DNA of 64,000 nt from Chitinophaga sancti (lineage in GTDB: Bacteria > Bacteroidota > Bacteroidia > Chitinophagales > Chitinophagaceae), in assembly GCF_034424315.1 (NCBI RefSeq), contig NZ_CP139972.1:4774001-4838000 (forward strand), read 5' to 3'. Under the pieces are notes generated by a model that ran no database searches, was not told the origin of the DNA, and saw nothing but the letters and a program-made list of their open reading frames with translations. Every line of letters starts with the position of its first letter. Positions within the stretch are counted from its first letter, which is position 1. A program made the translations under genes and the position numbers. Positions 1 to 64,000 of the stretch are shown here, in pieces.

Positions 1-148
1 CCGATAAGCGCTCATCTTCATACCTGTCCAGCTTTCCATTGCCATTCAGATCCCTGAAGGTATATCCGTCAATTGTGATGATTGGTGGAATTGGCTTCCA
101 GCTGATAAGGAGGAATGCCACAGCACCAGTCAGTAAGATCCTTTTCAT
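1..148 (-). CDS. GH3 beta-glucosidase, N-terminal fragment cut by window edge
   Basis: Reading the minus strand from the ATG at 148 gives a hydrophobic signal-like start (MKRILLTGAVAFLLISW) followed by FRDLNGNGKLDRYEDERLS. A segment of the form DLNxNGKLDxYEDWRLP is the usual opening of Bacteroidota family 3 glycoside hydrolases (BglX type), just before the catalytic barrel. Only 49 codons are inside the window, so no catalytic residue can be checked. The GH42 gene lies directly upstream on the same strand with an 11-base gap, so the two are probably one transcript for exported glycan breakdown. The family call rests on this one short motif. Confidence 0.6.
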   Translation of the reverse strand, partial: MKRILLTGAVAFLLISWKPIPPIITIDGYTFRDLNGNGKLDRYEDERLS

Positions 149-159
149 ATATTACAGAT

Positions 160-2193
160 TTAATTGTTCTCTATAATTTTCACATCCCATGGTGCTAAGA
201 CCAGGGAACTTTTTTGAAGCACGGTTTTGCCTGACAATAATTCCTTTCCTGTTTCATAAGGATAGATCAAAGTCTGCGACGTATCTGAATAGTTAAACAA
301 ATAGTGGATGGTATGGCCAGCAGTATTGGTTCCTGTTTTCGTGATCAGTGGGAAATGTAACTGATGATCTATGCCCGCCTCTTTTGCACAATTCTCCATG
401 ATCTTTTCACACAGTATATTCCCCGGCATAAACCCGATATACGTTGCAGTACCTTTACCATATTGATTACGGGTTACAGCAGCATAGTTTCCCCACTGCG
501 CATGATCATAATACGCAAGCACTTTTGCTGTGGTAGGTGTTAATAATTCCATCCAGTATTTGATCTCGTTATCCTTCGCGCCAAAGGGATCATTCTTTAA
601 ACCTACATGCTCCGGCACTACAAACTCATTGTAATAATTGCCTGTCACAGCATTGATCACACCGGGTTGTGGGGTATAACGCACCTGTACATTTTCATTA
701 GAGAAACCGCTTTTGAAGGTGTAAACGATATGCCCGCCGTTCTCCACATACTGATTCAATCGCTGCAACAACGCATCTGACGCTGCATACAAAGCAGGCA
801 CCACAATCAGCTTATACTGATCAAAATTGTCAGAAGATGGATCAATAAAATCCACCCCAATATTCATACGATACAAGGCGTCATAAAATGGTCGCATCAC
901 ATCATTGTATTTCTCAGGTGTTCCCCAGGAATTATAAGCTGTATTGGCCTCATTACTAAAAAATATAGCTGCTTCATTTTTCTTATGCAAATGCAGCAGG
1001 TTCGGACTTAACCGTTCAAAATCCGCCCCGATAGTTATCGCCTCATTGTAAGTAGGATTCGGTGCAAAATCATGACTTAACAATCCTTTCCAATACGTTT
1101 CCGCACTATTATGAATAGAAGCCCAGTGCCAGTAACTCACCATATCAGCACCACCTGCCAGGTGACTAAATGCCTGTAATCTTAACTGACCAGGATACGG
1201 TGTCCAGTTGGCAAAACCCTGCGCCTCTGTTTCCATCACGAGATAATTCTTTCCACCTTTCATAGAACGGGCCAGGTCACCTCCCAATGAAATCTCAGTA
1301 CCGGTCAGTTGGTGTTGGCTGGGATGATAGATATCCACACCCGCAATATCCAAAGCCCTGGCTGCCGCAAAATGATCTACCTCATCCTGTATGCCATAGG
1401 AATATCCTTTCCAGCTAAGATCAAAGTTTTGTGTAATGAACTGCTCCGGACGTTTATATTCTCTCACAATCTTCGCCTGCCATGCCAGGAACTCCGTTAC
1501 CAATCCCCGCTGAAACTTTGCAAACTCCGCCTTCACACTCGCATTTACCGATCCATTCACAGATGGAAAATCATCCCAGGCACTAACACGGTTACTCCAA
1601 TAGTTCAATCCAAAAGCATTGTTCACACTATCGAGTGTAACAAACTTCTTTTTCAGATATTCCACGAAAGCCTTTTGCACATTTGGCCCCGCCGTATTAT
1701 ACGCCTTGGTTTCGTTATCCACCTGGTAGCCAATGATGGCAGGATGATCTTTCACATGCTCCAGGATCTTGCGGATAATGCGTTCTGCATAATACCTGTA
1801 ATGAGGATTCGTAATATCCATATTCTGCCTTGGCCCAAATTGATTTTGCCCCCAGGGAGTAGCGGCCAGTACATCAGGATACTTCTTCGCCAGCCATGCC
1901 GGCACAGCATAGGTAGGGGTACCCACTATTACGCTGATCCCTGCCTTGTGCATGGCATCCAGTACCCTGTCAATATGTGTGAAGTTGTACACACTATCCG
2001 AAGGCTCTTCAGTAGCCCAGGTCGATTCGGCAATACGCACCACATTGATGTGTGCAGCTTTCATCATAGCAATATCCTTGTCCAGGCGCTCGTAAGGCAT
2101 ATATTCATCATAATACGCTACCCCGAAAAGCAATTTTTGTCCGAAGGACGACAGGGAAATAAGACAACATGCAGTTAACAATAGTTTTTTCAT
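160..2193 (-). CDS. Exported GH42 beta-galactosidase
   Basis: This 677-residue protein has a signal peptide (residues 1-19, ending SSFGQ) and the layout of family 42 beta-galactosidases: an N-terminal TIM barrel starting at GVAYYDEYMP, a beta-galactosidase trimerisation domain in the middle (from about residue 395) and a small C-terminal beta domain. The acid/base is expected in GYQVDNE (E161) and the nucleophile in YLVMETEAQG (E321). The family usually reads MEQ at the nucleophile, here MET. It should cleave terminal beta-galactosides in the periplasm or at the cell surface. Length is normal for the family. It precedes a GH3 gene on the same strand, which suggests joint use on a galactose/glucose-containing oligosaccharide; the true substrate cannot be read from sequence. 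Confidence 0.9.
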   Translation of the reverse strand: MKKLLLTACCLISLSSFGQKLLFGVAYYDEYMPYERLDKDIAMMKAAHINVVRIAESTWATEEPSDSVYNFTHIDRVLDAMHKAGISVIVGTPTYAVPAWLAKKYPDVLAATPWGQNQFGPRQNMDITNPHYRYYAERIIRKILEHVKDHPAIIGYQVDNETKAYNTAGPNVQKAFVEYLKKKFVTLDSVNNAFGLNYWSNRVSAWDDFPSVNGSVNASVKAEFAKFQRGLVTEFLAWQAKIVREYKRPEQFITQNFDLSWKGYSYGIQDEVDHFAAARALDIAGVDIYHPSQHQLTGTEISLGGDLARSMKGGKNYLVMETEAQGFANWTPYPGQLRLQAFSHLAGGADMVSYWHWASIHNSAETYWKGLLSHDFAPNPTYNEAITIGADFERLSPNLLHLHKKNEAAIFFSNEANTAYNSWGTPEKYNDVMRPFYDALYRMNIGVDFIDPSSDNFDQYKLIVVPALYAASDALLQRLNQYVENGGHIVYTFKSGFSNENVQVRYTPQPGVINAVTGNYYNEFVVPEHVGLKNDPFGAKDNEIKYWMELLTPTTAKVLAYYDHAQWGNYAAVTRNQYGKGTATYIGFMPGNILCEKIMENCAKEAGIDHQLHFPLITKTGTNTAGHTIHYLFNYSDTSQTLIYPYETGKELLSGKTVLQKSSLVLAPWDVKIIENN

Positions 2194-2413
2194 AACATCA
2201 GCATTTATAATTGAGTAATGCCTACAGCCGGATAGGGCATATGTAAGCTACCCTCATAAAATAGGGTAGTCAAATGTATATTAAATGTACAATTGACACC
2301 ATTAAAAATTCCCTGTCTGCGTGAGGAGTAAAAGACACTATTAACACCCGCTTCACACAGAAGCAATAATAAGGCATTTTAGGAGAACTGCAAATACTTC
2401 TTAAGACCCGCGC

Positions 2414-2462
2414 CTGATCTTCGTCAGGATAGCGAACGATTAATACTGATCTTCGTCAGGAT
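2414..2462. repeat. Two direct copies of a small hairpin upstream of the U32 gene
   Basis: The 17-mer CTGATCTTCGTCAGGAT occurs at 2414-2430 and again, identically, at 2446-2462. Each copy can fold as a short stem (CTGA/TCAG, or CCTGA/TCAGG in the first copy) around TCTTCG. The pair lies 20-68 bases upstream of the promoter element at 2482-2489. It could be a tandem operator or part of a terminator for neither strand in particular. The rest of the 2194-2490 gap is AT-rich and holds nothing else I can support. Confidence 0.6.
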
Positions 2463-2481
2463 CTGCATTGATGGGAAAAAG

Positions 2482-2489
2482 TAACTTTG
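2482..2489 (+). promoter_or_regulatory. Bacteroidota -7 element for the U32-ferredoxin operon
   Basis: TAACTTTG fits the TAnnTTTG -7 consensus of the Bacteroidota housekeeping sigma factor. No well-spaced -33 TTG element is obvious. Transcription from here would begin near 2496, which places a GTG candidate start at 2491 outside the message and favours the ATG at 2521. Confidence 0.5.
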
Positions 2490-2520
2490 CGTGCCCGTCA
2501 TGCCAACGGGATACACACAT

Positions 2521-3750
2521 ATGGACATAGAACTATTATCGCCTGCTGGCTCATTCGAGGCTATGCAGGCTGCTATCAATGCCGGTGCAAACGCCATTTA
2601 TTTTGGTGTAGAACAACTCAACATGCGCAGCCGCTCCTCCGGCGGGTTTACCATCAGTGATATTGCAGAAGTAAGTGAACGTTGCCATGCAGCAGGGGTA
2701 AAATGCTATCTCACGCTGAACACGGTGATGTATGAATATGATATGCAATTACTGCAGGCAGTACTGAAAACAGTGAAAGAGCACAAAGTAGATGCTGTGA
2801 TTGCGTCTGACTTTGCCGTGATCCAGTCCTGCGCAATGATGGGAATAACATTACACATTTCCACACAGGCCAATGTGAGTAACCTGGAATCAGTGCAGTT
2901 CTTTGCCCGTTTTGCAGATACCATTGTACTGGCAAGAGAACTTACCTTAAAGCAAATTGCATTCATCTGCAATGAGATCAAACGTAAGCAGATCAAAGGT
3001 CCGAACGGAGAACTGGTGAAGATCGAAATCTTTGTACACGGTGCATTATGCATGGCAGTTTCAGGAAAATGCTACCTGAGTTTACACAGCAAAAACGCAT
3101 CTGCCAATCGTGGGGCATGCTTACAAAACTGCCGCCGTAAATACAAAGTATCAGATGCAGAAACAGGTGAGTCACTGGAAATAGACAATGAATACATTAT
3201 GTCACCACAGGACCTCTGTACAATCAATATACTGGACGAAGTGCTGCAGACAGGCGTAACCGTATTGAAGATAGAAGGTCGCAGTAAAGGGGCGGATTAT
3301 GTACATACCACTACCAGCTGCTATCGCGAAGCCATTACCGCCATTCAGGAAGGTACTTACAATGCTGCCCGTGTAGAAGAATGGATGACACGTTTATCCA
3401 CAGTGTATAACCGTGGATTCTGGGAAGGCTATTACCTGGGCAGGGAAATGGGGCAATGGACCAGCAAACCGGATTCTATTGCAACTGAGAAAAAGATCTA
3501 TGCAGGAAAAGGTGTGCGCTTCTATCCAAGAATTAATGTAGGAGAGTTCTTTATAGAAAAAGGCACACTGCAGGAAGGGGATGAATTGTTATTGACAGGG
3601 AATGCTTTCGGTATGGAGAAGATCAGTTTTGACCAGGTATTGGTGAATGGAGAGAAAAAAGATAAGGCGGTAAAAGGCGATAGCATTACATTCCCATTCC
3701 CACACAAGGTGACCACAACAGATAAATTATATAAATTGGTAAATGCCTAA
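2521..3750 (+). CDS. Peptidase U32 family Fe-S protein (TrhP/YegQ-like)
   Basis: The protein opens with MDIELLSPAGSFEAMQAAIN, the family's beta-barrel start, and carries the U32 cysteine cluster: GALCMAVSGKCYLS followed by NRGACLQNC about 20 residues later. In characterised members (TrhP, RlhA, UbiU/V) these cysteines bind a 4Fe-4S cluster and the proteins hydroxylate tRNA, rRNA or ubiquinone precursors; true peptidase activity is doubtful. The closest role is tRNA U34 hydroxylation (TrhP), but the exact substrate is inferred. An in-frame GTG at 2491 is possible; I prefer 2521 because it starts at the conserved segment and lies downstream of the predicted transcription start. The 3' end overlaps a ferredoxin gene by 8 bases, so the two are probably translated together. 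Confidence 0.85.
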   Translation: MDIELLSPAGSFEAMQAAINAGANAIYFGVEQLNMRSRSSGGFTISDIAEVSERCHAAGVKCYLTLNTVMYEYDMQLLQAVLKTVKEHKVDAVIASDFAVIQSCAMMGITLHISTQANVSNLESVQFFARFADTIVLARELTLKQIAFICNEIKRKQIKGPNGELVKIEIFVHGALCMAVSGKCYLSLHSKNASANRGACLQNCRRKYKVSDAETGESLEIDNEYIMSPQDLCTINILDEVLQTGVTVLKIEGRSKGADYVHTTTSCYREAITAIQEGTYNAARVEEWMTRLSTVYNRGFWEGYYLGREMGQWTSKPDSIATEKKIYAGKGVRFYPRINVGEFFIEKGTLQEGDELLLTGNAFGMEKISFDQVLVNGEKKDKAVKGDSITFPFPHKVTTTDKLYKLVNA

Positions 3751-3967
3751 GATTATACATTATAGAGATAAATGTATTGGTTGCGGTATTTGTTTTGAAA
3801 TGCAACCGGAGTTGTGGAGAATGAGCCGTAAAGACGGCAAAGCAGTATTGCTGGGTGCGGAGGAGAAAAGAGAAACAGATGTATTGACGGTCAATAAGCT
3901 GTTGCTGCAGGAAGCGAAAATAGTAGCAGCTGCTTGCCCGGTGAAAATAATTAAAACAGTAAATTGA
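3743..3967 (+). CDS. Small 4Fe-4S ferredoxin
   Basis: This 74-residue acidic protein has CIGCGICFEMQPELW near the N-terminus and AAACPVKII at the C-terminus, so CxxCxxC plus a distal CP: one 4Fe-4S cluster as in single-cluster ferredoxins. Its start codon lies inside the last codons of the U32 gene (8-base overlap), implying translational coupling. A natural inference is that it passes electrons to, or helps keep the cluster of, the U32 protein. The stop codon sits inside the stem of the downstream terminator. Confidence 0.85.
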   Translation: MPKIIHYRDKCIGCGICFEMQPELWRMSRKDGKAVLLGAEEKRETDVLTVNKLLLQEAKIVAAACPVKIIKTVN

Positions 3968-3996
3968 AGAGTGTGCATTAGCACGCTCTTCAATTT
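3961..3996 (+). terminator. Strong hairpin terminator after ferredoxin
   Basis: A 16-base stem (3961-3976 with 3981-3996, one G-T pair) closes a four-base loop ATTA. It starts at the last codon of the ferredoxin gene and is followed by a T/C-rich stretch. It should end the U32-ferredoxin message. Confidence 0.75.
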
Positions 3997-4187
3997 GCTT
4001 TCTATACACATACCGGATCTATTAAAGCAAACAATCCCATCAGCATCTATATTTTATCGTACCAGCACAATTATCCAAAACAACCGCATCCCCAAAATTC
4101 AATCATTTACCATTACAGAATACCTAAATTCCGCTATTCCCCGCCTCTCAAATATTCCGTATTTTTAATCATCCAAAAATTGTTGTT

Positions 4188-6065
4188 ATGTCCCAACTCA
4201 CAGAAACCATATTCCGCATTGACGAAAAACCCGTCACTCTTTTCAGTTCTTTCACATTAACCCAGCACATCTTTTCTCATCATACATTCACACTCGTCTG
4301 CCCCTCCGAAGCGATCGATGGCCAGGCAGGTCTTCTCACAAAGTCAAAAGACCTGATCGGCGCCACCTTCGAAGCCCATATATCCGCCATCAGCACTGAT
4401 GACAGTGAAACCAGTCCGCTCCTGTTTCGCGGTGTAATTACTGATGTTGAAAGCATACGCCTCACCGGCAAAACAGAAGAAGTCATGCTCACAGGCTACA
4501 GCCCTACCATCATTCTCGATAGCGGCCCTCATTGCAAAAGCTGGAAAAAGAAAGACCTGAAAGCAATCCTAAACGATGTAATTGCTGCCTTCCCTGCCGA
4601 TCAGCTTGCACCTGATATCAACCCAGTGTATGCTGATATTCCCGGTTACACCGTGCAGTATAAAGAAAGTGCCTGGGAGTTCCTGCAACGCATGGCGGCC
4701 TCTTACGGGGAATGGTTATACTGGAATGGCAGCAACCTTGTAATAGGGCCTCCAAAAGATAAGAACAAGACCTCACTGATCTATGGCAGTAACCTCAGCC
4801 AGTTCGCCATCAGCCTCAAAGCCATCAGCTCTCAGCATAAATATGTAACCTGGGATTACCAGAGCAGCCAGGTATACGTCAGCTCACCTGATGGTGTAGA
4901 ACAAAGAGCCGGACTGAATCAACTGGGGCAAACCGTCTATACTTCTTCCAACAAATTATATAGCACACAACCCAAACAATGGAATTACCGCTTCGCCAAT
5001 AACAAAAGTCAACAGGATAAACTGGTTACACTAAGAAGTGCACTGGAAGCCAGCAGAATGGTGCAGTTCACCGGCTTCAGCGGCAATCCACAGGTATCCC
5101 TTGGCGACACCGTCGATATCAGTGGCAATAACCTGTATGGAGGCGGAGAAACGGAAGGCTATGGCCAATACCGCATTACCAGCATCAATCACCGGGTAAA
5201 CGGGAAAGGAAATTATGATAACAACTTCACCGCAATTCCCGCGTCCGTAATATTGCCACCAGTCGAAGTACCCGCAGAACCCGTTTGCGAAACCCAGAGC
5301 GCCATTGTTACTGACAACCATGACCCACTGGGCCTCGGCCGCATACAAGTCAGGTTTCACTGGATGAAAGAGACTGAAAAAAGCCCCTGGATCAGGGTGA
5401 CCACCCCACACGCCGGTGGCGGAAAAGGGCAATTCTTCATTCCGGAAACTGGCGAAGAAACTATAATCGGTTTTGAAGGTGACGTGGCTACAAAACCATT
5501 TGTAATAGGTGCAGTATACCACAGAAGTGCGGGTAATACCTATAGCAATGCAGGCAATGATATCAAAGCCCTGCAAAGCCGTAGTGGCAATAAACTGATC
5601 CTGAATGATAAAGAAGGAAGTGTGCACCTGGCAGATAAAGGCGGTGCCGATATGAAATTTGACGGTGCAGGAAATGCAACGACCAATGCCAGCAAAAACA
5701 GTACGCTCAACGCTGGCACCAATAACCTGATCAATGCAGGGAGCACCAATGTCATCAATGTAGGCGCTACCAAAGATGCTCCACCCACCAGCGTTATATC
5801 CATGGATGCAGATGGCACCATCATTCTCGATGGTAAAACAAAGATCCTGATCCAGGTAGGCGAAAACAAGATCGAAATTTCCAAAGAAGGCATATTCACA
5901 ACCGCCAGTGACGGGAAGATCCATACCATTGCTAAAACAGGTGATGTGAATATAGAAAGCGAAACCGGAGAAGCAAAGTTCAAAGGAAGCGTGAAGACCA
6001 ACTTAGGTGGTGGTACCAATACATTCGTTATCGGCAGCGATTCTGTAGAAATAAACCAGGCCTGA
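4188..6065 (+). CDS. vgrG: VgrG-like type VI secretion spike protein
   Basis: The 625-residue protein matches the Bacteroidota Vgr family: a gp27-like region (1-350, with GYTVQYKESAWEFLQRMAAS, the late-control-protein segment), a gp5 OB-fold (about 365-460, with DPLGLGRIQVRFHW and GETIIGFEGD-like strands) and a repetitive beta-helix needle from about 470 (repeats of NAGTNN, NAGSTN, NVGATK) ending at 625. It should form the trimeric tip that punctures target cells. It leads a four-gene + strand cluster (spacings 2, 24 and 25 bases) with an unknown protein, a PAAR-like effector and an immunity gene. No sheath, tube, baseplate or membrane-complex gene is in the window, so it is an auxiliary spike locus that must use an apparatus encoded elsewhere. 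Confidence 0.9.
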   Translation: MSQLTETIFRIDEKPVTLFSSFTLTQHIFSHHTFTLVCPSEAIDGQAGLLTKSKDLIGATFEAHISAISTDDSETSPLLFRGVITDVESIRLTGKTEEVMLTGYSPTIILDSGPHCKSWKKKDLKAILNDVIAAFPADQLAPDINPVYADIPGYTVQYKESAWEFLQRMAASYGEWLYWNGSNLVIGPPKDKNKTSLIYGSNLSQFAISLKAISSQHKYVTWDYQSSQVYVSSPDGVEQRAGLNQLGQTVYTSSNKLYSTQPKQWNYRFANNKSQQDKLVTLRSALEASRMVQFTGFSGNPQVSLGDTVDISGNNLYGGGETEGYGQYRITSINHRVNGKGNYDNNFTAIPASVILPPVEVPAEPVCETQSAIVTDNHDPLGLGRIQVRFHWMKETEKSPWIRVTTPHAGGGKGQFFIPETGEETIIGFEGDVATKPFVIGAVYHRSAGNTYSNAGNDIKALQSRSGNKLILNDKEGSVHLADKGGADMKFDGAGNATTNASKNSTLNAGTNNLINAGSTNVINVGATKDAPPTSVISMDADGTIILDGKTKILIQVGENKIEISKEGIFTTASDGKIHTIAKTGDVNIESETGEAKFKGSVKTNLGGGTNTFVIGSDSVEINQA

Positions 6066-6067
6066 TC

Positions 6068-6934
6068 ATGAAAAGAGCCATTCCATCAAAACATGTAAAG
6101 GAATATTACCTTATCACCTCGGCCAATAAAACTATTATCGGTCAGAAGAAACTGGAGTTTGTACAGGATAAGCTGATCAGCTTTACACTGGTAGATCAGC
6201 AGGCCACGCATCTTATATTTGAATATAAACTGTATGAACAGGTAATGCAGGGAAGCTCACTGCTTCATTACTATAGTGGTGATATGGATGAGTTGCAATC
6301 AACGCTCTTATTCAAAACAGACCTGCAGGGCAATCTCACAGACCTGCTCCAGCTCAATGACCTGAAATTAAAATGGCAGACCGGATTTGAGAAGAACCTG
6401 AAAAAGAAATATCCGAAAGAATTTATCACCCCATTGCTGGAAGAAACGGCAAAACTGCTGGAAGATAAACCCAGACTGCTTGAATCGTTCAAAGGATACA
6501 GCGCCTGGCGCTTCTTTTTCCAACACTGGTTTCGTGAATTTAATGCAGCGGAAACCGAGCTATTAAACTTACAGCATTACTTTGGCAACACAGATCTGCC
6601 ATTGCTGCTACAGCGAAAAGTAACAGATCATGCCATCGAAACGACCGGCACCTTGCACGTAGCTGCATTTGATCGCAACGCCTTTTCCAGAACACTAAAA
6701 GACCTGACCCACAAATATAACATCGATGCTACCCTGGATCTCACACAGGAAGAACAGTACCAGTTCACACGAAACGGCAGCCTGGAAAACGCGGAACTTT
6801 ACTTATCCACTGGTGTAGGTACCTGGTACAATGTAACTTCCGCACACCAGCTAAAAAGGCTCTCCAAACAGGAGTTCCAGGAGCAACGCATCGTACTTGA
6901 AAATCTTAAAAAGGAGCACGCACTTCCTTTTTAA
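6068..6934 (+). CDS. Uncharacterised protein between VgrG and effector; probable adaptor
   Basis: I do not recognise the family. The 288-residue protein has no signal peptide or membrane segment and is mostly helical and charged from residue 100 to 200 (KKKYPKEFITPLLEETAKLL), with beta-rich ends. It starts two bases after the vgrG stop and 24 bases before the effector gene. In type VI loci, genes placed between vgrG and a PAAR-type effector commonly encode adaptors or chaperones that load the effector on the spike (Tap/DUF4123, Eag/DcrB, DUF2169 proteins). That role is inferred from position alone; none of those families' motifs are visible. Confidence 0.55.
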   Translation: MKRAIPSKHVKEYYLITSANKTIIGQKKLEFVQDKLISFTLVDQQATHLIFEYKLYEQVMQGSSLLHYYSGDMDELQSTLLFKTDLQGNLTDLLQLNDLKLKWQTGFEKNLKKKYPKEFITPLLEETAKLLEDKPRLLESFKGYSAWRFFFQHWFREFNAAETELLNLQHYFGNTDLPLLLQRKVTDHAIETTGTLHVAAFDRNAFSRTLKDLTHKYNIDATLDLTQEEQYQFTRNGSLENAELYLSTGVGTWYNVTSAHQLKRLSKQEFQEQRIVLENLKKEHALPF

Positions 6935-6958
6935 CCGTCATCCATTAAACTCAAGAAT

Positions 6959-8341
6959 ATGAGTAAAAAATATATCCCGGACAAATCCTGGCTCACCTGC
7001 GATAAAGGGCAATTACCCACGCAAATAACCGTTACACATGATAATAACTCTAAGTTGTACGGTGAGAAGATGGTGAGCGAAGCAGACATGGTGCCGGGTG
7101 AAAATATAAAACCCTTTGGACGTTGTAGTGTAACCGGTGGCCCCTGTAAGTTCGATCCCCTCTACTGGGATAAGTGCAACCAGGGCGTGAAAGTGAATTC
7201 CTTCAAAATGGTATTTGAAGATGCTAACCTGATTTGTAAAGCAGGAGGTAAGATCAAAGTTGATTTCACCGTACCACAGGGTAGTTATTTCGACTTTGGT
7301 TTCACCGGCCTTGGGCTAACCGCGCAGTGGGCCAATTACAAAGGTGCCATTGATTACAACCAACGCGGCGTAATCTACGATGTACAGCACGACAAGGTAT
7401 CACTGACCACCGATAACGGTAACCATGCCCGGAAAGGGAACTATGGTGAGATGAATGACAATGTATACCACAGGGAAAATGACTGGAGAGATATCAGAAA
7501 AGAACACCCTGTCATTGACATCGACAAGCCTACAGCCAGTGGTATTGATGGTGCTTATGAAAAAGGGGGTGTGATGAAGGCCACAGATGGTAAGTATGGA
7601 ACAGCGCGGATAGAAGAAACCGTACGAAACGGGAAGGAGCTGAGTGAATCCTGGGTAGAAAATCACCTGAACCGTGGTGCCATCACCAGCCCTGCAGATG
7701 AACAGGCTATGCGAACCGCAAATCAGAATGGAACCTTACAGCGGGAAGTGATCTATACTGATAAAAATGAAAAAGGTGTCATCCGCGAGGGTTTATCCTC
7801 CGAAACACATGACGCTACCGGTGCCAAGGAGACCCGTGGTCAGTTTGAAACGCTGAATATGAAACCACGTTCCATGGCGGGCAAAATGATAGATGCAACC
7901 CGGTCCTCCATGCGTAATTCAAAACCCATAAAAGCACTGGCAGGCTCCAATTTTGCAAAGGGCGTACAGGAAAGTACAGCAGCCGTAAGAGCAAATAAAG
8001 CCTTGTGGAAAGGGGCACAATTCATGGAGTCCACACCAGCCCTGAGAACTACCGGGAAGGTAGTAGGCAGGGGCCTGATAGTAGTCGGCATCGCCATCGA
8101 TGCTGCCTTTATATATTCTGCCTATAATGAAGAAGGTGGATTCGGAGACAAAACCCAGCAAGCCACAGGCAGCGCTATTGGCGGCACGGCAGGGGCCTGG
8201 GCAGGGGCAGAAATAGGTGCCGTGATAGGTACTGCCATATGCCCCGGAGTTGGTACGGTGATTGGTGGTATAGTAGGCGGTGTGATTGGTGGACTGGCAG
8301 GCAGCAGTGCAGGGTCGAAAATAGTCGATTGGTTATTTTAA
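6959..8341 (+). CDS. PAAR-like (DUF4280) effector with PoNe-like nuclease core and glycine zipper
   Basis: The 460-residue protein has three parts. Residues 1-105 match DUF4280, a PAAR-like spike cap (WLTCDKGQLP, then cysteines at 56 and 63, CNQG, LICKAGGKI). Residues 190-285 read GIDGAYEKGG, then ATDGKYG, then GKELSESWVENHL; this fits the core of PoNe-type DNases of the PD-(D/E)xK fold, with D197 and D210-x-K212 as likely metal/catalytic residues. Residues 365-460 are a glycine-zipper membrane-insertion region (GTAGAWAGAEIGAVIG, GGIVGGVIGGLAGSSAG). The next gene resembles the immunity family that partners PoNe toxins, which supports a DNA-degrading antibacterial effector. The nuclease lying before the glycine zipper, and not at the C-terminus, is unusual. 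The nuclease call is by eye and needs a profile search. Confidence 0.7.
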   Translation: MSKKYIPDKSWLTCDKGQLPTQITVTHDNNSKLYGEKMVSEADMVPGENIKPFGRCSVTGGPCKFDPLYWDKCNQGVKVNSFKMVFEDANLICKAGGKIKVDFTVPQGSYFDFGFTGLGLTAQWANYKGAIDYNQRGVIYDVQHDKVSLTTDNGNHARKGNYGEMNDNVYHRENDWRDIRKEHPVIDIDKPTASGIDGAYEKGGVMKATDGKYGTARIEETVRNGKELSESWVENHLNRGAITSPADEQAMRTANQNGTLQREVIYTDKNEKGVIREGLSSETHDATGAKETRGQFETLNMKPRSMAGKMIDATRSSMRNSKPIKALAGSNFAKGVQESTAAVRANKALWKGAQFMESTPALRTTGKVVGRGLIVVGIAIDAAFIYSAYNEEGGFGDKTQQATGSAIGGTAGAWAGAEIGAVIGTAICPGVGTVIGGIVGGVIGGLAGSSAGSKIVDWLF

Positions 8342-8366
8342 TTATTTTAGCATCAATTGAAATATT

Positions 8367-9095
8367 ATGGGAATATTCGGTAAACTTTTTGGTGGCACCA
8401 AAGAAATGACCAACTTCAAGGTTAGGGCACAATACAAAGATGCAAAGTATTTCCAGCAGGAAATAACCCGCTTTGAACAAATCATTGCAAGCTCTCCTGA
8501 GCCTACCAGGCCATTTCATTACTGGTCAAGAGCCAGCAAACTCAATATCATCATGGACCTGGAGTATTCACTGGGCAAGCCCTTCGATAGCTTGATGGAC
8601 ATTTATCTGCAGGCGCTTGACAACCTGGTGAAAGGCTGGAACAAAGAAGATCCTACCTACGAAGATTTTCTGAACCTGCTGGCCAAAGGAGTGTTATTAG
8701 ATATTCCAAACAATGAATTTCAACGCCTCGTTAAGTATTTAGAACAGGCAGACAAAGACGCGCCTCCCGGCTGGAAACCAGATGCACTGGCCTGGTACCT
8801 GGTACGGGGCAAGATGAAAGTGCATACCAATGAAGATGTGACCACCACCATGTCTCCGAAAATTGATCAGCGTCTTTTTGACCTGACCCAACTCCCGAAA
8901 GCAGCAGCAGAAGTAGCCGTAAAAGAATACCTGGAAGACTGGTATAAATTAAGAAAAGACTCGCCCTGGTATAACTCCCATACAAGAGACAGGGGCTACA
9001 GTGGCTATTGGGCCTGGGATGTAGCGGCCGTCGTGAAGCTGATGGGATTAGATGATAGTAGTTTTAGGGATAATCCCTATTATCCGCAAACATAG
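8367..9095 (+). CDS. PoNi-like (DUF1911) immunity protein
   Basis: The 242-residue cytosolic protein ends in YSGYWAWDVAAVVKLMGLD then DDSSFRDNPYYPQ, which is the hallmark of DUF1911 (GYWxxExAAxxkxxxiDDSSxxdxxYYP). DUF1911 proteins (PoNi) bind and block PoNe DNase toxins. It follows the effector gene by 25 bases, in the classic toxin-immunity order. The N-terminal half is helical (FQQEITRFEQII), as in the DUF1910 part of this family. It should protect the producer and its kin from the upstream effector. Confidence 0.8.
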   Translation: MGIFGKLFGGTKEMTNFKVRAQYKDAKYFQQEITRFEQIIASSPEPTRPFHYWSRASKLNIIMDLEYSLGKPFDSLMDIYLQALDNLVKGWNKEDPTYEDFLNLLAKGVLLDIPNNEFQRLVKYLEQADKDAPPGWKPDALAWYLVRGKMKVHTNEDVTTTMSPKIDQRLFDLTQLPKAAAEVAVKEYLEDWYKLRKDSPWYNSHTRDRGYSGYWAWDVAAVVKLMGLDDSSFRDNPYYPQT

Positions 9096-9176
9096 AAAAA
9101 GGGATGTAAAGGCATTGCAATGCCCTCCCGGGTATCGAAATTAAATCCTGTATAGCTAACTTTTGATACAGTCTTT

Positions 9177-9225
9177 TTCCTGGAAATGGTTTTCATTCCT
9201 GTAGGTGAATTCCCGCTTCCAGGAA
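9177..9225. terminator. Possible bidirectional terminator between convergent operons
   Basis: TTCCTGGAA at 9177-9185 and its exact reverse complement TTCCAGGAA at 9217-9225 could pair around a 31-base loop. A short palindrome GGCATTGCAATGCC also lies nearby, just after the immunity gene. The spot is between two convergent gene sets, where a two-way terminator is expected, but the long loop makes this weak. Confidence 0.3.
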
Positions 9226-9229
9226 TGTC

Positions 9230-9757
9230 TTATTCGAAAATAATTTCACCTCTTTTATAATCAATAGAGATTTTCATAAAACCGCCCAAAGCACTCTGCC
9301 CAAGCAATAAAGGCGCATCCAGGTTATGCACCACAGATGCCTGCACATTTCTTAAGATACGATCGCCGATCTTTACCGTACGAAGATTGACCACCGTACC
9401 TGCTGAAATATTTCCGTTTGCATCTGTAAAATTTGCACTGCCCAGTATATCGTCTTTTGATAATGAACCCTGTTTGTATAGGAACATGGCTTCCGTTTCT
9501 GAGATCGATATAATGCTGGCACCTGTATCAAATATGAAATGCATCCTTACATCATTTACTTCCACAGGCACCTGGAATACACCATTCACCTTCTCCATCT
9601 TCACGACTGTTCTCCCGCCTTCTACCGTAGTAGGGGGTGGTGTCACCACACTATCCGCAGCGGTACGGTTATGACTTTTCCTTCTTCCTGACTGAGAGCA
9701 TCCGGAACATCCGGACAGGAAAAGGACGATACCAAGCATTACAAAAAGTTGTTTCAT
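9230..9757 (-). CDS. Retropepsin-like aspartic protease lipoprotein
   Basis: The 175-residue protein starts with a lipoprotein signal (lipobox LSGC, cysteine 17) and has one retropepsin-type unit: VRMHFIFDTGASIISISE with the DTGAS catalytic motif, and a later hydrophobic-hydrophobic-glycine flap/strand APLLLGQSALGGF. Such clan AA single-domain proteases act as dimers. It is the last gene of the eight-gene operon and overlaps the OmpA-like gene by 4 bases. It could process an envelope partner of that operon, but no target can be named. Confidence 0.75.
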   Translation of the reverse strand: MKQLFVMLGIVLFLSGCSGCSQSGRRKSHNRTAADSVVTPPPTTVEGGRTVVKMEKVNGVFQVPVEVNDVRMHFIFDTGASIISISETEAMFLYKQGSLSKDDILGSANFTDANGNISAGTVVNLRTVKIGDRILRNVQASVVHNLDAPLLLGQSALGGFMKISIDYKRGEIIFE

Positions 9758-10368
9758 TCAATTTTAATTTCACCGATTTTAGGGACAATTTGAATAAGGA
9801 TCCGCTGATTCCTGCTTTCTTCTCCAGGTGCATACCGGCCAATACCCCCGGTACCGGAACCTGCCACCTGCACTTCACAAACATTTGGATCAGGCACAAT
9901 ATTCCTGCTTTGCCACAACTTCAATACCGCCCAGGCACGCTTATAGCTCAGGGGAAAGTTATCACTGTAATTATCATTGGAGGCCATCCCCTCTATAATC
10001 ACCACATACTTAATGTCCTGACCCGCATATTTCACAGCAAGGTCTTTGATCAGTTTACTGATAGACGTTCCTACTTTCGAAAGATAGACTTCATCTGCCG
10101 GTTTTAAAATATCCTTCCCCCTGTCAAACTCAATATTCTGCACCAGGGAAAATCGTTTGTACACGGAATCATAAGCAAAATACTCCCTGGGTAACTCTGT
10201 CACTGCCGCCTGGATCTCTTTGATCTTCTTTAATTGTTCTTCTGTAGCCCGCTGCTGATACGTGAGTTTCAAAAATGTCAACACATACAATACCAGCATA
10301 ATAAAAAACAGACTGGTCATCAGATCTGTAAAACTAGGCCAGAAAAACCCTGCTCCTTTTCCCTTCAT
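9754..10368 (-). CDS. MotB/ZorB-like stator subunit with OmpA-type peptidoglycan-binding domain
   Basis: The 204-residue protein begins with a short cytosolic tail and one membrane segment, FFWPSFTDLMTSLFFIMLVL, whose Asp15 matches the proton-binding aspartate of MotB/ZorB. Residues 75-200 form an OmpA/MotB peptidoglycan-binding domain (EFDRGKDILKP, LSYKRAWAVLKLW, NQRILIQI). With the adjacent MotA-like gene (3-base gap) it should form an ion-driven stator anchored to the cell wall. The pair resembles ZorAB of the Zorya defence system, but ZorC, ZorD and ZorE are absent. Confidence 0.8.
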   Translation of the reverse strand: MKGKGAGFFWPSFTDLMTSLFFIMLVLYVLTFLKLTYQQRATEEQLKKIKEIQAAVTELPREYFAYDSVYKRFSLVQNIEFDRGKDILKPADEVYLSKVGTSISKLIKDLAVKYAGQDIKYVVIIEGMASNDNYSDNFPLSYKRAWAVLKLWQSRNIVPDPNVCEVQVAGSGTGGIGRYAPGEESRNQRILIQIVPKIGEIKIE

Positions 10369-10371
10369 AAC

Positions 10372-11931
10372 TTAAGATTTTCCGGATCCAAAAAGCTTCT
10401 TAATAGAATGGATCACGCCCTTCTCACTATTCTTCTGGATCTGCTCAAGCACCACCAGGGTCTTCGCCATGTTCTTATTCATATCATCCAATGCCTGTTT
10501 CAGGCGCTCACCCTGCGATGCAGAACTGTTTTTAAACAGGATCACATCGGACTTCAGTGTCTGCAAATGCTCGAGGTTCCCCAGGTTCGTCCTACTTGCA
10601 GACATCGCAGATTTCAATACTTCCGTTTCATCGACAGTGAATTGCTTCACTGCATCACTGGATTTAATGATATGCTGCTTCAACTCCTGGAAGGTGTCTG
10701 TAATATGATAACTTACATCTGCCACTGCATTCGCAGCAAATTCCTTTTGCTGTTCCAGTTTATTGAAATGTTCAGACAGGAAATCCAGTAATTGCTGACT
10801 TTGATGTAATCGATTATCAATCGTATCTGCGATCACTTTAAAATCACCTGTTCTTGCAAGCAATTCATTCGTCTTGCCCACCATCTGTTGTGAGTTATCC
10901 ACAAACTGATTGACATTCGTAAGGTACTGGTTGAATTTCTCAAACTGCTCTACCGAAAGGGTCAGCTGTTTCAATACATGAATATTGAACTTTGCCATAT
11001 CAGCTACCTTGCCGTCATCCAGCATCTGCAAGAGTTCTTTCTGCTCCTGGATCGCCAGCCGGTTATTATCAAAGATGCCATTCAGCTTTCCGAGATTCGC
11101 CGTAAACTCCGTGTTAAACTTCATCAGGTTCCGCTGCAGGGAGTCCAGCGTATTGGCTAAACCCTGATTAATGATAGGCAGTAACTGGATCTGGATAAAT
11201 GTGTATAGATCATTCTTCCTCGATTCGTTGAAACTCCTGGCTCCTTTAAATAACCAGCCGCTATGAATGATCGTACACAGCAAGCCAACAAAGCTCGCGA
11301 TCATAGCTATTTTCACACCACCGATCAGAGAGCCGATACCGGCATCCAGCATCGCACCACTGGCATTTACATCGATACTGCCACCAAGCTTCGGCATATT
11401 GAATAATGCTATCACGATGCCCAGCATAGTACTCATCAAGCCCAGGTATAAGGGCACCCCGACTGACTGGTTGATATCTTCCTCTACTACACTTGTATTT
11501 CTTTCAACCACGTCTTTGATCAGGTTAAAGTCAGAAGAAGCCCCGCTGTTGCGAATAAGGTAGTTATTAATAGCATAAAGGATCCTGACAAAGACCTCAT
11601 TAAGTACAGCATTGCTTTCTATAATGCTGATTTCCTTCCGCTCCAGATAGACGATTCGCCGGCTATCACTGCCATCTGCTTCCTGTTCATTCTGAGAATA
11701 TTGACTGGAGAAATAATCCACCCTGTATTTATCCCGGTGTGCAAGAATTTCTTTGGGAGATAATGTCTCAAGTGTCATGACAGGCACAAAAAGTTTCGAT
11801 ACGTACAATGCATTTTCTGCAGGAATAATATTTCTGTACAATCTTATCTGCGTCATAGTACGCCAAAAGATATAAAGCTGTATACAGACAATCACCAAAA
11901 CTATAAAATACTCTATATGCTCAACTTTCAT
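10372..11931 (-). CDS. MotA/TolQ/ZorA-like proton channel subunit with long cytosolic tail
   Basis: The 519-residue protein has a membrane anchor at 7-24, then two segments typical of MotA/TolQ/ExbB channels: VGVPLYLGLMSTMLGIVIAL (158-177) and GSLIGGVKIAMIASFVGLLC (200-219). Residues 230-519 are almost all helical and predicted coiled-coil, ending in a basic KKLFGSGKS. Short MotA/ExbB proteins lack such a tail, while ZorA has one that projects into the cytoplasm. It pairs with the MotB-like gene downstream and its start overlaps the upstream membrane coiled-coil gene by 11 bases. I infer that the tail couples ion flow to the cytosolic NTPases of this operon. Confidence 0.8.
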   Translation of the reverse strand: MKVEHIEYFIVLVIVCIQLYIFWRTMTQIRLYRNIIPAENALYVSKLFVPVMTLETLSPKEILAHRDKYRVDYFSSQYSQNEQEADGSDSRRIVYLERKEISIIESNAVLNEVFVRILYAINNYLIRNSGASSDFNLIKDVVERNTSVVEEDINQSVGVPLYLGLMSTMLGIVIALFNMPKLGGSIDVNASGAMLDAGIGSLIGGVKIAMIASFVGLLCTIIHSGWLFKGARSFNESRKNDLYTFIQIQLLPIINQGLANTLDSLQRNLMKFNTEFTANLGKLNGIFDNNRLAIQEQKELLQMLDDGKVADMAKFNIHVLKQLTLSVEQFEKFNQYLTNVNQFVDNSQQMVGKTNELLARTGDFKVIADTIDNRLHQSQQLLDFLSEHFNKLEQQKEFAANAVADVSYHITDTFQELKQHIIKSSDAVKQFTVDETEVLKSAMSASRTNLGNLEHLQTLKSDVILFKNSSASQGERLKQALDDMNKNMAKTLVVLEQIQKNSEKGVIHSIKKLFGSGKS

Positions 11932-12784
11932 AAGTGATTTTCGCTTTAGTCATAAGAACCCATTTATCCCCCTGTAGTTCCGCTGTTCCTGGTTTTTGTG
12001 TAACAATCTTTGTCGCCTTTGCATTATAGGCATTCAGCGCATCACAAACGGGATCAATACTTTTATCGGGATATTGTAATGCCAGCTTAATAGAAGCTTC
12101 TCTTTCATCAATGCAGAAACTGGCTTTATTGAAACTATCTTTTACGAAGCGGTAGATAGTAGCCCCTTCTCTGTAAGAAGCAGAGGCCGAGCTCACATTG
12201 AATGTGCCATTAGAGTTAGGGGTAGATAGAAAGAAGAATTCCTTCTTTGCTTCTGCTACCGGCTGCTTCTCCTGTACAGGCGCTTTTTGTGCAGGAGAAA
12301 CAGGTGGCGTTGGAGGTGGAGCTACCAGCCTGTCAATCTTCTCCCGTAATTGTTGTACCAATGCTTCCAAATCAGTTATCCTGGTGATGTAATCCTCCAG
12401 TTTTTCTTTGCTGGCATATTTATCTTTACCATTTCCCTTCCCGTCAGACGACATGTTTTCCTGGATCTTTTTCACCTCTTTTTTAATAGGAGAAATTGCA
12501 GCTGCTATTTCAGATTCCGCCTTGCTACCTGCAATCTTCACGGCTACATATACCGCAATGCCCCCCAGCAGTAAAGCAAAAACCACAGCATAAACAATCG
12601 TCCGCGTACTCAATCCCTCCTCTGCCACTTTCGCCACCTCAGCAGTATGAGGCTTCGCGGCAGGAGTGGCCTGCTGAACATTTACAGTACTATGTCGCCC
12701 CGTTGTCTCTGCAGTATTCGTCGCCTGCGCGCCCGCAACATGCACCCACAAAAGACTAATCAATAAAATATAAATAACTTTCAT
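11921..12784 (-). CDS. Membrane coiled-coil protein of the cytoskeleton-motor operon
   Basis: I do not recognise the family. The 287-residue protein has a signal peptide (1-19), a low-complexity stretch, a membrane segment (63-83, IVYAVVFALLLGGIAVYVAV), a coiled coil (88-148), a proline-rich linker (PPPTPPVSPAQKAPVQ) and a compact C-terminal domain (about 183-287, with FFFLSTPNSNGTFNVSSAS). The C-terminal domain should be cytosolic. It sits between the actin-like gene (4-base gap) and the MotA-like gene (11-base overlap) and may tether them at the inner membrane; this is inference from layout. Confidence 0.7.
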   Translation of the reverse strand: MKVIYILLISLLWVHVAGAQATNTAETTGRHSTVNVQQATPAAKPHTAEVAKVAEEGLSTRTIVYAVVFALLLGGIAVYVAVKIAGSKAESEIAAAISPIKKEVKKIQENMSSDGKGNGKDKYASKEKLEDYITRITDLEALVQQLREKIDRLVAPPPTPPVSPAQKAPVQEKQPVAEAKKEFFFLSTPNSNGTFNVSSASASYREGATIYRFVKDSFNKASFCIDEREASIKLALQYPDKSIDPVCDALNAYNAKATKIVTQKPGTAELQGDKWVLMTKAKITYES

Positions 12785-12788
12785 GCTC

Positions 12789-15700
12789 TTAGTTATTAAT
12801 TGGAGTTAGTTGTGATAAGGGAGAAGAAAGATGATTGATCGTGCCTATAATAGGATAAAAGAATAGGGTCTCCTCCAGCTCCTTGTCACTTGTCACTCCC
12901 TCATCCATTCGCCTGTTATACTCAAGCCCCTCTTCCAGGTAATCCCTCAGATGTTTATTCAGCTCCTCCTTAAAGATCTCCAGCGATTTCTCCGAAACAT
13001 TGAAGTAATCATTGAAATTATACTGGTTATTCAGACCTATAAAAAAGGTATTAAATTTTTGCACATAAGCAGCTATATCCGCCTTGTTCTCCTCGGTCAG
13101 CTGGTCATAAGTCAATTTCCGAATTCCCTTATCTTCCAGGCAGGTCACCGTTGTCTTAATACTCTTCGTATCTATCGATAGATCTTCCGCATTTGACATC
13201 AGGCCACCTTTACAAGTAATTTCCTTCGGCATCGCTTTCTCTGTTTCAATACTTAAACCATCTGCATCATAGGCTTCTCCATATACCCCTTCAAAGATCA
13301 GTTTAGAAAATGCCGCCAATATCTTCTGATCAGATGTAATAATGTTCAACACCTTGGACCCTGTTCCACTAAACACCAGGTGCTTGGGCAATACCAGGTT
13401 CTCATTCTTCATCATCTCTGCAATCTGGTAAATGATAGCTCCATAGAAATAAAGCGCCAGGATCTTTAAATCCTCATCATTCGCCAACAGCTGATTATAA
13501 GAAAACAACTTCTTATCCTTAATAGTCGGGTTATTCTCTACCGAAAAGAAGAAAGCATTAATATCTTCTGTCTTATTCTTATCCTTTATAGAAGACAATA
13601 CCTGTGAAAGATCATAGAGTTTATTCGAATTCAATAGGTTCTCGTAATAAGGCAGATATTTCATAATCATGCCGTTTGAAGTAGCCGCCCCATATTCACT
13701 AAAGCCATCGCCAAAAAGCGTATTAGCCGCAAATTTGAAGGAAGTCATCTTCAGCGGTTTATTCCCCTGGAAAACCACAATATCCGTCGTTCCACCACCT
13801 ATATCAATTGAGACGACAGGTTTGTAAGCACCACCCTGGAGTTTATTAGATGCCTTGAAGTAATAAAAGGGTGCCAGCGATTCCGCAATGCCAATGCTCT
13901 GGTTCACCGGATGGAAGTATTTCTGGAACAACTCATTCCAGGTACTCTCCAATGAAGACCTGCGGGCAGGCTTCATACTGGAAGGATAAAACCACACCAG
14001 CTTAGTCTGTGAAAGATTGCCCCTGTTTAGTAATACCTTGTTCCGCAACAGCATGATCACCTTCTCAAAATAAGCCCTGATCCGCTTCTCATTTCCCTTT
14101 TCCTTACGCGCCCATTTCAGATTGGATGATACCTTGTCTCGCTCAGGCTTCCTTTCATAAATGAATGGAATATTGAAATCGGCAAGTGAGAACGTTTCTG
14201 TTTCAATATTCAATGCATGACTTTCGGCAATCACCGTTCTATGCGGGAACCGGAATTCAGAATTTTGCCCGAGGTACTGGGGTACAAATTCGTGATTGAT
14301 TAACTCCCTGATTGCAATAGCACCTGAATCACCAAAGTTATCCGTTGTTTTGGTGGGATGGAATAAAGTTGCGATCTGCACATCCTCCACTGTAATATCA
14401 AATGGTTTGGGAGAACCGTTTCCTATTTTATATTCAATATGCGTGTTGGTTGTACCAAAATCAACTGCAAAACTGAACAGTTCATTTCCCGGGCTATAAT
14501 GCGGCCAGTGAGGAATTATAATTCCCGATGCACCACCCCCTATAATATTGCTAACCTGTATGTAATCAAATTCCTTATTGAGTACATAGTACTGAGAGCC
14601 TGCTTCCAGCGCCTCTATCCGCTTTCTGCTCCGTACCTTCCTGGCTCTTCTCTCAATTGGCGCTGCCGAACTATTTTCAAAAAACTGCAAATCATACTCC
14701 GTTCCTCTCAGGTACCCTGCCACATCCCTATCCACCAGCTGTACCCTATAGTAAGCCTCTATATCAGGGTTATTGAGTTTAATAAAAGGGAACAACGTAA
14801 TCCCAAATTCATGCTGCACAATCACCCCCTTATTCTTCTCTACATCCGGCTTGCCCGGCTGCATCTCATTACTCTGGTAATAGATCCTTTCAAAAATAAT
14901 ATACTCGCCAGCCTTTGCCACCGGCACCCGCAACACTACCTTCACCGAACCCGCAACGCCCTGTCTCATTTCTACAGACGGCTTACCAGGCAATGGATTT
15001 AACAAATCTACCGAATCAAAATACTCAAAGAAGGTCTTCGTCAACGGTAGCAAATACCCTTTCGAATCATCCCCAATATCCGTAATCACATTGCCATCAA
15101 AGAACTTCTCCTTATTAATCGGGTATACCAGGCGGACCAGGTATGGTTCCAGAAAATCAGTTACCGTCAAATAAGGATACTGCATCTTCACTCCCGGTAA
15201 CCACCTCCGCTCCATCACCGTCTCCTCATCTACATACGGTACCGTAATCGCATTATCCCAGTTATCATTAATATATCGAAACGGCTTATTCAGGTTATTC
15301 TGCAATACCAGCGGCCTCAAAGCTCCCTTATATTTAGCAGCAGCAATCATAAAATCACTCGCCTGAATAGACCCGATAATATTCTCCTTCTTACGCTTCC
15401 GCAAAGGCACATCTATTACTTCTATCACCTCTCCACCTATACCCGTGTCCAGCTCAGAATAATTATTCATGAAATCCCCTTCCCTCAGTTCCTTAATCTC
15501 CTGGTACAATTTCACATTCGTTCTATCCAGGATCTTCAGGTTCTTATCCAGGTAATCCGCTACCACCCTCATTCTCTCAGGCAATCTTGGATTTGATTTA
15601 AACAACAGGTACAAATATTTCTGAAAATCCGGATCCCTCAAATAAAGTGGCGTAAAATGCTCACTAAACGTTTCCTGGTTCTTCGTCAGCTTGATCCGTG

Positions 15701-16244
15701 CATGCGACAGATCATTTGCTGTCGCAAAGAATAAGGTAGCCGGTGAAGTACAACCGATGATCTTATGATTGTATTCAATCAGGTACAACCTTTTCATCAG
15801 GTCAAAATTGTAAGACGCCTTATCCTGCTCCAGGTACAATTCCAGTGTCTCTGCCAGTCTTCTATGCGTATCAGAACCACGTTTCATTTTCATCAGCTCC
15901 ATCTCCCTATCCCACACAATGATCTTCACTTTATCCTTTACACTATCAATATTGAACAGGATCTCCGCCAGATCCAACGCATCAGACACCAGTTTCTCAT
16001 CATCCTTCCCCGCCAGCACATCCCCATCTTTCATATAGGCTTTCAGTTCAGGCGACTTCACAATATTGCGAAACGCCGTCTTCACCAGGTCAATCCGCGC
16101 AAAGGGGCTGGGAATAGCCGTGGGCAAACTAATTTCACTCCCTCCTTCTGGATCCTTGATCGATTCAATCTCTTTATCAGAATAGGCATCAGAAGCAAAC
16201 CAATCCTTCCCGCCTTTTTTTGTATATCCGAAATTCTTGTTCAT
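12789..16244 (-). CDS. Very large actin/Hsp70-fold ATPase
   Basis: The 1151-residue cytosolic protein has a 590-residue N-terminal region I cannot assign, followed by an ATPase domain of the actin/Hsp70 type. Visible motifs are phosphate-1 VDFGTTNTH (594-602), phosphate-2 SIDIGGGTTDIVVF (812-825) and the adenosine motif FSGTGSKV (958-965). The spacing suits an Hsp70-like core with inserts. No substrate-binding domain of DnaK is visible. It lies 4 bases after the tubulin-like gene. An actin-fold and a tubulin-fold NTPase encoded side by side suggests a filament or remodelling machine working with the downstream motor pair. Confidence 0.8.
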   Translation of the reverse strand: MNKNFGYTKKGGKDWFASDAYSDKEIESIKDPEGGSEISLPTAIPSPFARIDLVKTAFRNIVKSPELKAYMKDGDVLAGKDDEKLVSDALDLAEILFNIDSVKDKVKIIVWDREMELMKMKRGSDTHRRLAETLELYLEQDKASYNFDLMKRLYLIEYNHKIIGCTSPATLFFATANDLSHARIKLTKNQETFSEHFTPLYLRDPDFQKYLYLLFKSNPRLPERMRVVADYLDKNLKILDRTNVKLYQEIKELREGDFMNNYSELDTGIGGEVIEVIDVPLRKRKKENIIGSIQASDFMIAAAKYKGALRPLVLQNNLNKPFRYINDNWDNAITVPYVDEETVMERRWLPGVKMQYPYLTVTDFLEPYLVRLVYPINKEKFFDGNVITDIGDDSKGYLLPLTKTFFEYFDSVDLLNPLPGKPSVEMRQGVAGSVKVVLRVPVAKAGEYIIFERIYYQSNEMQPGKPDVEKNKGVIVQHEFGITLFPFIKLNNPDIEAYYRVQLVDRDVAGYLRGTEYDLQFFENSSAAPIERRARKVRSRKRIEALEAGSQYYVLNKEFDYIQVSNIIGGGASGIIIPHWPHYSPGNELFSFAVDFGTTNTHIEYKIGNGSPKPFDITVEDVQIATLFHPTKTTDNFGDSGAIAIRELINHEFVPQYLGQNSEFRFPHRTVIAESHALNIETETFSLADFNIPFIYERKPERDKVSSNLKWARKEKGNEKRIRAYFEKVIMLLRNKVLLNRGNLSQTKLVWFYPSSMKPARRSSLESTWNELFQKYFHPVNQSIGIAESLAPFYYFKASNKLQGGAYKPVVSIDIGGGTTDIVVFQGNKPLKMTSFKFAANTLFGDGFSEYGAATSNGMIMKYLPYYENLLNSNKLYDLSQVLSSIKDKNKTEDINAFFFSVENNPTIKDKKLFSYNQLLANDEDLKILALYFYGAIIYQIAEMMKNENLVLPKHLVFSGTGSKVLNIITSDQKILAAFSKLIFEGVYGEAYDADGLSIETEKAMPKEITCKGGLMSNAEDLSIDTKSIKTTVTCLEDKGIRKLTYDQLTEENKADIAAYVQKFNTFFIGLNNQYNFNDYFNVSEKSLEIFKEELNKHLRDYLEEGLEYNRRMDEGVTSDKELEETLFFYPIIGTINHLSSPLSQLTPINN

Positions 16245-16248
16245 GGCA

Positions 16249-17754
16249 TTAGTTTTTCAAACCGAATTTTGAAGTCAGTATATCCTCCGTTGCTTCAAAA
16301 AAGAGCTGCACTAATTTCTGCTGTGCAGAACTATAGCTCTTCCCTTTAGAGAGCTTACTCAGTTTGCTGTCATACATAGCATAATCTACCTTACCGGTAA
16401 ACCATCCCTTATTCACATTCCTGTTTTTGATAATCGCATCCAGCGGTGCATTCAGATTGAAAGGCGCAAAACCCCTCTTGTTATTACTCATCTCCCTCAG
16501 CCATTCCCCAAAGGCATGCAGGAACTCAGAAATATTCGTCCTGTAAAAACGGTCATCCAAAAACTTCTGGTCCAGTTCAGGCGCATCATTACTCCAGGCT
16601 TCCTTCCCGGCAGCAGTACTGATATGCTCATCCAAAAATCTCTTGAACAGCACGAACTGAGAAAGTGGTAATTCCGTTTTCCGTTGTGTATAATCTTCAA
16701 AATCAGAGAAGGCAATATCTGTCACATCATTGCGGGTCGCAAATTCTTTGTAGACAGGTCTGATCGCTTTGCCCCCATCACATTCCAGGTCGGCATCAGG
16801 GATCTCCATAAAGTCAATAATCGCCAGTGCAGCAGCAAACTCCACAAAGTGCGCATCATTCTGCTGGCCATTGTCACCCGGATCATTCTTATAGGGTTTA
16901 CCACTGTAATCGTCACCTATATAGTAGAGGGCATTCACAGAATTATTACCCGTCACATTATCTTTGTAGTAGTACAGTGCTGCTTTGGTCTTCGCAATAA
17001 AATCAGACTTCTGAATCGGGCTATCCGCTTCCTTTTCAATATTGAAATAAGGCATGGCAGTCAGTGCCCCTATCTTTGCATCCTGCAAAAAGCCTTTGCC
17101 ATCAATATTCCGGTTATTCATCGCATCCCTGATGTTCTTCAGGATGGTAGGGAAGCCTGCAGCACCTGTACCGCCAAAGATGGAACTGATGATGAAAACC
17201 CTGTCTTCCGCATTGAAATTGGAGGCAAACTCTTTGAACTCCTCAGAATCTTTGAACTGATTCAGCACCACGCTACCAATATTCGGGTTACCTACGAATC
17301 CAATATCCATTTCAATATCCAGCAGGTCTATCTGCTCATGACGTTTATTGATAGACTGACCGGAGAAGAGAATATCTGTCAAAGCTTTATTTGCCGCATC
17401 CAGTTGATTGAAGTCAATGTAGTCACGGAACTTTTGCCCGGCTACCTGTTGCAGACTAAAAGCAAAACTACCTGACATCCTGTTTTCAGAACTCACCAGT
17501 TTGTTGAGTGTGACAATCCTGGTATTGAAAAAGCCATTCCCTAAACCGGCATGATCCACGATGGCCTGGTAATTGCCCAGTAGTCGTTCAGTCCTCTTCA
17601 GGTCTTCGTTAGATTTATGCGGATCGATGATGATAGGTACGATCTCAAATTCATGTTTTGAATTTGCCCGGACGCCGGCAGCGAGTAGCATCGTTAGTGA
17701 TTTTAACACCCTCGAACCAGTGCCTCCTATTGCGAATATGAACAAACGAGCCAT
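16249..17754 (-). CDS. Tubulin/FtsZ-like GTPase (Tubulin_2-type)
   Basis: The 501-residue protein opens with RLFIFAIGGTGSRVLKSL, the first nucleotide loop of FtsZ-like proteins outside the FtsZ family proper, and has the tubulin signature-like loop SSIFGGTGAAGFPTI (191-205, compare GGGTGTG). The region after it (about 225-330) carries the family's long insert. It is too long and diverged to be cell-division FtsZ. From memory, Makarova and Koonin described FtsZ-like families linked to vWA and OmpA-family proteins and predicted to remodel membranes; this operon has both partners. Biochemical GTP binding is inferred. Confidence 0.8.
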   Translation of the reverse strand: MARLFIFAIGGTGSRVLKSLTMLLAAGVRANSKHEFEIVPIIIDPHKSNEDLKRTERLLGNYQAIVDHAGLGNGFFNTRIVTLNKLVSSENRMSGSFAFSLQQVAGQKFRDYIDFNQLDAANKALTDILFSGQSINKRHEQIDLLDIEMDIGFVGNPNIGSVVLNQFKDSEEFKEFASNFNAEDRVFIISSIFGGTGAAGFPTILKNIRDAMNNRNIDGKGFLQDAKIGALTAMPYFNIEKEADSPIQKSDFIAKTKAALYYYKDNVTGNNSVNALYYIGDDYSGKPYKNDPGDNGQQNDAHFVEFAAALAIIDFMEIPDADLECDGGKAIRPVYKEFATRNDVTDIAFSDFEDYTQRKTELPLSQFVLFKRFLDEHISTAAGKEAWSNDAPELDQKFLDDRFYRTNISEFLHAFGEWLREMSNNKRGFAPFNLNAPLDAIIKNRNVNKGWFTGKVDYAMYDSKLSKLSKGKSYSSAQQKLVQLFFEATEDILTSKFGLKN

Positions 17755-17763
17755 GTGATAATT

Positions 17764-18225
17764 TTAAGGTTTCCAGAAAGTAGTATGCCTGCAATTAGTG
17801 CTGGCCTTTCTGATGAAAGGAATAGAAGTGATCAGTACAAAGAGAAGCAAGCTCCAGATAGCGTTGGATAATCCAAAGCCCAGGCAATCTGCAGTCGTGG
17901 GATGCAGGTCCTTGCAATAATCTCCCGCTCTCATCTCATTAAAAGAAATTGAAAAGGCTGCAATGAAATTGATCAGTACAATCACTAGTGCAAACAACCA
18001 CCAGTGCTGTTTCTTATTCCAGCGGGCACTATCAATGATGTGATATTGTAAACCATAAACAAAGGCAGTCACACCAACCATGATCCAGCCAATATATAAA
18101 TACCATGGAGTGTTAATATAATCCGTACAGGTAACATCAAATCCTCTCAACATGTCTCCCATATCGGTGGAATAAAGAGGTATCAGTCCGAACCATTCGT
18201 ATAAACTAGCGAAAAGATCCTTCAT
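17764..18225 (-). CDS. Small polytopic membrane protein of the operon
   Basis: The 153-residue protein has three clear membrane segments (about 42-60, 75-97 and 115-138) and soluble ends with several cysteines (CTDY, CKDL, CLGFG). No family is recognised. It lies 5 bases after the vWA-like lipoprotein gene and 9 bases before the tubulin-like gene, so it belongs to the same transcript. It may be the membrane receptor for the cytosolic filament protein, which is inference. Confidence 0.7.
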   Translation of the reverse strand: MKDLFASLYEWFGLIPLYSTDMGDMLRGFDVTCTDYINTPWYLYIGWIMVGVTAFVYGLQYHIIDSARWNKKQHWWLFALVIVLINFIAAFSISFNEMRAGDYCKDLHPTTADCLGFGLSNAIWSLLLFVLITSIPFIRKASTNCRHTTFWKP

Positions 18226-18230
18226 AGAAA

Positions 18231-19682
18231 CTATTTTTTAATCTGAATATTAATTTTACTGATCGTGTTAGGTGACTGAGGTGGATAGAAGGCATCGCAT
18301 ACACCATCCACGAGGTATTTAAAGCCGAATGTGCGTTGTTTCTCTGCATTGTCAGCAGCAATATTGGCGTCATCCTCAGAGCTGAGCTGCGCTACCCAGG
18401 AAGGCGATTGCCCGATCACACTTAATTCAAGCACCTCATCGCTTAACTCATCCGTACTGATATGCAGCAAATGCGTAAACCCTTTCAATGCAGGGTTATT
18501 CTTATCCTGGATCAGTTCAGCTTTCAGGTGGTAATGTTTATCACTCAGCATGTAATTAGCCGGATCCAGGTAATAACTGGCATCCTGTAAGCCTTTTGAA
18601 AAATCAACAGCTACATCAAACCCAAATACCCGCTCTGCAGAGGCCGTGGCATTGGTAATAATGCCCTGGGGCAGTTCCTTTGCATCAAAATGCCCGATCT
18701 GAGGTTTATACATGATCTTGAAAGCGGGCGCCTGTACATCTTTAATGCCTTGCAGTACCAGCTTATGCGCATATCCGCCTTTAATATTGTCTACGATCTT
18801 CTTCTCCAGTATTGCCCGCACTTGGGCAGTACTGCCTATAATCCAGATATAATAGGGCCTTTTGGTACTCAGTTGGATAGGTTTATCCGTCTTATCATAA
18901 TACACCCCATCAAAGTTCGACTCCAGGTGCACAATAACGGCAGCCAGGTCAAAAGCATGTAACTTCTCGGCAAAGTCAATCTTGATGCCCACACTCTGGT
19001 TATTCAGATAGTCATTGGCATTCGCCTTATTCCCCGGACTAAACACGAAGTCAGAGATCAGGATGGCAGCATTCCTGTCATTCACCGTATGCAGTACTGT
19101 ATTCAGGATACTTTTGAGATCAGATACACTGCGATCGCCGCCTCTGAGTTGAAAGGTAGCCGGCTCGAGCTTTTCGATGAAGTCCTGGATCTCAGGACTC
19201 AATGCATTTTTCTTCTGGTAAGGGATTGATTTGTTGATATAGCTGAGGTTCAGGCTATCGCAGATCCCGCTGATCCTGATATCACCCAGGAGGTTATAAA
19301 TAGCCGTTTCAAAATTGGTCACTCCTTTTACATAGCCATCCATGCTGGCAGAGTTCTCCAGGAACACATTTACGTTAAAGGCCCCGATCTGGCTGGGAGC
19401 AGCATCTCCCTGGCTGATCTCAACGGAAGACAGCTTTTTGCTATCCAGGAACTTCCTTAAATAAGCACTCAGCTTCTCGTTGTCGATCTTGCCATCCTGA
19501 TCTTTAAAGGTCTTAAAAGCCCTGTCGTTCGAACTTGCTGCCAGCTCGGCAAGGGCCTGATATTCCTTTTGATCGATACGTTGATCGCTTTTCGCATCTT
19601 CGATCACCTTTTGCTTAAATTCATCAAACTCCGATTTGCACCCAACAACTAGCAGTAGTGCCATCAAACAAAGACGTTTCAT
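18231..19682 (-). CDS. vWA-like lipoprotein, first gene of cytoskeleton-motor operon
   Basis: The 483-residue protein has a lipoprotein signal (VVGC, cysteine 15), a helical spacer (20-95, with an EF-hand-like DQDGKIDNEK) and a domain from 100 to 320 that reads as von Willebrand A: NVNVFLENSASMDGY at the metal site (usual DxSxS, here ExSxS at 109-113), then NAAILISDFVFSPG as the later aspartate strand. The C-terminal third (330-483) is beta-rich and unassigned. It would sit in the outer or inner membrane leaflet facing the periplasm. It is the first of eight genes spaced by -11 to +9 bases. No strong promoter was found; a weak TACCTTCG lies just upstream on the minus strand. Confidence 0.75.
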   Translation of the reverse strand: MKRLCLMALLLVVGCKSEFDEFKQKVIEDAKSDQRIDQKEYQALAELAASSNDRAFKTFKDQDGKIDNEKLSAYLRKFLDSKKLSSVEISQGDAAPSQIGAFNVNVFLENSASMDGYVKGVTNFETAIYNLLGDIRISGICDSLNLSYINKSIPYQKKNALSPEIQDFIEKLEPATFQLRGGDRSVSDLKSILNTVLHTVNDRNAAILISDFVFSPGNKANANDYLNNQSVGIKIDFAEKLHAFDLAAVIVHLESNFDGVYYDKTDKPIQLSTKRPYYIWIIGSTAQVRAILEKKIVDNIKGGYAHKLVLQGIKDVQAPAFKIMYKPQIGHFDAKELPQGIITNATASAERVFGFDVAVDFSKGLQDASYYLDPANYMLSDKHYHLKAELIQDKNNPALKGFTHLLHISTDELSDEVLELSVIGQSPSWVAQLSSEDDANIAADNAEKQRTFGFKYLVDGVCDAFYPPQSPNTISKINIQIKK

Positions 19683-20575
19683 TCAGTAATATTTATATGC
19701 GTTTGTGTATAGCCCACTACGAAGGTAATCGTCTGATTATGGGTCATGCGAGGATAAGCTGAGTGAAGGATCAATACAGGTATTGGTCAGGTAATTGCAT
19801 TTATCGACTGAGTAAACGTATTGTCCGGGTATGTGTACATATGCCTGGGTACCACATCAGCTGTCAGGAATACTCATTCCTTTTATCCATTCAACAATCT
19901 TTCATTGTTAATCTTCGGCATGGCCTACAGATTGAACATCACGCGGTGTCTTCAAATAAACAATAACGGAAAAATTTTTGTGGACCCATCCGGACGCTCA
20001 TGTAGGGCTACATCATACAAAATCTCACGCAGCTATTTCATCCTTCCGGGATAGTGGTAAACCGTTTTTTATCACGATGAAGCTAAAGTTACAAGCTCCT
20101 GCGGGTTATGCCAAAATTGTTTATCGGTTTTTTTGAAAAAGGCGGGGGAAAATTATTGTATAGCAGGTCAACTTTTATTTAAAAGGTATCTGTAGAGCTG
20201 GATTTAATCAGCTCCCCCCAACATATACAAAGTGCCTTAAAATAGCCTGCTTCCAGTTCCCCCTCAAAGAGAAAATAATCCCAGGTCTTTGAAATGTGAA
20301 AGATTTTCTTATCTTAGTACCAGCACGTTAGACCAAATTCCATAGAATTATCATTTTTTTCAGGGGACACTAACCAAAATCACCAGATCGTATCAGATTC
20401 CAAAACAAGATTGTCACTAAATCTGCCTTATTTATGAAAATAACCATGGGTACCTCGTAATCACTACCTAAAAGATATTTTGTTATTGTGAACTTCTAAC
20501 CGGTTGCAGGCGCCACCGGCAGGCTAAAGGATTGTACTCAAAAACCATTCACCTCAAAATTTAATCTTTTCTACC
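19683..20575. other. Intergenic region between divergent units
   Basis: Nearly 900 bases without a convincing gene. Short open frames here lack codon bias and any recognisable protein. The right part is AT-rich; TTTG at about 20290 with TATCTTAG about 18 bases later resembles a Bacteroidota promoter with one mismatch, far upstream of the gene at 20576. Confidence 0.5.
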
Positions 20576-21028
20576 ATGAAGAGCAGTTTCGTATTGTCTT
20601 TTATCCGGTATGCCCTGTGTTTTTTATTCCTCTATACCAGCTTTAACAAGCTGATGGCCTTTGATTATTACTTGTATGATCTGAAAAGATCGCCCCTGTT
20701 AGGTAATTACGCAACCATCATTGCAATACTGGTTCCTGGCGCAGAATTGCTGGTAGCAGCGCTCTTGCTGTTAGAGAAAACCATCAGGGGAGGCTTATTG
20801 GGTTCATTGGGCCTCATGGTATTGTTTACAATTTACGTGGGTTATGTGTTGCTATATGCAGCTACCAGGCCATGTACATGCGGGGGGATTATACGCAACC
20901 TGACATGGCCGCAGCATTTCGTCTTTAATATCTGCTTTTTATTGCTTTCCATTCTTGGCCTGTATTTACAACGCAGGTCTTTAGCTACTTATTTTCACAC
21001 GGGGGACGCCGAAAAACCATTAGAGTAG
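20576..21028 (+). CDS. MauE/DoxX-like membrane protein
   Basis: The 150-residue protein has four membrane segments (about 8-28, 45-67, 75-95 and 112-133) and the motif TRPCTCGGIIRNLTWPQHF between the third and fourth, typical of the MauE-like branch of the DoxX superfamily in Bacteroidota. The CxC pair suggests a thiol-redox or disulfide-handling role, as proposed for MauE in methylamine dehydrogenase maturation. Here no methylamine genes are present. It is followed 30 bases later by a small exported cysteine-containing protein, a pairing common in this phylum, which could be its substrate. Confidence 0.7.
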   Translation: MKSSFVLSFIRYALCFLFLYTSFNKLMAFDYYLYDLKRSPLLGNYATIIAILVPGAELLVAALLLLEKTIRGGLLGSLGLMVLFTIYVGYVLLYAATRPCTCGGIIRNLTWPQHFVFNICFLLLSILGLYLQRRSLATYFHTGDAEKPLE

Positions 21029-21058
21029 GCACTATTATCCATCATTAATTGATTTCTT

Positions 21059-21295
21059 ATGAAGAAGAAAAAGTTACTGATTGCACTGTTTTTGATTTTA
21101 GGTGCTGCTGGCGCAGCAAAGGCCACCAAAGCAAGGGATTTTCTTGGCTACATCTATGTAAACGGAGCCTGGATGCAAATCTATGTACCCTTTGATTGCC
21201 CTTTCTCTGGTTGGGGTTGTACTTATTCTTATATCGGTATCAGTTACCAGGTTTACTACCAGGCTGGAATAAACTTCCTACCGCTCAGGCCTTAA
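21059..21295 (+). CDS. Small exported DUF6520-like protein
   Basis: The 78-residue product has a signal peptide (KKKKLLIALFLILGAAGAAKA) and a mature part of about 55 residues with two cysteines (DCPFSGWGC) and many aromatic residues. This is the pattern of DUF6520 proteins, which lie next to MauE-like genes in Bacteroidota. Function is unknown. The two cysteines may be the target of the neighbouring MauE-like protein. A two-way terminator follows. Confidence 0.6.
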   Translation: MKKKKLLIALFLILGAAGAAKATKARDFLGYIYVNGAWMQIYVPFDCPFSGWGCTYSYIGISYQVYYQAGINFLPLRP

Positions 21296-21303
21296 TAGCA
21301 AAA

Positions 21304-21336
21304 GATCCAGGAACAGGTTAACGAAGTTCCTGGATC
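21304..21336. terminator. Bidirectional terminator between DUF6520-like and susD-like genes
   Basis: GATCCAGGAAC (21304-21314) pairs perfectly with GTTCCTGGATC (21326-21336) around an 11-base loop. It lies 9 bases after one gene's stop and 13 bases from the stop of the convergent susD-like gene. Confidence 0.75.
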
Positions 21337-21349
21337 ACTCTTATTTCAT

Positions 21350-22774
21350 TTAGTATCCGGGATTTTGCACCAGGTTGGGTGCACGACGAAGCTCGCTAAT
21401 AGGTATAGGCCATAATTCCCTGGTGGTATTCCATGGATCTCCACCCTTGGCAGGAGTTACAGTAGACATCACAGCAGCTATTGTACCTGTTCGTTTAAGA
21501 TCAAACCAGCGATGGCCCTGTTCTGTAAACAACTCTGTTTGCCTTTCTTTCAGAATGGCTTTTATCAGGCCCTTTGCATCCAAAACACCTTCAGTAAATG
21601 CAGCTAATCCTGCCCTTTGTCTGATCTTATTCAGATCGGTCAGTGCTGCAGATAAATGGCCCAGATATACTTCACACTCAGCACGTATCAGGTAAATTTC
21701 TGCCAGTCTGAGAATCATTGAATACTCTTTTAAATCATCACCAAAATTCACCTTGTACTTATATGGATAATAGTAAGTCACCGCAGGAGAAACGCTCCTA
21801 TCTGTATAGGAATTGATCCAATGCTTTCTTCTTTGATCCCCCACATCAAAAGCTCTCAATAAATAAGGACTAATAGCCTGTTGTATCCTATACTTCGGTG
21901 GCTGGGTAATTATGAACTCATTTCCCTCGGTAGTATTAATGCTACTAACATTTGGTGTACCGGGGCTCAACTGCCAGATGGCTTCTTTGCTATTTTTCAA
22001 AAAAACCTGGTCAAGCGGCACCAGCTCATACACTTCATCCATTGCAATGATAGCATTTGCTTGTTCTTCAGCTTCTTCATATTTCCCCATATAAAGATAA
22101 ACCCTGGCTAATAAAGCAGATACAACAGCCCTGTTAGGCCGGTTACGTTCGGTACTAAGGCTTTTACTATCTGATCCTACATAATTATCTCCCAGATCAA
22201 TTGCTGCCGTTTGAAGATCAGAGACGATTTGTTGATAAACTTTAGACTGAGAAGTCCTTGAAAGAAGTGCATTTACCTTCGCATCCGTTGTAATTGGTAA
22301 CGCAATATCACCAAATAAACCTGTCAGGTAAAAAAACCAGTAGGCTCGGATAAAAAGTGCCTCTCCCATTAACTGCTTTTTGACAACCGAATCCAGTTTT
22401 TCGGAAGCAGCACACCCCCAGAATACGTCGTTGGCATTCCGGATATATAAATAACATGTACTCCATAAACTATCCAGGTATATACTGCCGGAAGAAATCT
22501 TATTCCAATAAAAACCCTGCGTATTCGATTCCCAGGCAAGCTCCAGTTCATCGCTACACAATCCGGTAAACCGGGCAATTTTAGCAGGTGACGCATTCTT
22601 GTCAAACATGCCACCATAAATATTATATAATGACATCATAGCGGTCTTATTGTCCTGGTAGATTTTCGATGCTTCTATTTGTGAATCAGGGGTATTTACA
22701 TCAGCAAACTTGTTACACCCTATAATCCCAAAAAACCAAAGTAAGATCAAACATCGCATTGTGCGATCCCTCAT
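21350..22774 (-). CDS. SusD/RagB-like glycan-binding lipoprotein
   Basis: The 474-residue protein has a lipobox (FGIIGC) and SusD-family landmarks: helical TPR-like core with LMGEALFIRAYWFFYLTGLFGD (split over residues 134-156), LLARVYLYMGKYEEAEEQA, ILRLAEIYLIRAE and the C-terminal KERQTELFTEQGHRWFDLKR. It should bind oligosaccharide or peptide at the cell surface and form the lid of the adjacent SusC channel. The start could be the second methionine, five codons in. It follows susC by 17 bases in one transcript. No glycoside hydrolase is in this operon, so the substrate is unknown. Confidence 0.9.
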   Translation of the reverse strand: MRDRTMRCLILLWFFGIIGCNKFADVNTPDSQIEASKIYQDNKTAMMSLYNIYGGMFDKNASPAKIARFTGLCSDELELAWESNTQGFYWNKISSGSIYLDSLWSTCYLYIRNANDVFWGCAASEKLDSVVKKQLMGEALFIRAYWFFYLTGLFGDIALPITTDAKVNALLSRTSQSKVYQQIVSDLQTAAIDLGDNYVGSDSKSLSTERNRPNRAVVSALLARVYLYMGKYEEAEEQANAIIAMDEVYELVPLDQVFLKNSKEAIWQLSPGTPNVSSINTTEGNEFIITQPPKYRIQQAISPYLLRAFDVGDQRRKHWINSYTDRSVSPAVTYYYPYKYKVNFGDDLKEYSMILRLAEIYLIRAECEVYLGHLSAALTDLNKIRQRAGLAAFTEGVLDAKGLIKAILKERQTELFTEQGHRWFDLKRTGTIAAVMSTVTPAKGGDPWNTTRELWPIPISELRRAPNLVQNPGY

Positions 22775-22791
22775 TGTTGCATAATTTATTG

Positions 22792-25700
22792 TTATAAACT
22801 AATACGAAGTCCTGCAACGATTACCCGTTGCGGTGGTTGACGATAGGTACTATGAAAACTTTGCACCTGAGGATCCATTCCTTTATAAGAAGTCCATGTA
22901 GCTAAATTTTGCGAGTTCAGGAATAAACTCGCCGATTTTATTTTCACACGGGTACTCCATAACAACGGTAGATCCCAGGATATGGACAAATTTTTTAGTC
23001 GTATATATGATGCATCGACAATGCTTGCATCACTCTGATTGTATTGTGTTGCCGCATCTTCCGCAGCCTTACTGCCAGCAGCATATTTCTGCACAATGGC
23101 TTCATCTCCCGGTTTTGTCCATCTATGATCATTAGACAATGGCAGGTTACCTCCTGATGAGCTAAAGCTTCCAGGCATCAGGTCCACATTCGGAACATAA
23201 TAACCGGTTTGCTTTACTAACTGGAAAAACACATCTAATGAAAGCCGCTTATAAGTGAATCGATTCCCCCATCCTGCGAAAAATTTCGGCCCAATGACTT
23301 TCGCAGTTCTATCCAGTTTATCCACCTTCAAATCCTGATTCACATCCTTAAATTCTGCAATACCGGTATTGGGATTAATTCCCTTGAACTCGTAAACAAA
23401 CCGCGCGTTAAGTGGCTGCCCCACTTCATAAATAGATGCATAAATGGAAGATGCAATATTGGGATAGTACACCAGTTTATTATAAGGCACAGTAAGGTTG
23501 AAAGCATGCTCCCACCGAAAGTTTTCTCTTTGAATTTGCTGCGCCTCAAACTCCAGTTCCAATCCATGATTCTGAACGACAGCAGGCAAATTCTCTGTCG
23601 TATATTTATAGCCGGTAATAGCAGGCAATTCATATTTTATTAATTGATTTCTTGTATGGTTTCTAAAATAATTGGCCGCAAGGGTGTAGCGCTGGTTGAA
23701 ACAAAGTTCAATACCTACTGATGACTTGATTAAGATCTCCCACTTGTACAGGTAATTGGTCAGCTGTGTACGCTCCAGCCCCGGCACGCCACCATAGCCG
23801 GTAGACAATGTATAGGTATCATAAAACTGGTAATCTGAAAATTGATCATTACCCGTCCTTCCAATATTTGCATACACTTTTCCGAAACTGATCAATGGTA
23901 TATGTCGAAACGCGGGCATATTTGAAAAAATCCATGCAGCCGCCGCACTCCCAAAAAACTCGCTCCGCTTCGCTGCACTAAACCGGCTACTGCCATCATG
24001 TCTCCCGGTAAAATTCAGGCAAAGCAAATCTTTATAATTATAACCCAAGCGGGCATAAACACCCTTGTAACGATATACATTTTCATCAGTATTAGTAGTT
24101 TTGATAGTCGCCATCGAAACATTTTCAATCAGCGCATCACTTTCAAAATTAGTTGCCACCAACAGGTACTGATGCTGCTTACTCTGTTGCAATGTAATAC
24201 CCGCCAGCAAATCAATTTTTTGTGCATTACCCAAGTTCAGCGAATAATTAGCCTGGGGTTCTACAATCCAGGACTGATTTACATTCGAACCTTTGCGATG
24301 CTCTCTGGCAGCAGAAATTGAGCTATAAAGAGGAGACATTGAACTGGTCGGAATCACCAGTCGCTCATCCAGTTGTATGTAATTGTACCCTAAATTGGCA
24401 CTGAGTTTCAACTTGGGCAACAACTTATATGTCAACTTAAAACTCCCCAGGAAATGATTAAAGAGCGCCTGGTACCGCTGCCGGAATTGCCCATAAGGAT
24501 TTTCAAAAGAGGTATCCTCCCAGTTCAAATCACCGCTTGCCGTAAATAAAGACGGTGCATTCGGCGCTAATAAAACCTTCGGCGTAATGTCGCTTACCGG
24601 AAGCTGGTTGTCATTATTCATATAATGTAACCCGATGTCTATATTTGTTTTCTTGTCCTCAGAAACATGCAGCACGGACATATCTGCAGATAAAGTAGTA
24701 CTGGCAAAATTGTGTGAGAACACAGCAGTTTCCCTTCTATAACCACCGCCAAAACTGAATTGTGTTTGTTGATTACCTCCACTCAAAGTGCCACTGGCAT
24801 TCAGCACATTTGAATGCCCCCCCAGGAATGTTTTCTGCCAGTCAGTATACCTTGTCGTATCCCACCGGGTCAGATCGTAATCATTCATACCTGGCGTCAG
24901 CGTATCATTACGCAAAGCCTCATGCCGCATAGCCAGGTATTGCTGTGTATTCATCAGCTTCAGTCCACGGGTAATTTTTCCCTGACCGGAATACACCATC
25001 ATATTCAAACTAGTCTTACCCGCAGCTGGTCTTTTTGTTTTAACCAGGATAATACCATTCGCACCCCTGCTACCATAAATAGCGGAAGCATCAGCATCTT
25101 TCAAAACATCCACACTTTCAATATTCTCCGGTTGTAGCAATTGCATGGAACTAATACTACCTGCTGCATTTGGCAACTGATTAGGGATAGACATCGCCAG
25201 GGGAACACCATCTACAATAAATAAGGGGGAATTGCCATTAGCCATACTATTAATACCCTCCACATTGACGCCTATAAAAGAGCCGGCTATACCCGATCCG
25301 GGGCTAACAGTTACACCAGCACTTCTGCCATCCAGCGCCATCAGCGGGTCAGATACGGGTTGCCCCTGGATATCACGCGCCTTTATACCGCTCACCCTTC
25401 CCGGGTTAAGTTTCCGGGGAACACTATAATACCCCTTGCTGGAAAAAGGCTCCAGTTCATGATATATGCGCAACAAAATACATTTCAGAAAAACACCCTC
25501 ACTGCAAACAAAATTCCGGGTTTCATAACCCATATAACTAATCATGACCGTATCCAACATTGTCACGCCTGACAACTTAAATGTTCCATCATTACTCGCA
25601 ACACTGAACTCCTTACGACTTTTAATAAAAATCGTAGCACCTGGCAGCGGACGATTGGCAGTATCAACAACAATACCCCTTAAGTCACGCAAGGCAGTAC

Positions 25701-26025
25701 TATCAGGTAGCAGACTGCTACCATTCTTTTGAGGGAACGTTCTGCGTTCAATATGCACACTATTGCCCTCGATAGTGAAAGCATAAAGATCCTCATTGAG
25801 CATTTTCTTCAAAGCATCTTTTAATGGCATCCGGGAACACTTGAAATAAATAGGTCCTACAGCTTGCGAAATACCCCGGTCAATGGTGAGATTACATCTT
25901 GTTTTGGTGTGTATGATTAGTTTTACGGCTGACAGGTATTGCCCCTGCAGATCCAGATCGATCAGTTGCGCTTTTAACTGGTTACAAAATAAAAAACAAT
26001 AAACAATCGTTAAAATTCCTTTCAT
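22792..26025 (-). CDS. SusC/RagA TonB-dependent transporter with STN domain
   Basis: The 1077-residue protein has a signal peptide (1-19), an STN domain (about 25-95, LKMxL-type repeats and RMPLKDALKKML), a carboxypeptidase-D-like beta domain (107-175, GIVVDTANRPLPGATIFIKS), a plug (about 190-330, with VDGVPLAMSI and SVDVLKDADASAIYGSRGAN, the SusC signature) and a 22-strand barrel ending LRISL. The STN domain marks transporters that signal to an anti-sigma factor, and the FecR and ECF sigma genes upstream fit this. Import of a SusD-bound substrate with TonB energy is expected. Confidence 0.92.
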   Translation of the reverse strand: MKGILTIVYCFLFCNQLKAQLIDLDLQGQYLSAVKLIIHTKTRCNLTIDRGISQAVGPIYFKCSRMPLKDALKKMLNEDLYAFTIEGNSVHIERRTFPQKNGSSLLPDSTALRDLRGIVVDTANRPLPGATIFIKSRKEFSVASNDGTFKLSGVTMLDTVMISYMGYETRNFVCSEGVFLKCILLRIYHELEPFSSKGYYSVPRKLNPGRVSGIKARDIQGQPVSDPLMALDGRSAGVTVSPGSGIAGSFIGVNVEGINSMANGNSPLFIVDGVPLAMSIPNQLPNAAGSISSMQLLQPENIESVDVLKDADASAIYGSRGANGIILVKTKRPAAGKTSLNMMVYSGQGKITRGLKLMNTQQYLAMRHEALRNDTLTPGMNDYDLTRWDTTRYTDWQKTFLGGHSNVLNASGTLSGGNQQTQFSFGGGYRRETAVFSHNFASTTLSADMSVLHVSEDKKTNIDIGLHYMNNDNQLPVSDITPKVLLAPNAPSLFTASGDLNWEDTSFENPYGQFRQRYQALFNHFLGSFKLTYKLLPKLKLSANLGYNYIQLDERLVIPTSSMSPLYSSISAAREHRKGSNVNQSWIVEPQANYSLNLGNAQKIDLLAGITLQQSKQHQYLLVATNFESDALIENVSMATIKTTNTDENVYRYKGVYARLGYNYKDLLCLNFTGRHDGSSRFSAAKRSEFFGSAAAAWIFSNMPAFRHIPLISFGKVYANIGRTGNDQFSDYQFYDTYTLSTGYGGVPGLERTQLTNYLYKWEILIKSSVGIELCFNQRYTLAANYFRNHTRNQLIKYELPAITGYKYTTENLPAVVQNHGLELEFEAQQIQRENFRWEHAFNLTVPYNKLVYYPNIASSIYASIYEVGQPLNARFVYEFKGINPNTGIAEFKDVNQDLKVDKLDRTAKVIGPKFFAGWGNRFTYKRLSLDVFFQLVKQTGYYVPNVDLMPGSFSSSGGNLPLSNDHRWTKPGDEAIVQKYAAGSKAAEDAATQYNQSDASIVDASYIRLKNLSISWDLPLLWSTRVKIKSASLFLNSQNLATWTSYKGMDPQVQSFHSTYRQPPQRVIVAGLRISL

Positions 26026-26146
26026 GTATTAGGATTTATATCACAATTCATAAAAAAATCCCTCACCCACTAACCCGCACAATACGTAATTGTACATGGC
26101 TATTTGTCGATGAGGGATATAGGTAAACATAATGGGGGAAGACCGC

Positions 26147-27112
26147 TTACTCTACAGTAATGACATTGTTGCGCAGAAGTACATTCACTTTGGTAGATCG
26201 TGATATTTCTTTCAGCAATTTCGGAAGTGGTTCTTCTTTGCCATACACAGCATCAAGTGTTGGCACATTCTCCATCCGGCTGGAATCGACACCTACATCA
26301 TACCATCGCGCCAGTTCTTTCAGCGCAGTTTTTAAAGGGGTTTCATTAAAGACAAATTCATTTTTCCAGGAAATAACACTGTTGGGGTCTACCTGCTTCA
26401 CTTCAAATCCTGCCGCATTCAGTGTGGACTGATCTCCTGGCTGTAATCGTATTTCCTGGTTTTTATTCCGCGTATTGGTCACCTTTACAGCGCCTTCTAC
26501 TAATGTAGTAACAACATCTTCTCCATTGTAACTCCTCACATTAAAGTGAGTACCGATTACCTGTAATTGCTGCCCGCTACAACTAACAATAAAAGGCCTG
26601 TTCCTGTCAGCGCGCACTTCAAAATAGGCTTCACCTTCCAGGAAGACATTTCTTTCTTTGTCTGTCAGTCCTTTCGGATACCTCAGCTTACTGGCGCCAT
26701 TCAGATAAACGATACTACCATCAGGCAAAACAGTTTTAAAGTCTTTCTTCTGATGAGTGATCGTCGTATCCTTGTTGGCAGCAGCCATGTTCACATCCCT
26801 GACTTTAGTAAAAGGCTGGTAATACACCAGGGCTACAATGCCAATGGCGACAGCTGCAATAGCGGTAGCTACGGCCGCCGGACGAATAATGCTACGGGTC
26901 CTGGGTTCATATACAGGCATCCGCCTGTTCTTTTCGGCAATCAATTTTTCCCAATCTTCGGCCTTTGTAGTCATGTCCATTGAAAAGCTTTCCGGAAATT
27001 TTCTTTCTTCGAGCACCTTATTCAACCAGGAGTTAACAAGGTTCTCTTCATCCTGCGTACATTGCTGAGCAACGTACCGGGCGAGTAAATTCTCTGCTTC
27101 TTGAGGGGTCAT
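26147..27112 (-). CDS. FecR-family anti-sigma factor
   Basis: The 321-residue protein has a short cytosolic N-terminal domain (LLARYVAQQCTQDEENLVNSW), one membrane segment (about 78-96), a FecR periplasmic domain (TVLPDGSIVYLNGASKLRYP, VFLEGEAYFEV) and a C-terminal DUF4974/STN-like region (FNETPLKTALKELARWYDV). It should hold the ECF sigma factor until the SusC STN domain signals substrate. It lies 121 bases upstream of susC on the same strand. Confidence 0.92.
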   Translation of the reverse strand: MTPQEAENLLARYVAQQCTQDEENLVNSWLNKVLEERKFPESFSMDMTTKAEDWEKLIAEKNRRMPVYEPRTRSIIRPAAVATAIAAVAIGIVALVYYQPFTKVRDVNMAAANKDTTITHQKKDFKTVLPDGSIVYLNGASKLRYPKGLTDKERNVFLEGEAYFEVRADRNRPFIVSCSGQQLQVIGTHFNVRSYNGEDVVTTLVEGAVKVTNTRNKNQEIRLQPGDQSTLNAAGFEVKQVDPNSVISWKNEFVFNETPLKTALKELARWYDVGVDSSRMENVPTLDAVYGKEEPLPKLLKEISRSTKVNVLLRNNVITVE

Positions 27113-27160
27113 CGTTGAGGATTTTTGGTTTTTATAGTGGAATAGTAATACTTATATAGG

Positions 27161-27475
27161 TCAATTTTTTTTCCGGTCCTTTCTGCTGATGAATGCCAGG
27201 ATCGAACCATAAATCAGTTTTGAAGCATACCTTATAAGTTGAACAGAATCACGGCCGGTTAAGGATTTTGGACGAACCAGAATGATGCTGCTGATGATAA
27301 TAAGTAATGCAGGCAGCAGTGCCATTATAAAGATATAGTGGTACCAGCTAAAATGTCCGTTCACCATCATGATCACCATATAAGTGGTAGCAAACATCAC
27401 GGCCATCCAGAAAATGCCTCTCGTTAATAAATGTCTCATAAAATATTTTTGCCTTCTTAGTTTATATACATTCAT
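27161..27475 (-). CDS. Small two-TM membrane protein in sigma/FecR locus
   Basis: The 104-residue protein has two membrane segments (about 20-38 and 48-67) and basic ends. I do not recognise it. It lies between the sigma factor and fecR genes on the same strand, a position not always occupied in such loci. It could modulate the signalling cascade, but nothing in the sequence shows this. A second methionine at residue 13 is an alternative start. Confidence 0.5.
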   Translation of the reverse strand: MNVYKLRRQKYFMRHLLTRGIFWMAVMFATTYMVIMMVNGHFSWYHYIFIMALLPALLIIISSIILVRPKSLTGRDSVQLIRYASKLIYGSILAFISRKDRKKN

Positions 27476-27655
27476 TGCATGTCAATCCCCTACCATCCGG
27501 CAATACGGTTGATGGCTCATGGCTTGGTTTTGAACGCTATTGAGTTATAATTGGGAAAAATGTCTCTTTACTATGGTATCATTCGTTGTTTAACGACTCA
27601 TACAACTATATATCGTGAAAAAAGGTATTTAGGGTTACGCCTTCAAAAAATAAAT

Positions 27656-28261
27656 TTATAATTTTAGTAAGTGCCTTAGTAACTGGAGGAAACAGAAGAT
27701 CAATACCAGCTTTACGATCCTGAGTCGCTTCAGCGCTTTATGAAGCTGGTTCTTTACAGTTTCCGGTGAAATATTAAGCCTGTAGGCAATTTCATCGTTA
27801 TCCAGTTTTTCTTCCCGGCTCATTACAAATATTTTCCGCATCGCCGCTGGCATCTCAGCTTTTATCTTTTCTATAATCCTGTCAAGCTCTTTTGCGATAA
27901 TGTCCGAATCTGTACTCCTGTCGGCCGTAGAGTTAGTTTCATAATCAGCAAAGCTGATATAGCTCTTCCTTTTCTCCACCTTCTTCAGGTAATCAACCAT
28001 CTTGTTTTTGGCAATCGCAAAGAGCAAGGCTCTGAAATTATAAACCAAATCCGGGTCTTTTGCGTAGGTAAACAACGCCAGGAAGGTTTCCTGTATCATA
28101 TCGTCAATATACAGGTGGTTAGCATTATGGGCTATTCTTATGGCGATAGTTTTTACCGGCTCCCAGTAGCGGTTATGTAATTCCTGAAAGGCGGCATGAT
28201 CAGAGTTGTGGAGCATAATCCGATATAGCTCCAGGTCTTTCAATTGGGAGTAACGTCTCAT
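27656..28261 (-). CDS. ECF RNA polymerase sigma factor (Bacteroidota FecI-like)
   Basis: The 201-residue protein has region 2 (FQELHNRYWEPVKTIA, DDMIQETFLALF, FRALLFAIAKNKMVDYLKK) and region 4 (MPAAMRKIFVMSREEKLDNDEIAYRLNIS split over two turns, then TVKNQLHKALKRL). It belongs to the family 1 type sigma-70 factors that drive SusCD operons with a FecR partner. The C-terminus has a hydrophobic LVLIFCFLQLLRHLL tail. It should direct polymerase to the susCD promoter when released by FecR. Confidence 0.92.
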   Translation of the reverse strand: MRRYSQLKDLELYRIMLHNSDHAAFQELHNRYWEPVKTIAIRIAHNANHLYIDDMIQETFLALFTYAKDPDLVYNFRALLFAIAKNKMVDYLKKVEKRKSYISFADYETNSTADRSTDSDIIAKELDRIIEKIKAEMPAAMRKIFVMSREEKLDNDEIAYRLNISPETVKNQLHKALKRLRIVKLVLIFCFLQLLRHLLKL

Positions 28262-28571
28262 GGTAAGATTGTTTGGTTGTTTGTTTTTTCTCTGTGAATT
28301 TTCCCTGAAAATCGTGGCAAAATTAAACTGAAATATTTCACATGAGCGGGAAAATATCAGCCATTAACAGCAGTTTAACATTACATTAACCCCCATTTTT
28401 TTTATCAAAAATATCACATGAATGCATATTACCTTTTCAGTGTGAGTGCAAGAAAAAGGATTTATTTTTATACAACAAAATTCAGTTTGGGGATAAGGTC
28501 AATCATTATAAAGATCTAAAATCGCAACAATAAAATCATATACACGTTAAAGTTATCTCACCGGTACATAC
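28262..28571. other. AT-rich gap upstream of the sigma factor gene
   Basis: About 310 bases, very AT-rich, with no open frame I can support. It must hold the sigma factor promoter on the minus strand, but no clear TAnnTTTG element with spacing was found. Confidence 0.4.
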
Positions 28572-28605
28572 AAAAAAAATTGCGGGAATAAATGAAATTC
28601 CCGCA
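28572..28605 (-). terminator. Rho-independent terminator of the DUF5005-like gene
   Basis: TGCGGGAAT (28581-28589) pairs with ATTCCCGCA (28597-28605) over a 7-base loop. On the minus strand the stem is followed by a run of eight T (A run at 28572-28579). It lies 24 bases beyond the stop of the gene at 28630. Confidence 0.85.
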
Positions 28606-28629
28606 AATCATCAATAGTTATCCGACTTA

Positions 28630-29751
28630 CTATAAATTCAACACAGAAAATGGCACTCTTACCGCACGTGGCCGATAAATGTCCGGATCAAACTTATTAT
28701 TATTACACGCCGCTACGCAAGGCTGGTACGTATTAATACAATAAGTAAACAGGAACTCATTATTCGCATTAAACTCCGGATGAATACACGGCGTGTAAAA
28801 AAATGGCGTATGCCCCTGCAACCTGTCCGGGATATTATAAATAACATTCGTACCAATAGCATCCCATCCACTCACCGGACTACTACTTGCCGCTCCGTAA
28901 ATAGCCGTTCCTCCATCACATACCATATTAAAATTCGTTACTATCATCACATACTTCGTATTCACATAGCTAACACTGATCCCTCCTGATGGTGCAGTCA
29001 CAATCACAGCAGCTGCTGCCGCAGCAGTGCCCCAGGAAGTGCCATTCCAGAATGTCCAGCTCCCCGGACTATTCTGCGGAAACCTTGCCACATACACATC
29101 ACACTGCCCAATCGTATTAGGCTTCAATTTTCCACCCCACACATACACATAACCATCCAGGTTCTTCACCATCCCTTTCGTAAAATCAATCCCATTAAAA
29201 TCAGGCAGTGTAGTATACGAAACCGTATTATCTGCCTCATTCAAGGCAGCCAGGATTTCATTTACCAACTGCCCTGTTGAACTACTCATCTCCAGGCAAA
29301 CAGTATATACCTTATTGCCTATTTCCACACCCGCAGAAGGCCAGAAATAATTACCCGGTGTAACGGACTGGAACAAATCCGGATTACCGTACAACAACAG
29401 ATTCGTTGTCTGTGCCGGATCCCAGCTATGATTAGCCGGCTGTATCAACACCGTATTATGCTTATTAAAAATACAGGGTACAGTGCCATCTGAATTCAAG
29501 TCATCATAAAAAGTATCATTGAATAGCCATACCACCTTGCCATTAGACAAGGGTACTGAAAGTGCACCATCAAAAGCAATAGAACCAGACGTTCGCCGGA
29601 AGAATGCCGTAGCACTGGCATCCTGGTATGGGGCTACAGCGGAATTGGAAACAGCCAGATTTTCATTGGCCTCAGGTCGTGGAGCAATCATTTTGGTACA
29701 GGCAAAACATAACATGGTTGCTACCATACCAATGGTTAACTGAGTCTTCAT
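28630..29751 (-). CDS. DUF5005/DUF4185-like beta-propeller lipoprotein
   Basis: The 373-residue protein has a lipoprotein signal (MLCFAC, cysteine 18) and repeated beta-propeller-like strands: VPLSNGKVVWLFNDTFYDD, FWPSAGVEIGNKVYTVCLEM, DGYVYVWGGKLKP, KYVMIVTNFNM, NEFLFTYCINTY. The phrase 'NGKxxWLFxDTF' is typical of DUF5005 and DUF4185 proteins, thought to be surface glycan-active or binding propellers. There are many cysteines near the C-terminus (CIHP, CINTYQPCVAAC). It is monocistronic with its own terminator. Enzymatic activity is unproven; the family call is by motif only. Confidence 0.55.
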   Translation of the reverse strand: MKTQLTIGMVATMLCFACTKMIAPRPEANENLAVSNSAVAPYQDASATAFFRRTSGSIAFDGALSVPLSNGKVVWLFNDTFYDDLNSDGTVPCIFNKHNTVLIQPANHSWDPAQTTNLLLYGNPDLFQSVTPGNYFWPSAGVEIGNKVYTVCLEMSSSTGQLVNEILAALNEADNTVSYTTLPDFNGIDFTKGMVKNLDGYVYVWGGKLKPNTIGQCDVYVARFPQNSPGSWTFWNGTSWGTAAAAAAVIVTAPSGGISVSYVNTKYVMIVTNFNMVCDGGTAIYGAASSSPVSGWDAIGTNVIYNIPDRLQGHTPFFYTPCIHPEFNANNEFLFTYCINTYQPCVAACNNNKFDPDIYRPRAVRVPFSVLNL

Positions 29752-29788
29752 AACATAGTATATTTTGTTTTACAGAATAAACAAAACA

Positions 29789-30673
29789 TTAAACAGACAC
29801 CCCCATACTCAAGCGCTCAATCAGATCCTTCTGTAAAAATCCGTTTGCAGGCAGTCTGCCACCCAAATTATCAGGAATAGGTCCGGCAATATAGACCTTC
29901 GCTCCATCCGCTACCTGGCAGAGCCGCTGGCAAAATTCAATAAAATCCTGTTCCGGAAGTGGATTCGTCAGATTTGTAACGATAAAACTAAAACTGCACG
30001 TATGCGTAAGCCGTTCAAGGCTCTCATGTGGAACAGACTGCCCCAGGTAAATTGTTTTATACCCCCGGGCTCTCAATACGTAATTATAAAACAATAAGCT
30101 GATTTCATGAAGTTCATTTTCCGGAAGAAATAACAATACTGTTCCCAACGCAGGATCTGGCACCCGGCTGATACGCTCAGTGGCCACTATAATCTTATTT
30201 CTGATCAGGTTAGATATGAAGTGTTCCTGGGCTGGACTGATCGTACCTATCTGCCACATAATACCAATCCGGTGAAAGAAAGGAAAAATAAACCGGATAA
30301 TAGCGTTCTCAAACCCCTCCGCCATCAATATTTCCAGGAAAGCCTTGTTAAACAACTGCTCATCCAGGTCAATTAAGCTCAACAGCAAACTGTCACCATA
30401 CAAATCCGGATGATTTTTAATGGATAACCCCGCTATTTTCTGCGCGATCTCGTCATCCGTCATCTGGCTTATATGTGAAATCTTAAAACCATGCTGCGTT
30501 AACATGCTGATATTCAGCAACCTTCTTAAATCCTCGTTGGAATAATACCGGATATTGGTGTCCGTACGCCCTGGTTGCACAATGCCATACCTCTTCTCCC
30601 ATATCCTAATCGTATGAGCCTTAATACCAGATAAATTTTCAAGGTCCTTAATCGAATACATTTCAGCTGCCAT
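29789..30673 (-). CDS. MerR-family regulator with cobalamin-binding-like domain (LitR/CarH type)
   Basis: The 294-residue protein has a MerR winged helix at the N-terminus (MYSIKDLENLSGIKAHTIRIW, EKRYGIVQPGRTDTNIRYYS) and a C-terminal domain like the B12-binding region of CarH/LitR photoreceptor repressors. A helical segment (about 90-175) is followed by a Rossmann-like fold (TVLLFLPENELHEISLLF, YLGQSVPHESL, KVYIAGPI). CarH needs an ExH-x-x-G B12 ligand motif; here ELHEIS keeps E and H but has serine for glycine. It is divergent from crtI and the shared intergenic palindrome is a likely operator, so control of carotenoid genes by light or B12 is plausible. The second methionine (residue 5) may be the true start. 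Confidence 0.85.
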   Translation of the reverse strand: MAAEMYSIKDLENLSGIKAHTIRIWEKRYGIVQPGRTDTNIRYYSNEDLRRLLNISMLTQHGFKISHISQMTDDEIAQKIAGLSIKNHPDLYGDSLLLSLIDLDEQLFNKAFLEILMAEGFENAIIRFIFPFFHRIGIMWQIGTISPAQEHFISNLIRNKIIVATERISRVPDPALGTVLLFLPENELHEISLLFYNYVLRARGYKTIYLGQSVPHESLERLTHTCSFSFIVTNLTNPLPEQDFIEFCQRLCQVADGAKVYIAGPIPDNLGGRLPANGFLQKDLIERLSMGVSV

Positions 30674-30730
30674 TACCTTCTCTTTTTACCAGGAAATATT
30701 TTTTCAAAAGCACTACCCTTGGTAGCCATG

Positions 30731-30738
30731 CAAAAATA
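30731..30738 (-). promoter_or_regulatory. -7 element of the MerR regulator gene
   Basis: On the minus strand the site reads TATTTTTG, an exact TAnnTTTG match, 58 bases before the regulator's start codon. A half-site TGTTTAAAG (+ strand, 30746-30754) lies just upstream of it, so the regulator may also control itself. Confidence 0.55.
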
Positions 30739-30767
30739 ATTTTTTTGTTTAAAGTTCTTTTTAAAAC

Positions 30768-30790
30768 CTTAAACATTATATTTGTTTAAG
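30768..30790. promoter_or_regulatory. Palindromic operator over the crtI promoter
   Basis: CTTAAACA (30768-30775) and TGTTTAAG (30783-30790) form a perfect 8-base inverted repeat with a 7-base spacer. The spacer and right arm contain TATATTTG (30777-30784), an exact TAnnTTTG -7 element for crtI. A bound MerR-type dimer would cover the promoter. A further near-identical half-site, TGTTTAAAG, is at 30746-30754. Confidence 0.65.
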
Positions 30791-30814
30791 AATTTCATAA
30801 AAAGATCAAACAAA

Positions 30815-32308
30815 ATGAGCCAAAATGTACTGGTCATCGGTGCCGGATTTGCCGGTTTATCTGCTGCTATCACGCTGGCCAGGCAAGGCCATCATGTAAC
30901 AGTAGTAGAAAAACATGCTACCCCGGGAGGCAGGGCCAGGGCATTCTCTGAGAAAGGCTTCACATTTGACATGGGCCCCAGTTGGTATTGGATGCCGGAA
31001 GTAGCCGCTGACTTCTTCAAACGCAATGACCGTTGTATCGAAGACTACTTTTCCCTCATCAGGCTAGACCCATCCTACCAGGTTATTTTCGGCAAGGATG
31101 ATTCCATTCTCCTGCCGGCTGCCTTCAGCGAAATATGCCAGTTATTCGACAGTATAGAAAGTGGAAGCGGCGAAAAACTCAGGCAATTTATGGCGGAAGC
31201 GGAGTATAAATACAAGACCGCTATGAAGACCTACATCAGCAAACCCGGTCTCCGCATTGGTGAGTTGTGCAATGTAGAGGTACTCCAGTCTTTCCTTAAA
31301 ATGGATATGCTGCAGTCATTCCGTCATCATGTCAAACATTACTTCAAAGATGAACGCCTGCTGCGTATCATTGAATTTCCGATTCTCTTCCTGGGTGCTA
31401 CTGCCGACAAAATTCCAGCCATGTACAGCATGATGAACTATGCAGACATGCAACTCGGCACCTGGTACCCCAAAGGAGGAATGGCACAGTTGGCCTGGGC
31501 TTTTAATAAACTGGCCACGGAGTCAGGTGTCAAACTGTGCCTGAATACAGAAGTGGAAAAACTGGAAGTAGTAAAGGATAAAGTACTGGGTGCATATACC
31601 AGCAAAGGTTTTTTCAGCGCGGATGTTGTCGTTTCCGGTGCCGATTATCATCATACTGACAGGCAATTGTTACCAGCGGATAAAAGTAATTACTCAGCAG
31701 CTTATTGGGATAAGCGCACAATGGCTCCTTCCTGCCTGATCTATTATATTGGTGTCAATCGTAAAATACCCCGACTGCAGCATCATAACCTGTTTTTCGA
31801 ACACGATTTGCAGCAACATGCAGCAAGCATTTACACCAAGCCATCATGGCCCACGCATCCGCTATTCTACCTGTGCTGTCCCTCCAAAACCGATGCTACC
31901 GTAGCTCCTGCAGGAATGGAAAATCTTTTCTACCTGATCCCTACAGCACCCGGTCTGGAAGATACACCAGCAATAAGAGAGCAATACCTGAAACAGGTTT
32001 TAGCTGAAACAGCAGCATATTGCAATGATAAATTTGAACAGGACATCATCTATTGCAGGTCATACGCATATAGCGATTTCATCAGCGATTACCATGCATA
32101 TAAAGGTAACGCATATGGGTTAGCCAATACTTTAGGACAAACGGCTTTTCTAAAACCATCTATCCGTCATAAGAAAATCAAGAATCTATTTTTCACCGGT
32201 CAGCTCACTGTTCCCGGCCCGGGAGTACCGCCTGCAATTCTTTCAGGAGAAATGGTAGCCAATTACATTTCAAGTCTAAAATTCGGCAAACATGAAGTTA
32301 CTATTTGA
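30815..32308 (+). CDS. crtI: Phytoene desaturase
   Basis: From the ATG at 30815 the protein begins MSQNVLVIGAGFAGLSAAI, the dinucleotide-binding GxGxxG of CrtI-type desaturases, then PGGRARAFSEKGFTFDMGPS and the C-terminal bacterial signature GQLTVPGPGVPPAILSGEM. About 497 residues is the normal length. It converts phytoene to lycopene with FAD. An in-frame TTG at 30782 lies inside the promoter and is not a credible start. It is the first of four overlapping crt genes; its end overlaps crtB by 17 bases. Confidence 0.95.
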   Translation: MSQNVLVIGAGFAGLSAAITLARQGHHVTVVEKHATPGGRARAFSEKGFTFDMGPSWYWMPEVAADFFKRNDRCIEDYFSLIRLDPSYQVIFGKDDSILLPAAFSEICQLFDSIESGSGEKLRQFMAEAEYKYKTAMKTYISKPGLRIGELCNVEVLQSFLKMDMLQSFRHHVKHYFKDERLLRIIEFPILFLGATADKIPAMYSMMNYADMQLGTWYPKGGMAQLAWAFNKLATESGVKLCLNTEVEKLEVVKDKVLGAYTSKGFFSADVVVSGADYHHTDRQLLPADKSNYSAAYWDKRTMAPSCLIYYIGVNRKIPRLQHHNLFFEHDLQQHAASIYTKPSWPTHPLFYLCCPSKTDATVAPAGMENLFYLIPTAPGLEDTPAIREQYLKQVLAETAAYCNDKFEQDIIYCRSYAYSDFISDYHAYKGNAYGLANTLGQTAFLKPSIRHKKIKNLFFTGQLTVPGPGVPPAILSGEMVANYISSLKFGKHEVTI

Positions 32309-33131
32309 TAAGTTAAGCGCACAATGTAGTAAATTAACAACAGAGGAATACAGCACTTCGTTCTCACTTGGCATCAGGCTGCTGAATAAAAAATTTCATG
32401 CGCCCATTTATGCCATTTATGGATTCGTTCGTTTTGCAGATGAGATAGTCGACTCTTTTCATGATTATGATAAAGCAGCCCTGCTGCGGCATTTCAGAGA
32501 AGAAACCTACAGGGCTATCAAAGACCGGATCAGTTTAAATCCTATCTTAAATAGTTTTCAGCAAGTCTTTCATGATTATAATATAGAACAGGAGTTGGTG
32601 GACACATTTCTTGATAGTATGGAAATGGACCTCCACCAGCATTTTTATACCCGCAGTATTTATGAGCAATACATACTGGGTAGCGCAGAAGTAGTGGGAC
32701 TGATGTGCCTGAAGGTTTTTACGGAAAACAATCATGACCTGTATTGCCATTTGCGTGCTGCCGCCATGAAACTGGGAGCAGCCTTTCAAAAGGTGAACTT
32801 CCTGCGCGATGTAAAGGCTGACAGCCAGGAACTGGGCAGGCATTATTTCCCCCTGGTCAACCTGAATGATTTTACCAACAAGGATAAATCAGCCATTGAA
32901 TCTGAAATCGCCAATGATTTCAGAGAAGCACTGCCAGGCATCATGCAACTGCCACTCAGCTCCCGGAAAGGCGTGTACCTTGCCTATACCTATTACCAGG
33001 TATTGTTCAAAAAAATCAAAAGCCTGCCAGCGCAACGAATTATGACAGAACGCATCAGGGTGCCTAATACCCATAAAATCGGCATCATGTTACAAACCTT
33101 GTTCTTTCCATCAAACCTTATTCAGCAATGA
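32292..33131 (+). CDS. crtB: Phytoene synthase
   Basis: The 279-residue protein has the two aspartate-rich prenyl-diphosphate sites of squalene/phytoene synthases: RFADEIVDSF (about residue 47) and VNFLRDVKADSQELGRHYFP (about 168). It joins two geranylgeranyl diphosphates to phytoene. It overlaps crtI by 17 bases and crtZ by 4 bases, implying coupled translation. Confidence 0.95.
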   Translation: MKLLFDKLSAQCSKLTTEEYSTSFSLGIRLLNKKFHAPIYAIYGFVRFADEIVDSFHDYDKAALLRHFREETYRAIKDRISLNPILNSFQQVFHDYNIEQELVDTFLDSMEMDLHQHFYTRSIYEQYILGSAEVVGLMCLKVFTENNHDLYCHLRAAAMKLGAAFQKVNFLRDVKADSQELGRHYFPLVNLNDFTNKDKSAIESEIANDFREALPGIMQLPLSSRKGVYLAYTYYQVLFKKIKSLPAQRIMTERIRVPNTHKIGIMLQTLFFPSNLIQQ

Positions 33132-33628
33132 ACCACTACCTGATTTTACTATGCACATTGCTGGCCGGTTTTGCCGGGATGGAAGGAATCGCATGGCTTA
33201 CACATAAATACATCATGCATGGACCGCTCTGGAACCTGCATAGAGATCATCATCGTAAAGATGAAGGGCAGTTCCTGGAAAAAAATGACTTCTTCTTCCT
33301 GATCTTTGCCATACCCGGAATCGCATTATTCCTGCTGGGCACCATCTATAAAAGCTTTCCTGTTATAGGACTGGCATCAGGTATTACCCTGTATGGTTTT
33401 ACTTATTTTATGGTACATGACGTATTCGTGCATCAGCGTTTTAAATGGTTCAGGCATAGCAATCATCCTTATTTAAGAGCACTGAGAAGAGCACATAAAA
33501 TACATCATAAACACCTGGGAAAAGAACAAGGAGAATGCTTTGGTATGCTGTTTTTCCCGGGTAAATATTTCAGAGAAGTTTCAAACAAGCATAAAAATGA
33601 AGTTCACGTACCTGGCGATAGATATTAG
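33128..33628 (+). CDS. crtZ: Beta-carotene hydroxylase
   Basis: The 166-residue integral membrane protein carries the histidine boxes of CrtZ non-heme diiron hydroxylases: HKYIMH, HRDHHRKDEG, HDVFVHQRF and HKIHHKH. Four membrane segments are visible. It adds hydroxyl groups at C3 and C3' of the beta rings, giving zeaxanthin from beta-carotene. Its last 32 bases overlap the start of the lycopene cyclase gene. Confidence 0.95.
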   Translation: MNHYLILLCTLLAGFAGMEGIAWLTHKYIMHGPLWNLHRDHHRKDEGQFLEKNDFFFLIFAIPGIALFLLGTIYKSFPVIGLASGITLYGFTYFMVHDVFVHQRFKWFRHSNHPYLRALRRAHKIHHKHLGKEQGECFGMLFFPGKYFREVSNKHKNEVHVPGDRY

Positions 33629-34298
33629 CGCGATCATAGTACCATTGATCGCTTCTTTTCATCCCAGGATCAGGTATTATCAACAGTGGGGTATGGCATT
33701 CACTTCATTACTGATATCCGGCCTGTTATTCATAATATGGGATATCTATTTTACACACGCCGGTGTATGGGGCTTTAACCAGGATTACCTGCTGGGGATG
33801 CAATTGTTCAATTTACCGGTGGAAGAGATCTTATTTTTCCTGTGTATTCCTTATGCCTGCATGTTTTCCTACCATTGCCTCCTGACCCTATGGCCACATG
33901 CCTCCGTACCCAGACAGGCAGCGAATTATATATCCTGGCTGCTCATCAGTGGTGGATTAATAACTGCCATCGCCTTTTACAATAACAGTTACACCTGCGC
34001 CACATTTCTACTCCTGGTATTATTCATCTTATATGTTCGTAAAAAAAGTTGGACAGGGCAATTTTACCTTTGCTATGGTATCATGTTACTACCATTTGTA
34101 ATCATCAACGGCATATTGACGGGTAGCTGGATTGCAGCGCCTATTGTTTGGTATAACAGTAATGAAATAATCGGGCTACGTTTACTGACTATTCCGATCG
34201 AAGATGTTTTCTACGGCTTAATACTCATCGGTTCACAGGTCGCCTTATATGAAGGTTTTCAAAAAAACAGGAGAATAGCTCCTTTAACACCAATCTGA
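33597..34298 (+). CDS. Lycopene cyclase (CrtYcd-like fused type)
   Basis: From the ATG at 33597 the 233-residue protein has six or seven membrane segments and two copies of the cyclase motif: FNLPVEEILFF and LTIPIEDVFYG. In actinobacteria the two halves are separate CrtYc and CrtYd subunits; Bacteroidota and archaea have them fused in one chain as here. It should close the ends of lycopene to beta rings, feeding CrtZ. The start overlaps crtZ by 32 bases; a longer frame from 33540 would lie inside crtZ and begins with non-conserved sequence. Confidence 0.88.
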   Translation: MKFTYLAIDISAIIVPLIASFHPRIRYYQQWGMAFTSLLISGLLFIIWDIYFTHAGVWGFNQDYLLGMQLFNLPVEEILFFLCIPYACMFSYHCLLTLWPHASVPRQAANYISWLLISGGLITAIAFYNNSYTCATFLLLVLFILYVRKKSWTGQFYLCYGIMLLPFVIINGILTGSWIAAPIVWYNSNEIIGLRLLTIPIEDVFYGLILIGSQVALYEGFQKNRRIAPLTPI

Positions 34299-34464
34299 AA
34301 TCTTGTTTGCAATCTGCTTCGGTGTTAATACATGTATTGATCCTATCGTATATCAAAAAATGAAATATTTTTAGAAGACACGACAGTTGTTCCTTACTTA
34401 CAAATTTGTATTAAATTGGAAATGTTACGGTGGTTCATCTCTCCAATGTCAAGTTAATACCGGA

Positions 34465-35286
34465 ATGATACTTAAGAAAATAACTCCAAAACCAGAACTG
34501 GCAAAGTTGATCGACAACTTCTGGGTATTTGAAAACGATGCTGGTTTGCCAACGGAAGATAGCAGGATCATTGTGCCGAATGGCAAGGCTAAATTCATAT
34601 ATACCTATTTAAATGGACTCTCTACAATAGATGGTGGTATTCAAACTGATCACCGGGAACATGACATTTTTTTCATTGGCATCTGGGATAAACCTGTTAC
34701 ACTTGTTTCGGGAAGCAAGATAACTGGTACGATTGGTATTGAGCTTACGCCAAATGGTTTGCATCGTTTTACACAATTCTCAGCATTGGAAATCGTAAAC
34801 AAGATTTACAGTTTTATCGATATTTACGGGGCAGCTGGCAGGCAGTTGCAGGAAAGACTGGCCAATACCGGAAAACTGGAGGATAAAATTGACGTGTTTC
34901 AGAATTTTCTTATCAGGATTACGAATATGGTAAACAGGAATAACCTGTTGGTCGATCATTCCGTTCAGTTAATAAAAAACACATCGGGCTTATTGACCAT
35001 AAACCAGCTCGTGGATAAAATGGGGTACTCAAAGCGTTACCTGGATATGCTTTTTAAAGAGCACCTGGGTATTTCTCCTAAAACTTATGCCTGCCTTGTC
35101 CGGTTCCAGCTGTTTTATACGCTTTGGGCTAATACTGATGCAAAAAATTTCTACCAGGAAAACATTTACGACGTGTACTACGATCAGGCCCATTTCATTA
35201 AGGAATTTAAAAGATATACGGGTTATTCGCCTCGCAACTATGCACAATTAAAAAATGAGTTCGGAAAGCTCTTTTATAAAAAGTAG
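34465..35286 (+). CDS. AraC-family transcriptional regulator
   Basis: The likely start is the ATG at 34465 (MILKKITPKPELAKLIDNFW), the usual opening of DUF6597-type N-terminal sensor domains. The C-terminal third is an AraC double helix-turn-helix (LLTINQLVDKMGYSKRYLDML, then YDQAHFIKEFKRYTGYSPRNY). About 273 residues. It precedes a SnoaL-like gene by 87 bases and may regulate it; such pairs are common. The frame extends upstream to 34387 without conserved sequence. Confidence 0.85.
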   Translation: MILKKITPKPELAKLIDNFWVFENDAGLPTEDSRIIVPNGKAKFIYTYLNGLSTIDGGIQTDHREHDIFFIGIWDKPVTLVSGSKITGTIGIELTPNGLHRFTQFSALEIVNKIYSFIDIYGAAGRQLQERLANTGKLEDKIDVFQNFLIRITNMVNRNNLLVDHSVQLIKNTSGLLTINQLVDKMGYSKRYLDMLFKEHLGISPKTYACLVRFQLFYTLWANTDAKNFYQENIYDVYYDQAHFIKEFKRYTGYSPRNYAQLKNEFGKLFYKK

Positions 35287-35373
35287 GCACTTCCCTTTTT
35301 TACAATAATTGTCTGGCAGGTTGCTATAGCTTTGTAGAACAATCGAATCATTTTCCTATTTAAAATTAGTCCA

Positions 35374-35727
35374 ATGACAACACAACAAATAGCAACCCGT
35401 TTTAATGAACTGGCGCAGGCAGGCATGTTCGACGAAATTCTCCATGAACTATTTAGCAGCGATGCGAAAAGTATTGAACCAGCCAATGCACCTTTTCCAA
35501 GTGTGCAAGGACTGGATAATATTATAGCAAAAGGAAAGCAGTTTCATGATATGATCGAAGAGATGCATGGATCATATACAAATCCAGCTATTGTCGCCGG
35601 CTCATTCTTTGCCTGCACCATGGGGATGGATGTTTCATTAAAAGGAATGGGCAGGCATAAATTTGATGAAGTGGCGGTATATGAAGTTAAAGATGGCAAG
35701 ATTATTTCCGAGCAATTTTTCTTTTAA
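35374..35727 (+). CDS. SnoaL/NTF2-like protein
   Basis: The 117-residue protein has the NTF2-like pattern: N-terminal helix (TRFNELAQAGMFDEILHEL), a beta sheet with SVQGLDNIIAKGKQFHDMI and the terminal strands VAVYEVKDGKIISEQFFF. This cone-shaped fold serves as small-molecule isomerase or binding domain; no catalytic residues can be assigned. It is probably controlled by the AraC protein upstream. Confidence 0.8.
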   Translation: MTTQQIATRFNELAQAGMFDEILHELFSSDAKSIEPANAPFPSVQGLDNIIAKGKQFHDMIEEMHGSYTNPAIVAGSFFACTMGMDVSLKGMGRHKFDEVAVYEVKDGKIISEQFFF

Positions 35728-35728
35728 G

Positions 35729-35756
35729 ATTTGTCAGGAGGAATCTCCTGACAAAT
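35729..35756. terminator. Bidirectional hairpin after the SnoaL-like gene
   Basis: ATTTGTCAGGAG (35729-35740) and CTCCTGACAAAT (35745-35756) form a perfect 12-base stem with loop GAAT, directly after the stop codon. Confidence 0.85.
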
Positions 35757-35771
35757 AAATAAGAATCAACG

Positions 35772-36123
35772 CTATATTTTATACCTGGACATAACATTGG
35801 CCGGAGGATGAGCAATCTCATTCGCCATAAACTGCATATAAGGCTTCGCATGCCTGAAAAAACGCTTATACCCTGCACACAGGTAATTCAAGCCATGTTC
35901 ATTATCTGCAGTTGTTAAAAACCTGTTCTTTGGGCATTCTCCCCTGCAATACTTTTGTACCTCACAGGTCTTACATTGCATCGGTAAACTATTATATTTA
36001 TCCCGGCCAAATTGCTGTTGTTCCGGCAACTGGGCCATTGTCCTGAGTGAGGTCTGGTGAATATTACCCAGTTGATACCTTTTTTACCCACTCATTGAAA
36101 ACAGTGATCATGAATTGGCCAAA
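35772..36123 (-). pseudogene. Remnant of anaerobic sulfatase-maturating enzyme (anSME)
   Basis: Two non-contiguous pieces of an anSME remain. Reading minus, FGQFMITVFNEWVKKV (36075-36123) matches the middle of these radical-SAM enzymes. After a frame change comes LGNIHQTSLRTMAQLPEQQQ and on to CKTCEVQKYCRGECPKNRF and LNYLCAGYKRFFRH, the C-terminal SPASM cluster region, ending at 35772. The CxxxCxxC radical-SAM site and the segment between the pieces are missing, so it cannot work. It is joined directly to a sulfatase fragment upstream. Confidence 0.8.
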
Positions 36124-36965
36124 CTTCCCCTGCATATACGCAGGGATACTGACACCTGCCAGCGAAAGGACTGTAGGAGCAAAATCCGCGGCATTGACCA
36201 GATCATCATTAGTCGTTGCAGCTCTTTCAGCATGTGGCAACCGTATAATGAAAGGAATATGTGTACCCCGTTCCAGGATCTCTCTTTTCATCCAGGGTAG
36301 TGATCCACCATGATCACTGTAGAAGAAGATGATCGTATTATCATATAAACCATCCTTTTTAAGCATATTGATCAGGGAGCCTACCTGCTGATCCATTATT
36401 TCAATATTGGTCAGCAACCGGACAATATCATGCCTTATTACCTTTGTGTCCGGGTAATAAGGTGGCACCTTCACGTTTTCAGGAAGTACCAACAGGCTGT
36501 CTTTACATAAGAATATCTGCGATTCATGCGTGATGAAAAAGTTAAACACAGAAAAGAAGGGTTTGTCTCCAGGCCGGGTACGATAGGAAGCCGCAGGGCC
36601 ATTCTCATCCCAAACCGTTACCGGTGCTTCGAACTGGTAATCCTGTTTTCATTATTGGTACAATAATATCCGGCCATCCGCAGGTATTCCTGGAAACACT
36701 TTACATAATCAGGTATCACAGCGGAATAAGGTGTGATCAACGAATCTTTCTTAGCACCAGAACCACCCGGAAGTGTTCTCATATGTTGTGCACCGATCGA
36801 TGTCTGGTACATTCCTGTTACAATAGCTGCCCTGCTGGGTGCACAAACACCTGCAGTTGTAAACACATTGGTATATCGGATACCCTCTTTTGCCAGTTGA
36901 TCTATATTGGGAGTCTTTACTACTTTATCGCCATAGGTAGCCCGCTCAATTAGTACTTCCTTAGA
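36124..36965 (-). pseudogene. Frameshifted, truncated sulfatase
   Basis: Reading minus from about 36965: ATYGDKVVKTPNIDQLAKEG, then TTAGVCAPSRAAIVTGMYQ with the Cys-type sulfatase motif CxPSR whose cysteine becomes formylglycine. A stop follows at about 36618 in that frame, but the next frame carries the conserved continuation DYQFEAPVTVWDENGPAASY and IFFYSDHGGSLPWMKRE. A single-base loss near 36640 explains this. The first strand and metal-binding aspartates are gone, and the C-terminus ends at SIPAYMQGK, where it fuses in frame to an anSME piece. Confidence 0.8.
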
Positions 36966-37216
36966 AATCTCAATGAAATCAATATTGGTGCTGGTGCTTC
37001 GCCCTCGCCAGGTATTGCTTCTTGCGGGCTATAAGGAACTGTGTTGAATGATCTTTTATTTAGATTTGTATCAAATCCACCGATTCCCTGAACAATAAGT
37101 GGTTCAATTATAATAATCAATCCAGGACAGCCTCAGTTTGGCTGATGATTTAGCCATTAACCCGGAATCAGTAACTTTAATTAATGGTCTATCAATAAAC
37201 AGATCTTTTTTCTCCT

Positions 37217-38131
37217 ATGACCAAAGAACAAACCTTATTTATTTCTGAAGATTACACTGAGTTTTTTTACTGGGTGAAGAAAAGAACAGAAGCATTTTGG
37301 AACAAAGGTAATTCCCCGAGCCGTCCTGAGGGGTTTACCTGTCCCGCATGGGCGGAGGGTGCTAAGTGGATTGGAATGACCGATGACCAGATCGATTCCA
37401 TCGAAGCAAAGTATAGCATCAATTTTACACCGGAACATAGAGCTTTCTTACGCATCCTGCATACAACAGATAGGAAAGAGGTAGATGAGTATGAAGAAGA
37501 CGGGAAAACAATAACTCATCAAAGATCATTTTTTTACAATTGGATAGAAGAGGAGGAAGAACTTGTTTCCAGATTGTCCTGGCCTTATCGTACCATATTT
37601 GATGATGTATCGTCATCCAGCGGGGTATGGTTAAAGTCCTGGGGGCCCAGACCATCGTCTGTAGAAGAGAAGGAGCGCATCTTTGCCGACTGGTATGCGA
37701 AGGCACCGAAATTACTCCCGATCAGGTCACACAGGTTTGTAGTTAGTGGGGATGATCTTCATGATCGTCCTGTATTATCTGTTTGGGGGTCTGATACAAT
37801 TGTGTATGGATGGGATCTCAGATTATATTTGTTAAATGAGATCCCCGGGCACCTGGATCTCATAATTCCGGAGTTTGATGAAGAAGATCAATGTTATTAT
37901 AGTAAGTATAGAAATGAATTAAAGGAGATATTGGATCTTGAAAGGTTAAAGTTACCGGCCAGGGATATTCCCTATTGGAAGGAATTAATACTATACTGGA
38001 GTTCAGGATGGTCAGGTTTTGGATTAAGGTCACCTGGTGATAACGGCGGAAAAACGCTCCTGGCTATCATGCCTACATTCGTGCCAGAGGGCCAGGAAGC
38101 TACTCAGAAGACATTCAGAACGCATGAGTAA
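37217..38131 (+). CDS. SMI1/KNR4 (SUKH)-like protein, possible orphan immunity gene
   Basis: The 304-residue soluble protein has segments that fit the SUKH superfamily: IGMTDDQIDSIEAKYSINFT then PEHRAFLRILHTTD (the 'xxxIxxxExxlgxxlPxdyxxfl' start) and HRFVVSGDDLHDRPVLSVWG then IVYGWDLRLYLLNE (the later strand region). SUKH proteins commonly neutralise contact-dependent or polymorphic toxins. No toxin gene lies beside it; the nearest toxin remnant is 3 kb away. The call is by pattern only. Confidence 0.6.
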   Translation: MTKEQTLFISEDYTEFFYWVKKRTEAFWNKGNSPSRPEGFTCPAWAEGAKWIGMTDDQIDSIEAKYSINFTPEHRAFLRILHTTDRKEVDEYEEDGKTITHQRSFFYNWIEEEEELVSRLSWPYRTIFDDVSSSSGVWLKSWGPRPSSVEEKERIFADWYAKAPKLLPIRSHRFVVSGDDLHDRPVLSVWGSDTIVYGWDLRLYLLNEIPGHLDLIIPEFDEEDQCYYSKYRNELKEILDLERLKLPARDIPYWKELILYWSSGWSGFGLRSPGDNGGKTLLAIMPTFVPEGQEATQKTFRTHE

Positions 38132-38154
38132 ATGCGTTGCTAATTATGGGTAAA

Positions 38155-38260
38155 ACAAAAACCCCCAATCTTTCGCATTGAAGGCTTACATTTTAGCGCC
38201 TACAAGGGGGCAATATTCAAACCACTTTATGGAAAAGCTATCTAAATTTCAAGTCCCTAT
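38155..38260 (-). repeat. Decayed terminator/tRNA-3'-end repeat, copy A
   Basis: The most decayed copy of the dispersed unit: AATCTTTCG...GAAGGCTT remains of the hairpin (38167-38187), then TTTAGC and CAATATTCAAACCAC with GGAAAAGCTATCTAAATTTC, matching the T-arm-like part of the other copies. The surrounding 38132-38416 holds no gene. Confidence 0.5.
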
Positions 38261-38416
38261 TAGAACTCATTTCATAAACAGGTATTTTAAATTGATAATC
38301 AATACCTAAATGGTAATTACGAAATGAGTTCTAGTAAAATTTATCCATCTTTACTGCTGGAAGCTATTTAAATTTCGACGTCGCTCAATACCCATTAAAA
38401 GCAAACAGCAATTATA

Positions 38417-39184
38417 ATGAAAAAGCATCTCTTCCTCGCCCTGCTCTCGTTATCACTTATACCTGTTCCAAAAGATACGATCATAGGCATCGACCATATT
38501 CCTGTGGTAGTTAATAACCTTGACAGCGCCACCAATTTCTATAAAAAATTAGGATTCTCTATTAAGCCCGGCAGGTTCCATCAAAACGGTATCCGCAATC
38601 AACACATCAAATTTCCAAATGGTACAGAAATTGAACTCATTACAGCACCCCAACCCCTGGATCCACTGACAACCGAATATTACAATTCTTTAAAAGAAGG
38701 AGAAGGGCCCGTTTATTTTGGACTCTTTGCCACTAATCCCGAGGAACTAACCAAACAAGTTGACACCAACATTTTACACCCACTCTTTTTCGGTTCCAGA
38801 AATCACTCTCCAACCGACAAACCCGAACATTTCGCCCACAGCAACACAGCCTACACCCTCAGTAGTATCTGGCTGGCCACAGATCACATTCCCAGCTACC
38901 TTCAGCTTTTTAAAAAGCTCGGAATAAAAATCAAACAGAAAAAAATGTTCTCAGGAATAATTGCGCAAATAGCAATCTTGAAAGAGGGCGAAGTTATTTT
39001 ATTACCGGCATCCCAACAGTTAATCCCGCATCACCAGGTAATAGGGGCCACTGTAAAGGTTAAAGATCTGAAAAAATTGAAGACGATCTTACAACTGTCA
39101 GGTATCAATGGCAGTGAAAGCAAGAACAGTGTATTAATATCTCCGGCACTTACACATGGCATCTATCTTGAATTTAGACAATAG
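38417..39184 (+). CDS. VOC-family (glyoxalase-like) protein, exported
   Basis: The 255-residue protein has a signal-like start (KKHLFLALLSLSLIP) and a vicinal-oxygen-chelate fold: IIGIDHIPVVVNNLDSATNF then YKKLGFSIKPGRFHQNGIRN, HIKFPNGTEIELI, and a second half from about residue 150 (SSIWLATDHIPSYLQLFKKL). Histidine and glutamate residues at the usual metal positions (DH, E in EIELI) are present. The substrate is unknown. It is the first cargo gene after repeat copy A. Confidence 0.75.
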   Translation: MKKHLFLALLSLSLIPVPKDTIIGIDHIPVVVNNLDSATNFYKKLGFSIKPGRFHQNGIRNQHIKFPNGTEIELITAPQPLDPLTTEYYNSLKEGEGPVYFGLFATNPEELTKQVDTNILHPLFFGSRNHSPTDKPEHFAHSNTAYTLSSIWLATDHIPSYLQLFKKLGIKIKQKKMFSGIIAQIAILKEGEVILLPASQQLIPHHQVIGATVKVKDLKKLKTILQLSGINGSESKNSVLISPALTHGIYLEFRQ

Positions 39185-39251
39185 AAAAGGGGAGGCTTTT
39201 TAATAAATGTGCTGTCTTAGGATCATGCCACGAAAACGGTTACAGTCAGCG

Positions 39252-39446
39252 TTATCCAGGAGATGATACTTTCCGGCTTCCATACCGGCCTTTACCGGAA
39301 CGATATATTGCTTCTATTTCCTCGCATAGTGCCTTGTTATCTATTGAAAGCTTTGATGGTCTCCTTGTTAACCTGGCATAATGGCCGCTGCGGCTCGCTT
39401 CAAATACAGTACACATCTTCCCGACGAGGAACCGTGTATAAGACAA
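39252..39446 (-). pseudogene. IS3-family transposase orfB fragment
   Basis: The minus strand encodes MCTVFEASRSGHYARLTRRP and IEAIYRSGKGRYGSRKV, the N-terminal HTH_21 part of IS3 orfB proteins, then diverges. No catalytic domain remains. It marks an old insertion between the VOC gene and the hypothetical gene at 39624. The remaining 39447-39623 holds nothing else. Confidence 0.75.
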
Positions 39447-39623
39447 AGAGCCTTATATAACGGTGTTTAAAGATCATTTAAAGGGCACTAAAATAGTATC
39501 TCAATATCCAATCGATATTCTGGTGATCTTACAATAATATTTTAGTACTCATTTAATGTTAAAGAAGGACCATATCTCACCAGAAAAAGCTAACATTGTA
39601 TTGTAACCTCAAAATTGTTTGTT

Positions 39624-40163
39624 ATGGCCATAGTAAAAGACAGTTTACTATTAGATAAAGTCCGGGGTGTACTCGGCAATGAGTTCGTGATATACGAACG
39701 AAATGGTCAGATCATCATCGCTAAAAAGCGTGGTCCTTCGAAGGGGAAGCCTACCACAAAGCAGTTAGAAGCCAGGTATAAGATGAAAGTGGCAGTAGCT
39801 TATGCCAAAGCGATCATTATGGATCCTGAAATAAAGGCGTATTATAAGTCCCTGGCTGGCCCTGGGCAGAATGCTTTTAATATGGCGGTCAGAGATGCTT
39901 ATCAGTCCCCAGAGATCCAGGATATTCAATTCGAAGCAGAGACCGTGGTTGTGACAGCGAAGAATGAATTCAGGGTAGCGGAGGTGAATGTAAGAGTGGA
40001 GGATGCCCAGGGTGTTATCCTGGAGCGGGGAAAGGCCATTTTAAGCCGAAATGGCGTAAGTTGGTCTTATAAGGTAAGCACAGTATCACAAGGTGGAAAA
40101 CTGGTGATAGTGGCGGTAGATTTGCCTGGGAATGAAACCGTGCGGGAGCTGAAGATGGGATAA
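39624..40163 (+). CDS. Hypothetical protein
   Basis: From the ATG at 39624 (MAIVKDSLLLDKVRGVLGNE) the product is 179 residues with no signal peptide or membrane segment. The first part has GQIIIAKKRGPSKGKPTTKQ and is very basic; the second half is beta-rich (FEAETVVVTAKNEFRVAEVN). The N-terminus could bind nucleic acid. I do not recognise the family. Good codon structure and the absence of overlapping alternatives support it as real. Confidence 0.6.
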   Translation: MAIVKDSLLLDKVRGVLGNEFVIYERNGQIIIAKKRGPSKGKPTTKQLEARYKMKVAVAYAKAIIMDPEIKAYYKSLAGPGQNAFNMAVRDAYQSPEIQDIQFEAETVVVTAKNEFRVAEVNVRVEDAQGVILERGKAILSRNGVSWSYKVSTVSQGGKLVIVAVDLPGNETVRELKMG

Positions 40164-40235
40164 AGACATACTTTACGGGAAAATGACCTTGTCATAAACA
40201 CGTTCCCTCATTCATCTATTGAAAACCTTATTCTT

Positions 40236-40260
40236 ACTGCGGTGATATCACCGCGGCAGT
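40236..40260. repeat. GC-rich perfect palindrome in a gene-free gap
   Basis: GCGGTGATATCACCGC (40239-40254) is a perfect 16-base palindrome, extended by ACTGC/GCAGT outside it. It lies in the 40164-40637 gap, 75 bases after the hypothetical gene, and may be its terminator or a protein-binding site. No gene is seen in the gap. Confidence 0.55.
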
Positions 40261-40529
40261 GATCATTTTGTATCGATGGCTCCGCGTTCACTAAGGTACC
40301 TATCATGACCAATTGCTATAACCGGGAAGACTACACTGCTACAAAATTATTTCAAGCGGATGAATCTATTGATTCATTCCGGTAATGATCATATCTCAGA
40401 CAACTTAATTCGTTGTATGAAAGCAAAGAAAATTACGGTTCGCAGTACATTTTACTACAACGTTTGCCTGTTAAGTTCTATCAACAATAATAACTATTAG
40501 CGTCAGTTTCAAGTTTTTCACAATACCCG

Positions 40530-40572
40530 AAAAGGCTCCAAATCTTTCGACGTGAAGGCTTAAAGCTTGCAT
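40530..40572 (-). repeat. Terminator-like repeat, copy B (hairpin only)
   Basis: AAGGCTCCAAATC, TTTC, GACGTGAAGGCTT form an imperfect hairpin, followed by AAAGCTTGC exactly as in copy F. The tRNA-like part is missing. The flank TCAGTTTCAAGTTT also resembles the flank of copy D. Confidence 0.6.
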
Positions 40573-40637
40573 TATCCATTTTCCTATTATATCTTCGCTT
40601 ATGATTCCCAGGGTTATCTTTTATCCCTACAACACTC

Positions 40638-41210
40638 TTAAAAAATATTAAACTCCAAAACCTTGACGATATACTTAGTATCTATAAGGTTATCTTCGTT
40701 AGTATAAGTACATTCTCCTTTATCAATTATTGGAATCATGTTAGCTACCATCCCAAGATCTACACACAAAAACTTTGCATAAAATTTCTTATACCTAAGA
40801 TAGCCGGTACCATCATATACCGCAGTAGCTAAAGCTGTTTCATCATTGAGCACGGTTAAATCATGTAGTTGTTTGTACAATTCTATTACCGACTGCTTAT
40901 CTGATATCAATTGAGTATAAAGAGTTATTTTTTGCCGATTATAATGGTCCAGGTAATAATACAGACCTTTACGGTACAATTGTTCCAAATTATGCTTTAA
41001 CAAAGTTGAATCGTAATTTATTATAGCTTGGCTTTCTAAATTATCTAATCGGTTCAAACATTTTAGAGGTGCATCTATTTCACATAAGAAAAGCCCCTCA
41101 ACAGTATCTACCATTTTTAAATCGGCTAACGGATCACCATTTAATTGACCAAAAGCAAGTTGTGCTATGACCTGCATTATAAAAAACAATGAAATGAACT
41201 TTATAATCAT
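40638..41210 (-). CDS. Exported hypothetical protein, possible immunity partner
   Basis: The 190-residue protein has a signal peptide (1-21, ending AFGQ) and a mostly helical mature part with four cysteines. It is not a family I know. It begins 13 bases after the stop of a broken toxin-like fragment on the same strand, in the position of an immunity gene. A periplasmic location would suit protection from a toxin delivered to the periplasm. This is inference from context. Confidence 0.55.
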   Translation of the reverse strand: MIIKFISLFFIMQVIAQLAFGQLNGDPLADLKMVDTVEGLFLCEIDAPLKCLNRLDNLESQAIINYDSTLLKHNLEQLYRKGLYYYLDHYNRQKITLYTQLISDKQSVIELYKQLHDLTVLNDETALATAVYDGTGYLRYKKFYAKFLCVDLGMVANMIPIIDKGECTYTNEDNLIDTKYIVKVLEFNIF

Positions 41211-41223
41211 GATAGTATTTATC

Positions 41224-41770
41224 TTATTTAATTGAATTCAGAGGAGGTAACTTATATTCGTCTCCCGTTTTGCCAGCTGATCTTTTTAAAAAATAATCAT
41301 TAAGCAATAGTTTTGTATTTTCTGGTGTGGGCATTATTAAACCAGGTTCATTACTTTCTAATGTTCTGGTCTCCGGATAATAAGCGAATGCATTTCCACT
41401 ACCGTCGGTAAAGGGTTTATGATTCAATCTTATCATATTATGAAGTCCAACCTCATGAGCAAGCATTGCCTCAACACCATATCCAAAAGGCGAGTACATG
41501 GAAAAAATATCATTAACCACCACCTTATCTTGTTCAAAACCAGTTCCAGAGGTTGCCCAGGTCGCAGCAAGGTTGGAGAATTGTATACTTTATATGCCGG
41601 GTTAGTTGATGAATACACTTCACTGTATTCAAGATCAAGTTTGTCATATAACTTCTCATTTGCTAATTTATCAAATCTCACATGAACATCATATTTAACA
41701 TTTAAAGCAAAACCAACTCCCTGTAACGTGAGTGCTAAAAAGTTGCATGAACTATTCACAACAATATTGA
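41224..41770 (-). pseudogene. Frameshifted toxin-tip-like fragment with zincin-like motif
   Basis: Two overlapping minus-strand frames encode one protein. The first gives YDVHVRFDKLANEKLYDKL and NPAYKVYNSPT; after a frameshift near 41560 the other gives LAATWATSGTGFEQDKVVVN, then FGYGVEAMLAHEVGLHNMIR and GSGNAFAYYPETRTLESNEP, ending at 41224. AHEVGLH resembles a metallopeptidase helix (HExxH-like but with HExxxH spacing). No signal or delivery domain remains; the 5' side abuts a recombinase remnant on the other strand. It looks like an orphan C-terminal tip of a polymorphic toxin. The toxin reading is inference. Confidence 0.5.
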
Positions 41771-42023
41771 GCGAAATAACCCTTGCTGAGAAATACATCG
41801 ACGTTTTCCAGCTTCAGTTAAGGAAACTATAGAAAACAATTAATGTATCAAGGGAGGAAAACGGTAAACAATATAAAACAAGATTAACCGAATTAGAACA
41901 GAAAATTGAAAATCTGGAAGAGCGGTTTATAGAAGAGAAAATAAATGAGGAGCTGTATGAGAAATTTGTTCAAAAATTTAACCTGAAGAATACCCTCCAT
42001 TTTATGACACTGTGCAGAAACTA
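41761..42023 (+). pseudogene. Serine recombinase C-terminal remnant
   Basis: The plus strand from 41788 reads EKYIDVFQLQLRKL, a TAG stop, then SREENGKQYKTRLTELEQ, KIENLEERFIEEKINEELYE and KFVQKFN, stop at 42023. This is the coiled-coil end of large serine recombinases (after the zinc ribbon). One in-frame stop and loss of the catalytic domain make it inactive. It shows that an integrative element once lay here. Confidence 0.65.
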
Positions 42024-42064
42024 AATCCTTGTTTATTCATTGTCAAATTGGCTTTATCCAGATC

Positions 42065-42117
42065 AATTTGACACTTAGAGCCAAAGTGAGTATCAAATTG
42101 GCTCTAAGTGTCAAATT
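42065..42117. repeat. Perfect 20-base inverted repeat upstream of the ATPase gene
   Basis: Arms at 42065-42084 and 42098-42117 are exact reverse complements, separated by 13 bases. The arms contain GACACTTAGAGCCAA. CAAATTGG/CCAAATTGG-like words recur at about 42043, 42096 and 42132, up to the start codon at 42146. It may be an operator for the ATPase gene or the footprint of a mobile unit. Confidence 0.7.
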
Positions 42118-42145
42118 TTGTGTATTTAAAGCCAAATTGGTAGTT

Positions 42146-43567
42146 ATGGGTAGAATTATTGGTAGGGAAAAAGAATTGAAGGTGCTTGAAGATGTGAAAT
42201 TTTCTAACAAATCACAATTTGTTGCTGTATATGGCCGGCGAAGGGTTGGTAAAAAATTTTTAATTAGAGAGGCTTTTCAGCAGGATTTTACATTTTACCT
42301 TACAGGGGTCGCCCATATAAACCTGCAACAAAATTTGTCTAACTTTCATAGAGCATTACAAAGGTTCAACTCTAATCTATCTACTCCCATTCCGGAAAAT
42401 TGGTTTGAAGCCTTTGCACAACTGGAAGAACTATTATCCCAAAACAATAAGCAAAAAAAAGTAGTATTTCTGGATGAACTGCCCTGGTTGGATACTGCAC
42501 AATCTGGGTTTCTTCCCGCACTCGACTATTTCTGGAATTTATTTGCCAGTGCAAGAAATGATGTTATCCTTATTGTATGTGGATCTGCTGCTTCATGGAT
42601 GATCAATACACTGATTCATAATAAAGGAGGACTCCATAATAGAGTAACACACAGAATACGCCTTGAACCCTTTACCTTAAGGGAATGTGAAACCTTCTTT
42701 CAGAGTCGTGGTGGAGTATTTAGCAGATATCAGTTAATTCAATTGTATATGGTGATGGGAGGTGTCCTGTTTTATCTTGATCATGTAGATATTGGCATGA
42801 GTGCTACTCTGAATATAAACCGATTGTGTTTTCAGCGGGATGGGCTATTGAAAGAAGAATTTACGGATTTATACACCTCTTTATTCAATAAGGCTGAAAA
42901 ACACCTTTCAGTAATTGAAACATTAAGCACAAAAGCTAAGGGATTAACACGTTCTGAAATTATTAATAATACAGGGCTGGCTAATGCGGGAAGTACAACA
43001 AAAATATTAAACGAATTGGAGGAGAGTGGATTTATAAGGAGGTATACCTCCTTTGGTAAAAAAGAGAAACATAGCCTTTATCAGCTAAGTGATTTTTATT
43101 CCTTATTTTATATCAAATTCATACGGGGAAGTCATGCACTGAATGAGAACGAATGGATTAATGGACTTAATACTCCACAGCAGAGAACATGGAGTGGCTA
43201 TGCATTTGAGCAGGTTTGTTTTGCACATCTGTCGGAAATTAAACATGCTCTTGGCATCAGTGGCGTGCAAACAAGTTGTTCATCATGGATAAATACGGAT
43301 AACGGGAAAAAGCACCAGATAGATTTGATAATAGACAGAAAGGATGATGTGATAAACGTTTGTGAAATGAAGTTCTCTATTACTTCTTTTACCATAGATA
43401 AGAAATATGGGGAAGTATTATCATCTAAAATAGACACTTTTCGAACCGCGACACATACCAATAAATCTATTTTTTTAACTATGATCACTACTTATGGTAT
43501 AGTAAAAAACGTTTATTCTAATGGCATAGTTCAGAATAGTTTAACGATGGATGATCTTTTTGTATAA
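42146..43567 (+). CDS. Archaeal-type AAA ATPase with DUF234-like C-terminal domain
   Basis: From the ATG at 42146 (MGRIIGREKELKVLEDVKFS) the 473-residue protein has an ATPase_2 domain: Walker A region YGRRRVGKKFLI, Walker B VVFLDELPWLD and sensor-like ILIVCGSAASWM. A winged helix follows (GLTRSEIINNTGLANAGSTT), then a DUF234 nuclease-like region (QIDLIIDRKDDVINVCEMKF, with D and E-x-K in PD-(D/E)xK style). The Walker A normally ends GKT/S; here it is GKK, which may reduce ATP binding. Such genes are common in Bacteroidota accessory regions, and their role is unknown. The longer frame from 42029 runs through the inverted repeat and is unlikely. Confidence 0.85.
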   Translation: MGRIIGREKELKVLEDVKFSNKSQFVAVYGRRRVGKKFLIREAFQQDFTFYLTGVAHINLQQNLSNFHRALQRFNSNLSTPIPENWFEAFAQLEELLSQNNKQKKVVFLDELPWLDTAQSGFLPALDYFWNLFASARNDVILIVCGSAASWMINTLIHNKGGLHNRVTHRIRLEPFTLRECETFFQSRGGVFSRYQLIQLYMVMGGVLFYLDHVDIGMSATLNINRLCFQRDGLLKEEFTDLYTSLFNKAEKHLSVIETLSTKAKGLTRSEIINNTGLANAGSTTKILNELEESGFIRRYTSFGKKEKHSLYQLSDFYSLFYIKFIRGSHALNENEWINGLNTPQQRTWSGYAFEQVCFAHLSEIKHALGISGVQTSCSSWINTDNGKKHQIDLIIDRKDDVINVCEMKFSITSFTIDKKYGEVLSSKIDTFRTATHTNKSIFLTMITTYGIVKNVYSNGIVQNSLTMDDLFV

Positions 43568-43692
43568 ATAAATTTTTTGTCAAGAAATAAGTTACATAAG
43601 TTTTATCATTTATAATACTCCCGGTTATGCGGAATGCGGCGTTCTCTAAAAGGGCATTTAATGATATGTTAACTTCATTTACGGGGTTAAAG

Positions 43693-43734
43693 TTTAAAAT
43701 GTATGTAAGCTGTTTAGCTTACACGCATTTTAAA
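43693..43734. terminator. Long imperfect hairpin after the ATPase gene
   Basis: Arms TTTAAAATGTATGTAAGC (43693-43710) and GCTTACACGCATTTTAAA (43717-43734) pair at 16 of 18 positions around TGTTTA. It lies 125 bases after the ATPase stop. It may end that transcript. The rest of 43568-43939 holds no gene. Confidence 0.6.
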
Positions 43735-43939
43735 TCTTTCTGCAACCGTACAACTTGCCTATCTTTTCTGATCATGATGCCTCATCTTAATTAAGCGTTA
43801 ATCCTCTCTAAGTCGTCATAATTCAAAAGCGAACATTGACTGTCCGGTTCTGTAACAAAACATCCAAAAGAAAAATTCATAATATACTATGAAACAATAG
43901 TTTATCTATTTGGAATAATGATTGAGGCATTTAATTTAC

Positions 43940-46900
43940 ATGACTCTTTATATATGCCGCACGAACCTGTATAACCAAGCCTGCATGGCAACCCTTTTTT
44001 CGGGGCTAACACTTGCAATACTTTTGGGATTCGCAAAAAGGGTCGATAAAAAAGCTAACCTGTTTTTAAGTTTAGCGCTGGTTGTAATTGTATTGGAGAC
44101 TGGTAGGCTTACTTCAATTTTTATACCAGCGCTGGGACCGCTGCTTTATCTATATATACGACAACTAACTTATCCAGAGCGGCAGTTCATCCGGAAAGAT
44201 ATGCTGTATTTTTGCCCTTTACTTATGGCGGGGTGGATGCCGGCTTGGCAGGTTCTAAGTTCGACCATCATCTATTTGTATCTATCGCGCCGGCTGATAG
44301 AGGATTTCTATGGCCGGCTGCAGCTGGTGATGATGGACAGACCACGCGTTGCTTTCCGGCGACTGGACAAGGCGTTACATTTGCTGAGCTGGTGTTGTAT
44401 GTTATCCATGTTTAGTGCTACTTTCTATTTAGCTGTTGTCATTGTACTGATTGGGATAGCGGTGGAAGTGATGTTAAAACCGGGTAGCAATGTTGAGTTA
44501 ACGACGCCGATAGCTGATAAATCGGATGCAAAAGTGAAAGGCCGGAGACTAAAAGAAATCGTGGCAGCCAATCGGCTCTACGAGGATGCTGAACTTACAT
44601 TGGCTTCACTTGCCGCGAAGTTGACCATACATCCGCATGAGTTATCCAGGATTATTAACACTGGACTTGATAAGAACTTCAGTGATTTTATAAGCGAATT
44701 TCGGGTTCGTGAAGTTGTCCTGAAAATGCATGACCCCGCCTGCGACCAGCTCACGTTATTGGCGATCGCCTATGAGTCCGGGTTTAATTCGAAAACGACT
44801 TTCAACCGTGTATTCAAAGAGATGACCGGCAAAACCCCGGTGGAATACAAAAACATGTTGAAAAAAGAGGTGCCAATTGATAAGCTGGCACCCTGGTCTC
44901 GAATACGACCAGTATTATTGCGTTCGGAAAGCCAACCAACCTGGGGGCCTGAAACATCCAAACGCAATAACATGATAAGACTTTACCTTAAGATCGCTTA
45001 CCGCCAGCTGCGTAAGGAAAAAATGTATGCGGCGATCAAAATCGGGGGATTAGCCCTGAGCATCGCTGCTTGTTTGCTGATAGGGCTATATATTCATGAT
45101 GAGATGAATTATGACCGTATGTATCCTGACGCGGATCGCATTTACCGCCTTTGTGGAGACGGTAAAGTAGACAGAGGATTGGCATGGCCTGCGCCAATGT
45201 CGAAGGCTATTCAGAATGATTTCCCTGAAGTTGCCTATGCAGGGCGCATCAGACCAGTTAATTCATACGTGGGTCAGGCAGAGCTGCGCCGCGCCGACCA
45301 GGTTCAAAACACTTACGAGCAGGGCATTATTTACGCTGATCAGTCATTCCTGGATGCGTTGCAATTGCCGATGGTATCCGGCGACGGCAGAACTGCTTTA
45401 AAGGAGCCACTGACAATGGTTATTTCCAAAACTATGGCCGACAAGTACTATCATGGCCAGGACCCCATTGGCCAGGTAATGTACCTTGACAGTGATAAGT
45501 CTCGCCCCTATCGCATCGGCGCTGTGATGGCCGACATTCCTGCAAACTCGCATTTACATCCATTCAACATTTTCATTACATTGACCGGGATGGAATTTGG
45601 GGAGAAAGAGCAGGATGACTGGACTTGGTTCAACTATATCCAGTACATTAAACTGAAAGCCGGCACAGATGTGGTAGCATTTGAGAAAAAACTCAACGTT
45701 GACATAAGAAAAAATTACTTGCTATCTCAATTCCGCAGAGGGGGCGTAAAAGATCCTGAAAATGAAGTTAAAAAGGTCTCTTTCCACCTGCAACCTGTAA
45801 AAGATATTAACCTCCATTCTCAAGAGTTTTCGGATGGAGTAACGAACGGAGATATACGCTTTATCTGGCTATTCGGCGCTATTGCGATATTCATCCTGGC
45901 TATTGCGTGCATCAATTTTATCAATCTCTCGACTGCAAAATCGGCTAGCCGCGCCAAAGAGGTAGGTCTGCGCAAAGTTGTGGGCTCATATCGCAGTAGC
46001 CTCATTATGCAGTTTCTTACCGAATCGCTGATCTACAGTCTCATTTCGTTTATTTTAGGCATCGTTATAGCGTGGCTGTTATTGCCCTTTTTCAATACCA
46101 TCGCGTTGAAGTCTCTTATAATGCCATGGCTTGAATGGTGGTTTGTGCCGGTTTTCCTGGCTTCTTCCATCATAGTTGGAGTACTTGCCGGATTATATCC
46201 TGCCTTTTATCTTTCGGGCTTCCAGCCGGTGAAGGTATTAAAAGGTAGTATCAGCGTTGGCAGCAAAAGAAACGTATTGCGAAACGGCTTGGTGGTCTTT
46301 CAGTTCGCCACTTCCATTATATTGATCATCGGCACCATTGTTATTTACAGCCAGATGCACTTTATCATGAATCACAGGGTGGGCTTTGATAAAGACCAGG
46401 TAATAGTATTGCACGGCACAAATACGCTGGGATATCAGAATATCAAAAATTTCAAAACAGCACTAACCCAAATTGCCCCGGTAAAAAGCGTATCGATAAG
46501 CGATTATTTACCGATAAATGGCACGCTGCGTAACGAAAATACTTTTGTCAGGGAAGGACGCGAAAAGATCGATCCGGGAGTTGGGGCCCAGTTTTGGCAG
46601 GTAGACGAAGATTACCTAAAATCATTGGACATTAAGTTAGTCGAAGGCAGGAATTTCTCTTATGATATGCCAGGTGACACGACAGGAGAATCAGTCATTA
46701 TCAATCAAGCCATGGTCCAAAAACTTGGTTTGAAAAATCCGGTTGGTACGCGCATAAGCAACGGCGGTGTCCTTACGGTCATCGGCGTTGTACAAGACTT
46801 TAACTTCGAATCATTGCGCAGTAATATTTCCCCCTTAGTACTTCACTTCGGTTTCAGTTCATCAATGATGCTGGTGAAGTTCAATGGAGCAAATGTGCAA

Positions 46901-47395
46901 AATACCGTCGCTGAAGTTTCGGCCCTCTGGGAAAAATTCTCACCTGATCAACCAATTCGCTATACTTTCCTCGATCAGGAGTTCGCCCATATGTATGCTG
47001 ATGTAATGCACGTCGGCATTATTCTTACAAGTTTCGCAATATTAGCCATTATCATTGCCTGTTTAGGATTATTCGCTCTTTCAGCATTTATGGCCGAACA
47101 ACGAAGCAAGGAGATCGGTATTCGCAAGGTATTAGGTGCCAGTGTGAGGAATATTACTACATTGTTGTCCGGAGATTTTGTAAAGCTGGTGCTGGTGTCT
47201 ATCCTTATTGCATCGCCTATTGCGTGGTGGGCTATGAACAGATGGCTCCAGGATTTCGCCTACAGGACACACCTTAGCTGGTGGATATTTGTGGTATCGG
47301 GGTTCATTGCTATTCTGATTGCACTCATAACGGTGAGTTTTCAGTCGGTCAAAGCGGCCCTGACCGACCCTGTGAAGAGTTTGAAAACAGAGTGA
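43940..47395 (+). CDS. AraC-type regulator fused to MacB/FtsX-family ABC permease
   Basis: The protein of about 1151 residues has an N-terminal membrane region (about residues 15-175, several segments), then an AraC helix-turn-helix domain (LTLASLAAKLTIHPHELSRI, LLAIAYESGFNSKTTFNRVF, KEMTGKTPVEYKN), and from about residue 345 a complete MacB/FtsX permease. That part has MIRLYLKIAYRQLRKEK, a first membrane helix, a MacB periplasmic domain, and FtsX cores with SRAKEVGLRKVVGSYRSSL and RSKEIGIRKVLGASVRNI. AraC and permease in one chain is unusual. Start is uncertain: ATG 43940 or 43985; TTG at 43922 is unlikely. No ATPase partner gene is adjacent. The coding sequence is less AT-rich than the genes on either side. 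Confidence 0.8.
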   Translation: MTLYICRTNLYNQACMATLFSGLTLAILLGFAKRVDKKANLFLSLALVVIVLETGRLTSIFIPALGPLLYLYIRQLTYPERQFIRKDMLYFCPLLMAGWMPAWQVLSSTIIYLYLSRRLIEDFYGRLQLVMMDRPRVAFRRLDKALHLLSWCCMLSMFSATFYLAVVIVLIGIAVEVMLKPGSNVELTTPIADKSDAKVKGRRLKEIVAANRLYEDAELTLASLAAKLTIHPHELSRIINTGLDKNFSDFISEFRVREVVLKMHDPACDQLTLLAIAYESGFNSKTTFNRVFKEMTGKTPVEYKNMLKKEVPIDKLAPWSRIRPVLLRSESQPTWGPETSKRNNMIRLYLKIAYRQLRKEKMYAAIKIGGLALSIAACLLIGLYIHDEMNYDRMYPDADRIYRLCGDGKVDRGLAWPAPMSKAIQNDFPEVAYAGRIRPVNSYVGQAELRRADQVQNTYEQGIIYADQSFLDALQLPMVSGDGRTALKEPLTMVISKTMADKYYHGQDPIGQVMYLDSDKSRPYRIGAVMADIPANSHLHPFNIFITLTGMEFGEKEQDDWTWFNYIQYIKLKAGTDVVAFEKKLNVDIRKNYLLSQFRRGGVKDPENEVKKVSFHLQPVKDINLHSQEFSDGVTNGDIRFIWLFGAIAIFILAIACINFINLSTAKSASRAKEVGLRKVVGSYRSSLIMQFLTESLIYSLISFILGIVIAWLLLPFFNTIALKSLIMPWLEWWFVPVFLASSIIVGVLAGLYPAFYLSGFQPVKVLKGSISVGSKRNVLRNGLVVFQFATSIILIIGTIVIYSQMHFIMNHRVGFDKDQVIVLHGTNTLGYQNIKNFKTALTQIAPVKSVSISDYLPINGTLRNENTFVREGREKIDPGVGAQFWQVDEDYLKSLDIKLVEGRNFSYDMPGDTTGESVIINQAMVQKLGLKNPVGTRISNGGVLTVIGVVQDFNFESLRSNISPLVLHFGFSSSMMLVKFNGANVQNTVAEVSALWEKFSPDQPIRYTFLDQEFAHMYADVMHVGIILTSFAILAIIIACLGLFALSAFMAEQRSKEIGIRKVLGASVRNITTLLSGDFVKLVLVSILIASPIAWWAMNRWLQDFAYRTHLSWWIFVVSGFIAILIALITVSFQSVKAALTDPVKSLKTE

Positions 47396-47530
47396 TACCT
47401 GTTGTTGACAGAATGAAAGATTTTAAGTTATTGATGAACAACGATTTTAATCTCAAATCCCTCAATTATCTCATTTCCCAACGGGATATTTAATTAGTTT
47501 TAAATACATTAAAATATCTGTTTAAACATT

Positions 47531-47587
47531 CTACAAAATATTAAAGGCTTTCAGATTATTCATCTGAAAGCCTTTAATATTTTGTAG
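47531..47587. repeat. Perfect 26-base stem hairpin (repeat copy C)
   Basis: Arms 47531-47556 and 47562-47587 are exact reverse complements around TATTC. The core AAGGCTTTCAGAT is the shared hairpin of the dispersed repeat, here with AATATTTTGTAG extension on both sides. It lies 136 bases after the AraC-permease gene and can act as its terminator. Confidence 0.85.
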
Positions 47588-47665
47588 AACCGCTCGGTTT
47601 ATTTAGCGGGGCGGAGGGAACAAGTTTCGAACTTGTTTGTAGGAGATTTATCTAAAATTCACCGT
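47588..47665 (-). repeat. tRNA-3'-end-like part of repeat copy C
   Basis: GGTTTATTTAGCGGGGCGG, then GGGAACAAGTTTCGAACTTG and GTAGGAGATTTATCTAAAAT. On the minus strand this gives a T-arm-like GTTCGAA segment ahead of the hairpin, as in copies D, E and H. Nothing else is seen in 47396-47964. Confidence 0.55.
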
Positions 47666-47964
47666 TTCATTAGAGATATTATTCATTCTGAAACTAGTTA
47701 TTGATAATTGTGGAATACTCGACCGCCTTGTTACCTCTTAGTTTTGAGTTGAGTTTTGTTGAACTTAAGTGTGCAAAACGAACCTGCCGGATTTCATTCA
47801 AAGTGGCCTGACATGGATGCTTCAACATTTGATTTGCTAATCAGCTACCAATAAAATAACTTCATAAAGTGAAGTAAAAGAAGATGATTTTTGGAGTTGT
47901 AAATCAATGTCTTAAATTATCATATTGGCCAAAAACACAACCTAATTATACGATATCATTTTAA

Positions 47965-49008
47965 ATGGAAAACGAAAATTCATTTCAATATAACGACATT
48001 ATTTTCTACAGTACACCTGCAGGAGATATAAGAATAGAAGTAATATTTAATGATGAAACATTTTGGCTTACTCAAAAACGGATGGCTGAATTGTTTGCAG
48101 TAGAAGTACCTGCCATTAGTAAGCATCTGAATAATATATATGAGTCGGGAGAGCTTGATAAAGGGTCAACTATTTCCATTTTGGAAACGGTTCAACAGGA
48201 AGGGGGAAGGCAGGTAAAACGTAAATTGGAATTTTACAACCTGGATGCAATAATAGCTGTCGGCTACAGGGTAAATTCAATGCAGGCTACTCAATTTAGA
48301 ATTTGGGCTACCAGGAATCTGAGAGAATTTATCGTTAAGGGTTTTGTGTTAGATGATGAACGCTTGAAACAAGGAAAATCATTTGGCAAAGATTATTTTG
48401 ACGAACTATTGGAACGTATTCGCGAGATACGGGCAAGTGAACGTAGATTTTATCTCAAAATAACCGATATATATGAACAATGCAGTATCGACTATAGCAA
48501 GGGTTCTGAAATAACACAAACCTTCTTCAAGACTGTACAGAATAAATTACATTGGGCTATTACTGGTAAAACAGCTGCTCAAATTATTGCGGAGCGGGCT
48601 AATGCTGACAAGCCCAATATGGGGTTGCAAACATGGAAAAATGCGCCGTCCGGTAAGATACTTAAAACAGATATCAGTGTTGCGAAGAATTATCTAATTG
48701 AAAAGGAAATTAAGGAACTGGAACGTATTGTAACTATGTATCTTGACTTTGCTGAGTTACAGGCATCGAGGCAGATTTCTATGAAAATGACAGATTGGAT
48801 AAGTCGTTTGGATGCCTTCCTGCAATTTAACGAATATGAGATACTAAAGGATGCAGGCAAAGTAAGCCATGTAGTCGCTATTAAATTAGCCGGTGAAGAA
48901 TACCAGAAGTTTAGGATAATACAGGACGAAAATTTTGAGAGCGATTTTGATAAAGAGATTTTAAAGATTACGACATCTTCCGCTAAAGGACGAAAAAAGA
49001 ATGTCTGA
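47965..49008 (+). CDS. rhuM: RhuM-family protein
   Basis: The 347-residue protein matches the virulence RhuM family: IIFYSTPAGDIRIEVIFNDE, TFWLTQKRMAELFAVEVPAI, SKHLNNIYESGELD, then YNLDAIIAVGYRVNS and ATQFRIWATRNLREFI. The N-terminus is a Bro-N/KilA-like DNA-binding module. It is often near mobile elements, restriction and toxin genes. The biochemical role is unknown. Here it is the only gene between repeat copies C and D. Confidence 0.88.
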   Translation: MENENSFQYNDIIFYSTPAGDIRIEVIFNDETFWLTQKRMAELFAVEVPAISKHLNNIYESGELDKGSTISILETVQQEGGRQVKRKLEFYNLDAIIAVGYRVNSMQATQFRIWATRNLREFIVKGFVLDDERLKQGKSFGKDYFDELLERIREIRASERRFYLKITDIYEQCSIDYSKGSEITQTFFKTVQNKLHWAITGKTAAQIIAERANADKPNMGLQTWKNAPSGKILKTDISVAKNYLIEKEIKELERIVTMYLDFAELQASRQISMKMTDWISRLDAFLQFNEYEILKDAGKVSHVVAIKLAGEEYQKFRIIQDENFESDFDKEILKITTSSAKGRKKNV

Positions 49009-49084
49009 TTAATGTCTGCCTGTTGAATTATATCTATAGTTATAAAAATCAAATTTATCAGCTAAAAATCATGAGTGTCGGTTT

Positions 49085-49200
49085 CGAGTTTCCTCAAAAA
49101 AGCCTTCAAATCTCACGACTTGAAGGCTTCTTTATTTTACTGGCTGCGTGGAACAACTTTCGAACCGGTTTACGGATGATTTATTTAAAATGCTTGATTT
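49085..49200 (-). repeat. Dispersed terminator/tRNA-3'-end repeat, copy D
   Basis: AAGCCTTCAA (49100-49109) pairs with TTGAAGGCTT (49120-49129), followed by GGCTGCGTGGAACAACTTTC, GAACCGGTTTACGGATGATT and TATTTAAAATGC. Same order and orientation as copies C, E and H. The gap 49009-49297 holds nothing else. Confidence 0.6.
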
Positions 49201-49297
49201 TATTGGTGAAATGAATAAAATGGCGTTAATATCTCCTGATTGATCAAATTGATATCATTATGGAATAATTCCTGTCTAACATCTATATACAAAGATT

Positions 49298-50028
49298 ATG
49301 CGAACAGGAGTTATGCTTTCATTTATACTGCTGGTTTCCTCTTGCTTCCGCAAGCCTCTACCGGTCACTTTCTCTCATACAGGAGGATTTATACTGGAAG
49401 ATACTTCCCGTAGTGCCAATGAGTATTTACAATCTTTTGAGGATGATGGTTTTCCTATCTATTACCTTGGGCCTTCAAAAGATACTATAAATATTGGAAC
49501 GCGTTACTGGCGGCGCGGGGAATGTAGGTTCAAAGAATACCCAGCATATTGCATTTTCAGATATTCAACATCTAATGTATCCGTACAAGTCGATACTTCA
49601 TTTCCTGCATGCGAACCGGTGGAATATCTTAATAAAGAAGGATTCATTGACCATTATTGTGACTCAAACCGTTACTATCATGCTTCAACGGTCATAATAC
49701 GTAATCTGTACGATACAGCGGTGTCATTGGGGATTACCTTCTGTGTGAGCCAAATGCACAGAGAGATGCTGAATAGCCGTGGACAATGGGTAAAGGTGAA
49801 TAAGAAATTGTGTGAGGAGTGGATCTGTGGCACGGGACAGCCTAATATCTATTTAATGCCGGGGGAGTTAATTATCTCTAAAGTTGGTCATTTTAATGGA
49901 AAACATGCTATACCTTGTCGGTTGGCCTTGGGGCGCAGCAATGCTGTTGCTCAGATATATTCTAATATTTTTAAGGAATATATAAATGATAGTTTATTGC
50001 GCGTCATTGAAGGGCTTGAATATAATCA
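49298..50028 (+). CDS. Lipoprotein of unknown function, 3' end interrupted by a group II intron
   Basis: The product begins MRTGVMLSFILLVSSCF, a lipoprotein signal with cysteine 16. The mature part has eight or more further cysteines (CRFKEYPAYC, CEPV, CDSN, CVSQ, CEEWIC) and beta-rich stretches. I do not recognise it. The open frame runs to 50131, but everything after about residue 243 (after GLEYNQ) is encoded by the 3' end of the group II intron, so the native C-terminus is lost or lies elsewhere. It is the only gene between copies D and E. Confidence 0.6.
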
Positions 50029-52015
50029 ATCGAGTAGGAAGAAAGCCGGTCATGCCGGCTTTCTGTCCTCTCACACCACCGTACGTACCGACCGGTATAC
50101 GGCGGTTTGTCAGAATAACTTAGTTTGGTGAGTTGTTTTCCAGTAATAGTGATTGGCGAACCCTACATACCCTTGTTTAGTAAAGTAGTCGTTGTTCAAG
50201 GCTCGGTGCAGTATTGCACTGTTTGCAATGCGGCAGTAGCCTTTACGACTGTTGCTCCACTCATAAGCTTTACCCACATTAATTCCCAACATTTTCAGGT
50301 TTTTCCACCGTGTTGATGGCCTTTTCCATTGTTTCCATATTCCCATTCTTAGACGTGTTCTTACCAACCTGTCCAGTTCTTCCATTCTGCTTTTGGCCGT
50401 GGCTATCCGAAAGTAATTCACCCAACCTACTATTATGGCCTCCATCTTCTTTATCTTGTCTTTCACTTTGCCGGGGGCTTTACGCTGCGTTTGATCCTTC
50501 ATCTTCTCTTTAATCTTTCTCAGCGATTTAGATGCAATGCGCACTGCCCACCCTTTCTCTCTTCGATAAAAAGAGAAACCCAGAAGCGTACTCTCTATCG
50601 GACGGCTCACTTTACTTTTTGTACGGTTTACTTTTAGCTTTAGCTTCTTTTCTATGAACTCAGTGATTGTTGACAGCACGCGCGTCGCTGACTTTTCACT
50701 TTTCACGTAGATGCTACAGTCATCGCAATACCGTACAAACCGGTGGCTTCTTGCCTCTAACTCTTTGTCCAGTTCGTTTAAAACAATGTTGCTCAGCAGG
50801 GGGGAGAGAGGGCTGCCTTGAGGAGTGCCTTCCTTACGTTCTATCACAACCCCATTTTCCATCATCCCGCAATTCAGGTATGAGCGAAGTAGTTTCAGCG
50901 TCCTCTTGTCAGCTATCTTTTGGGCCAGAAGCGACATTAGCCGGTCATGGTTCACCCGATCGAAAAACTTGTCTAAGTCCAACTCCACTACCCATTCATA
51001 GCCGTCGTTCAGGTTTGTTTGTGCCTGATACAATGCCTGATGAGCGTTCCGGTTTTCTCTAAACCCATAGCTATAATTGGAAAACTCTCCTTCATACTGT
51101 GGGCTTAGCCATTGGGATATTGACTGGGTAATTAGCCTGTCGATTACAGTAGGTATTCCCAACATTCTTTTACCGCCGCCATTTTCCTTGTCTATTTCTA
51201 CTTTCTTAACTGCCTGGGGGCCGTACCTGCCTTCTAAAATACTGGTCCGCAACGTCTGCCAGTTCGTATTCAGGTAGTCACGAAGTTCATCGGTCTGCAT
51301 ACCATCTATACCCCCCGCTCCTTTATTGGCAGTTACCTGCTTAAAGGCTTTTTGTACATTGCGGATATCTAATATTTCTTCCAGCATACTATTACTTTGA
51401 AAAAAAAAAAATCATCCCGGCGTCACTCCCATTGATTGCATGATGAGGCTCAACTCCTCCTGTGTTTTACTTTCAGCTTCCGGCTTATCCTCGCACAGGT
51501 AGTTTTCCAGTGTTCTTCCGTTGTAATCGCCTCGCTCATAAACGGCTTGTTCATTTTCGCCATTCTAACATTCGGTCCTTCTTCCTTTTGTGAGACTTCT
51601 GCTTTTGCCTTCGTTTCGGGATGCAGCTCGTTGCCGGCTTACTATGACCTCGGCTGACTTCTGATGGCACCTTGAAGCCATTCTTTATGCTGACTTCTGT
51701 TTCCGCTTCGGTATTCTCTCATACCTCTGCCGGATTGCCAGCAGATCTCCCAGGGTAAGGTTATACGCTTTCCATTCATGTAGCCCCGGTATTTACACAA
51801 CATGGTTCCGTGCAGTATAGGGCTTTTGTCTGTGATGCGACATCGCCCACCATGCCTTGCCTTGTATACCATTTCTGTTCGTGGGCTCGAATGTTTGCCG
51901 CCGGCTTCCTTCAGATTCGTGGTCACCCACGACACCCTTGCCTTTGGCTAATGATACGTACTGCAACGCTCATTCAGGACTTACACCTTAGAGCTTATAA
52001 CCATGCCTGGCGCAC
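50029..52015 (-). mobile_element. Group II intron, copy 1
   Basis: On the minus strand the element begins GTGCGCCAGGCATGG at 52015, a canonical GUGCG 5' end. It carries a maturase/RT gene and ends with a domain V-like hairpin (about 50067-50110, containing CCGCCGTATACCG and CGTACGGTGG) and a domain VI stem (AGAAAGCCGG/CCGGCTTTCT, 50039-50064), finishing CTCGAT at 50029. Length 1987. Its 5' side abuts the terminator-like hairpin of repeat copy E with only TTTTTGTT between, the target preference known for terminator-targeting (IIC-like) introns. A nearly identical copy is at 54088-56072. The stretch 51388-52015 is the structured 5' RNA part, with no protein gene. Confidence 0.88.
50110..51387 (-). 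CDS. ltrA: Group II intron reverse transcriptase/maturase, copy 1
   Basis: The 425-residue protein has RT motifs GIDGMQTDELRDYL, RMLGIPTVIDRLITQSI, ELDLDKFFDRVNHDRL, KEGTPQGSPLSPLLSNI and RFVRYCDDCSIYV (catalytic YCDD in place of the commoner YADD), then a maturase domain (GWVNYFRIATAKSRMEELD) and a short C-terminus. No HNH endonuclease is present. It splices and reverse-transcribes its host intron. About nine residues differ from the second copy. Confidence 0.93.
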   Translation of the reverse strand: MLEEILDIRNVQKAFKQVTANKGAGGIDGMQTDELRDYLNTNWQTLRTSILEGRYGPQAVKKVEIDKENGGGKRMLGIPTVIDRLITQSISQWLSPQYEGEFSNYSYGFRENRNAHQALYQAQTNLNDGYEWVVELDLDKFFDRVNHDRLMSLLAQKIADKRTLKLLRSYLNCGMMENGVVIERKEGTPQGSPLSPLLSNIVLNELDKELEARSHRFVRYCDDCSIYVKSEKSATRVLSTITEFIEKKLKLKVNRTKSKVSRPIESTLLGFSFYRREKGWAVRIASKSLRKIKEKMKDQTQRKAPGKVKDKIKKMEAIIVGWVNYFRIATAKSRMEELDRLVRTRLRMGIWKQWKRPSTRWKNLKMLGINVGKAYEWSNSRKGYCRIANSAILHRALNNDYFTKQGYVGFANHYYWKTTHQTKLF

Positions 52016-52020
52016 AACAA

Positions 52021-52049
52021 AAAGCCTTCAGATCACATCTGAAGGCTTT
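52021..52049. repeat. Terminator-like hairpin, repeat copy E (left part)
   Basis: AAAGCCTTCAGAT (52021-52033) pairs perfectly with ATCTGAAGGCTTT (52037-52049) over CAC. Group II intron copy 1 lies directly on one side and the IS5-type element directly on the other, so this small hairpin was hit twice. Confidence 0.8.
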
Positions 52050-52059
52050 TAATTTCTTA

Positions 52060-52921
52060 GAGTATGTTTAAAAACTAATTCTACTTATTTTAGAAGTATA
52101 CTAATGAATGCTACCTGGATGAAAGCCACAGATGATTCAGGTAGCCTTTCATAATCCTTCGACAATCTTCTGAAGTTATTGAGCCAAGCGAATGATCGTT
52201 CAACCTGCCATCTACCTTTCTGTGGCACAAAACCCTTTACTGTCGGCGGTTTCTGAGTTATTTCCATCTTCCATTTGTAATAATTCTCAACCATATCGCT
52301 AAACTCTCCCTGGTATGCTTTATCTGTACGAATCAGTTTCATCCTATGACTAACCTTTTCAATTTTCCACAGCAAATCAAAACCGCCAATTGAGTCATGA
52401 ATATTTGCGCCGCTGACACTTATCGCAATTGGTAATCCTAAGCTATCAACAGCAAGATGCCTTTTTCGACCATTGATATGCTTACCGCCATCGATCCCGG
52501 TTTCTATACTTACGAATCCAGTTTTCTTTATACTTTGGCTATCGATAGCACTGACAGATGGTGCATAATTTCGCCCCTGATCTATCCGCTCTTTTCTAAC
52601 CATTTTTAACATCACCTGTTCCAGCACACCTGCTTTTTTCCATTTATTGAAATAATAATAAACTATCTGCCAGTAAGGGAAATCACTGCTTAGATTACGC
52701 CATTGACTACCTGTTCTGCAAATCCATAATATAGCATTGAAGATAGTTCGAAGGCTATATTTACGCTTTCTTTTGTCCGTTAATATTTTTTCTATACTTT
52801 TCCAGTGCGAATCGGTCAATAATGTGAACTTCGTTCTCATAGTTTGTTTTGTGGTAAATCCAAACTAATTGATCGATTCGTACTTTCCTAATTTTAGCCC
52901 ATCAGAATTTTAAACATACTC
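52060..52921 (-). mobile_element. IS5-family insertion sequence (IS427/IS1031-like)
   Basis: The element is 862 bases with perfect 14-base terminal inverted repeats GAGTATGTTTAAAA at both ends and a 3-base target duplication TTA (52057-52059 and 52922-52924). Both ends and the transposase frame are intact, so it may be active. It split repeat copy E. Confidence 0.9.
52085..52840 (-). CDS. IS5-family transposase
   Basis: The 251-residue protein has a DUF4096-type N-terminus (FTLLTDSHWKSIEKIL, ILWICRTGSQWRNLSSDFPY) and a DDE domain with SAIDSQSIKKTG (first D), IRTDKAYQGEF (second D) and RWQVERSFAWLNNFRRL (E). It is a single-frame transposase of normal length. It moves the element that surrounds it. 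Confidence 0.93.
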   Translation of the reverse strand: MRTKFTLLTDSHWKSIEKILTDKRKRKYSLRTIFNAILWICRTGSQWRNLSSDFPYWQIVYYYFNKWKKAGVLEQVMLKMVRKERIDQGRNYAPSVSAIDSQSIKKTGFVSIETGIDGGKHINGRKRHLAVDSLGLPIAISVSGANIHDSIGGFDLLWKIEKVSHRMKLIRTDKAYQGEFSDMVENYYKWKMEITQKPPTVKGFVPQKGRWQVERSFAWLNNFRRLSKDYERLPESSVAFIQVAFISILLK

Positions 52922-52924
52922 TTA

Positions 52925-52990
52925 GAGGGACGGCGGGAACGAAGTTCGAACCAGTATTTGGAAGATTTATCTAAGATTCACAAATACCTT
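52925..52990 (-). repeat. tRNA-3'-end-like part of repeat copy E (right part)
   Basis: GACGGCGGGAACGAAGTTCG, AACCAGTATTTGGAAGATTT, ATCTAAGATTCAC. Removing the insertion sequence joins it to the hairpin at 52021-52049 in the order seen in copies C, D and H. Nothing else is seen in 52991-53231. Confidence 0.6.
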
Positions 52991-53231
52991 AGTAAAATTC
53001 ATTGCTAGATTTACGGAATACTGTTTCCCTATATTAGAAATTAATCTACGACACCTGTGCCTTCTTTAGATTTTTTTTAACACTTACAATATTGTTTCCA
53101 AAGGCAATTAGTAGACTCATCGTACAATTGGCAAATTATGCGCAACCTGAATTTTGAGGAATCTATTTATGATTAAGCATCCGAATAAATAATTTATACT
53201 CAAGATCAGGGAGGAGAGATTATCAAAATAT

Positions 53232-53864
53232 TCACCTTGGAATTACCCTTAATGTAATACTGTCTGATGCATTTGTAAAAATATCGACATAACTATATTC
53301 TATTCCTCCTTTTAATACTTCAATATCACCAACAGAAGGATTTACTTTTGAAATAACCGCGGTCACTTGTCCATTCTTGCTTGTTTTTCCTATAAAAATC
53401 TTGTTGTAAAATACGTCAACATCTTCAAGTCTTTTACCAGTAGAATCGGTGATAGTAATGAAAGATCGATTTGCTAATAGAGCCGGAATATTTCTAAAAT
53501 TATCAGGATCAGACAGCATTCGTTTAAGAGAGTCTCCTTCGTCCGAAATAAGATTTAATGCTAATAGAAATTTTAGAGTCGAAATGCTTTGCAAATTGTC
53601 ATTGCTTTCAATCGCCTTAAGAATAAGTGAGGAATTTAGTTTCTGCTTTTCAAGTTGTATTTCATTATTATGTTGGATTATGGTATTGATAAGTGTTCCC
53701 AGAATGCCAATTATCGCTCCTATCACTGCTATTAATAAAGATTGGTTGATTCTCTGTTTAGAGGCTAGTGCTTTTTCTTTTTCTCGTATTTGTACTTCAA
53801 TCAGCTTGTTTTCCAGCTCAATTCTTTGCTTCCTCAAATGGACTTGCGTTTTCGAAGGATTCAT
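53232..53864 (-). CDS. One-TM protein with N-terminal coiled coil
   Basis: The 210-residue protein has a charged coiled coil (about 6-40, KQRIELENKLIEVQIREKEK), one membrane segment (44-63, LLIAVIGAIIGILGTLINTI), a helical part (70-125) and a beta-rich C-terminal domain (135-210) resembling a carboxypeptidase-regulatory or Ig-like fold (ITDSTGKRLEDVDVFYNKIF, GKTSKNGQVTAVISKVNPS). No family is recognised. It is the only gene between repeat copies E and F. Accessory location and one-TM layout leave effector or sensor roles open. Confidence 0.6.
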   Translation of the reverse strand: MNPSKTQVHLRKQRIELENKLIEVQIREKEKALASKQRINQSLLIAVIGAIIGILGTLINTIIQHNNEIQLEKQKLNSSLILKAIESNDNLQSISTLKFLLALNLISDEGDSLKRMLSDPDNFRNIPALLANRSFITITDSTGKRLEDVDVFYNKIFIGKTSKNGQVTAVISKVNPSVGDIEVLKGGIEYSYVDIFTNASDSITLRVIPR

Positions 53865-53970
53865 GAATGGAATATTTGGAGTAAATTAAACACTGTTAAT
53901 ATAGGTAATTTAATGAATTCTCAGTATAGAAGAAATTTTCGATTTATGTGAGAAGAAAGGCCAAATACAA

Positions 53971-54048
53971 AAGCCTCCAAATCTTTCGACTTGAAGGCTT
54001 TAAAGCTTGCGGAGAAAGAGGGATTCGCCCCCCGGACCTGTTACAGTT
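53971..54048 (-). repeat. Dispersed repeat copy F: terminator plus decayed tRNA-Ser 3' end
   Basis: Read on the minus strand, the piece gives ACTGTAACAGGTCCGGGGG, then GCGAATCCCTCTTTCTCCGC. That is the variable arm, T-arm and acceptor end of a tRNA-Ser, with TT of the TTCGAA loop changed. A terminator hairpin follows (AAGCCTTCAAGTC, GAAA, GATTTGGAGGCTT; 53971-54000 on plus) with a TTTTGT tail. The tRNA 5' half is absent. Confidence 0.75.
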
Positions 54049-54087
54049 GAAATCATCTAAGTCATGACCACCAAATTCGATCTCAAA

Positions 54088-56072
54088 ATCGAGTAGGAAG
54101 AAAGCCGGTCATACCGGCTTTCTGTCCTCTCACACCACCGTACGTACCGACCGGTATACGGCGGTTTGTCAGAATAACTTAGTTTGGTGAATTGTTTTCC
54201 AGTAATAGTGATTAGCGAACCCTACATACCCTTGTTTAGTAAAGTAGCCGTTGTTCAAGGCTCGGTGCAGTATTGCACTGTTTGCAATGCGGCAGTAGCC
54301 CTTACGACTGTTGCTCCACTCATAAGCTTTACCCACATTAATTCCCAACCTTTTCAGGTTTTTCCACCGTGTTGATGGCCTTTTCCATTGTTTCCATATT
54401 CCCATTCTTAGACGTGTTCTTACCAACCTGTCCAGTTCTTCCATTCTGCTTTTGGCCGTGGCTATCCGAAAGTAATTCACCCAACCAACTATTATGGACT
54501 CCATCTTCTTTATCTTGTCTTTCACTTTGCCGGGGGCTTTACGCTGCGTTTGATCCTTCATCTTCTCTTTAATCTTTTTCAGCGATTTAGATGCAATGCG
54601 CACTGCCCACCCTTTCTCTCTTCGATAAAAAGAGAAACCCAGAAGCGTACTCTCTATCGGACGGCTCACTTTACTTTTTGTACGGTTTACTTTTTGCTTT
54701 AGCTTCTTTTCTATGAACTCGGTGATTGTTGACAGCACGCGCGTCGCTGACTTTTCACTTTTCACATAGATGCTACAGTCATCGCAATACCGTACAAACC
54801 GGTGGCTTCTTGCCTCTAACTCTTTGTCCAGTTCGTTTAAAACAATGTTGCTCATCAGGGGGGATAGCGGGCTGCCTTGAGGGGTGCCTTCCTTACGTGC
54901 TATCACAACCCCATTTTCCATCATTCCGCAATTCAGGTATGAGCGCAGTAGTTTCAGTGTCCTCTTGTCAGCTATCTTTTGGGCCAGAAGCGACATTAGC
55001 CGGTCATGGTTCACCCGATCGAAAAACTTGTCTAAGTCCAACTCCACTACCCATTCATAGCCGTCGTTCAGGTTTGTTTGTGCCTGATACAATGCCTGAT
55101 GAGCGTTCCGGTTTTCTCTAAACCCATAGCTATAATTGGAAAACTCCCCTTCATACTGTGGGCTTAGCCATTGGGATATTGACTGGGTAATTAGCCTGTC
55201 GATTACAGTAGGTATTCCCAACATTCTTTTACCGCCGCCATTTTCCTTGTCTATTTCTACTTTCTTAACTGCCTGGGGGCCGTATGTGCCTTCTAAAATA
55301 CTGGTCCGCAACGTCTGCCAGTTCGTATTCAGGTAGTCACGAAGTTCATCGGTCTGCATACCATCTATACCGCCCGCTCCTTTATTGGCAGTTACCTGCT
55401 TAAAGGCTTTTTGTACATTGCGGATATCTAATATTTCTTCCAGCATACTATTACTTTGAAAAAAAAAATCATCCCGGCGTCACTCCCATTGGTTGCATGG
55501 TGAGGCTCAACTCCTCCTGTGTTTTACTTTCAGCTTCCGGCTTATCCTCGCACAGGTAGTTTTCCAGTGTTCTTCCGTTGTAATCGCCTCGCTCATAAAC
55601 GGCTTGTTCATTTTCGCCATTCTAACATTCGGTCCTTCTTCCTTTTGTGAGACTTCTGCATTTGCCTTCGTTTCGGGATGCAGCTCGTTGCCGGCTTACT
55701 ATGACCTCGGCTGACTTCTGATGGCACCTTGAAGCCATTCTTTATTCTGACTTCTGTTTCCGCTTCGGTATTCTCTCATACCTCTGCCGGATTGCCAGCA
55801 GATCTCCCAGGGTAAGGTTATACGCTTTCCATTCATGTAGCCCCGGTATTTACACAACATGGTTCCGTACAGTATAGGGCTTTTGTCTGTGATGCGACAT
55901 CACCCACCATGCCTTGCCTTGTATACCGTTTCTATTCGTGGGCTCGAATGTTTGCCGCCAGCTTCCTTCAGATTCGTGGTCACCCACGACACCCTTGCCT
56001 TTGGCTAATGATACGTACTGCAACGCTCATTCAGGACTTACACCCTAGAGCTTATAACCATGCCTGGCGCAC
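54088..56072 (-). mobile_element. Group II intron, copy 2
   Basis: Same structure as copy 1: minus-strand start GTGCGCCAGGCATGG at 56072, maturase gene, domain V and VI hairpins, end CTCGAT at 54088; 1985 bases. Its 5' side abuts the terminator hairpin of repeat copy G with TTTTTGAT between. Its 3' side is in the tail of copy F. The 5' exon resembles that of copy 1 (hairpin then T run), which defines the target. 55447-56072 is non-coding intron RNA. Confidence 0.88.
54169..55446 (-). CDS. ltrA: Group II intron reverse transcriptase/maturase, copy 2
   Basis: The 425-residue protein is nearly identical to the copy at 50110, with the same YCDD catalytic box and maturase domain. Differences by eye number about nine (for example EGTYG for EGRYG, IARKEG for IERKEG, LSPLMSN for LSPLLSN, KKLKQKV for KKLKLKV). 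No frameshift or stop is present, so it may be functional. Confidence 0.93.
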   Translation of the reverse strand: MLEEILDIRNVQKAFKQVTANKGAGGIDGMQTDELRDYLNTNWQTLRTSILEGTYGPQAVKKVEIDKENGGGKRMLGIPTVIDRLITQSISQWLSPQYEGEFSNYSYGFRENRNAHQALYQAQTNLNDGYEWVVELDLDKFFDRVNHDRLMSLLAQKIADKRTLKLLRSYLNCGMMENGVVIARKEGTPQGSPLSPLMSNIVLNELDKELEARSHRFVRYCDDCSIYVKSEKSATRVLSTITEFIEKKLKQKVNRTKSKVSRPIESTLLGFSFYRREKGWAVRIASKSLKKIKEKMKDQTQRKAPGKVKDKIKKMESIIVGWVNYFRIATAKSRMEELDRLVRTRLRMGIWKQWKRPSTRWKNLKRLGINVGKAYEWSNSRKGYCRIANSAILHRALNNGYFTKQGYVGFANHYYWKTIHQTKLF

Positions 56073-56078
56073 ATCAAA

Positions 56079-56183
56079 AAGGCCTCCAGATTATTCATCT
56101 GAAGGCCTTCAATCTTCTGCTAAACCTCCCGGTTTATTTAGCGGAGAACGAGGCATTCGCCCCCCCCGGACCTGTTACAGTCA
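56079..56183 (-). repeat. Dispersed repeat copy G: terminator plus decayed tRNA-Ser 3' end
   Basis: AAGGCCTCCAGAT (56079-56091) pairs with ATCTGAAGGCCTT (56097-56109). Then comes TTTATTTAGC and, read on the minus strand, GACTGTAACAGGTCCGGGGG, then GGGCGAATGCCTCGTTCTCC, a tRNA-Ser 3' end with insertions in the T-arm. The flank beyond (AATCATTCATGG...) resembles the flank of copy F, so F and G were tandem copies before intron 2 inserted. Confidence 0.75.
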
Positions 56184-56274
56184 AAAATCATTCATGGTAT
56201 GACTGGCCAATTTTGTTCTCAGATCATTCTAACCCAACAAGATATTTCCATCTCGAACAGCCCCAAAATCAAAA

Positions 56275-56400
56275 AAGCCTCCAGATTTCTCATCTGAAGG
56301 CCCCTAGTATTTTGCTAAACTATACAGTTTATTTAGCTGGCTACCGGGGACAACTTTCGAACCGATTTGTGGAAGATTTATCTAAAATATATGTTTTTAT
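56275..56400 (-). repeat. Dispersed repeat copy H: terminator plus T-arm-like segment
   Basis: AAGCCTCCAGAT (56275-56286) with ATCTGAAGGC (56292-56301); then GCTAAAC, GTTTATTTAGC as a second small stem, and GGCTACCGGGGACAACTTTC, GAACCGATTTGTGGAAGATT, ATCTAAAATA. This is the fullest copy of the C/D/E/H type. The rest of 56401-56689 is AT-rich and must hold the hipB promoter. Confidence 0.65.
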
Positions 56401-56689
56401 TAGCGAAACAAGCTATTGAACTCAGGTTATATAAAACTGTTGTGTACTCATCTATTCTGATTTTACGCTAACTCCAAAGCAAGATTGCTCCTGTTTCGAT
56501 TGACGGGAATCAAGCTATCAATTTCAATATTATGTACTATTAAACCGTATTTATGGTGAATATTTCCACCAAATGACGCGCTTTTGCGGAAAACATTAGT
56601 CAGTTATACCTCAATTCTAATTTTATATTAAACTAAAATTGGGAATATTTTCTTCAATATTTGTATTTTCGATGAAAATATGCATCAAA

Positions 56690-56986
56690 ATGAAGTCAAA
56701 AAAGCATATTCTTTTTCCTAAGCAGCAGATTCTACTGGAAGATTTTGGTAACAGGATAGCGCTTGCAAGGAAACGTCGTAAATTAACTGCTACTCAAGTT
56801 GCAGAGCGTGCAGCTATTGATAGGGGCACACTAAGAGCGATAGAGCAAGGAAGCCCTTCCGTTTCCATTGGCGCGTTTATAAATGTATTAAGAGTCCTGG
56901 GTCTTCAGAATGAAATAACAAAATTGCTGGAAGAGGATCCTATTGGAAGAAAACTACAGGATTTGAGATTACTGAATAAGAACTAA
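56690..56986 (+). CDS. hipB: HipB-like antitoxin
   Basis: From the ATG at 56690 the protein is 98 residues with an HTH_XRE domain: GNRIALARKRRKLTATQVAE, RAAIDRGTLRAIEQGSPSVS, IGAFINVLRVLGL. It ends 5 bases before hipA. It should bind HipA and repress the operon. An ATG at 56672 would add six residues. Confidence 0.88.
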   Translation: MKSKKHILFPKQQILLEDFGNRIALARKRRKLTATQVAERAAIDRGTLRAIEQGSPSVSIGAFINVLRVLGLQNEITKLLEEDPIGRKLQDLRLLNKN

Positions 56987-56991
56987 TTAAT

Positions 56992-58239
56992 ATGGCCAAA
57001 ACTGATATTTGGGTATATGCACATTGGAAAGGCATGGCTCAACCTAAGCTCATTGGTTCGCTTTCCGCAGATTTAGGTAAAACGGGGCAACAATTCAGTT
57101 TTAAATACCATAAGGACTGGCTTGAGTCTGCAGAGCAGTTGTTGCTGGATCCGGAAATAGGATGGTATACGGGCACACAATATCCAATAGAAAAGGAGAA
57201 TTTTGGTGTGTTTGTAGATTCTATGCCAGACACCTGGGGTAGAAGATTAATGCAGAGAAAAGCAGCACAATCAGTAAGAGAAAAAAATGAGCACCGACCA
57301 CGTTTAACCGATTTGGACTATCTCCTCCAGGTTAGTGACTTTACAAGAATGGGAGCATTGCGCTTCAAACTTCATCCTGATGGACCTTTTTTGAATAACG
57401 ATAATGAAAAGCCCATTCCCCCATGGGCACATATTCGTGAGCTGCAGCAAAGTGCAGAAAAATTTGAGACAGATGAAGAAGTTAGTAATGAATGGCTTGA
57501 ATTATTAATTGCGCCTGGCTCTTCATTAGGTGGGGCAAGGCCCAAAGCCAATATCATTGATGAAAAAGGGCAACTCTGGATCGCTAAATTCCCGGCAAAG
57601 AATGATACAATTGATAAAGCAGCCTGGGAATATCTTACATACCGTCTAGCTGTGAAATCTGGTATAAAAATGTCAGATTGCAAAGTAGAGCAAATTTATG
57701 GACCATATAAGACATTCTTAACAAAACGATTTGATCGGGAAGGTGCTGATCGCATTCATTTTACTTCGGCAATGACAATGTTGGGATATACAGAACAGTT
57801 ACTTCGTGACAAAACTTCCAGTTACCTTGAAATTGCAGAGTTTATTCAATATCAGGGAGCAGCTCCGATGGAGGACCTTCATCAGCTTTGGCGGCGAATT
57901 GTTTTCAATATGAGTGTATCTAATACGGATGATCATCTCCGTAATCATGGTTTCATTCTGACTGACGCAGGCTGGCGACTTTCTCCGGCATATGACTTAA
58001 ATCCATCAATCGACAAAAATGGTCTTGCATTGAATGTCGATTTGGATGATAACACATTGAACTATAAACTTGCTTTTCAAGTCGGAGATTATTTCCAATT
58101 AGGGCAAACTGAAATGACCAGAATTTTAACAGAGGTAACCAGCGTTGTTAGTAATTGGGAACAGGATGCAAAGGGAATTGGAATACCCCGATCGCAAATA
58201 CAACAGATGGTGCCGGCATTTAGTACCGAATTAATGTAA
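56992..58239 (+). CDS. hipA: HipA-like serine/threonine kinase toxin
   Basis: The 415-residue protein has a HipA N-terminal barrel (IGSLSADLGKTGQQFSFKYH) and a kinase core with SSLGGARPKANI (ATP loop), WIAKFPAKNDT (catalytic lysine region), MSVSNTDDHLRNHGFI (catalytic loop HxDxxxxN-type, here NTDDHxxNH) and LSPAYDLNPSI (metal-binding aspartate). All catalytic motifs look intact. HipA kinases phosphorylate aminoacyl-tRNA synthetases to stop growth. It forms a two-gene operon with hipB. Confidence 0.9.
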   Translation: MAKTDIWVYAHWKGMAQPKLIGSLSADLGKTGQQFSFKYHKDWLESAEQLLLDPEIGWYTGTQYPIEKENFGVFVDSMPDTWGRRLMQRKAAQSVREKNEHRPRLTDLDYLLQVSDFTRMGALRFKLHPDGPFLNNDNEKPIPPWAHIRELQQSAEKFETDEEVSNEWLELLIAPGSSLGGARPKANIIDEKGQLWIAKFPAKNDTIDKAAWEYLTYRLAVKSGIKMSDCKVEQIYGPYKTFLTKRFDREGADRIHFTSAMTMLGYTEQLLRDKTSSYLEIAEFIQYQGAAPMEDLHQLWRRIVFNMSVSNTDDHLRNHGFILTDAGWRLSPAYDLNPSIDKNGLALNVDLDDNTLNYKLAFQVGDYFQLGQTEMTRILTEVTSVVSNWEQDAKGIGIPRSQIQQMVPAFSTELM

Positions 58240-58468
58240 ACTTGTAATCAATAGAATCGTCATATTTCGACCCTTAAATACCTGTTTTACCTTCATCACA
58301 GGATAGAATAAGAACATACAATTCAACCATTCCCAATTAGGATTAACTGATAACCTTTTTCATTAACCTTTGAAAAGCTACAGGTATAGCCGAAGAGAAG
58401 ATTGATATTAAGTAACGGTTGGAAAATCCTATATTCGTATCAATCTCTAACCTTAAAACATATTTAGC

Positions 58469-58900
58469 ATGGCTATTTTTGGAGTTGGTTCTGTTTGGGA
58501 TGGCAATGTTGAACAAAGAGAATCATTTTTTGAGAATGGAAATTATGAAATTGGATGGAGCCACGATGATGCACAAGATGTTTATTTATCGCTCGCTTAC
58601 CTAAAGGCTGGAGATATAATCTATTTAAAAAGCAATCAGCCGGGGTCGAGAATAATTAGAGTTAAAGGAATAGGTATAGTTACTCATCCGATTATTCAAA
58701 ATGTTTTTAATAGAATTTTTGCAGCTGATCCAATGCCTGTAATTGACCCTGTTATTCAAGTTAGATGGGTTAATACGGAGGAGTTTCAAATAGTAATCCC
58801 AGAAGAAATTGGTAAGCTAACTGCAATTAGGGCGTCAACCATCTATGAAGAATATCTCCCCTTTGTTCAAAATGCTATAATTAACCGACTCTTCAACTGA
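58469..58900 (+). CDS. Hypothetical protein, beta-barrel-like (PUA/EVE-like appearance)
   Basis: The 143-residue protein starts MAIFGVGSVWDGNVEQRESF and continues with EIGWSHDDAQDVYLSLAYLK, AGDIIYLKSNQPGSRIIRVK and GIGIVTHPII. The pattern (GxGS, a 'GDIIYLKS' strand, 'VKGIGIV') resembles small PUA/EVE-type modules that read modified bases, but I cannot assign a family. It has no membrane segment or signal. It lies 229 bases after hipA. Confidence 0.6.
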   Translation: MAIFGVGSVWDGNVEQRESFFENGNYEIGWSHDDAQDVYLSLAYLKAGDIIYLKSNQPGSRIIRVKGIGIVTHPIIQNVFNRIFAADPMPVIDPVIQVRWVNTEEFQIVIPEEIGKLTAIRASTIYEEYLPFVQNAIINRLFN

Positions 58901-59056
58901 CAAATCATAATGACTGCCATTGCATATCAATGGGTTGTTACTATATGGTGGTCCCCAGTCTTAGGACCGGTAATCGTTCCTTTTAAGCTTTTAAGTGTTA
59001 AATGATTTACTGGGCTTTGCCCTGTGAATCATTTGGCACAAGCCCCCGGCAGGGGA

Positions 59057-59872
59057 TTATGCGGCTTTGGCCATATAGGCTTCTATTGGGGTTGAATAAT
59101 CCAATGATTGATGCACACGCGTACGATTATAAAAATTAAAATATCCTTTCAGCCCCTGATAGAGCGAAAGACCATCTTCGTGTACGTTCAGGTAAATGTG
59201 CTCATATTTAACACTCCTCCACAGTCGTTCGATCCATATATTATCCAGTGCCCGACCTTTCCCGTCCATGCTTATTTTGATTTCATGTTCTTTTAACAGA
59301 CCGGTAAACACTTCGCTGGTGAACTGACTGCCCTGATCTGTATTAAATATTTCCGGCTTACCGTGTTTCAAAATTGCAACATCTGCAATATCTCTGCACC
59401 ACTCTGCATTCATGGTATTACTTATGCCCCAGTTGACTACGTAGCGGGTATGTACATCAATAATGGCGCATAAATACATGAAGCCCTTTTTCATCGGAAT
59501 ATATGTAATGTCGCAACACCAAACCTGGTTAGCTTTATTGATATCGATGCCTTTGAGCAGGTAAGGATATATTTTGTGAGATTTATCCGGCTTACTGGTG
59601 TTGGGTTCCTGGAATAGTGTGTTCCAGTTTACCAATTTCATCAGACGTCTTATTCTCTTTCTGTTAATATTATACCCTTTTAGACGCAATAAAGCCATCA
59701 ATCGACGTTCCCCATAGAAAGGTGTCAGAAAGTATTGCGCGTCAAGAATGCGCATTATTTCCAGATTCTCGCTTGTCTCCGATACAGGAACATAATACAA
59801 ACCACTCCTGTGCAGCTTTAAAAGCTCACATTGACGGCGAATACTAAGGTATGGATGATTTGGTTCAAGCAT
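59057..59872 (-). CDS. IS3-family transposase OrfB
   Basis: The 271-residue frame has HTH_21 (LILDAQYFLTPFYGERRLMA-type region) and an rve integrase core: NQVWCCDITYIPMKKGFMYL (first D), EIFNTDQGSQFTSEVF (second D), RALDNIWIERLWRSVKYEHI (E). It is normally made as an OrfAB fusion by a -1 frameshift. The minus-strand run of nine A (59905-59913) at the end of orfA, in LKKK, is the likely slip site: the -1 frame continues IVTRSLSSRRSMLEP into this frame. Confidence 0.9.
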   Translation of the reverse strand: MLEPNHPYLSIRRQCELLKLHRSGLYYVPVSETSENLEIMRILDAQYFLTPFYGERRLMALLRLKGYNINRKRIRRLMKLVNWNTLFQEPNTSKPDKSHKIYPYLLKGIDINKANQVWCCDITYIPMKKGFMYLCAIIDVHTRYVVNWGISNTMNAEWCRDIADVAILKHGKPEIFNTDQGSQFTSEVFTGLLKEHEIKISMDGKGRALDNIWIERLWRSVKYEHIYLNVHEDGLSLYQGLKGYFNFYNRTRVHQSLDYSTPIEAYMAKAA

Positions 59873-59898
59873 GGAACGACGGCTGGATAATGACCTGG

Positions 59899-60183
59899 TT
59901 ACAATTTTTTTTTCAGGAAGTCATTCTCAACTTTAAGCTGACCTATCTGTGCATACAATTTCTCCAGTTGATCAGCTTGTTGTTCCTGTTGTTTGTTTCC
60001 AGATTCTGAATCAAACGCACTGGCAAGTTTGGCTGCCGCCTCTCGTTTCCATGTATTGATTTGTGTGGGATGCAAATCATACTTCTTAGCTAGTTCTTCA
60101 ACTGTACTACGCTCTTTTAAGGCTTCCATGACTACTTTCGCCTTGAAGTCTCCAGTGAATTTTCTTCTGCTTTGCTTTGTCAT
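59899..60183 (-). CDS. IS3-family transposase OrfA
   Basis: The 94-residue protein has an HTH_Tnp_1 domain (RRKFTGDFKAKVVMEALKER, STVEELAKKYDLHPTQINTW) and a leucine-zipper-like C-terminus (LEKLYAQIGQLKVENDFLKK). It binds the element ends and forms OrfAB by frameshifting at its 3' end. Confidence 0.9.
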   Translation of the reverse strand: MTKQSRRKFTGDFKAKVVMEALKERSTVEELAKKYDLHPTQINTWKREAAAKLASAFDSESGNKQQEQQADQLEKLYAQIGQLKVENDFLKKKL

Positions 60184-60244
60184 TATTTTGGCAATTTAAG
60201 ATGTTTTTTACAATCTTAATTACCGGTCCAAATTTCGGGTACCA

Positions 60245-60741
60245 TTATACTATTCATACTTTTGATGATGGAAATGGTCATATTGCGGGAGCTATCGCAG
60301 AGATGTTGTTAGCTCGTGCGGATCAGAATAAACGGCATTTTTATTCAATGGCTACCCAAATCCCAAAAGAGCATAACGAGTATTATGATGCATTTGAAAA
60401 AACACAGACGGGAGACTTAGATATCACAATATGGCTGGAGTGGTTCTTAAATTTTCTATATAGATCGATGGATCGTACTAATCAAACTATAGATAAAATT
60501 ATAGAACGTAATCATTTCCTAGGAAGTCATCATAATACAACCTTCAATGTTCGAAAACGATAAATGTTGCAAGTACTCTTGGATAACTTCTTTGGGAATC
60601 TGAGTGTGTCCAAGTTGGCTAAAAGGACAAAACATCTACTGATAATGCATTGAGGGACATTGAGGATCGGGTTAAAAAGAATATCCTTGAACAAGAGGGT
60701 AGCAGGAAAAATACAAGACATCGGCTTAAGCATATTGAATA
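60245..60741 (+). pseudogene. Fic-family protein remnant
   Basis: Directly after the IS3 end, the plus strand reads HYTIHTFDDGNGHIAGAIAE, a Fic core (HPFxDGNGRxxR) in which the GNGR arginine is H and the next arginine is G. Then come RADQNKRHFYSMATQIPKEH and WLEWFLNFLYRSMDRT. After a frameshift the C-terminal winged helix continues in two more frames (MLQVLLDNFFGNLSVSKLAK, then TSTDNALRDIEDRVKKNILE, stop at 60741). The N-terminus is missing, with two frameshifts and altered catalytic residues, so no AMPylation activity is expected. Confidence 0.75.
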
Positions 60742-60869
60742 GCCACCTTGCTCATTTAAATTTGTTGAATACCTCAGGAGGGTGAAAAAGCTGTGTTCCA
60801 AATTCAGATACTAAGCCTTATAATAGGACGACCTACTTCGTAAGGATGGGATTAATTACCTACTAAAAA

Positions 60870-62285
60870 TCACTCTTGTCCGGGTAAAATAAAGGTATAA
60901 AAATAAAAAAGGGGCAATTACGCCCCAATAGTTTATAATTTTGGGTTACCACACTCAAAACATAAACTTGGATAAAGATAGAAAATTTCCCGGACACCCG
61001 GTTTTGTCACAAATATTAGAATTAATACCTACCGGGTTAATACAATCTGCTAATCGAAAACATCAGGCAAACCGATATTATAAGCGTTTGCCACTGCGGA
61101 TCCACCTGGTTAGCCTGCTATATGGTGTATTTAGCTATTGCAATGGACTTCGGGAAATTTGTGAGGGCATGCTGGCCTGTGAAGGGAAACTAGCCCATCT
61201 CGGTCTTGACAAGGCTCCTGCTAGAAGTACCCTTTCGGATGCCAATACCAACCGAAAGTACCTGGTCTTTGAAACGATTTATTATGGATTACTGAAGAAA
61301 TATAACTCATTTATATCGGACAGCCGACTGAAAGGGTTAAGTATTCGGAATTTGAAAATCATTGATAGTACAACGATTTCATTGTTCAGTGAGATACTAC
61401 AAGGCGTAGGCCGTAACCGATTGGACGGTTCCCGGAAAAAGGGAGGCATCAAAGTACATACCCTAATGGATGCATTTAGCGGAGTCACAGAGTTTGTGAG
61501 GATTACCCCTGCCAAAGAGCATGACCGTAAGTTCCTGTATCACCTGAAGTTGAAGGAAGGTAGTTGGATAGTTTTTGATAAGGCATATAATACATATCAC
61601 CATTTTGCCAAATGGACTGCTCAAAAGGTGTGGTTCGTTAGCCGAATGAAAGACAATGCTGTATTTCATGTAACAAAAGTGCTGGTGGATAAAACGAAGA
61701 AAAAGCAAGCCATTGGCGTTATAAAAGAGCAATATATCACAGTGGGTATTAAAACAAATGGAACTGTGACTGAACGGCTAAAGCTGCGACGGGTTATTTA
61801 TAAAGCCAAAGATGGGAAAAGATATATTTATATAACCAATGATTTTACTTTACCGGCATCCAAGATAGCTACTATCTATAAAAATCGATGGATGATAGAG
61901 CTGCTCTTTAAGCAGATTAAGCAGAACTTCCCATTACGATACTTTTGGGGAGAAAGTGATAATGCTATCAAAATGCAGGTCTATTGTGTACTAATCGCTC
62001 AGTTGCTAATGGTCGTGATCCGGAAAAAGGCGGCTACTAAAAAATCATTTGCGAATATGATTACCGTAATCCGATTGCATTTAATGAGTTATGTGGACCT
62101 GCTTGAGTTTATAAAAGACACTTATAAAGCATGGAGGAAAACACATAATGCGTCATTTGCCTTTTCCACGTAATTAAATAGAGGGGAGCTCCCCTTGAAA
62201 TCGCAACATTAAATTTTAACCCTGTATGCCTTGACTGCAAAGCATACAGGAATATTTTACCCCGGAGTTACCCGGACAACAATGA
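60870..62285 (+). mobile_element. IS4-family insertion sequence with target duplication
   Basis: Imperfect 18-base inverted repeats (TCACTCTTGTCCGGGTAA at left; reverse complement of right end TCATTGTTGTCCGGGTAA) bound the element, flanked by the direct repeat CTAAAAA (60863-60869 and 62286-62292; one T more may belong to it). A hairpin terminator CCTGTATGC/GCATACAGG lies near 62221-62250. One intact transposase gene is inside. Confidence 0.85.
60941..62173 (+). CDS. IS4-family transposase
   Basis: The 410-residue protein begins with a DUF4372-type N-terminus (FPGHPVLSQILELIP, RYYKRLPLRIHLVSLLYGVF) and has an IS4 DDE core: LKIIDSTTISLF (first D), IVFDKAYNTYHHFAKW (second D) and IYKNRWMIELLFKQIKQNF (YREK-type motif with the catalytic E). 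Complete and probably active. Confidence 0.93.
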   Translation: MGYHTQNINLDKDRKFPGHPVLSQILELIPTGLIQSANRKHQANRYYKRLPLRIHLVSLLYGVFSYCNGLREICEGMLACEGKLAHLGLDKAPARSTLSDANTNRKYLVFETIYYGLLKKYNSFISDSRLKGLSIRNLKIIDSTTISLFSEILQGVGRNRLDGSRKKGGIKVHTLMDAFSGVTEFVRITPAKEHDRKFLYHLKLKEGSWIVFDKAYNTYHHFAKWTAQKVWFVSRMKDNAVFHVTKVLVDKTKKKQAIGVIKEQYITVGIKTNGTVTERLKLRRVIYKAKDGKRYIYITNDFTLPASKIATIYKNRWMIELLFKQIKQNFPLRYFWGESDNAIKMQVYCVLIAQLLMVVIRKKAATKKSFANMITVIRLHLMSYVDLLEFIKDTYKAWRKTHNASFAFST

Positions 62286-62306
62286 CTAAAAATATAAAGA
62301 ATGGCT

Positions 62307-62504
62307 ATGGATTTTAATTATTTTGAAGAGCACAGAAAGAATGGCTCGCTGAATGAGCTAATTAAGCAAATTAAGTTTTACCATGAAAAGGGGCGATTTT
62401 CTGGTGTTCATAATGATCTTATGCATTATGTAGATCAATATGCAGATGATGCAACAAAGAATTTCCTTTATCAACACATTGAAAATTTAAATAGGGTCTG
62501 CTGA
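62307..62504 (+). CDS. Small hypothetical protein
   Basis: From the ATG at 62307 (MDFNYFEEHRKNGSLNELIK) the product is 65 residues, charged and helical, with no signal or membrane segment. An ATG at 62301 would add two residues. The IS4 element inserted 22 bases upstream, so it may have lost its promoter. I do not recognise it. Confidence 0.45.
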   Translation: MDFNYFEEHRKNGSLNELIKQIKFYHEKGRFSGVHNDLMHYVDQYADDATKNFLYQHIENLNRVC

Positions 62505-62601
62505 TATAGTAATAAAACATTGTTAATCAATATGATGTGGCTTGTTTTTTGCTGTAGAAGTGTTTGTATATTGAAAGATTCATCTTCAAAATCATGCAGC
62601 A

Positions 62602-64000
62602 ATGATACGTTACACTCCTGCAAAACAGTTAACCTTAGAAGGATTTTCAACTCCTTTTTCGCAGCAATTATCCACTACAAACCGATGGGTTATACTAGCT
62701 GCAAAGATTCCGTGGGACAAACTGGCGGACGTGTATTATAAAAAAATGCGGGCAGATTTCGGTGCTCCAACATTGAGTGCCCGGATGGTAATAGGTGCAG
62801 TGATCATCAAACATATACTTAACATAGATGATCGGGAGGTAGTAGAGCAGATCACGGAAAATATATATCTGCAATATTTTGTAGGCTTAAGCAGTTTTCA
62901 ACAGGAGGCTCCCTTTGATGCATCATTGATGGTCAGTATTAGAAAAAGATTAGGCATAGATGTGATGTCCAGATTGAATGAGATTATTTTGCAGGAAGCC
63001 GGACTAATCAAAGCGAATGAAGAGAAAACAGCGGATACCCGCAGTGAGGATGATCAGGATGGGAATGGTGGAAAGAGTAATAACAATGTCTTGAATGAGC
63101 ATACAGAGAGCGTAAAAGGAAAGTCATCTGATGGGCTATCAGGAACAGTCATGTTAGATGCGACAGTGTCAGAGCAACAGATCGAATATCCAACAGATAT
63201 CAAATTATTAAATGAGGGTCGCCGTCAATTGGAAAGGATGATAGAGCGGGGATGTCAGGTAGCAGAACTGGTGATGCCGCGCATGTATCGGAGAATAGCG
63301 AGGAAGCAATATTTGAACATTGCCAAAAAAAAGAACAAAAGCAAACGAGATATACGCAGAGGTATCCGACAGCAATTACAATATGTTAAACGAGATTTAA
63401 AGTACATCAACTGGCTGATAGAATCAGAAGCTAATTTCAAGGGGGTGCTGAAAATGAAAGACTGGAGGTTAATACGGGTGATCCAGGAAATGTATCGTCA
63501 GCAGGCAGAGATGTATAAGAATAGAGAGCATAAAATATCGGATCGGATTGTAAGTATCTATCAACCGCATGTACGTCCAATACCGAGAGGTAAAGACCGT
63601 GTATCAACTGAGTTTGGCAGCAAACAACTGGTGATGTTGAAAGATGGCTACACCCATATAGAAAAACTGAGCTGGGATAATTACAATGAAGGTTCATTGT
63701 TGACCGAAAGCCTTGAAACATATAAACGCTTGTTTGGGTGCTATCCAGAGCGTGTATTGGGAGATCAGTTGTTCGGCACACGTGAAAACAGACGATTCAT
63801 GAGTGGAAAAGGGATCCGTTATGTGGGCAAGCCATTGGGTCGGCCCTCATCAAATAGTAAGGAGCAAAAGCGATTATTGCAAAAGGAGATGCCGGAACGA
63901 AATGCGATCGAAGGGAAGTTTGGACAGGGGAAAAATGCATATGGACTGGGCAAAATCAAGGCCCGCCTCAAGGATACAGCTGAGAGTTGGGTGATGTCTA
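62602..64000 (+). CDS. IS5/IS1182-type transposase, cut by right window edge
   Basis: The frame from the ATG at 62602 is open to the edge (466 codons). It opens MIRYTPAKQLTLEGFSTPFS, then TTNRWVILAAKIPWDKLADV and a DUF772 domain (ARMVIGAVIIKHILNIDDRE, ENIYLQYFVGLSSFQQEAPF, DASLMVSIRKRLG). The DDE domain has GTVMLDATVSEQQIEYPTD (first D), RVLGDQLFGTRENRRFM (second D) and ERNAIEGKFGQGKNAYGL (E). A low-complexity insert (about 145-180) and a basic central helix region are typical of this group. The element's left end was not located; 62505-62601 must contain it. Confidence 0.88.
   Translation, partial: MIRYTPAKQLTLEGFSTPFSQQLSTTNRWVILAAKIPWDKLADVYYKKMRADFGAPTLSARMVIGAVIIKHILNIDDREVVEQITENIYLQYFVGLSSFQQEAPFDASLMVSIRKRLGIDVMSRLNEIILQEAGLIKANEEKTADTRSEDDQDGNGGKSNNNVLNEHTESVKGKSSDGLSGTVMLDATVSEQQIEYPTDIKLLNEGRRQLERMIERGCQVAELVMPRMYRRIARKQYLNIAKKKNKSKRDIRRGIRQQLQYVKRDLKYINWLIESEANFKGVLKMKDWRLIRVIQEMYRQQAEMYKNREHKISDRIVSIYQPHVRPIPRGKDRVSTEFGSKQLVMLKDGYTHIEKLSWDNYNEGSLLTESLETYKRLFGCYPERVLGDQLFGTRENRRFMSGKGIRYVGKPLGRPSSNSKEQKRLLQKEMPERNAIEGKFGQGKNAYGLGKIKARLKDTAESWVMS

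Follow-up and report, generated by a model that had tools for sequence, protein, structure and literature searches.

Described systems related to the locus

The FtsZl1 system predicted by Makarova and Koonin in 2010 combines a Tubulin_2-family protein with vWA and OmpA proteins in predicted operons, as set out in the sections of that paper available to us (PMC2875224). Tubulin-family and vWA proteins also occur in one theme of the DO-GTPase (GAP1-N2) conflict systems of Kaur et al. (2020), and HSP70 in another; the excerpts consulted describe the tubulin and HSP70 themes as non-overlapping (PMC7159879). In addition, membrane-tethered vWA force transducers linked to TolQ/TolR-like genes, Bacteroidetes included, are reported in the accessible part of a third source (PMC12204202).

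The window, the whole stretch of 64,000 nucleotides analysed here from Chitinophaga sancti (NZ_CP139972.1), contains an operon whose core is related to the FtsZl1/vWA system (PMC2875224). The two share a Tubulin_2-family protein, an OmpA-type domain and membrane components, and the vWA-like protein of the operon, so called by motif and position, is a candidate counterpart of the vWA partner, whereas the available sections present no actin/Hsp70 partner, proton motor or slot for a lipoprotein hydrolase. Moreover, according to the same sections, the majority of FtsZl1 proteins, although not all, carry a long coiled-coil extension, which the window tubulin lacks, and, in a further difference from that system, no P-loop GTPase or kinase is recognised in the window operon. 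With the DO-GTPase systems the operon shares a tubulin-family protein, an actin/Hsp70-type protein, a predicted conflict role and variable effectors, and its vWA-like protein may correspond to their vWA proteins. It contains no TRAFAC GTPase, however, because the Walker A motif is absent from all eight proteins (motif counts); no GAP1 protein was recognised in scans that used no GAP1 profile, and the excerpts describe no motor for those systems. The vWA force transducers resemble it in pairing a vWA fold, here vWA-like, with a stator from the same superfamily, but there a TonB/TolA-like membrane anchor forms part of the vWA protein, and tubulin or FtsZ is unmentioned in the accessible part (PMC12204202).

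Zorya is similar in its MotA-like channel with a long cytoplasmic tail and its MotB-like protein with a membrane Asp and an OmpA-type domain. In contrast, the window operon, whose defence role is putative, has five extra core genes including tubulin and actin folds, and its hydrolases are lipoproteins. ZorC, ZorD and ZorE are not recognised among the eight proteins, whose PADLOC matches are confined to ZorB and a weak CARF_TM. The motor pair belongs to the same ion-channel superfamily as the MotAB, TolQR, ExbBD and GldLM stators, but none of the eight is recognised as a rotor, Ton, Tol or gliding gene by Pfam or NCBIfam. Some of the components are in print, in the parts of the sources covered: FtsZl1 with vWA/OmpA (PMC2875224), tubulin or HSP70 in separate DO-GTPase themes (PMC7159879), and vWA with TolQ/TolR-like genes (PMC12204202). 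The original prediction knew of no described system with the full set, and none was found in the open-licence literature, preprints and most subscription papers being outside that scope.

The operon and its five-gene core

Eight minus-strand ORFs are confirmed at 9230..19682 by the ORF list, separated, from the vWA-like to the retropepsin-like gene, by +5, +9, +4, +4, -11, +3 and -4 bases, in line with the predicted operon with gaps of -11 to +9. The first five genes form the core, composed of a vWA-like lipoprotein, a small membrane protein, a tubulin-like and an actin-like protein, and a membrane coiled-coil protein.

The tubulin/FtsZ-like GTPase (core gene 3; 16249..17754, minus strand; 501 aa) is placed in the PF13809 family, which is precomputed for its cluster and for many close relatives; Pfam Tubulin_2 matches the window protein itself with E 2.1e-5 and 24.4 bits, below the 27-bit family cut-off. 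An AlphaFold model backs a tubulin/FtsZ-type GTPase fold at residues 1-365, and the T1 and T4 loops are present. The longest helix of the model is about 23 residues, and no extended coiled coil follows the tubulin domain. A PDB profile search with the tubulin alignment gave no match. The gene occurs once in the 8.42 Mb one-contig host genome. The actin/Hsp70-type ATPase (core gene 4; 12789..16244, minus strand; 1151 aa) has about 586 unassigned residues preceding its ATPase domain at about residues 588-1026, where an AlphaFold model likewise backs the fold and the phosphate-1 and -2 loops are present. Both folds proposed from the sequence are supported by the structure predictions, and motif counts show the NTPase active-site loops to be conserved in relatives. 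SrfB kinship of the actin-like protein reached only E 0.088 in Pfam and is not claimed.

The vWA-like protein (core gene 1; 18231..19682, minus strand; 483 aa; ORF, alignment and motif counts) carries a lipobox and a degenerate MIDAS, in which ExSxS replaces DxSxS; E109, S111 and S113 are each kept in 26/27 aligned rows. Pfam gives no vWA match, so that the label "vWA-like" rests on motif and position. A PDB profile search with the vWA alignment gave no match. The small membrane protein (core gene 2; 17764..18225, minus strand; 153 aa), predicted to have three transmembrane helices, is indeed multi-helix but has two clear helices by hydropathy at the threshold used, whereas the genes in its place in the diverged loci L091 and L093 encode three. 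Its family is matched in 80/81 sets (80 loci and the window). The membrane coiled-coil protein (core gene 5; 11921..12784, minus strand; ORF, alignment and hydropathy) has a signal peptide-like start and a C-terminal domain, and measures 287 aa against 425 aa for its orthologue in L042. PDB matches of its profile, mostly helical proteins, were taken as chance.

The MotA/MotB motor pair

The motor gene at 10372..11931 (minus strand; 519 aa) encodes a MotA/ZorA-like channel with a long predicted cytoplasmic tail. By hhalign, a 27-row MotA profile matches three ZorA-like proteins over 258 columns that take in part of the tail (Prob 96.7, E 3.5e-10), a match that bears out the predicted channel at superfamily level only, because the comparison was with ZorA-like proteins and not other stators. 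These three count as ZorA by position beside ZorB2-like genes below the curated cut-off. As a single sequence the channel has weak unrelated Pfam matches and no NCBIfam match; some relatives are named "MotA/TolQ/ExbB" by their sources. PDB matches of the profile, again mostly helical proteins, were taken as chance. The diverged MotA of L093 matches Pfam MotA_ExbB with E 1.1e-4, just below cut-off, and the profile built here with 5e-5; as a single sequence it is unmatched by hhalign (Prob 1.6).

The MotB/ZorB-like protein (9754..10368, minus strand; 204 aa) combines an OmpA-type domain with a membrane Asp15 present in 16/16 rows. It matches PADLOC ZorB1 at 3.4e-15, in agreement with the predicted ZorB-like protein with a proton-binding Asp, and scores 29.7 bits against the cut-off of 400 for the curated ZorB1 equivalog level (NCBIfam), which is not reached. 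The likeness to Zorya extends to its best-scoring solved relatives, the top PDB matches of the MotB profile being 8vvn, 8qyd and 8vvi. We take the 8qyd label, like the other two, to be tied to Zorya work. Both 8vvn and 8vvi occur in a Zorya paper (PMC11890865).

Distribution and co-inheritance of core and motor

The spread of the core is patchy. Its tubulin occurs in 13/395 genomes of the phylum sample and in 11/60 of the genus sample, the 10 others being 35-94% identical to the window tubulin. The tubulin tree is in conflict with taxonomy, and monophyly of Flavobacteriaceae, a group chosen after the tree was seen, is rejected (p-AU 4e-51). Six plasmid records were matched, among them one cyanobacterial and one Prevotella, and no phage record; motor and core also lie together on two look-alike IMG/VR contigs.

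MotA is present at 24/66 evaluable kept loci, and the motor at 7/12 loci of the phylum sample. The 42/66 loci with no MotA match would suit the reading that motor pair and tubulin/actin core are separate systems merely side by side, which we regard as very improbable. Against it, the MotA family occurs in 6/395 phylum-sample genomes and all six have tubulin beside MotA; tubulin and MotA distances are correlated over 27 loci (r = 0.89, 0/5000 permutations as high; L011, L014, L082, L083 and L085, which are broken, truncated or duplicate L076, were excluded); and the linkage recurs in the diverged L093, L121 and L122, the core of L093 being strongly diverged and its matches weak. Co-inheritance of motor and core is thus supported, and the data suggest that the eight-gene set moves between bacteria largely as one unit, possibly for defence. 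The original idea of one co-occurring eight-gene set stands for this linkage but not as a fixed complement, since the motor is optional and the hydrolase exchangeable. One of the six MotA genomes (G390, locus L083) has no Act or CC match and a broken tubulin frame; L011, with the same features, is apparently the same record.

The exchangeable hydrolase and its leader

The last gene (9230..9757, minus strand; 175 aa) encodes the predicted retropepsin-like lipoprotein, confirmed by PF13975 (E 3e-16), with a DTGA motif and the leader CSGCSQSGRRK. Across relatives this 3' effector position can carry a hydrolase of any of three unrelated kinds: retropepsin-, staphylococcal-nuclease- or trypsin-like. 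Nucleases found next to the motor are an SNase and, in L121, a PHROG nuclease (E 1e-27) that is the second gene behind MotB. The hydrolases appear periplasmic. The leader tag is found in 15/30 lipobox-bearing hydrolases, of which 9 are retropepsin, 4 trypsin and 2 nuclease, against 1/177 other lipobox neighbours and 1/69 vWA proteins, in a post hoc test whose tag was defined after being seen and many of whose rows are related. The 3' gene as an exchangeable module, and a common lipoprotein leader on three unrelated hydrolases, are new here. Such a leader provides a specific handle, predicts a docking partner within the operon, and alone could serve to find new effectors. The computation supports a five-gene core to which many lineages add a ZorAB-like motor, and a 3' lipoprotein hydrolase slot, often with one leader tag.

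A proposed envelope-spanning machine

We tentatively favour, with a probability of roughly 0.45, one envelope-spanning machine that is transferred largely as a unit and has a Zorya-like, envelope-sensing conflict role. MotA and MotB would form a 5:2 stator, in which MotB would hold peptidoglycan and protons would pass Asp15 upon envelope strain or breach, as proposed for Zorya. Ion flow could then shift the long tail of MotA, acting on the tubulin-like and actin-like NTPases, whose assembly cycle may be relayed outward via the coiled-coil and vWA-like proteins. The tagged hydrolase would be recruited to the breach or released there and, as a nuclease or protease, might attack material entering from phage or mobile elements, or else the host cell. 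More hesitantly, we entertain a conflict machine of a new class: proton flow through a ZorAB-like stator would drive or gate an envelope-spanning assembly of tubulin and actin, and this assembly would discharge an exchangeable lipoprotein, a leader-tagged nuclease or protease, where the attack takes place.

The conflict role is the preferred, unproven step. It is weakened because neighbouring genes show no clear PADLOC excess, the hydrolases appear periplasmic and ZorC, ZorD and ZorE are not recognised among the eight; because many loci have no MotA match and L016-L018 have MotA with no MotB match adjacent; and because Act is 72% identical in relatives of other families, more than expected of defence genes, which are expected to evolve fast. 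The main rival, possible though doubtful, is an envelope-remodelling or trafficking machine, a role put forward for FtsZl1 by Makarova and Koonin. The motor would supply force across the envelope, the NTPases a membrane-bound assembly, and the hydrolases would trim envelope proteins, with vesiculation or lipoprotein placement as example outputs. The published linkage of FtsZl1 to vWA and OmpA proteins (PMC2875224, available sections) fits it, as do the many membrane-linked components (hydropathy or lipobox), the strong sequence conservation and the PADLOC result; the patchy, apparently transferred spread would be odd for a housekeeping envelope function, and nucleases are among the effector-slot genes.

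Of the predicted machine that couples ion flow to cytoskeletal NTPases, the two folds, the ion-motor pair and the co-inheritance of motor and core are supported; the complement of eight genes varies, and defence, remodelling or movement are candidate roles. We know of no earlier machine with an ion-driven stator acting on cytoskeletal NTPases; should its parts cooperate, this one would be the first, as far as known, and FtsZl1-type tubulins, predicted in 2010, would gain a testable setting.

Gene neighbourhood

The window operon adjoins a cassette of VgrG, DUF4280 and PoNi, and L123 has its operon beside PoNi and ORFs of matching sizes. Together with the one leader tag on three hydrolase folds, these neighbours favour a secretion or antagonism machine, in which motor and NTPases would put the tagged hydrolases on the cell surface against neighbours or for nutrient digestion. 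We consider this unlikely: no outer-membrane pore is recognised among the eight proteins (Pfam, NCBIfam), and, going by ORF size, no such cassette is visible next to the remaining nine loci of the genus sample.

PADLOC gave no clear excess of matches in 149 neighbouring proteins over 130 control genes, strong matches occurring in controls too, in a comparison that rests on the best 25 of 100 and 66 matched families. The idea of a defence island was dropped on this result. The SNase and trypsin genes account for 11 of the matches among the neighbours. The 149 were scanned out of 184 listed neighbours, the dropped ones being those of L016, which nearly duplicates L017, four of the seven genes at L042, and some others that are mostly long or end-cut; the controls were hand-picked around coordinates in 7 genomes other than the neighbours' own. 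Assignment of cluster c13 as RteC was dropped as well, Pfam giving no match for six members. Genomes G408 and G440 retain the left-flank U32 gene (94-95%); neither a close right flank nor PoNi was found in them, and an empty site is not claimed. At L120, the genes next to a motorless core include one for a phage tail fibre and one for a DNA methyltransferase, which suits the conflict reading.

Gene content of the operon and its relatives

The operon is real and encodes what appears to be a mobile machine, whose make-up is well supported: a vWA core related to FtsZl1 and joined by an actin-type partner, an optional Zorya-like motor and a slot for tagged hydrolases. The eight minus-strand genes of the original prediction are present among the window ORFs at 9230-19682, with intergenic gaps of -11 to +9 bases, and the tubulin gene occurs in one copy in the 8.42 Mb single-contig genome.

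Related loci were scanned in the best 80 of 344 relatives, using models grown from window sequences. Because only these 80 were kept, the sample is tilted to close kin; gut MAGs crowd it, and its closest named member is Chitinophaga silvisoli (locus L042), with a 94% identical tubulin. The expectation that all eight genes co-occur stands for the five-gene core (vWA-like lipoprotein, small membrane protein TM3, tubulin-like Tub, actin/Hsp70-type Act and membrane coiled-coil CC), complete in 66 of these 80 loci and represented by at least four genes in 77, but not for the motor: 66 loci extend 2.5 kb or more beyond the core, and 24 of them have MotA. Eight of the 14 loci short of the full core lie near contig ends; L011, L030, L053, L058, L060 and L081 do not. 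Counting the window, 25 sets contain MotA, and 21 of these also have a strong MotB match; none was detected beside MotA in L016-L018 or the cut-off L079.

Some loci carry additional genes. L016 and L017 have two (377/404 and 141 aa) between vWA and TM3, the 404-aa one being flavin monooxygenase-like by eye. In L038, L041 and L043, MotA and MotB are separated by a membrane protein of ~517-611 aa, which in L079 follows MotA at the contig end; for the L038 protein, Pfam gives nothing over cut-off. The coiled-coil protein (window 11921-12784) has 287 aa, and its closest orthologue, in L042, has 425 aa with a longer N-terminal part, which is missing from several other relatives too.

A phylum sample of 395 genomes is less biased than the locus scan. 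Tubulin occurs in 13 of them, own genome counted and three matches being weak (E 1e-8 to 1e-16), and MotA in six, all within the 13. Among the 12 neighbourhoods other than the window, the motor is present in L083, L085, L086, L087, L088 and L093 and was not recognised in five, L082 being cut off; with the window counted, 7 of 12 evaluable loci have it. Act and CC matches are absent from L083. The strongly diverged L093 matches Tub, Act, CC, MotA and MotB, the last three weakly; its vWA-like gene reaches E 0.007 at best and its membrane gene is assigned by position alone. In L091, where no motor was recognised, two TerD-domain genes (1856-3063; E 2.8e-68 and 1.4e-70) follow a diverged Tub-Act core, linking it to tellurite-type stress genes, and in L092 an OmpA protein follows Tub-Act. 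Within the window's genus, 11 of 60 genomes have the tubulin; the motor is found in 8 and a retropepsin in 5 of these 11 loci (ten neighbourhoods and the window).

The motor pair

MotB matches PADLOC ZorB1 (E 3.4e-15) and scores 29.7 bits against the NCBIfam ZorB1 equivalog, far below the cut-off of 400. The top PDB sequences for its profile are 8vvn (3e-9), 8qyd (1.1e-7; presumably a Zorya structure) and 8vvi (3.3e-5), all scoring better than 6ykp, a putative chemotaxis MotB (0.0017). The Zorya paper PMC11890865 contains 8vvn and 8vvi. The MotA profile matches three ZorA-like proteins, each with a ZorB2-like gene downstream (E 3.5e-77, 1.4e-44 and 1.7e-18, all below the curated cut-off); the gene after the motor is HNH-like by eye in two of these three loci. 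All 16 aligned MotB rows share Asp15, G127, D132 and R144, as we would expect of residues at an ion site and at an OmpA-type contact with peptidoglycan.

Tagged hydrolases

In many loci the motor is followed on its 3' side by a retropepsin-, staphylococcal-nuclease- or trypsin-like lipoprotein, or by pairs of them. None of the three types was recognised in 8 of the 24 MotA loci; in L038, L041 and L079 the sequence ends at or before the slot. A retropepsin also stands behind the core in nine evaluable loci that lack the motor. In L010 (18100-20376) one trypsin-like and two nuclease-like genes are stacked behind a single motor, suggesting effector accumulation.

The hydrolase leaders look similar right after the lipid cysteine, examples being CSGCSQSGRRK in the window retropepsin, CNSKSGNRK in the L002 nuclease and CSRSGKK in the L010 trypsin. 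This likeness was noticed first and then tested, post hoc. Of 34 hydrolases examined (window excluded), 30 have a lipobox, and 15 of these carry the tag (9 retropepsin, 4 trypsin, 2 nuclease); these are not 15 independent cases, as there is kinship among many of the rows. Among 715 neighbours examined, 177 have a lipobox and one of them carries the tag; among 79 vWA proteins, 69 have a lipobox and again one carries it. The retropepsins of L124 and L126 have leader variants by eye. On the simplest reading of these sequences, enzyme domains would be swapped behind one conserved leader.

Probable transfer, a plasmid and IMG/VR contigs

Tub distances correlate with those of Act (r 0.95) and MotA (r 0.89) over 27 loci and of MotB (r 0.86) over 21, values reached in 0 of 5000 permutations, and vertical descent by itself would also yield such correlation. 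Taxonomy and the tubulin tree disagree: a single Flavobacteriaceae clade is rejected (p-AU 4e-51), in a test chosen after a quick tree was seen and in which paralogues or misnamed bins may play a part. Motor presence requires at least seven changes on this tree, which has flagged long branches. Genomes G408 and G440 share one flanking gene with the window (94-95% identity) and have a 47%-identical subtype, at a great distance from that gene.

An IMG/VR search gave three contigs, a kind that may contain host DNA. L121 and L122 are near copies in layout, with core, MotA and MotB and without a CC match, and L121 has, as the second gene 3' of MotB, a match to a PHROG nuclease (E 1e-27). The third, L120, has a motorless core adjoining a tail-fibre gene and a DNA methyltransferase. 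The cyanobacterial plasmid L104 (NC_014503) has core-like genes. By eye, the order is a vWA-like lipoprotein, which faces away, a membrane protein, Tub, a 1132-aa protein matching FtsA weakly, and two coiled-coil proteins in a row; no motor was recognised there.

Functional interpretation

A Zorya-like role in biological conflict is tentatively favoured because of the Zorya-like motor, the patchiness and transfer, the exchange of hydrolases, nucleases among them, and a possible carriage by phages. Against it, defence genes show no clear excess near the loci, PADLOC recognised no Zorya effector among the eight proteins, and the hydrolases are apparently periplasmic. Kaur et al. (PMC7159879) put tubulin-family proteins in predicted conflict systems; there they occur alongside GTPases and GAP1, and tubulin and HSP70 belong to different themes. 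Makarova and Koonin (PMC2875224) prefer membrane remodelling, and a reviewer there asks how a cytoplasmic tubulin could reach periplasmic partners. The coiled-coil protein has a signal peptide-like start, one more helix, a coiled coil and a domain; together with the motor it could form such a bridge. PMC9871819 takes Tubulin_2 proteins to be the FtsZ-like sequences that Makarova and Koonin described in 2010. A term search of the stator papers PMC12505986 and PMC12204202 found mention of neither tubulin nor FtsZ; the latter paper reports vWA proteins in the membrane that are associated with TolQ/TolR-like genes, which may be a parallel.

Surroundings of the operon

The 893 bases 5' of the first operon gene have no listed ORF of at least 90 aa. 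Facing the operon, 134 bases from its other end, Pfam matches and ORFs delineate what looks like a T6SS effector-immunity cassette (window 4188-9095): VgrG (PF04717), an unassigned 288-aa ORF, a DUF4280 protein whose end weakly matches a glycine zipper, and the PoNi immunity protein; its Pfam matches include no PoNe toxin domain. Elsewhere in the window, two equal-length 425-aa ORFs (50110-51387 and 54169-55446), with matching opposite-strand ORFs, are perhaps copies of one mobile gene.
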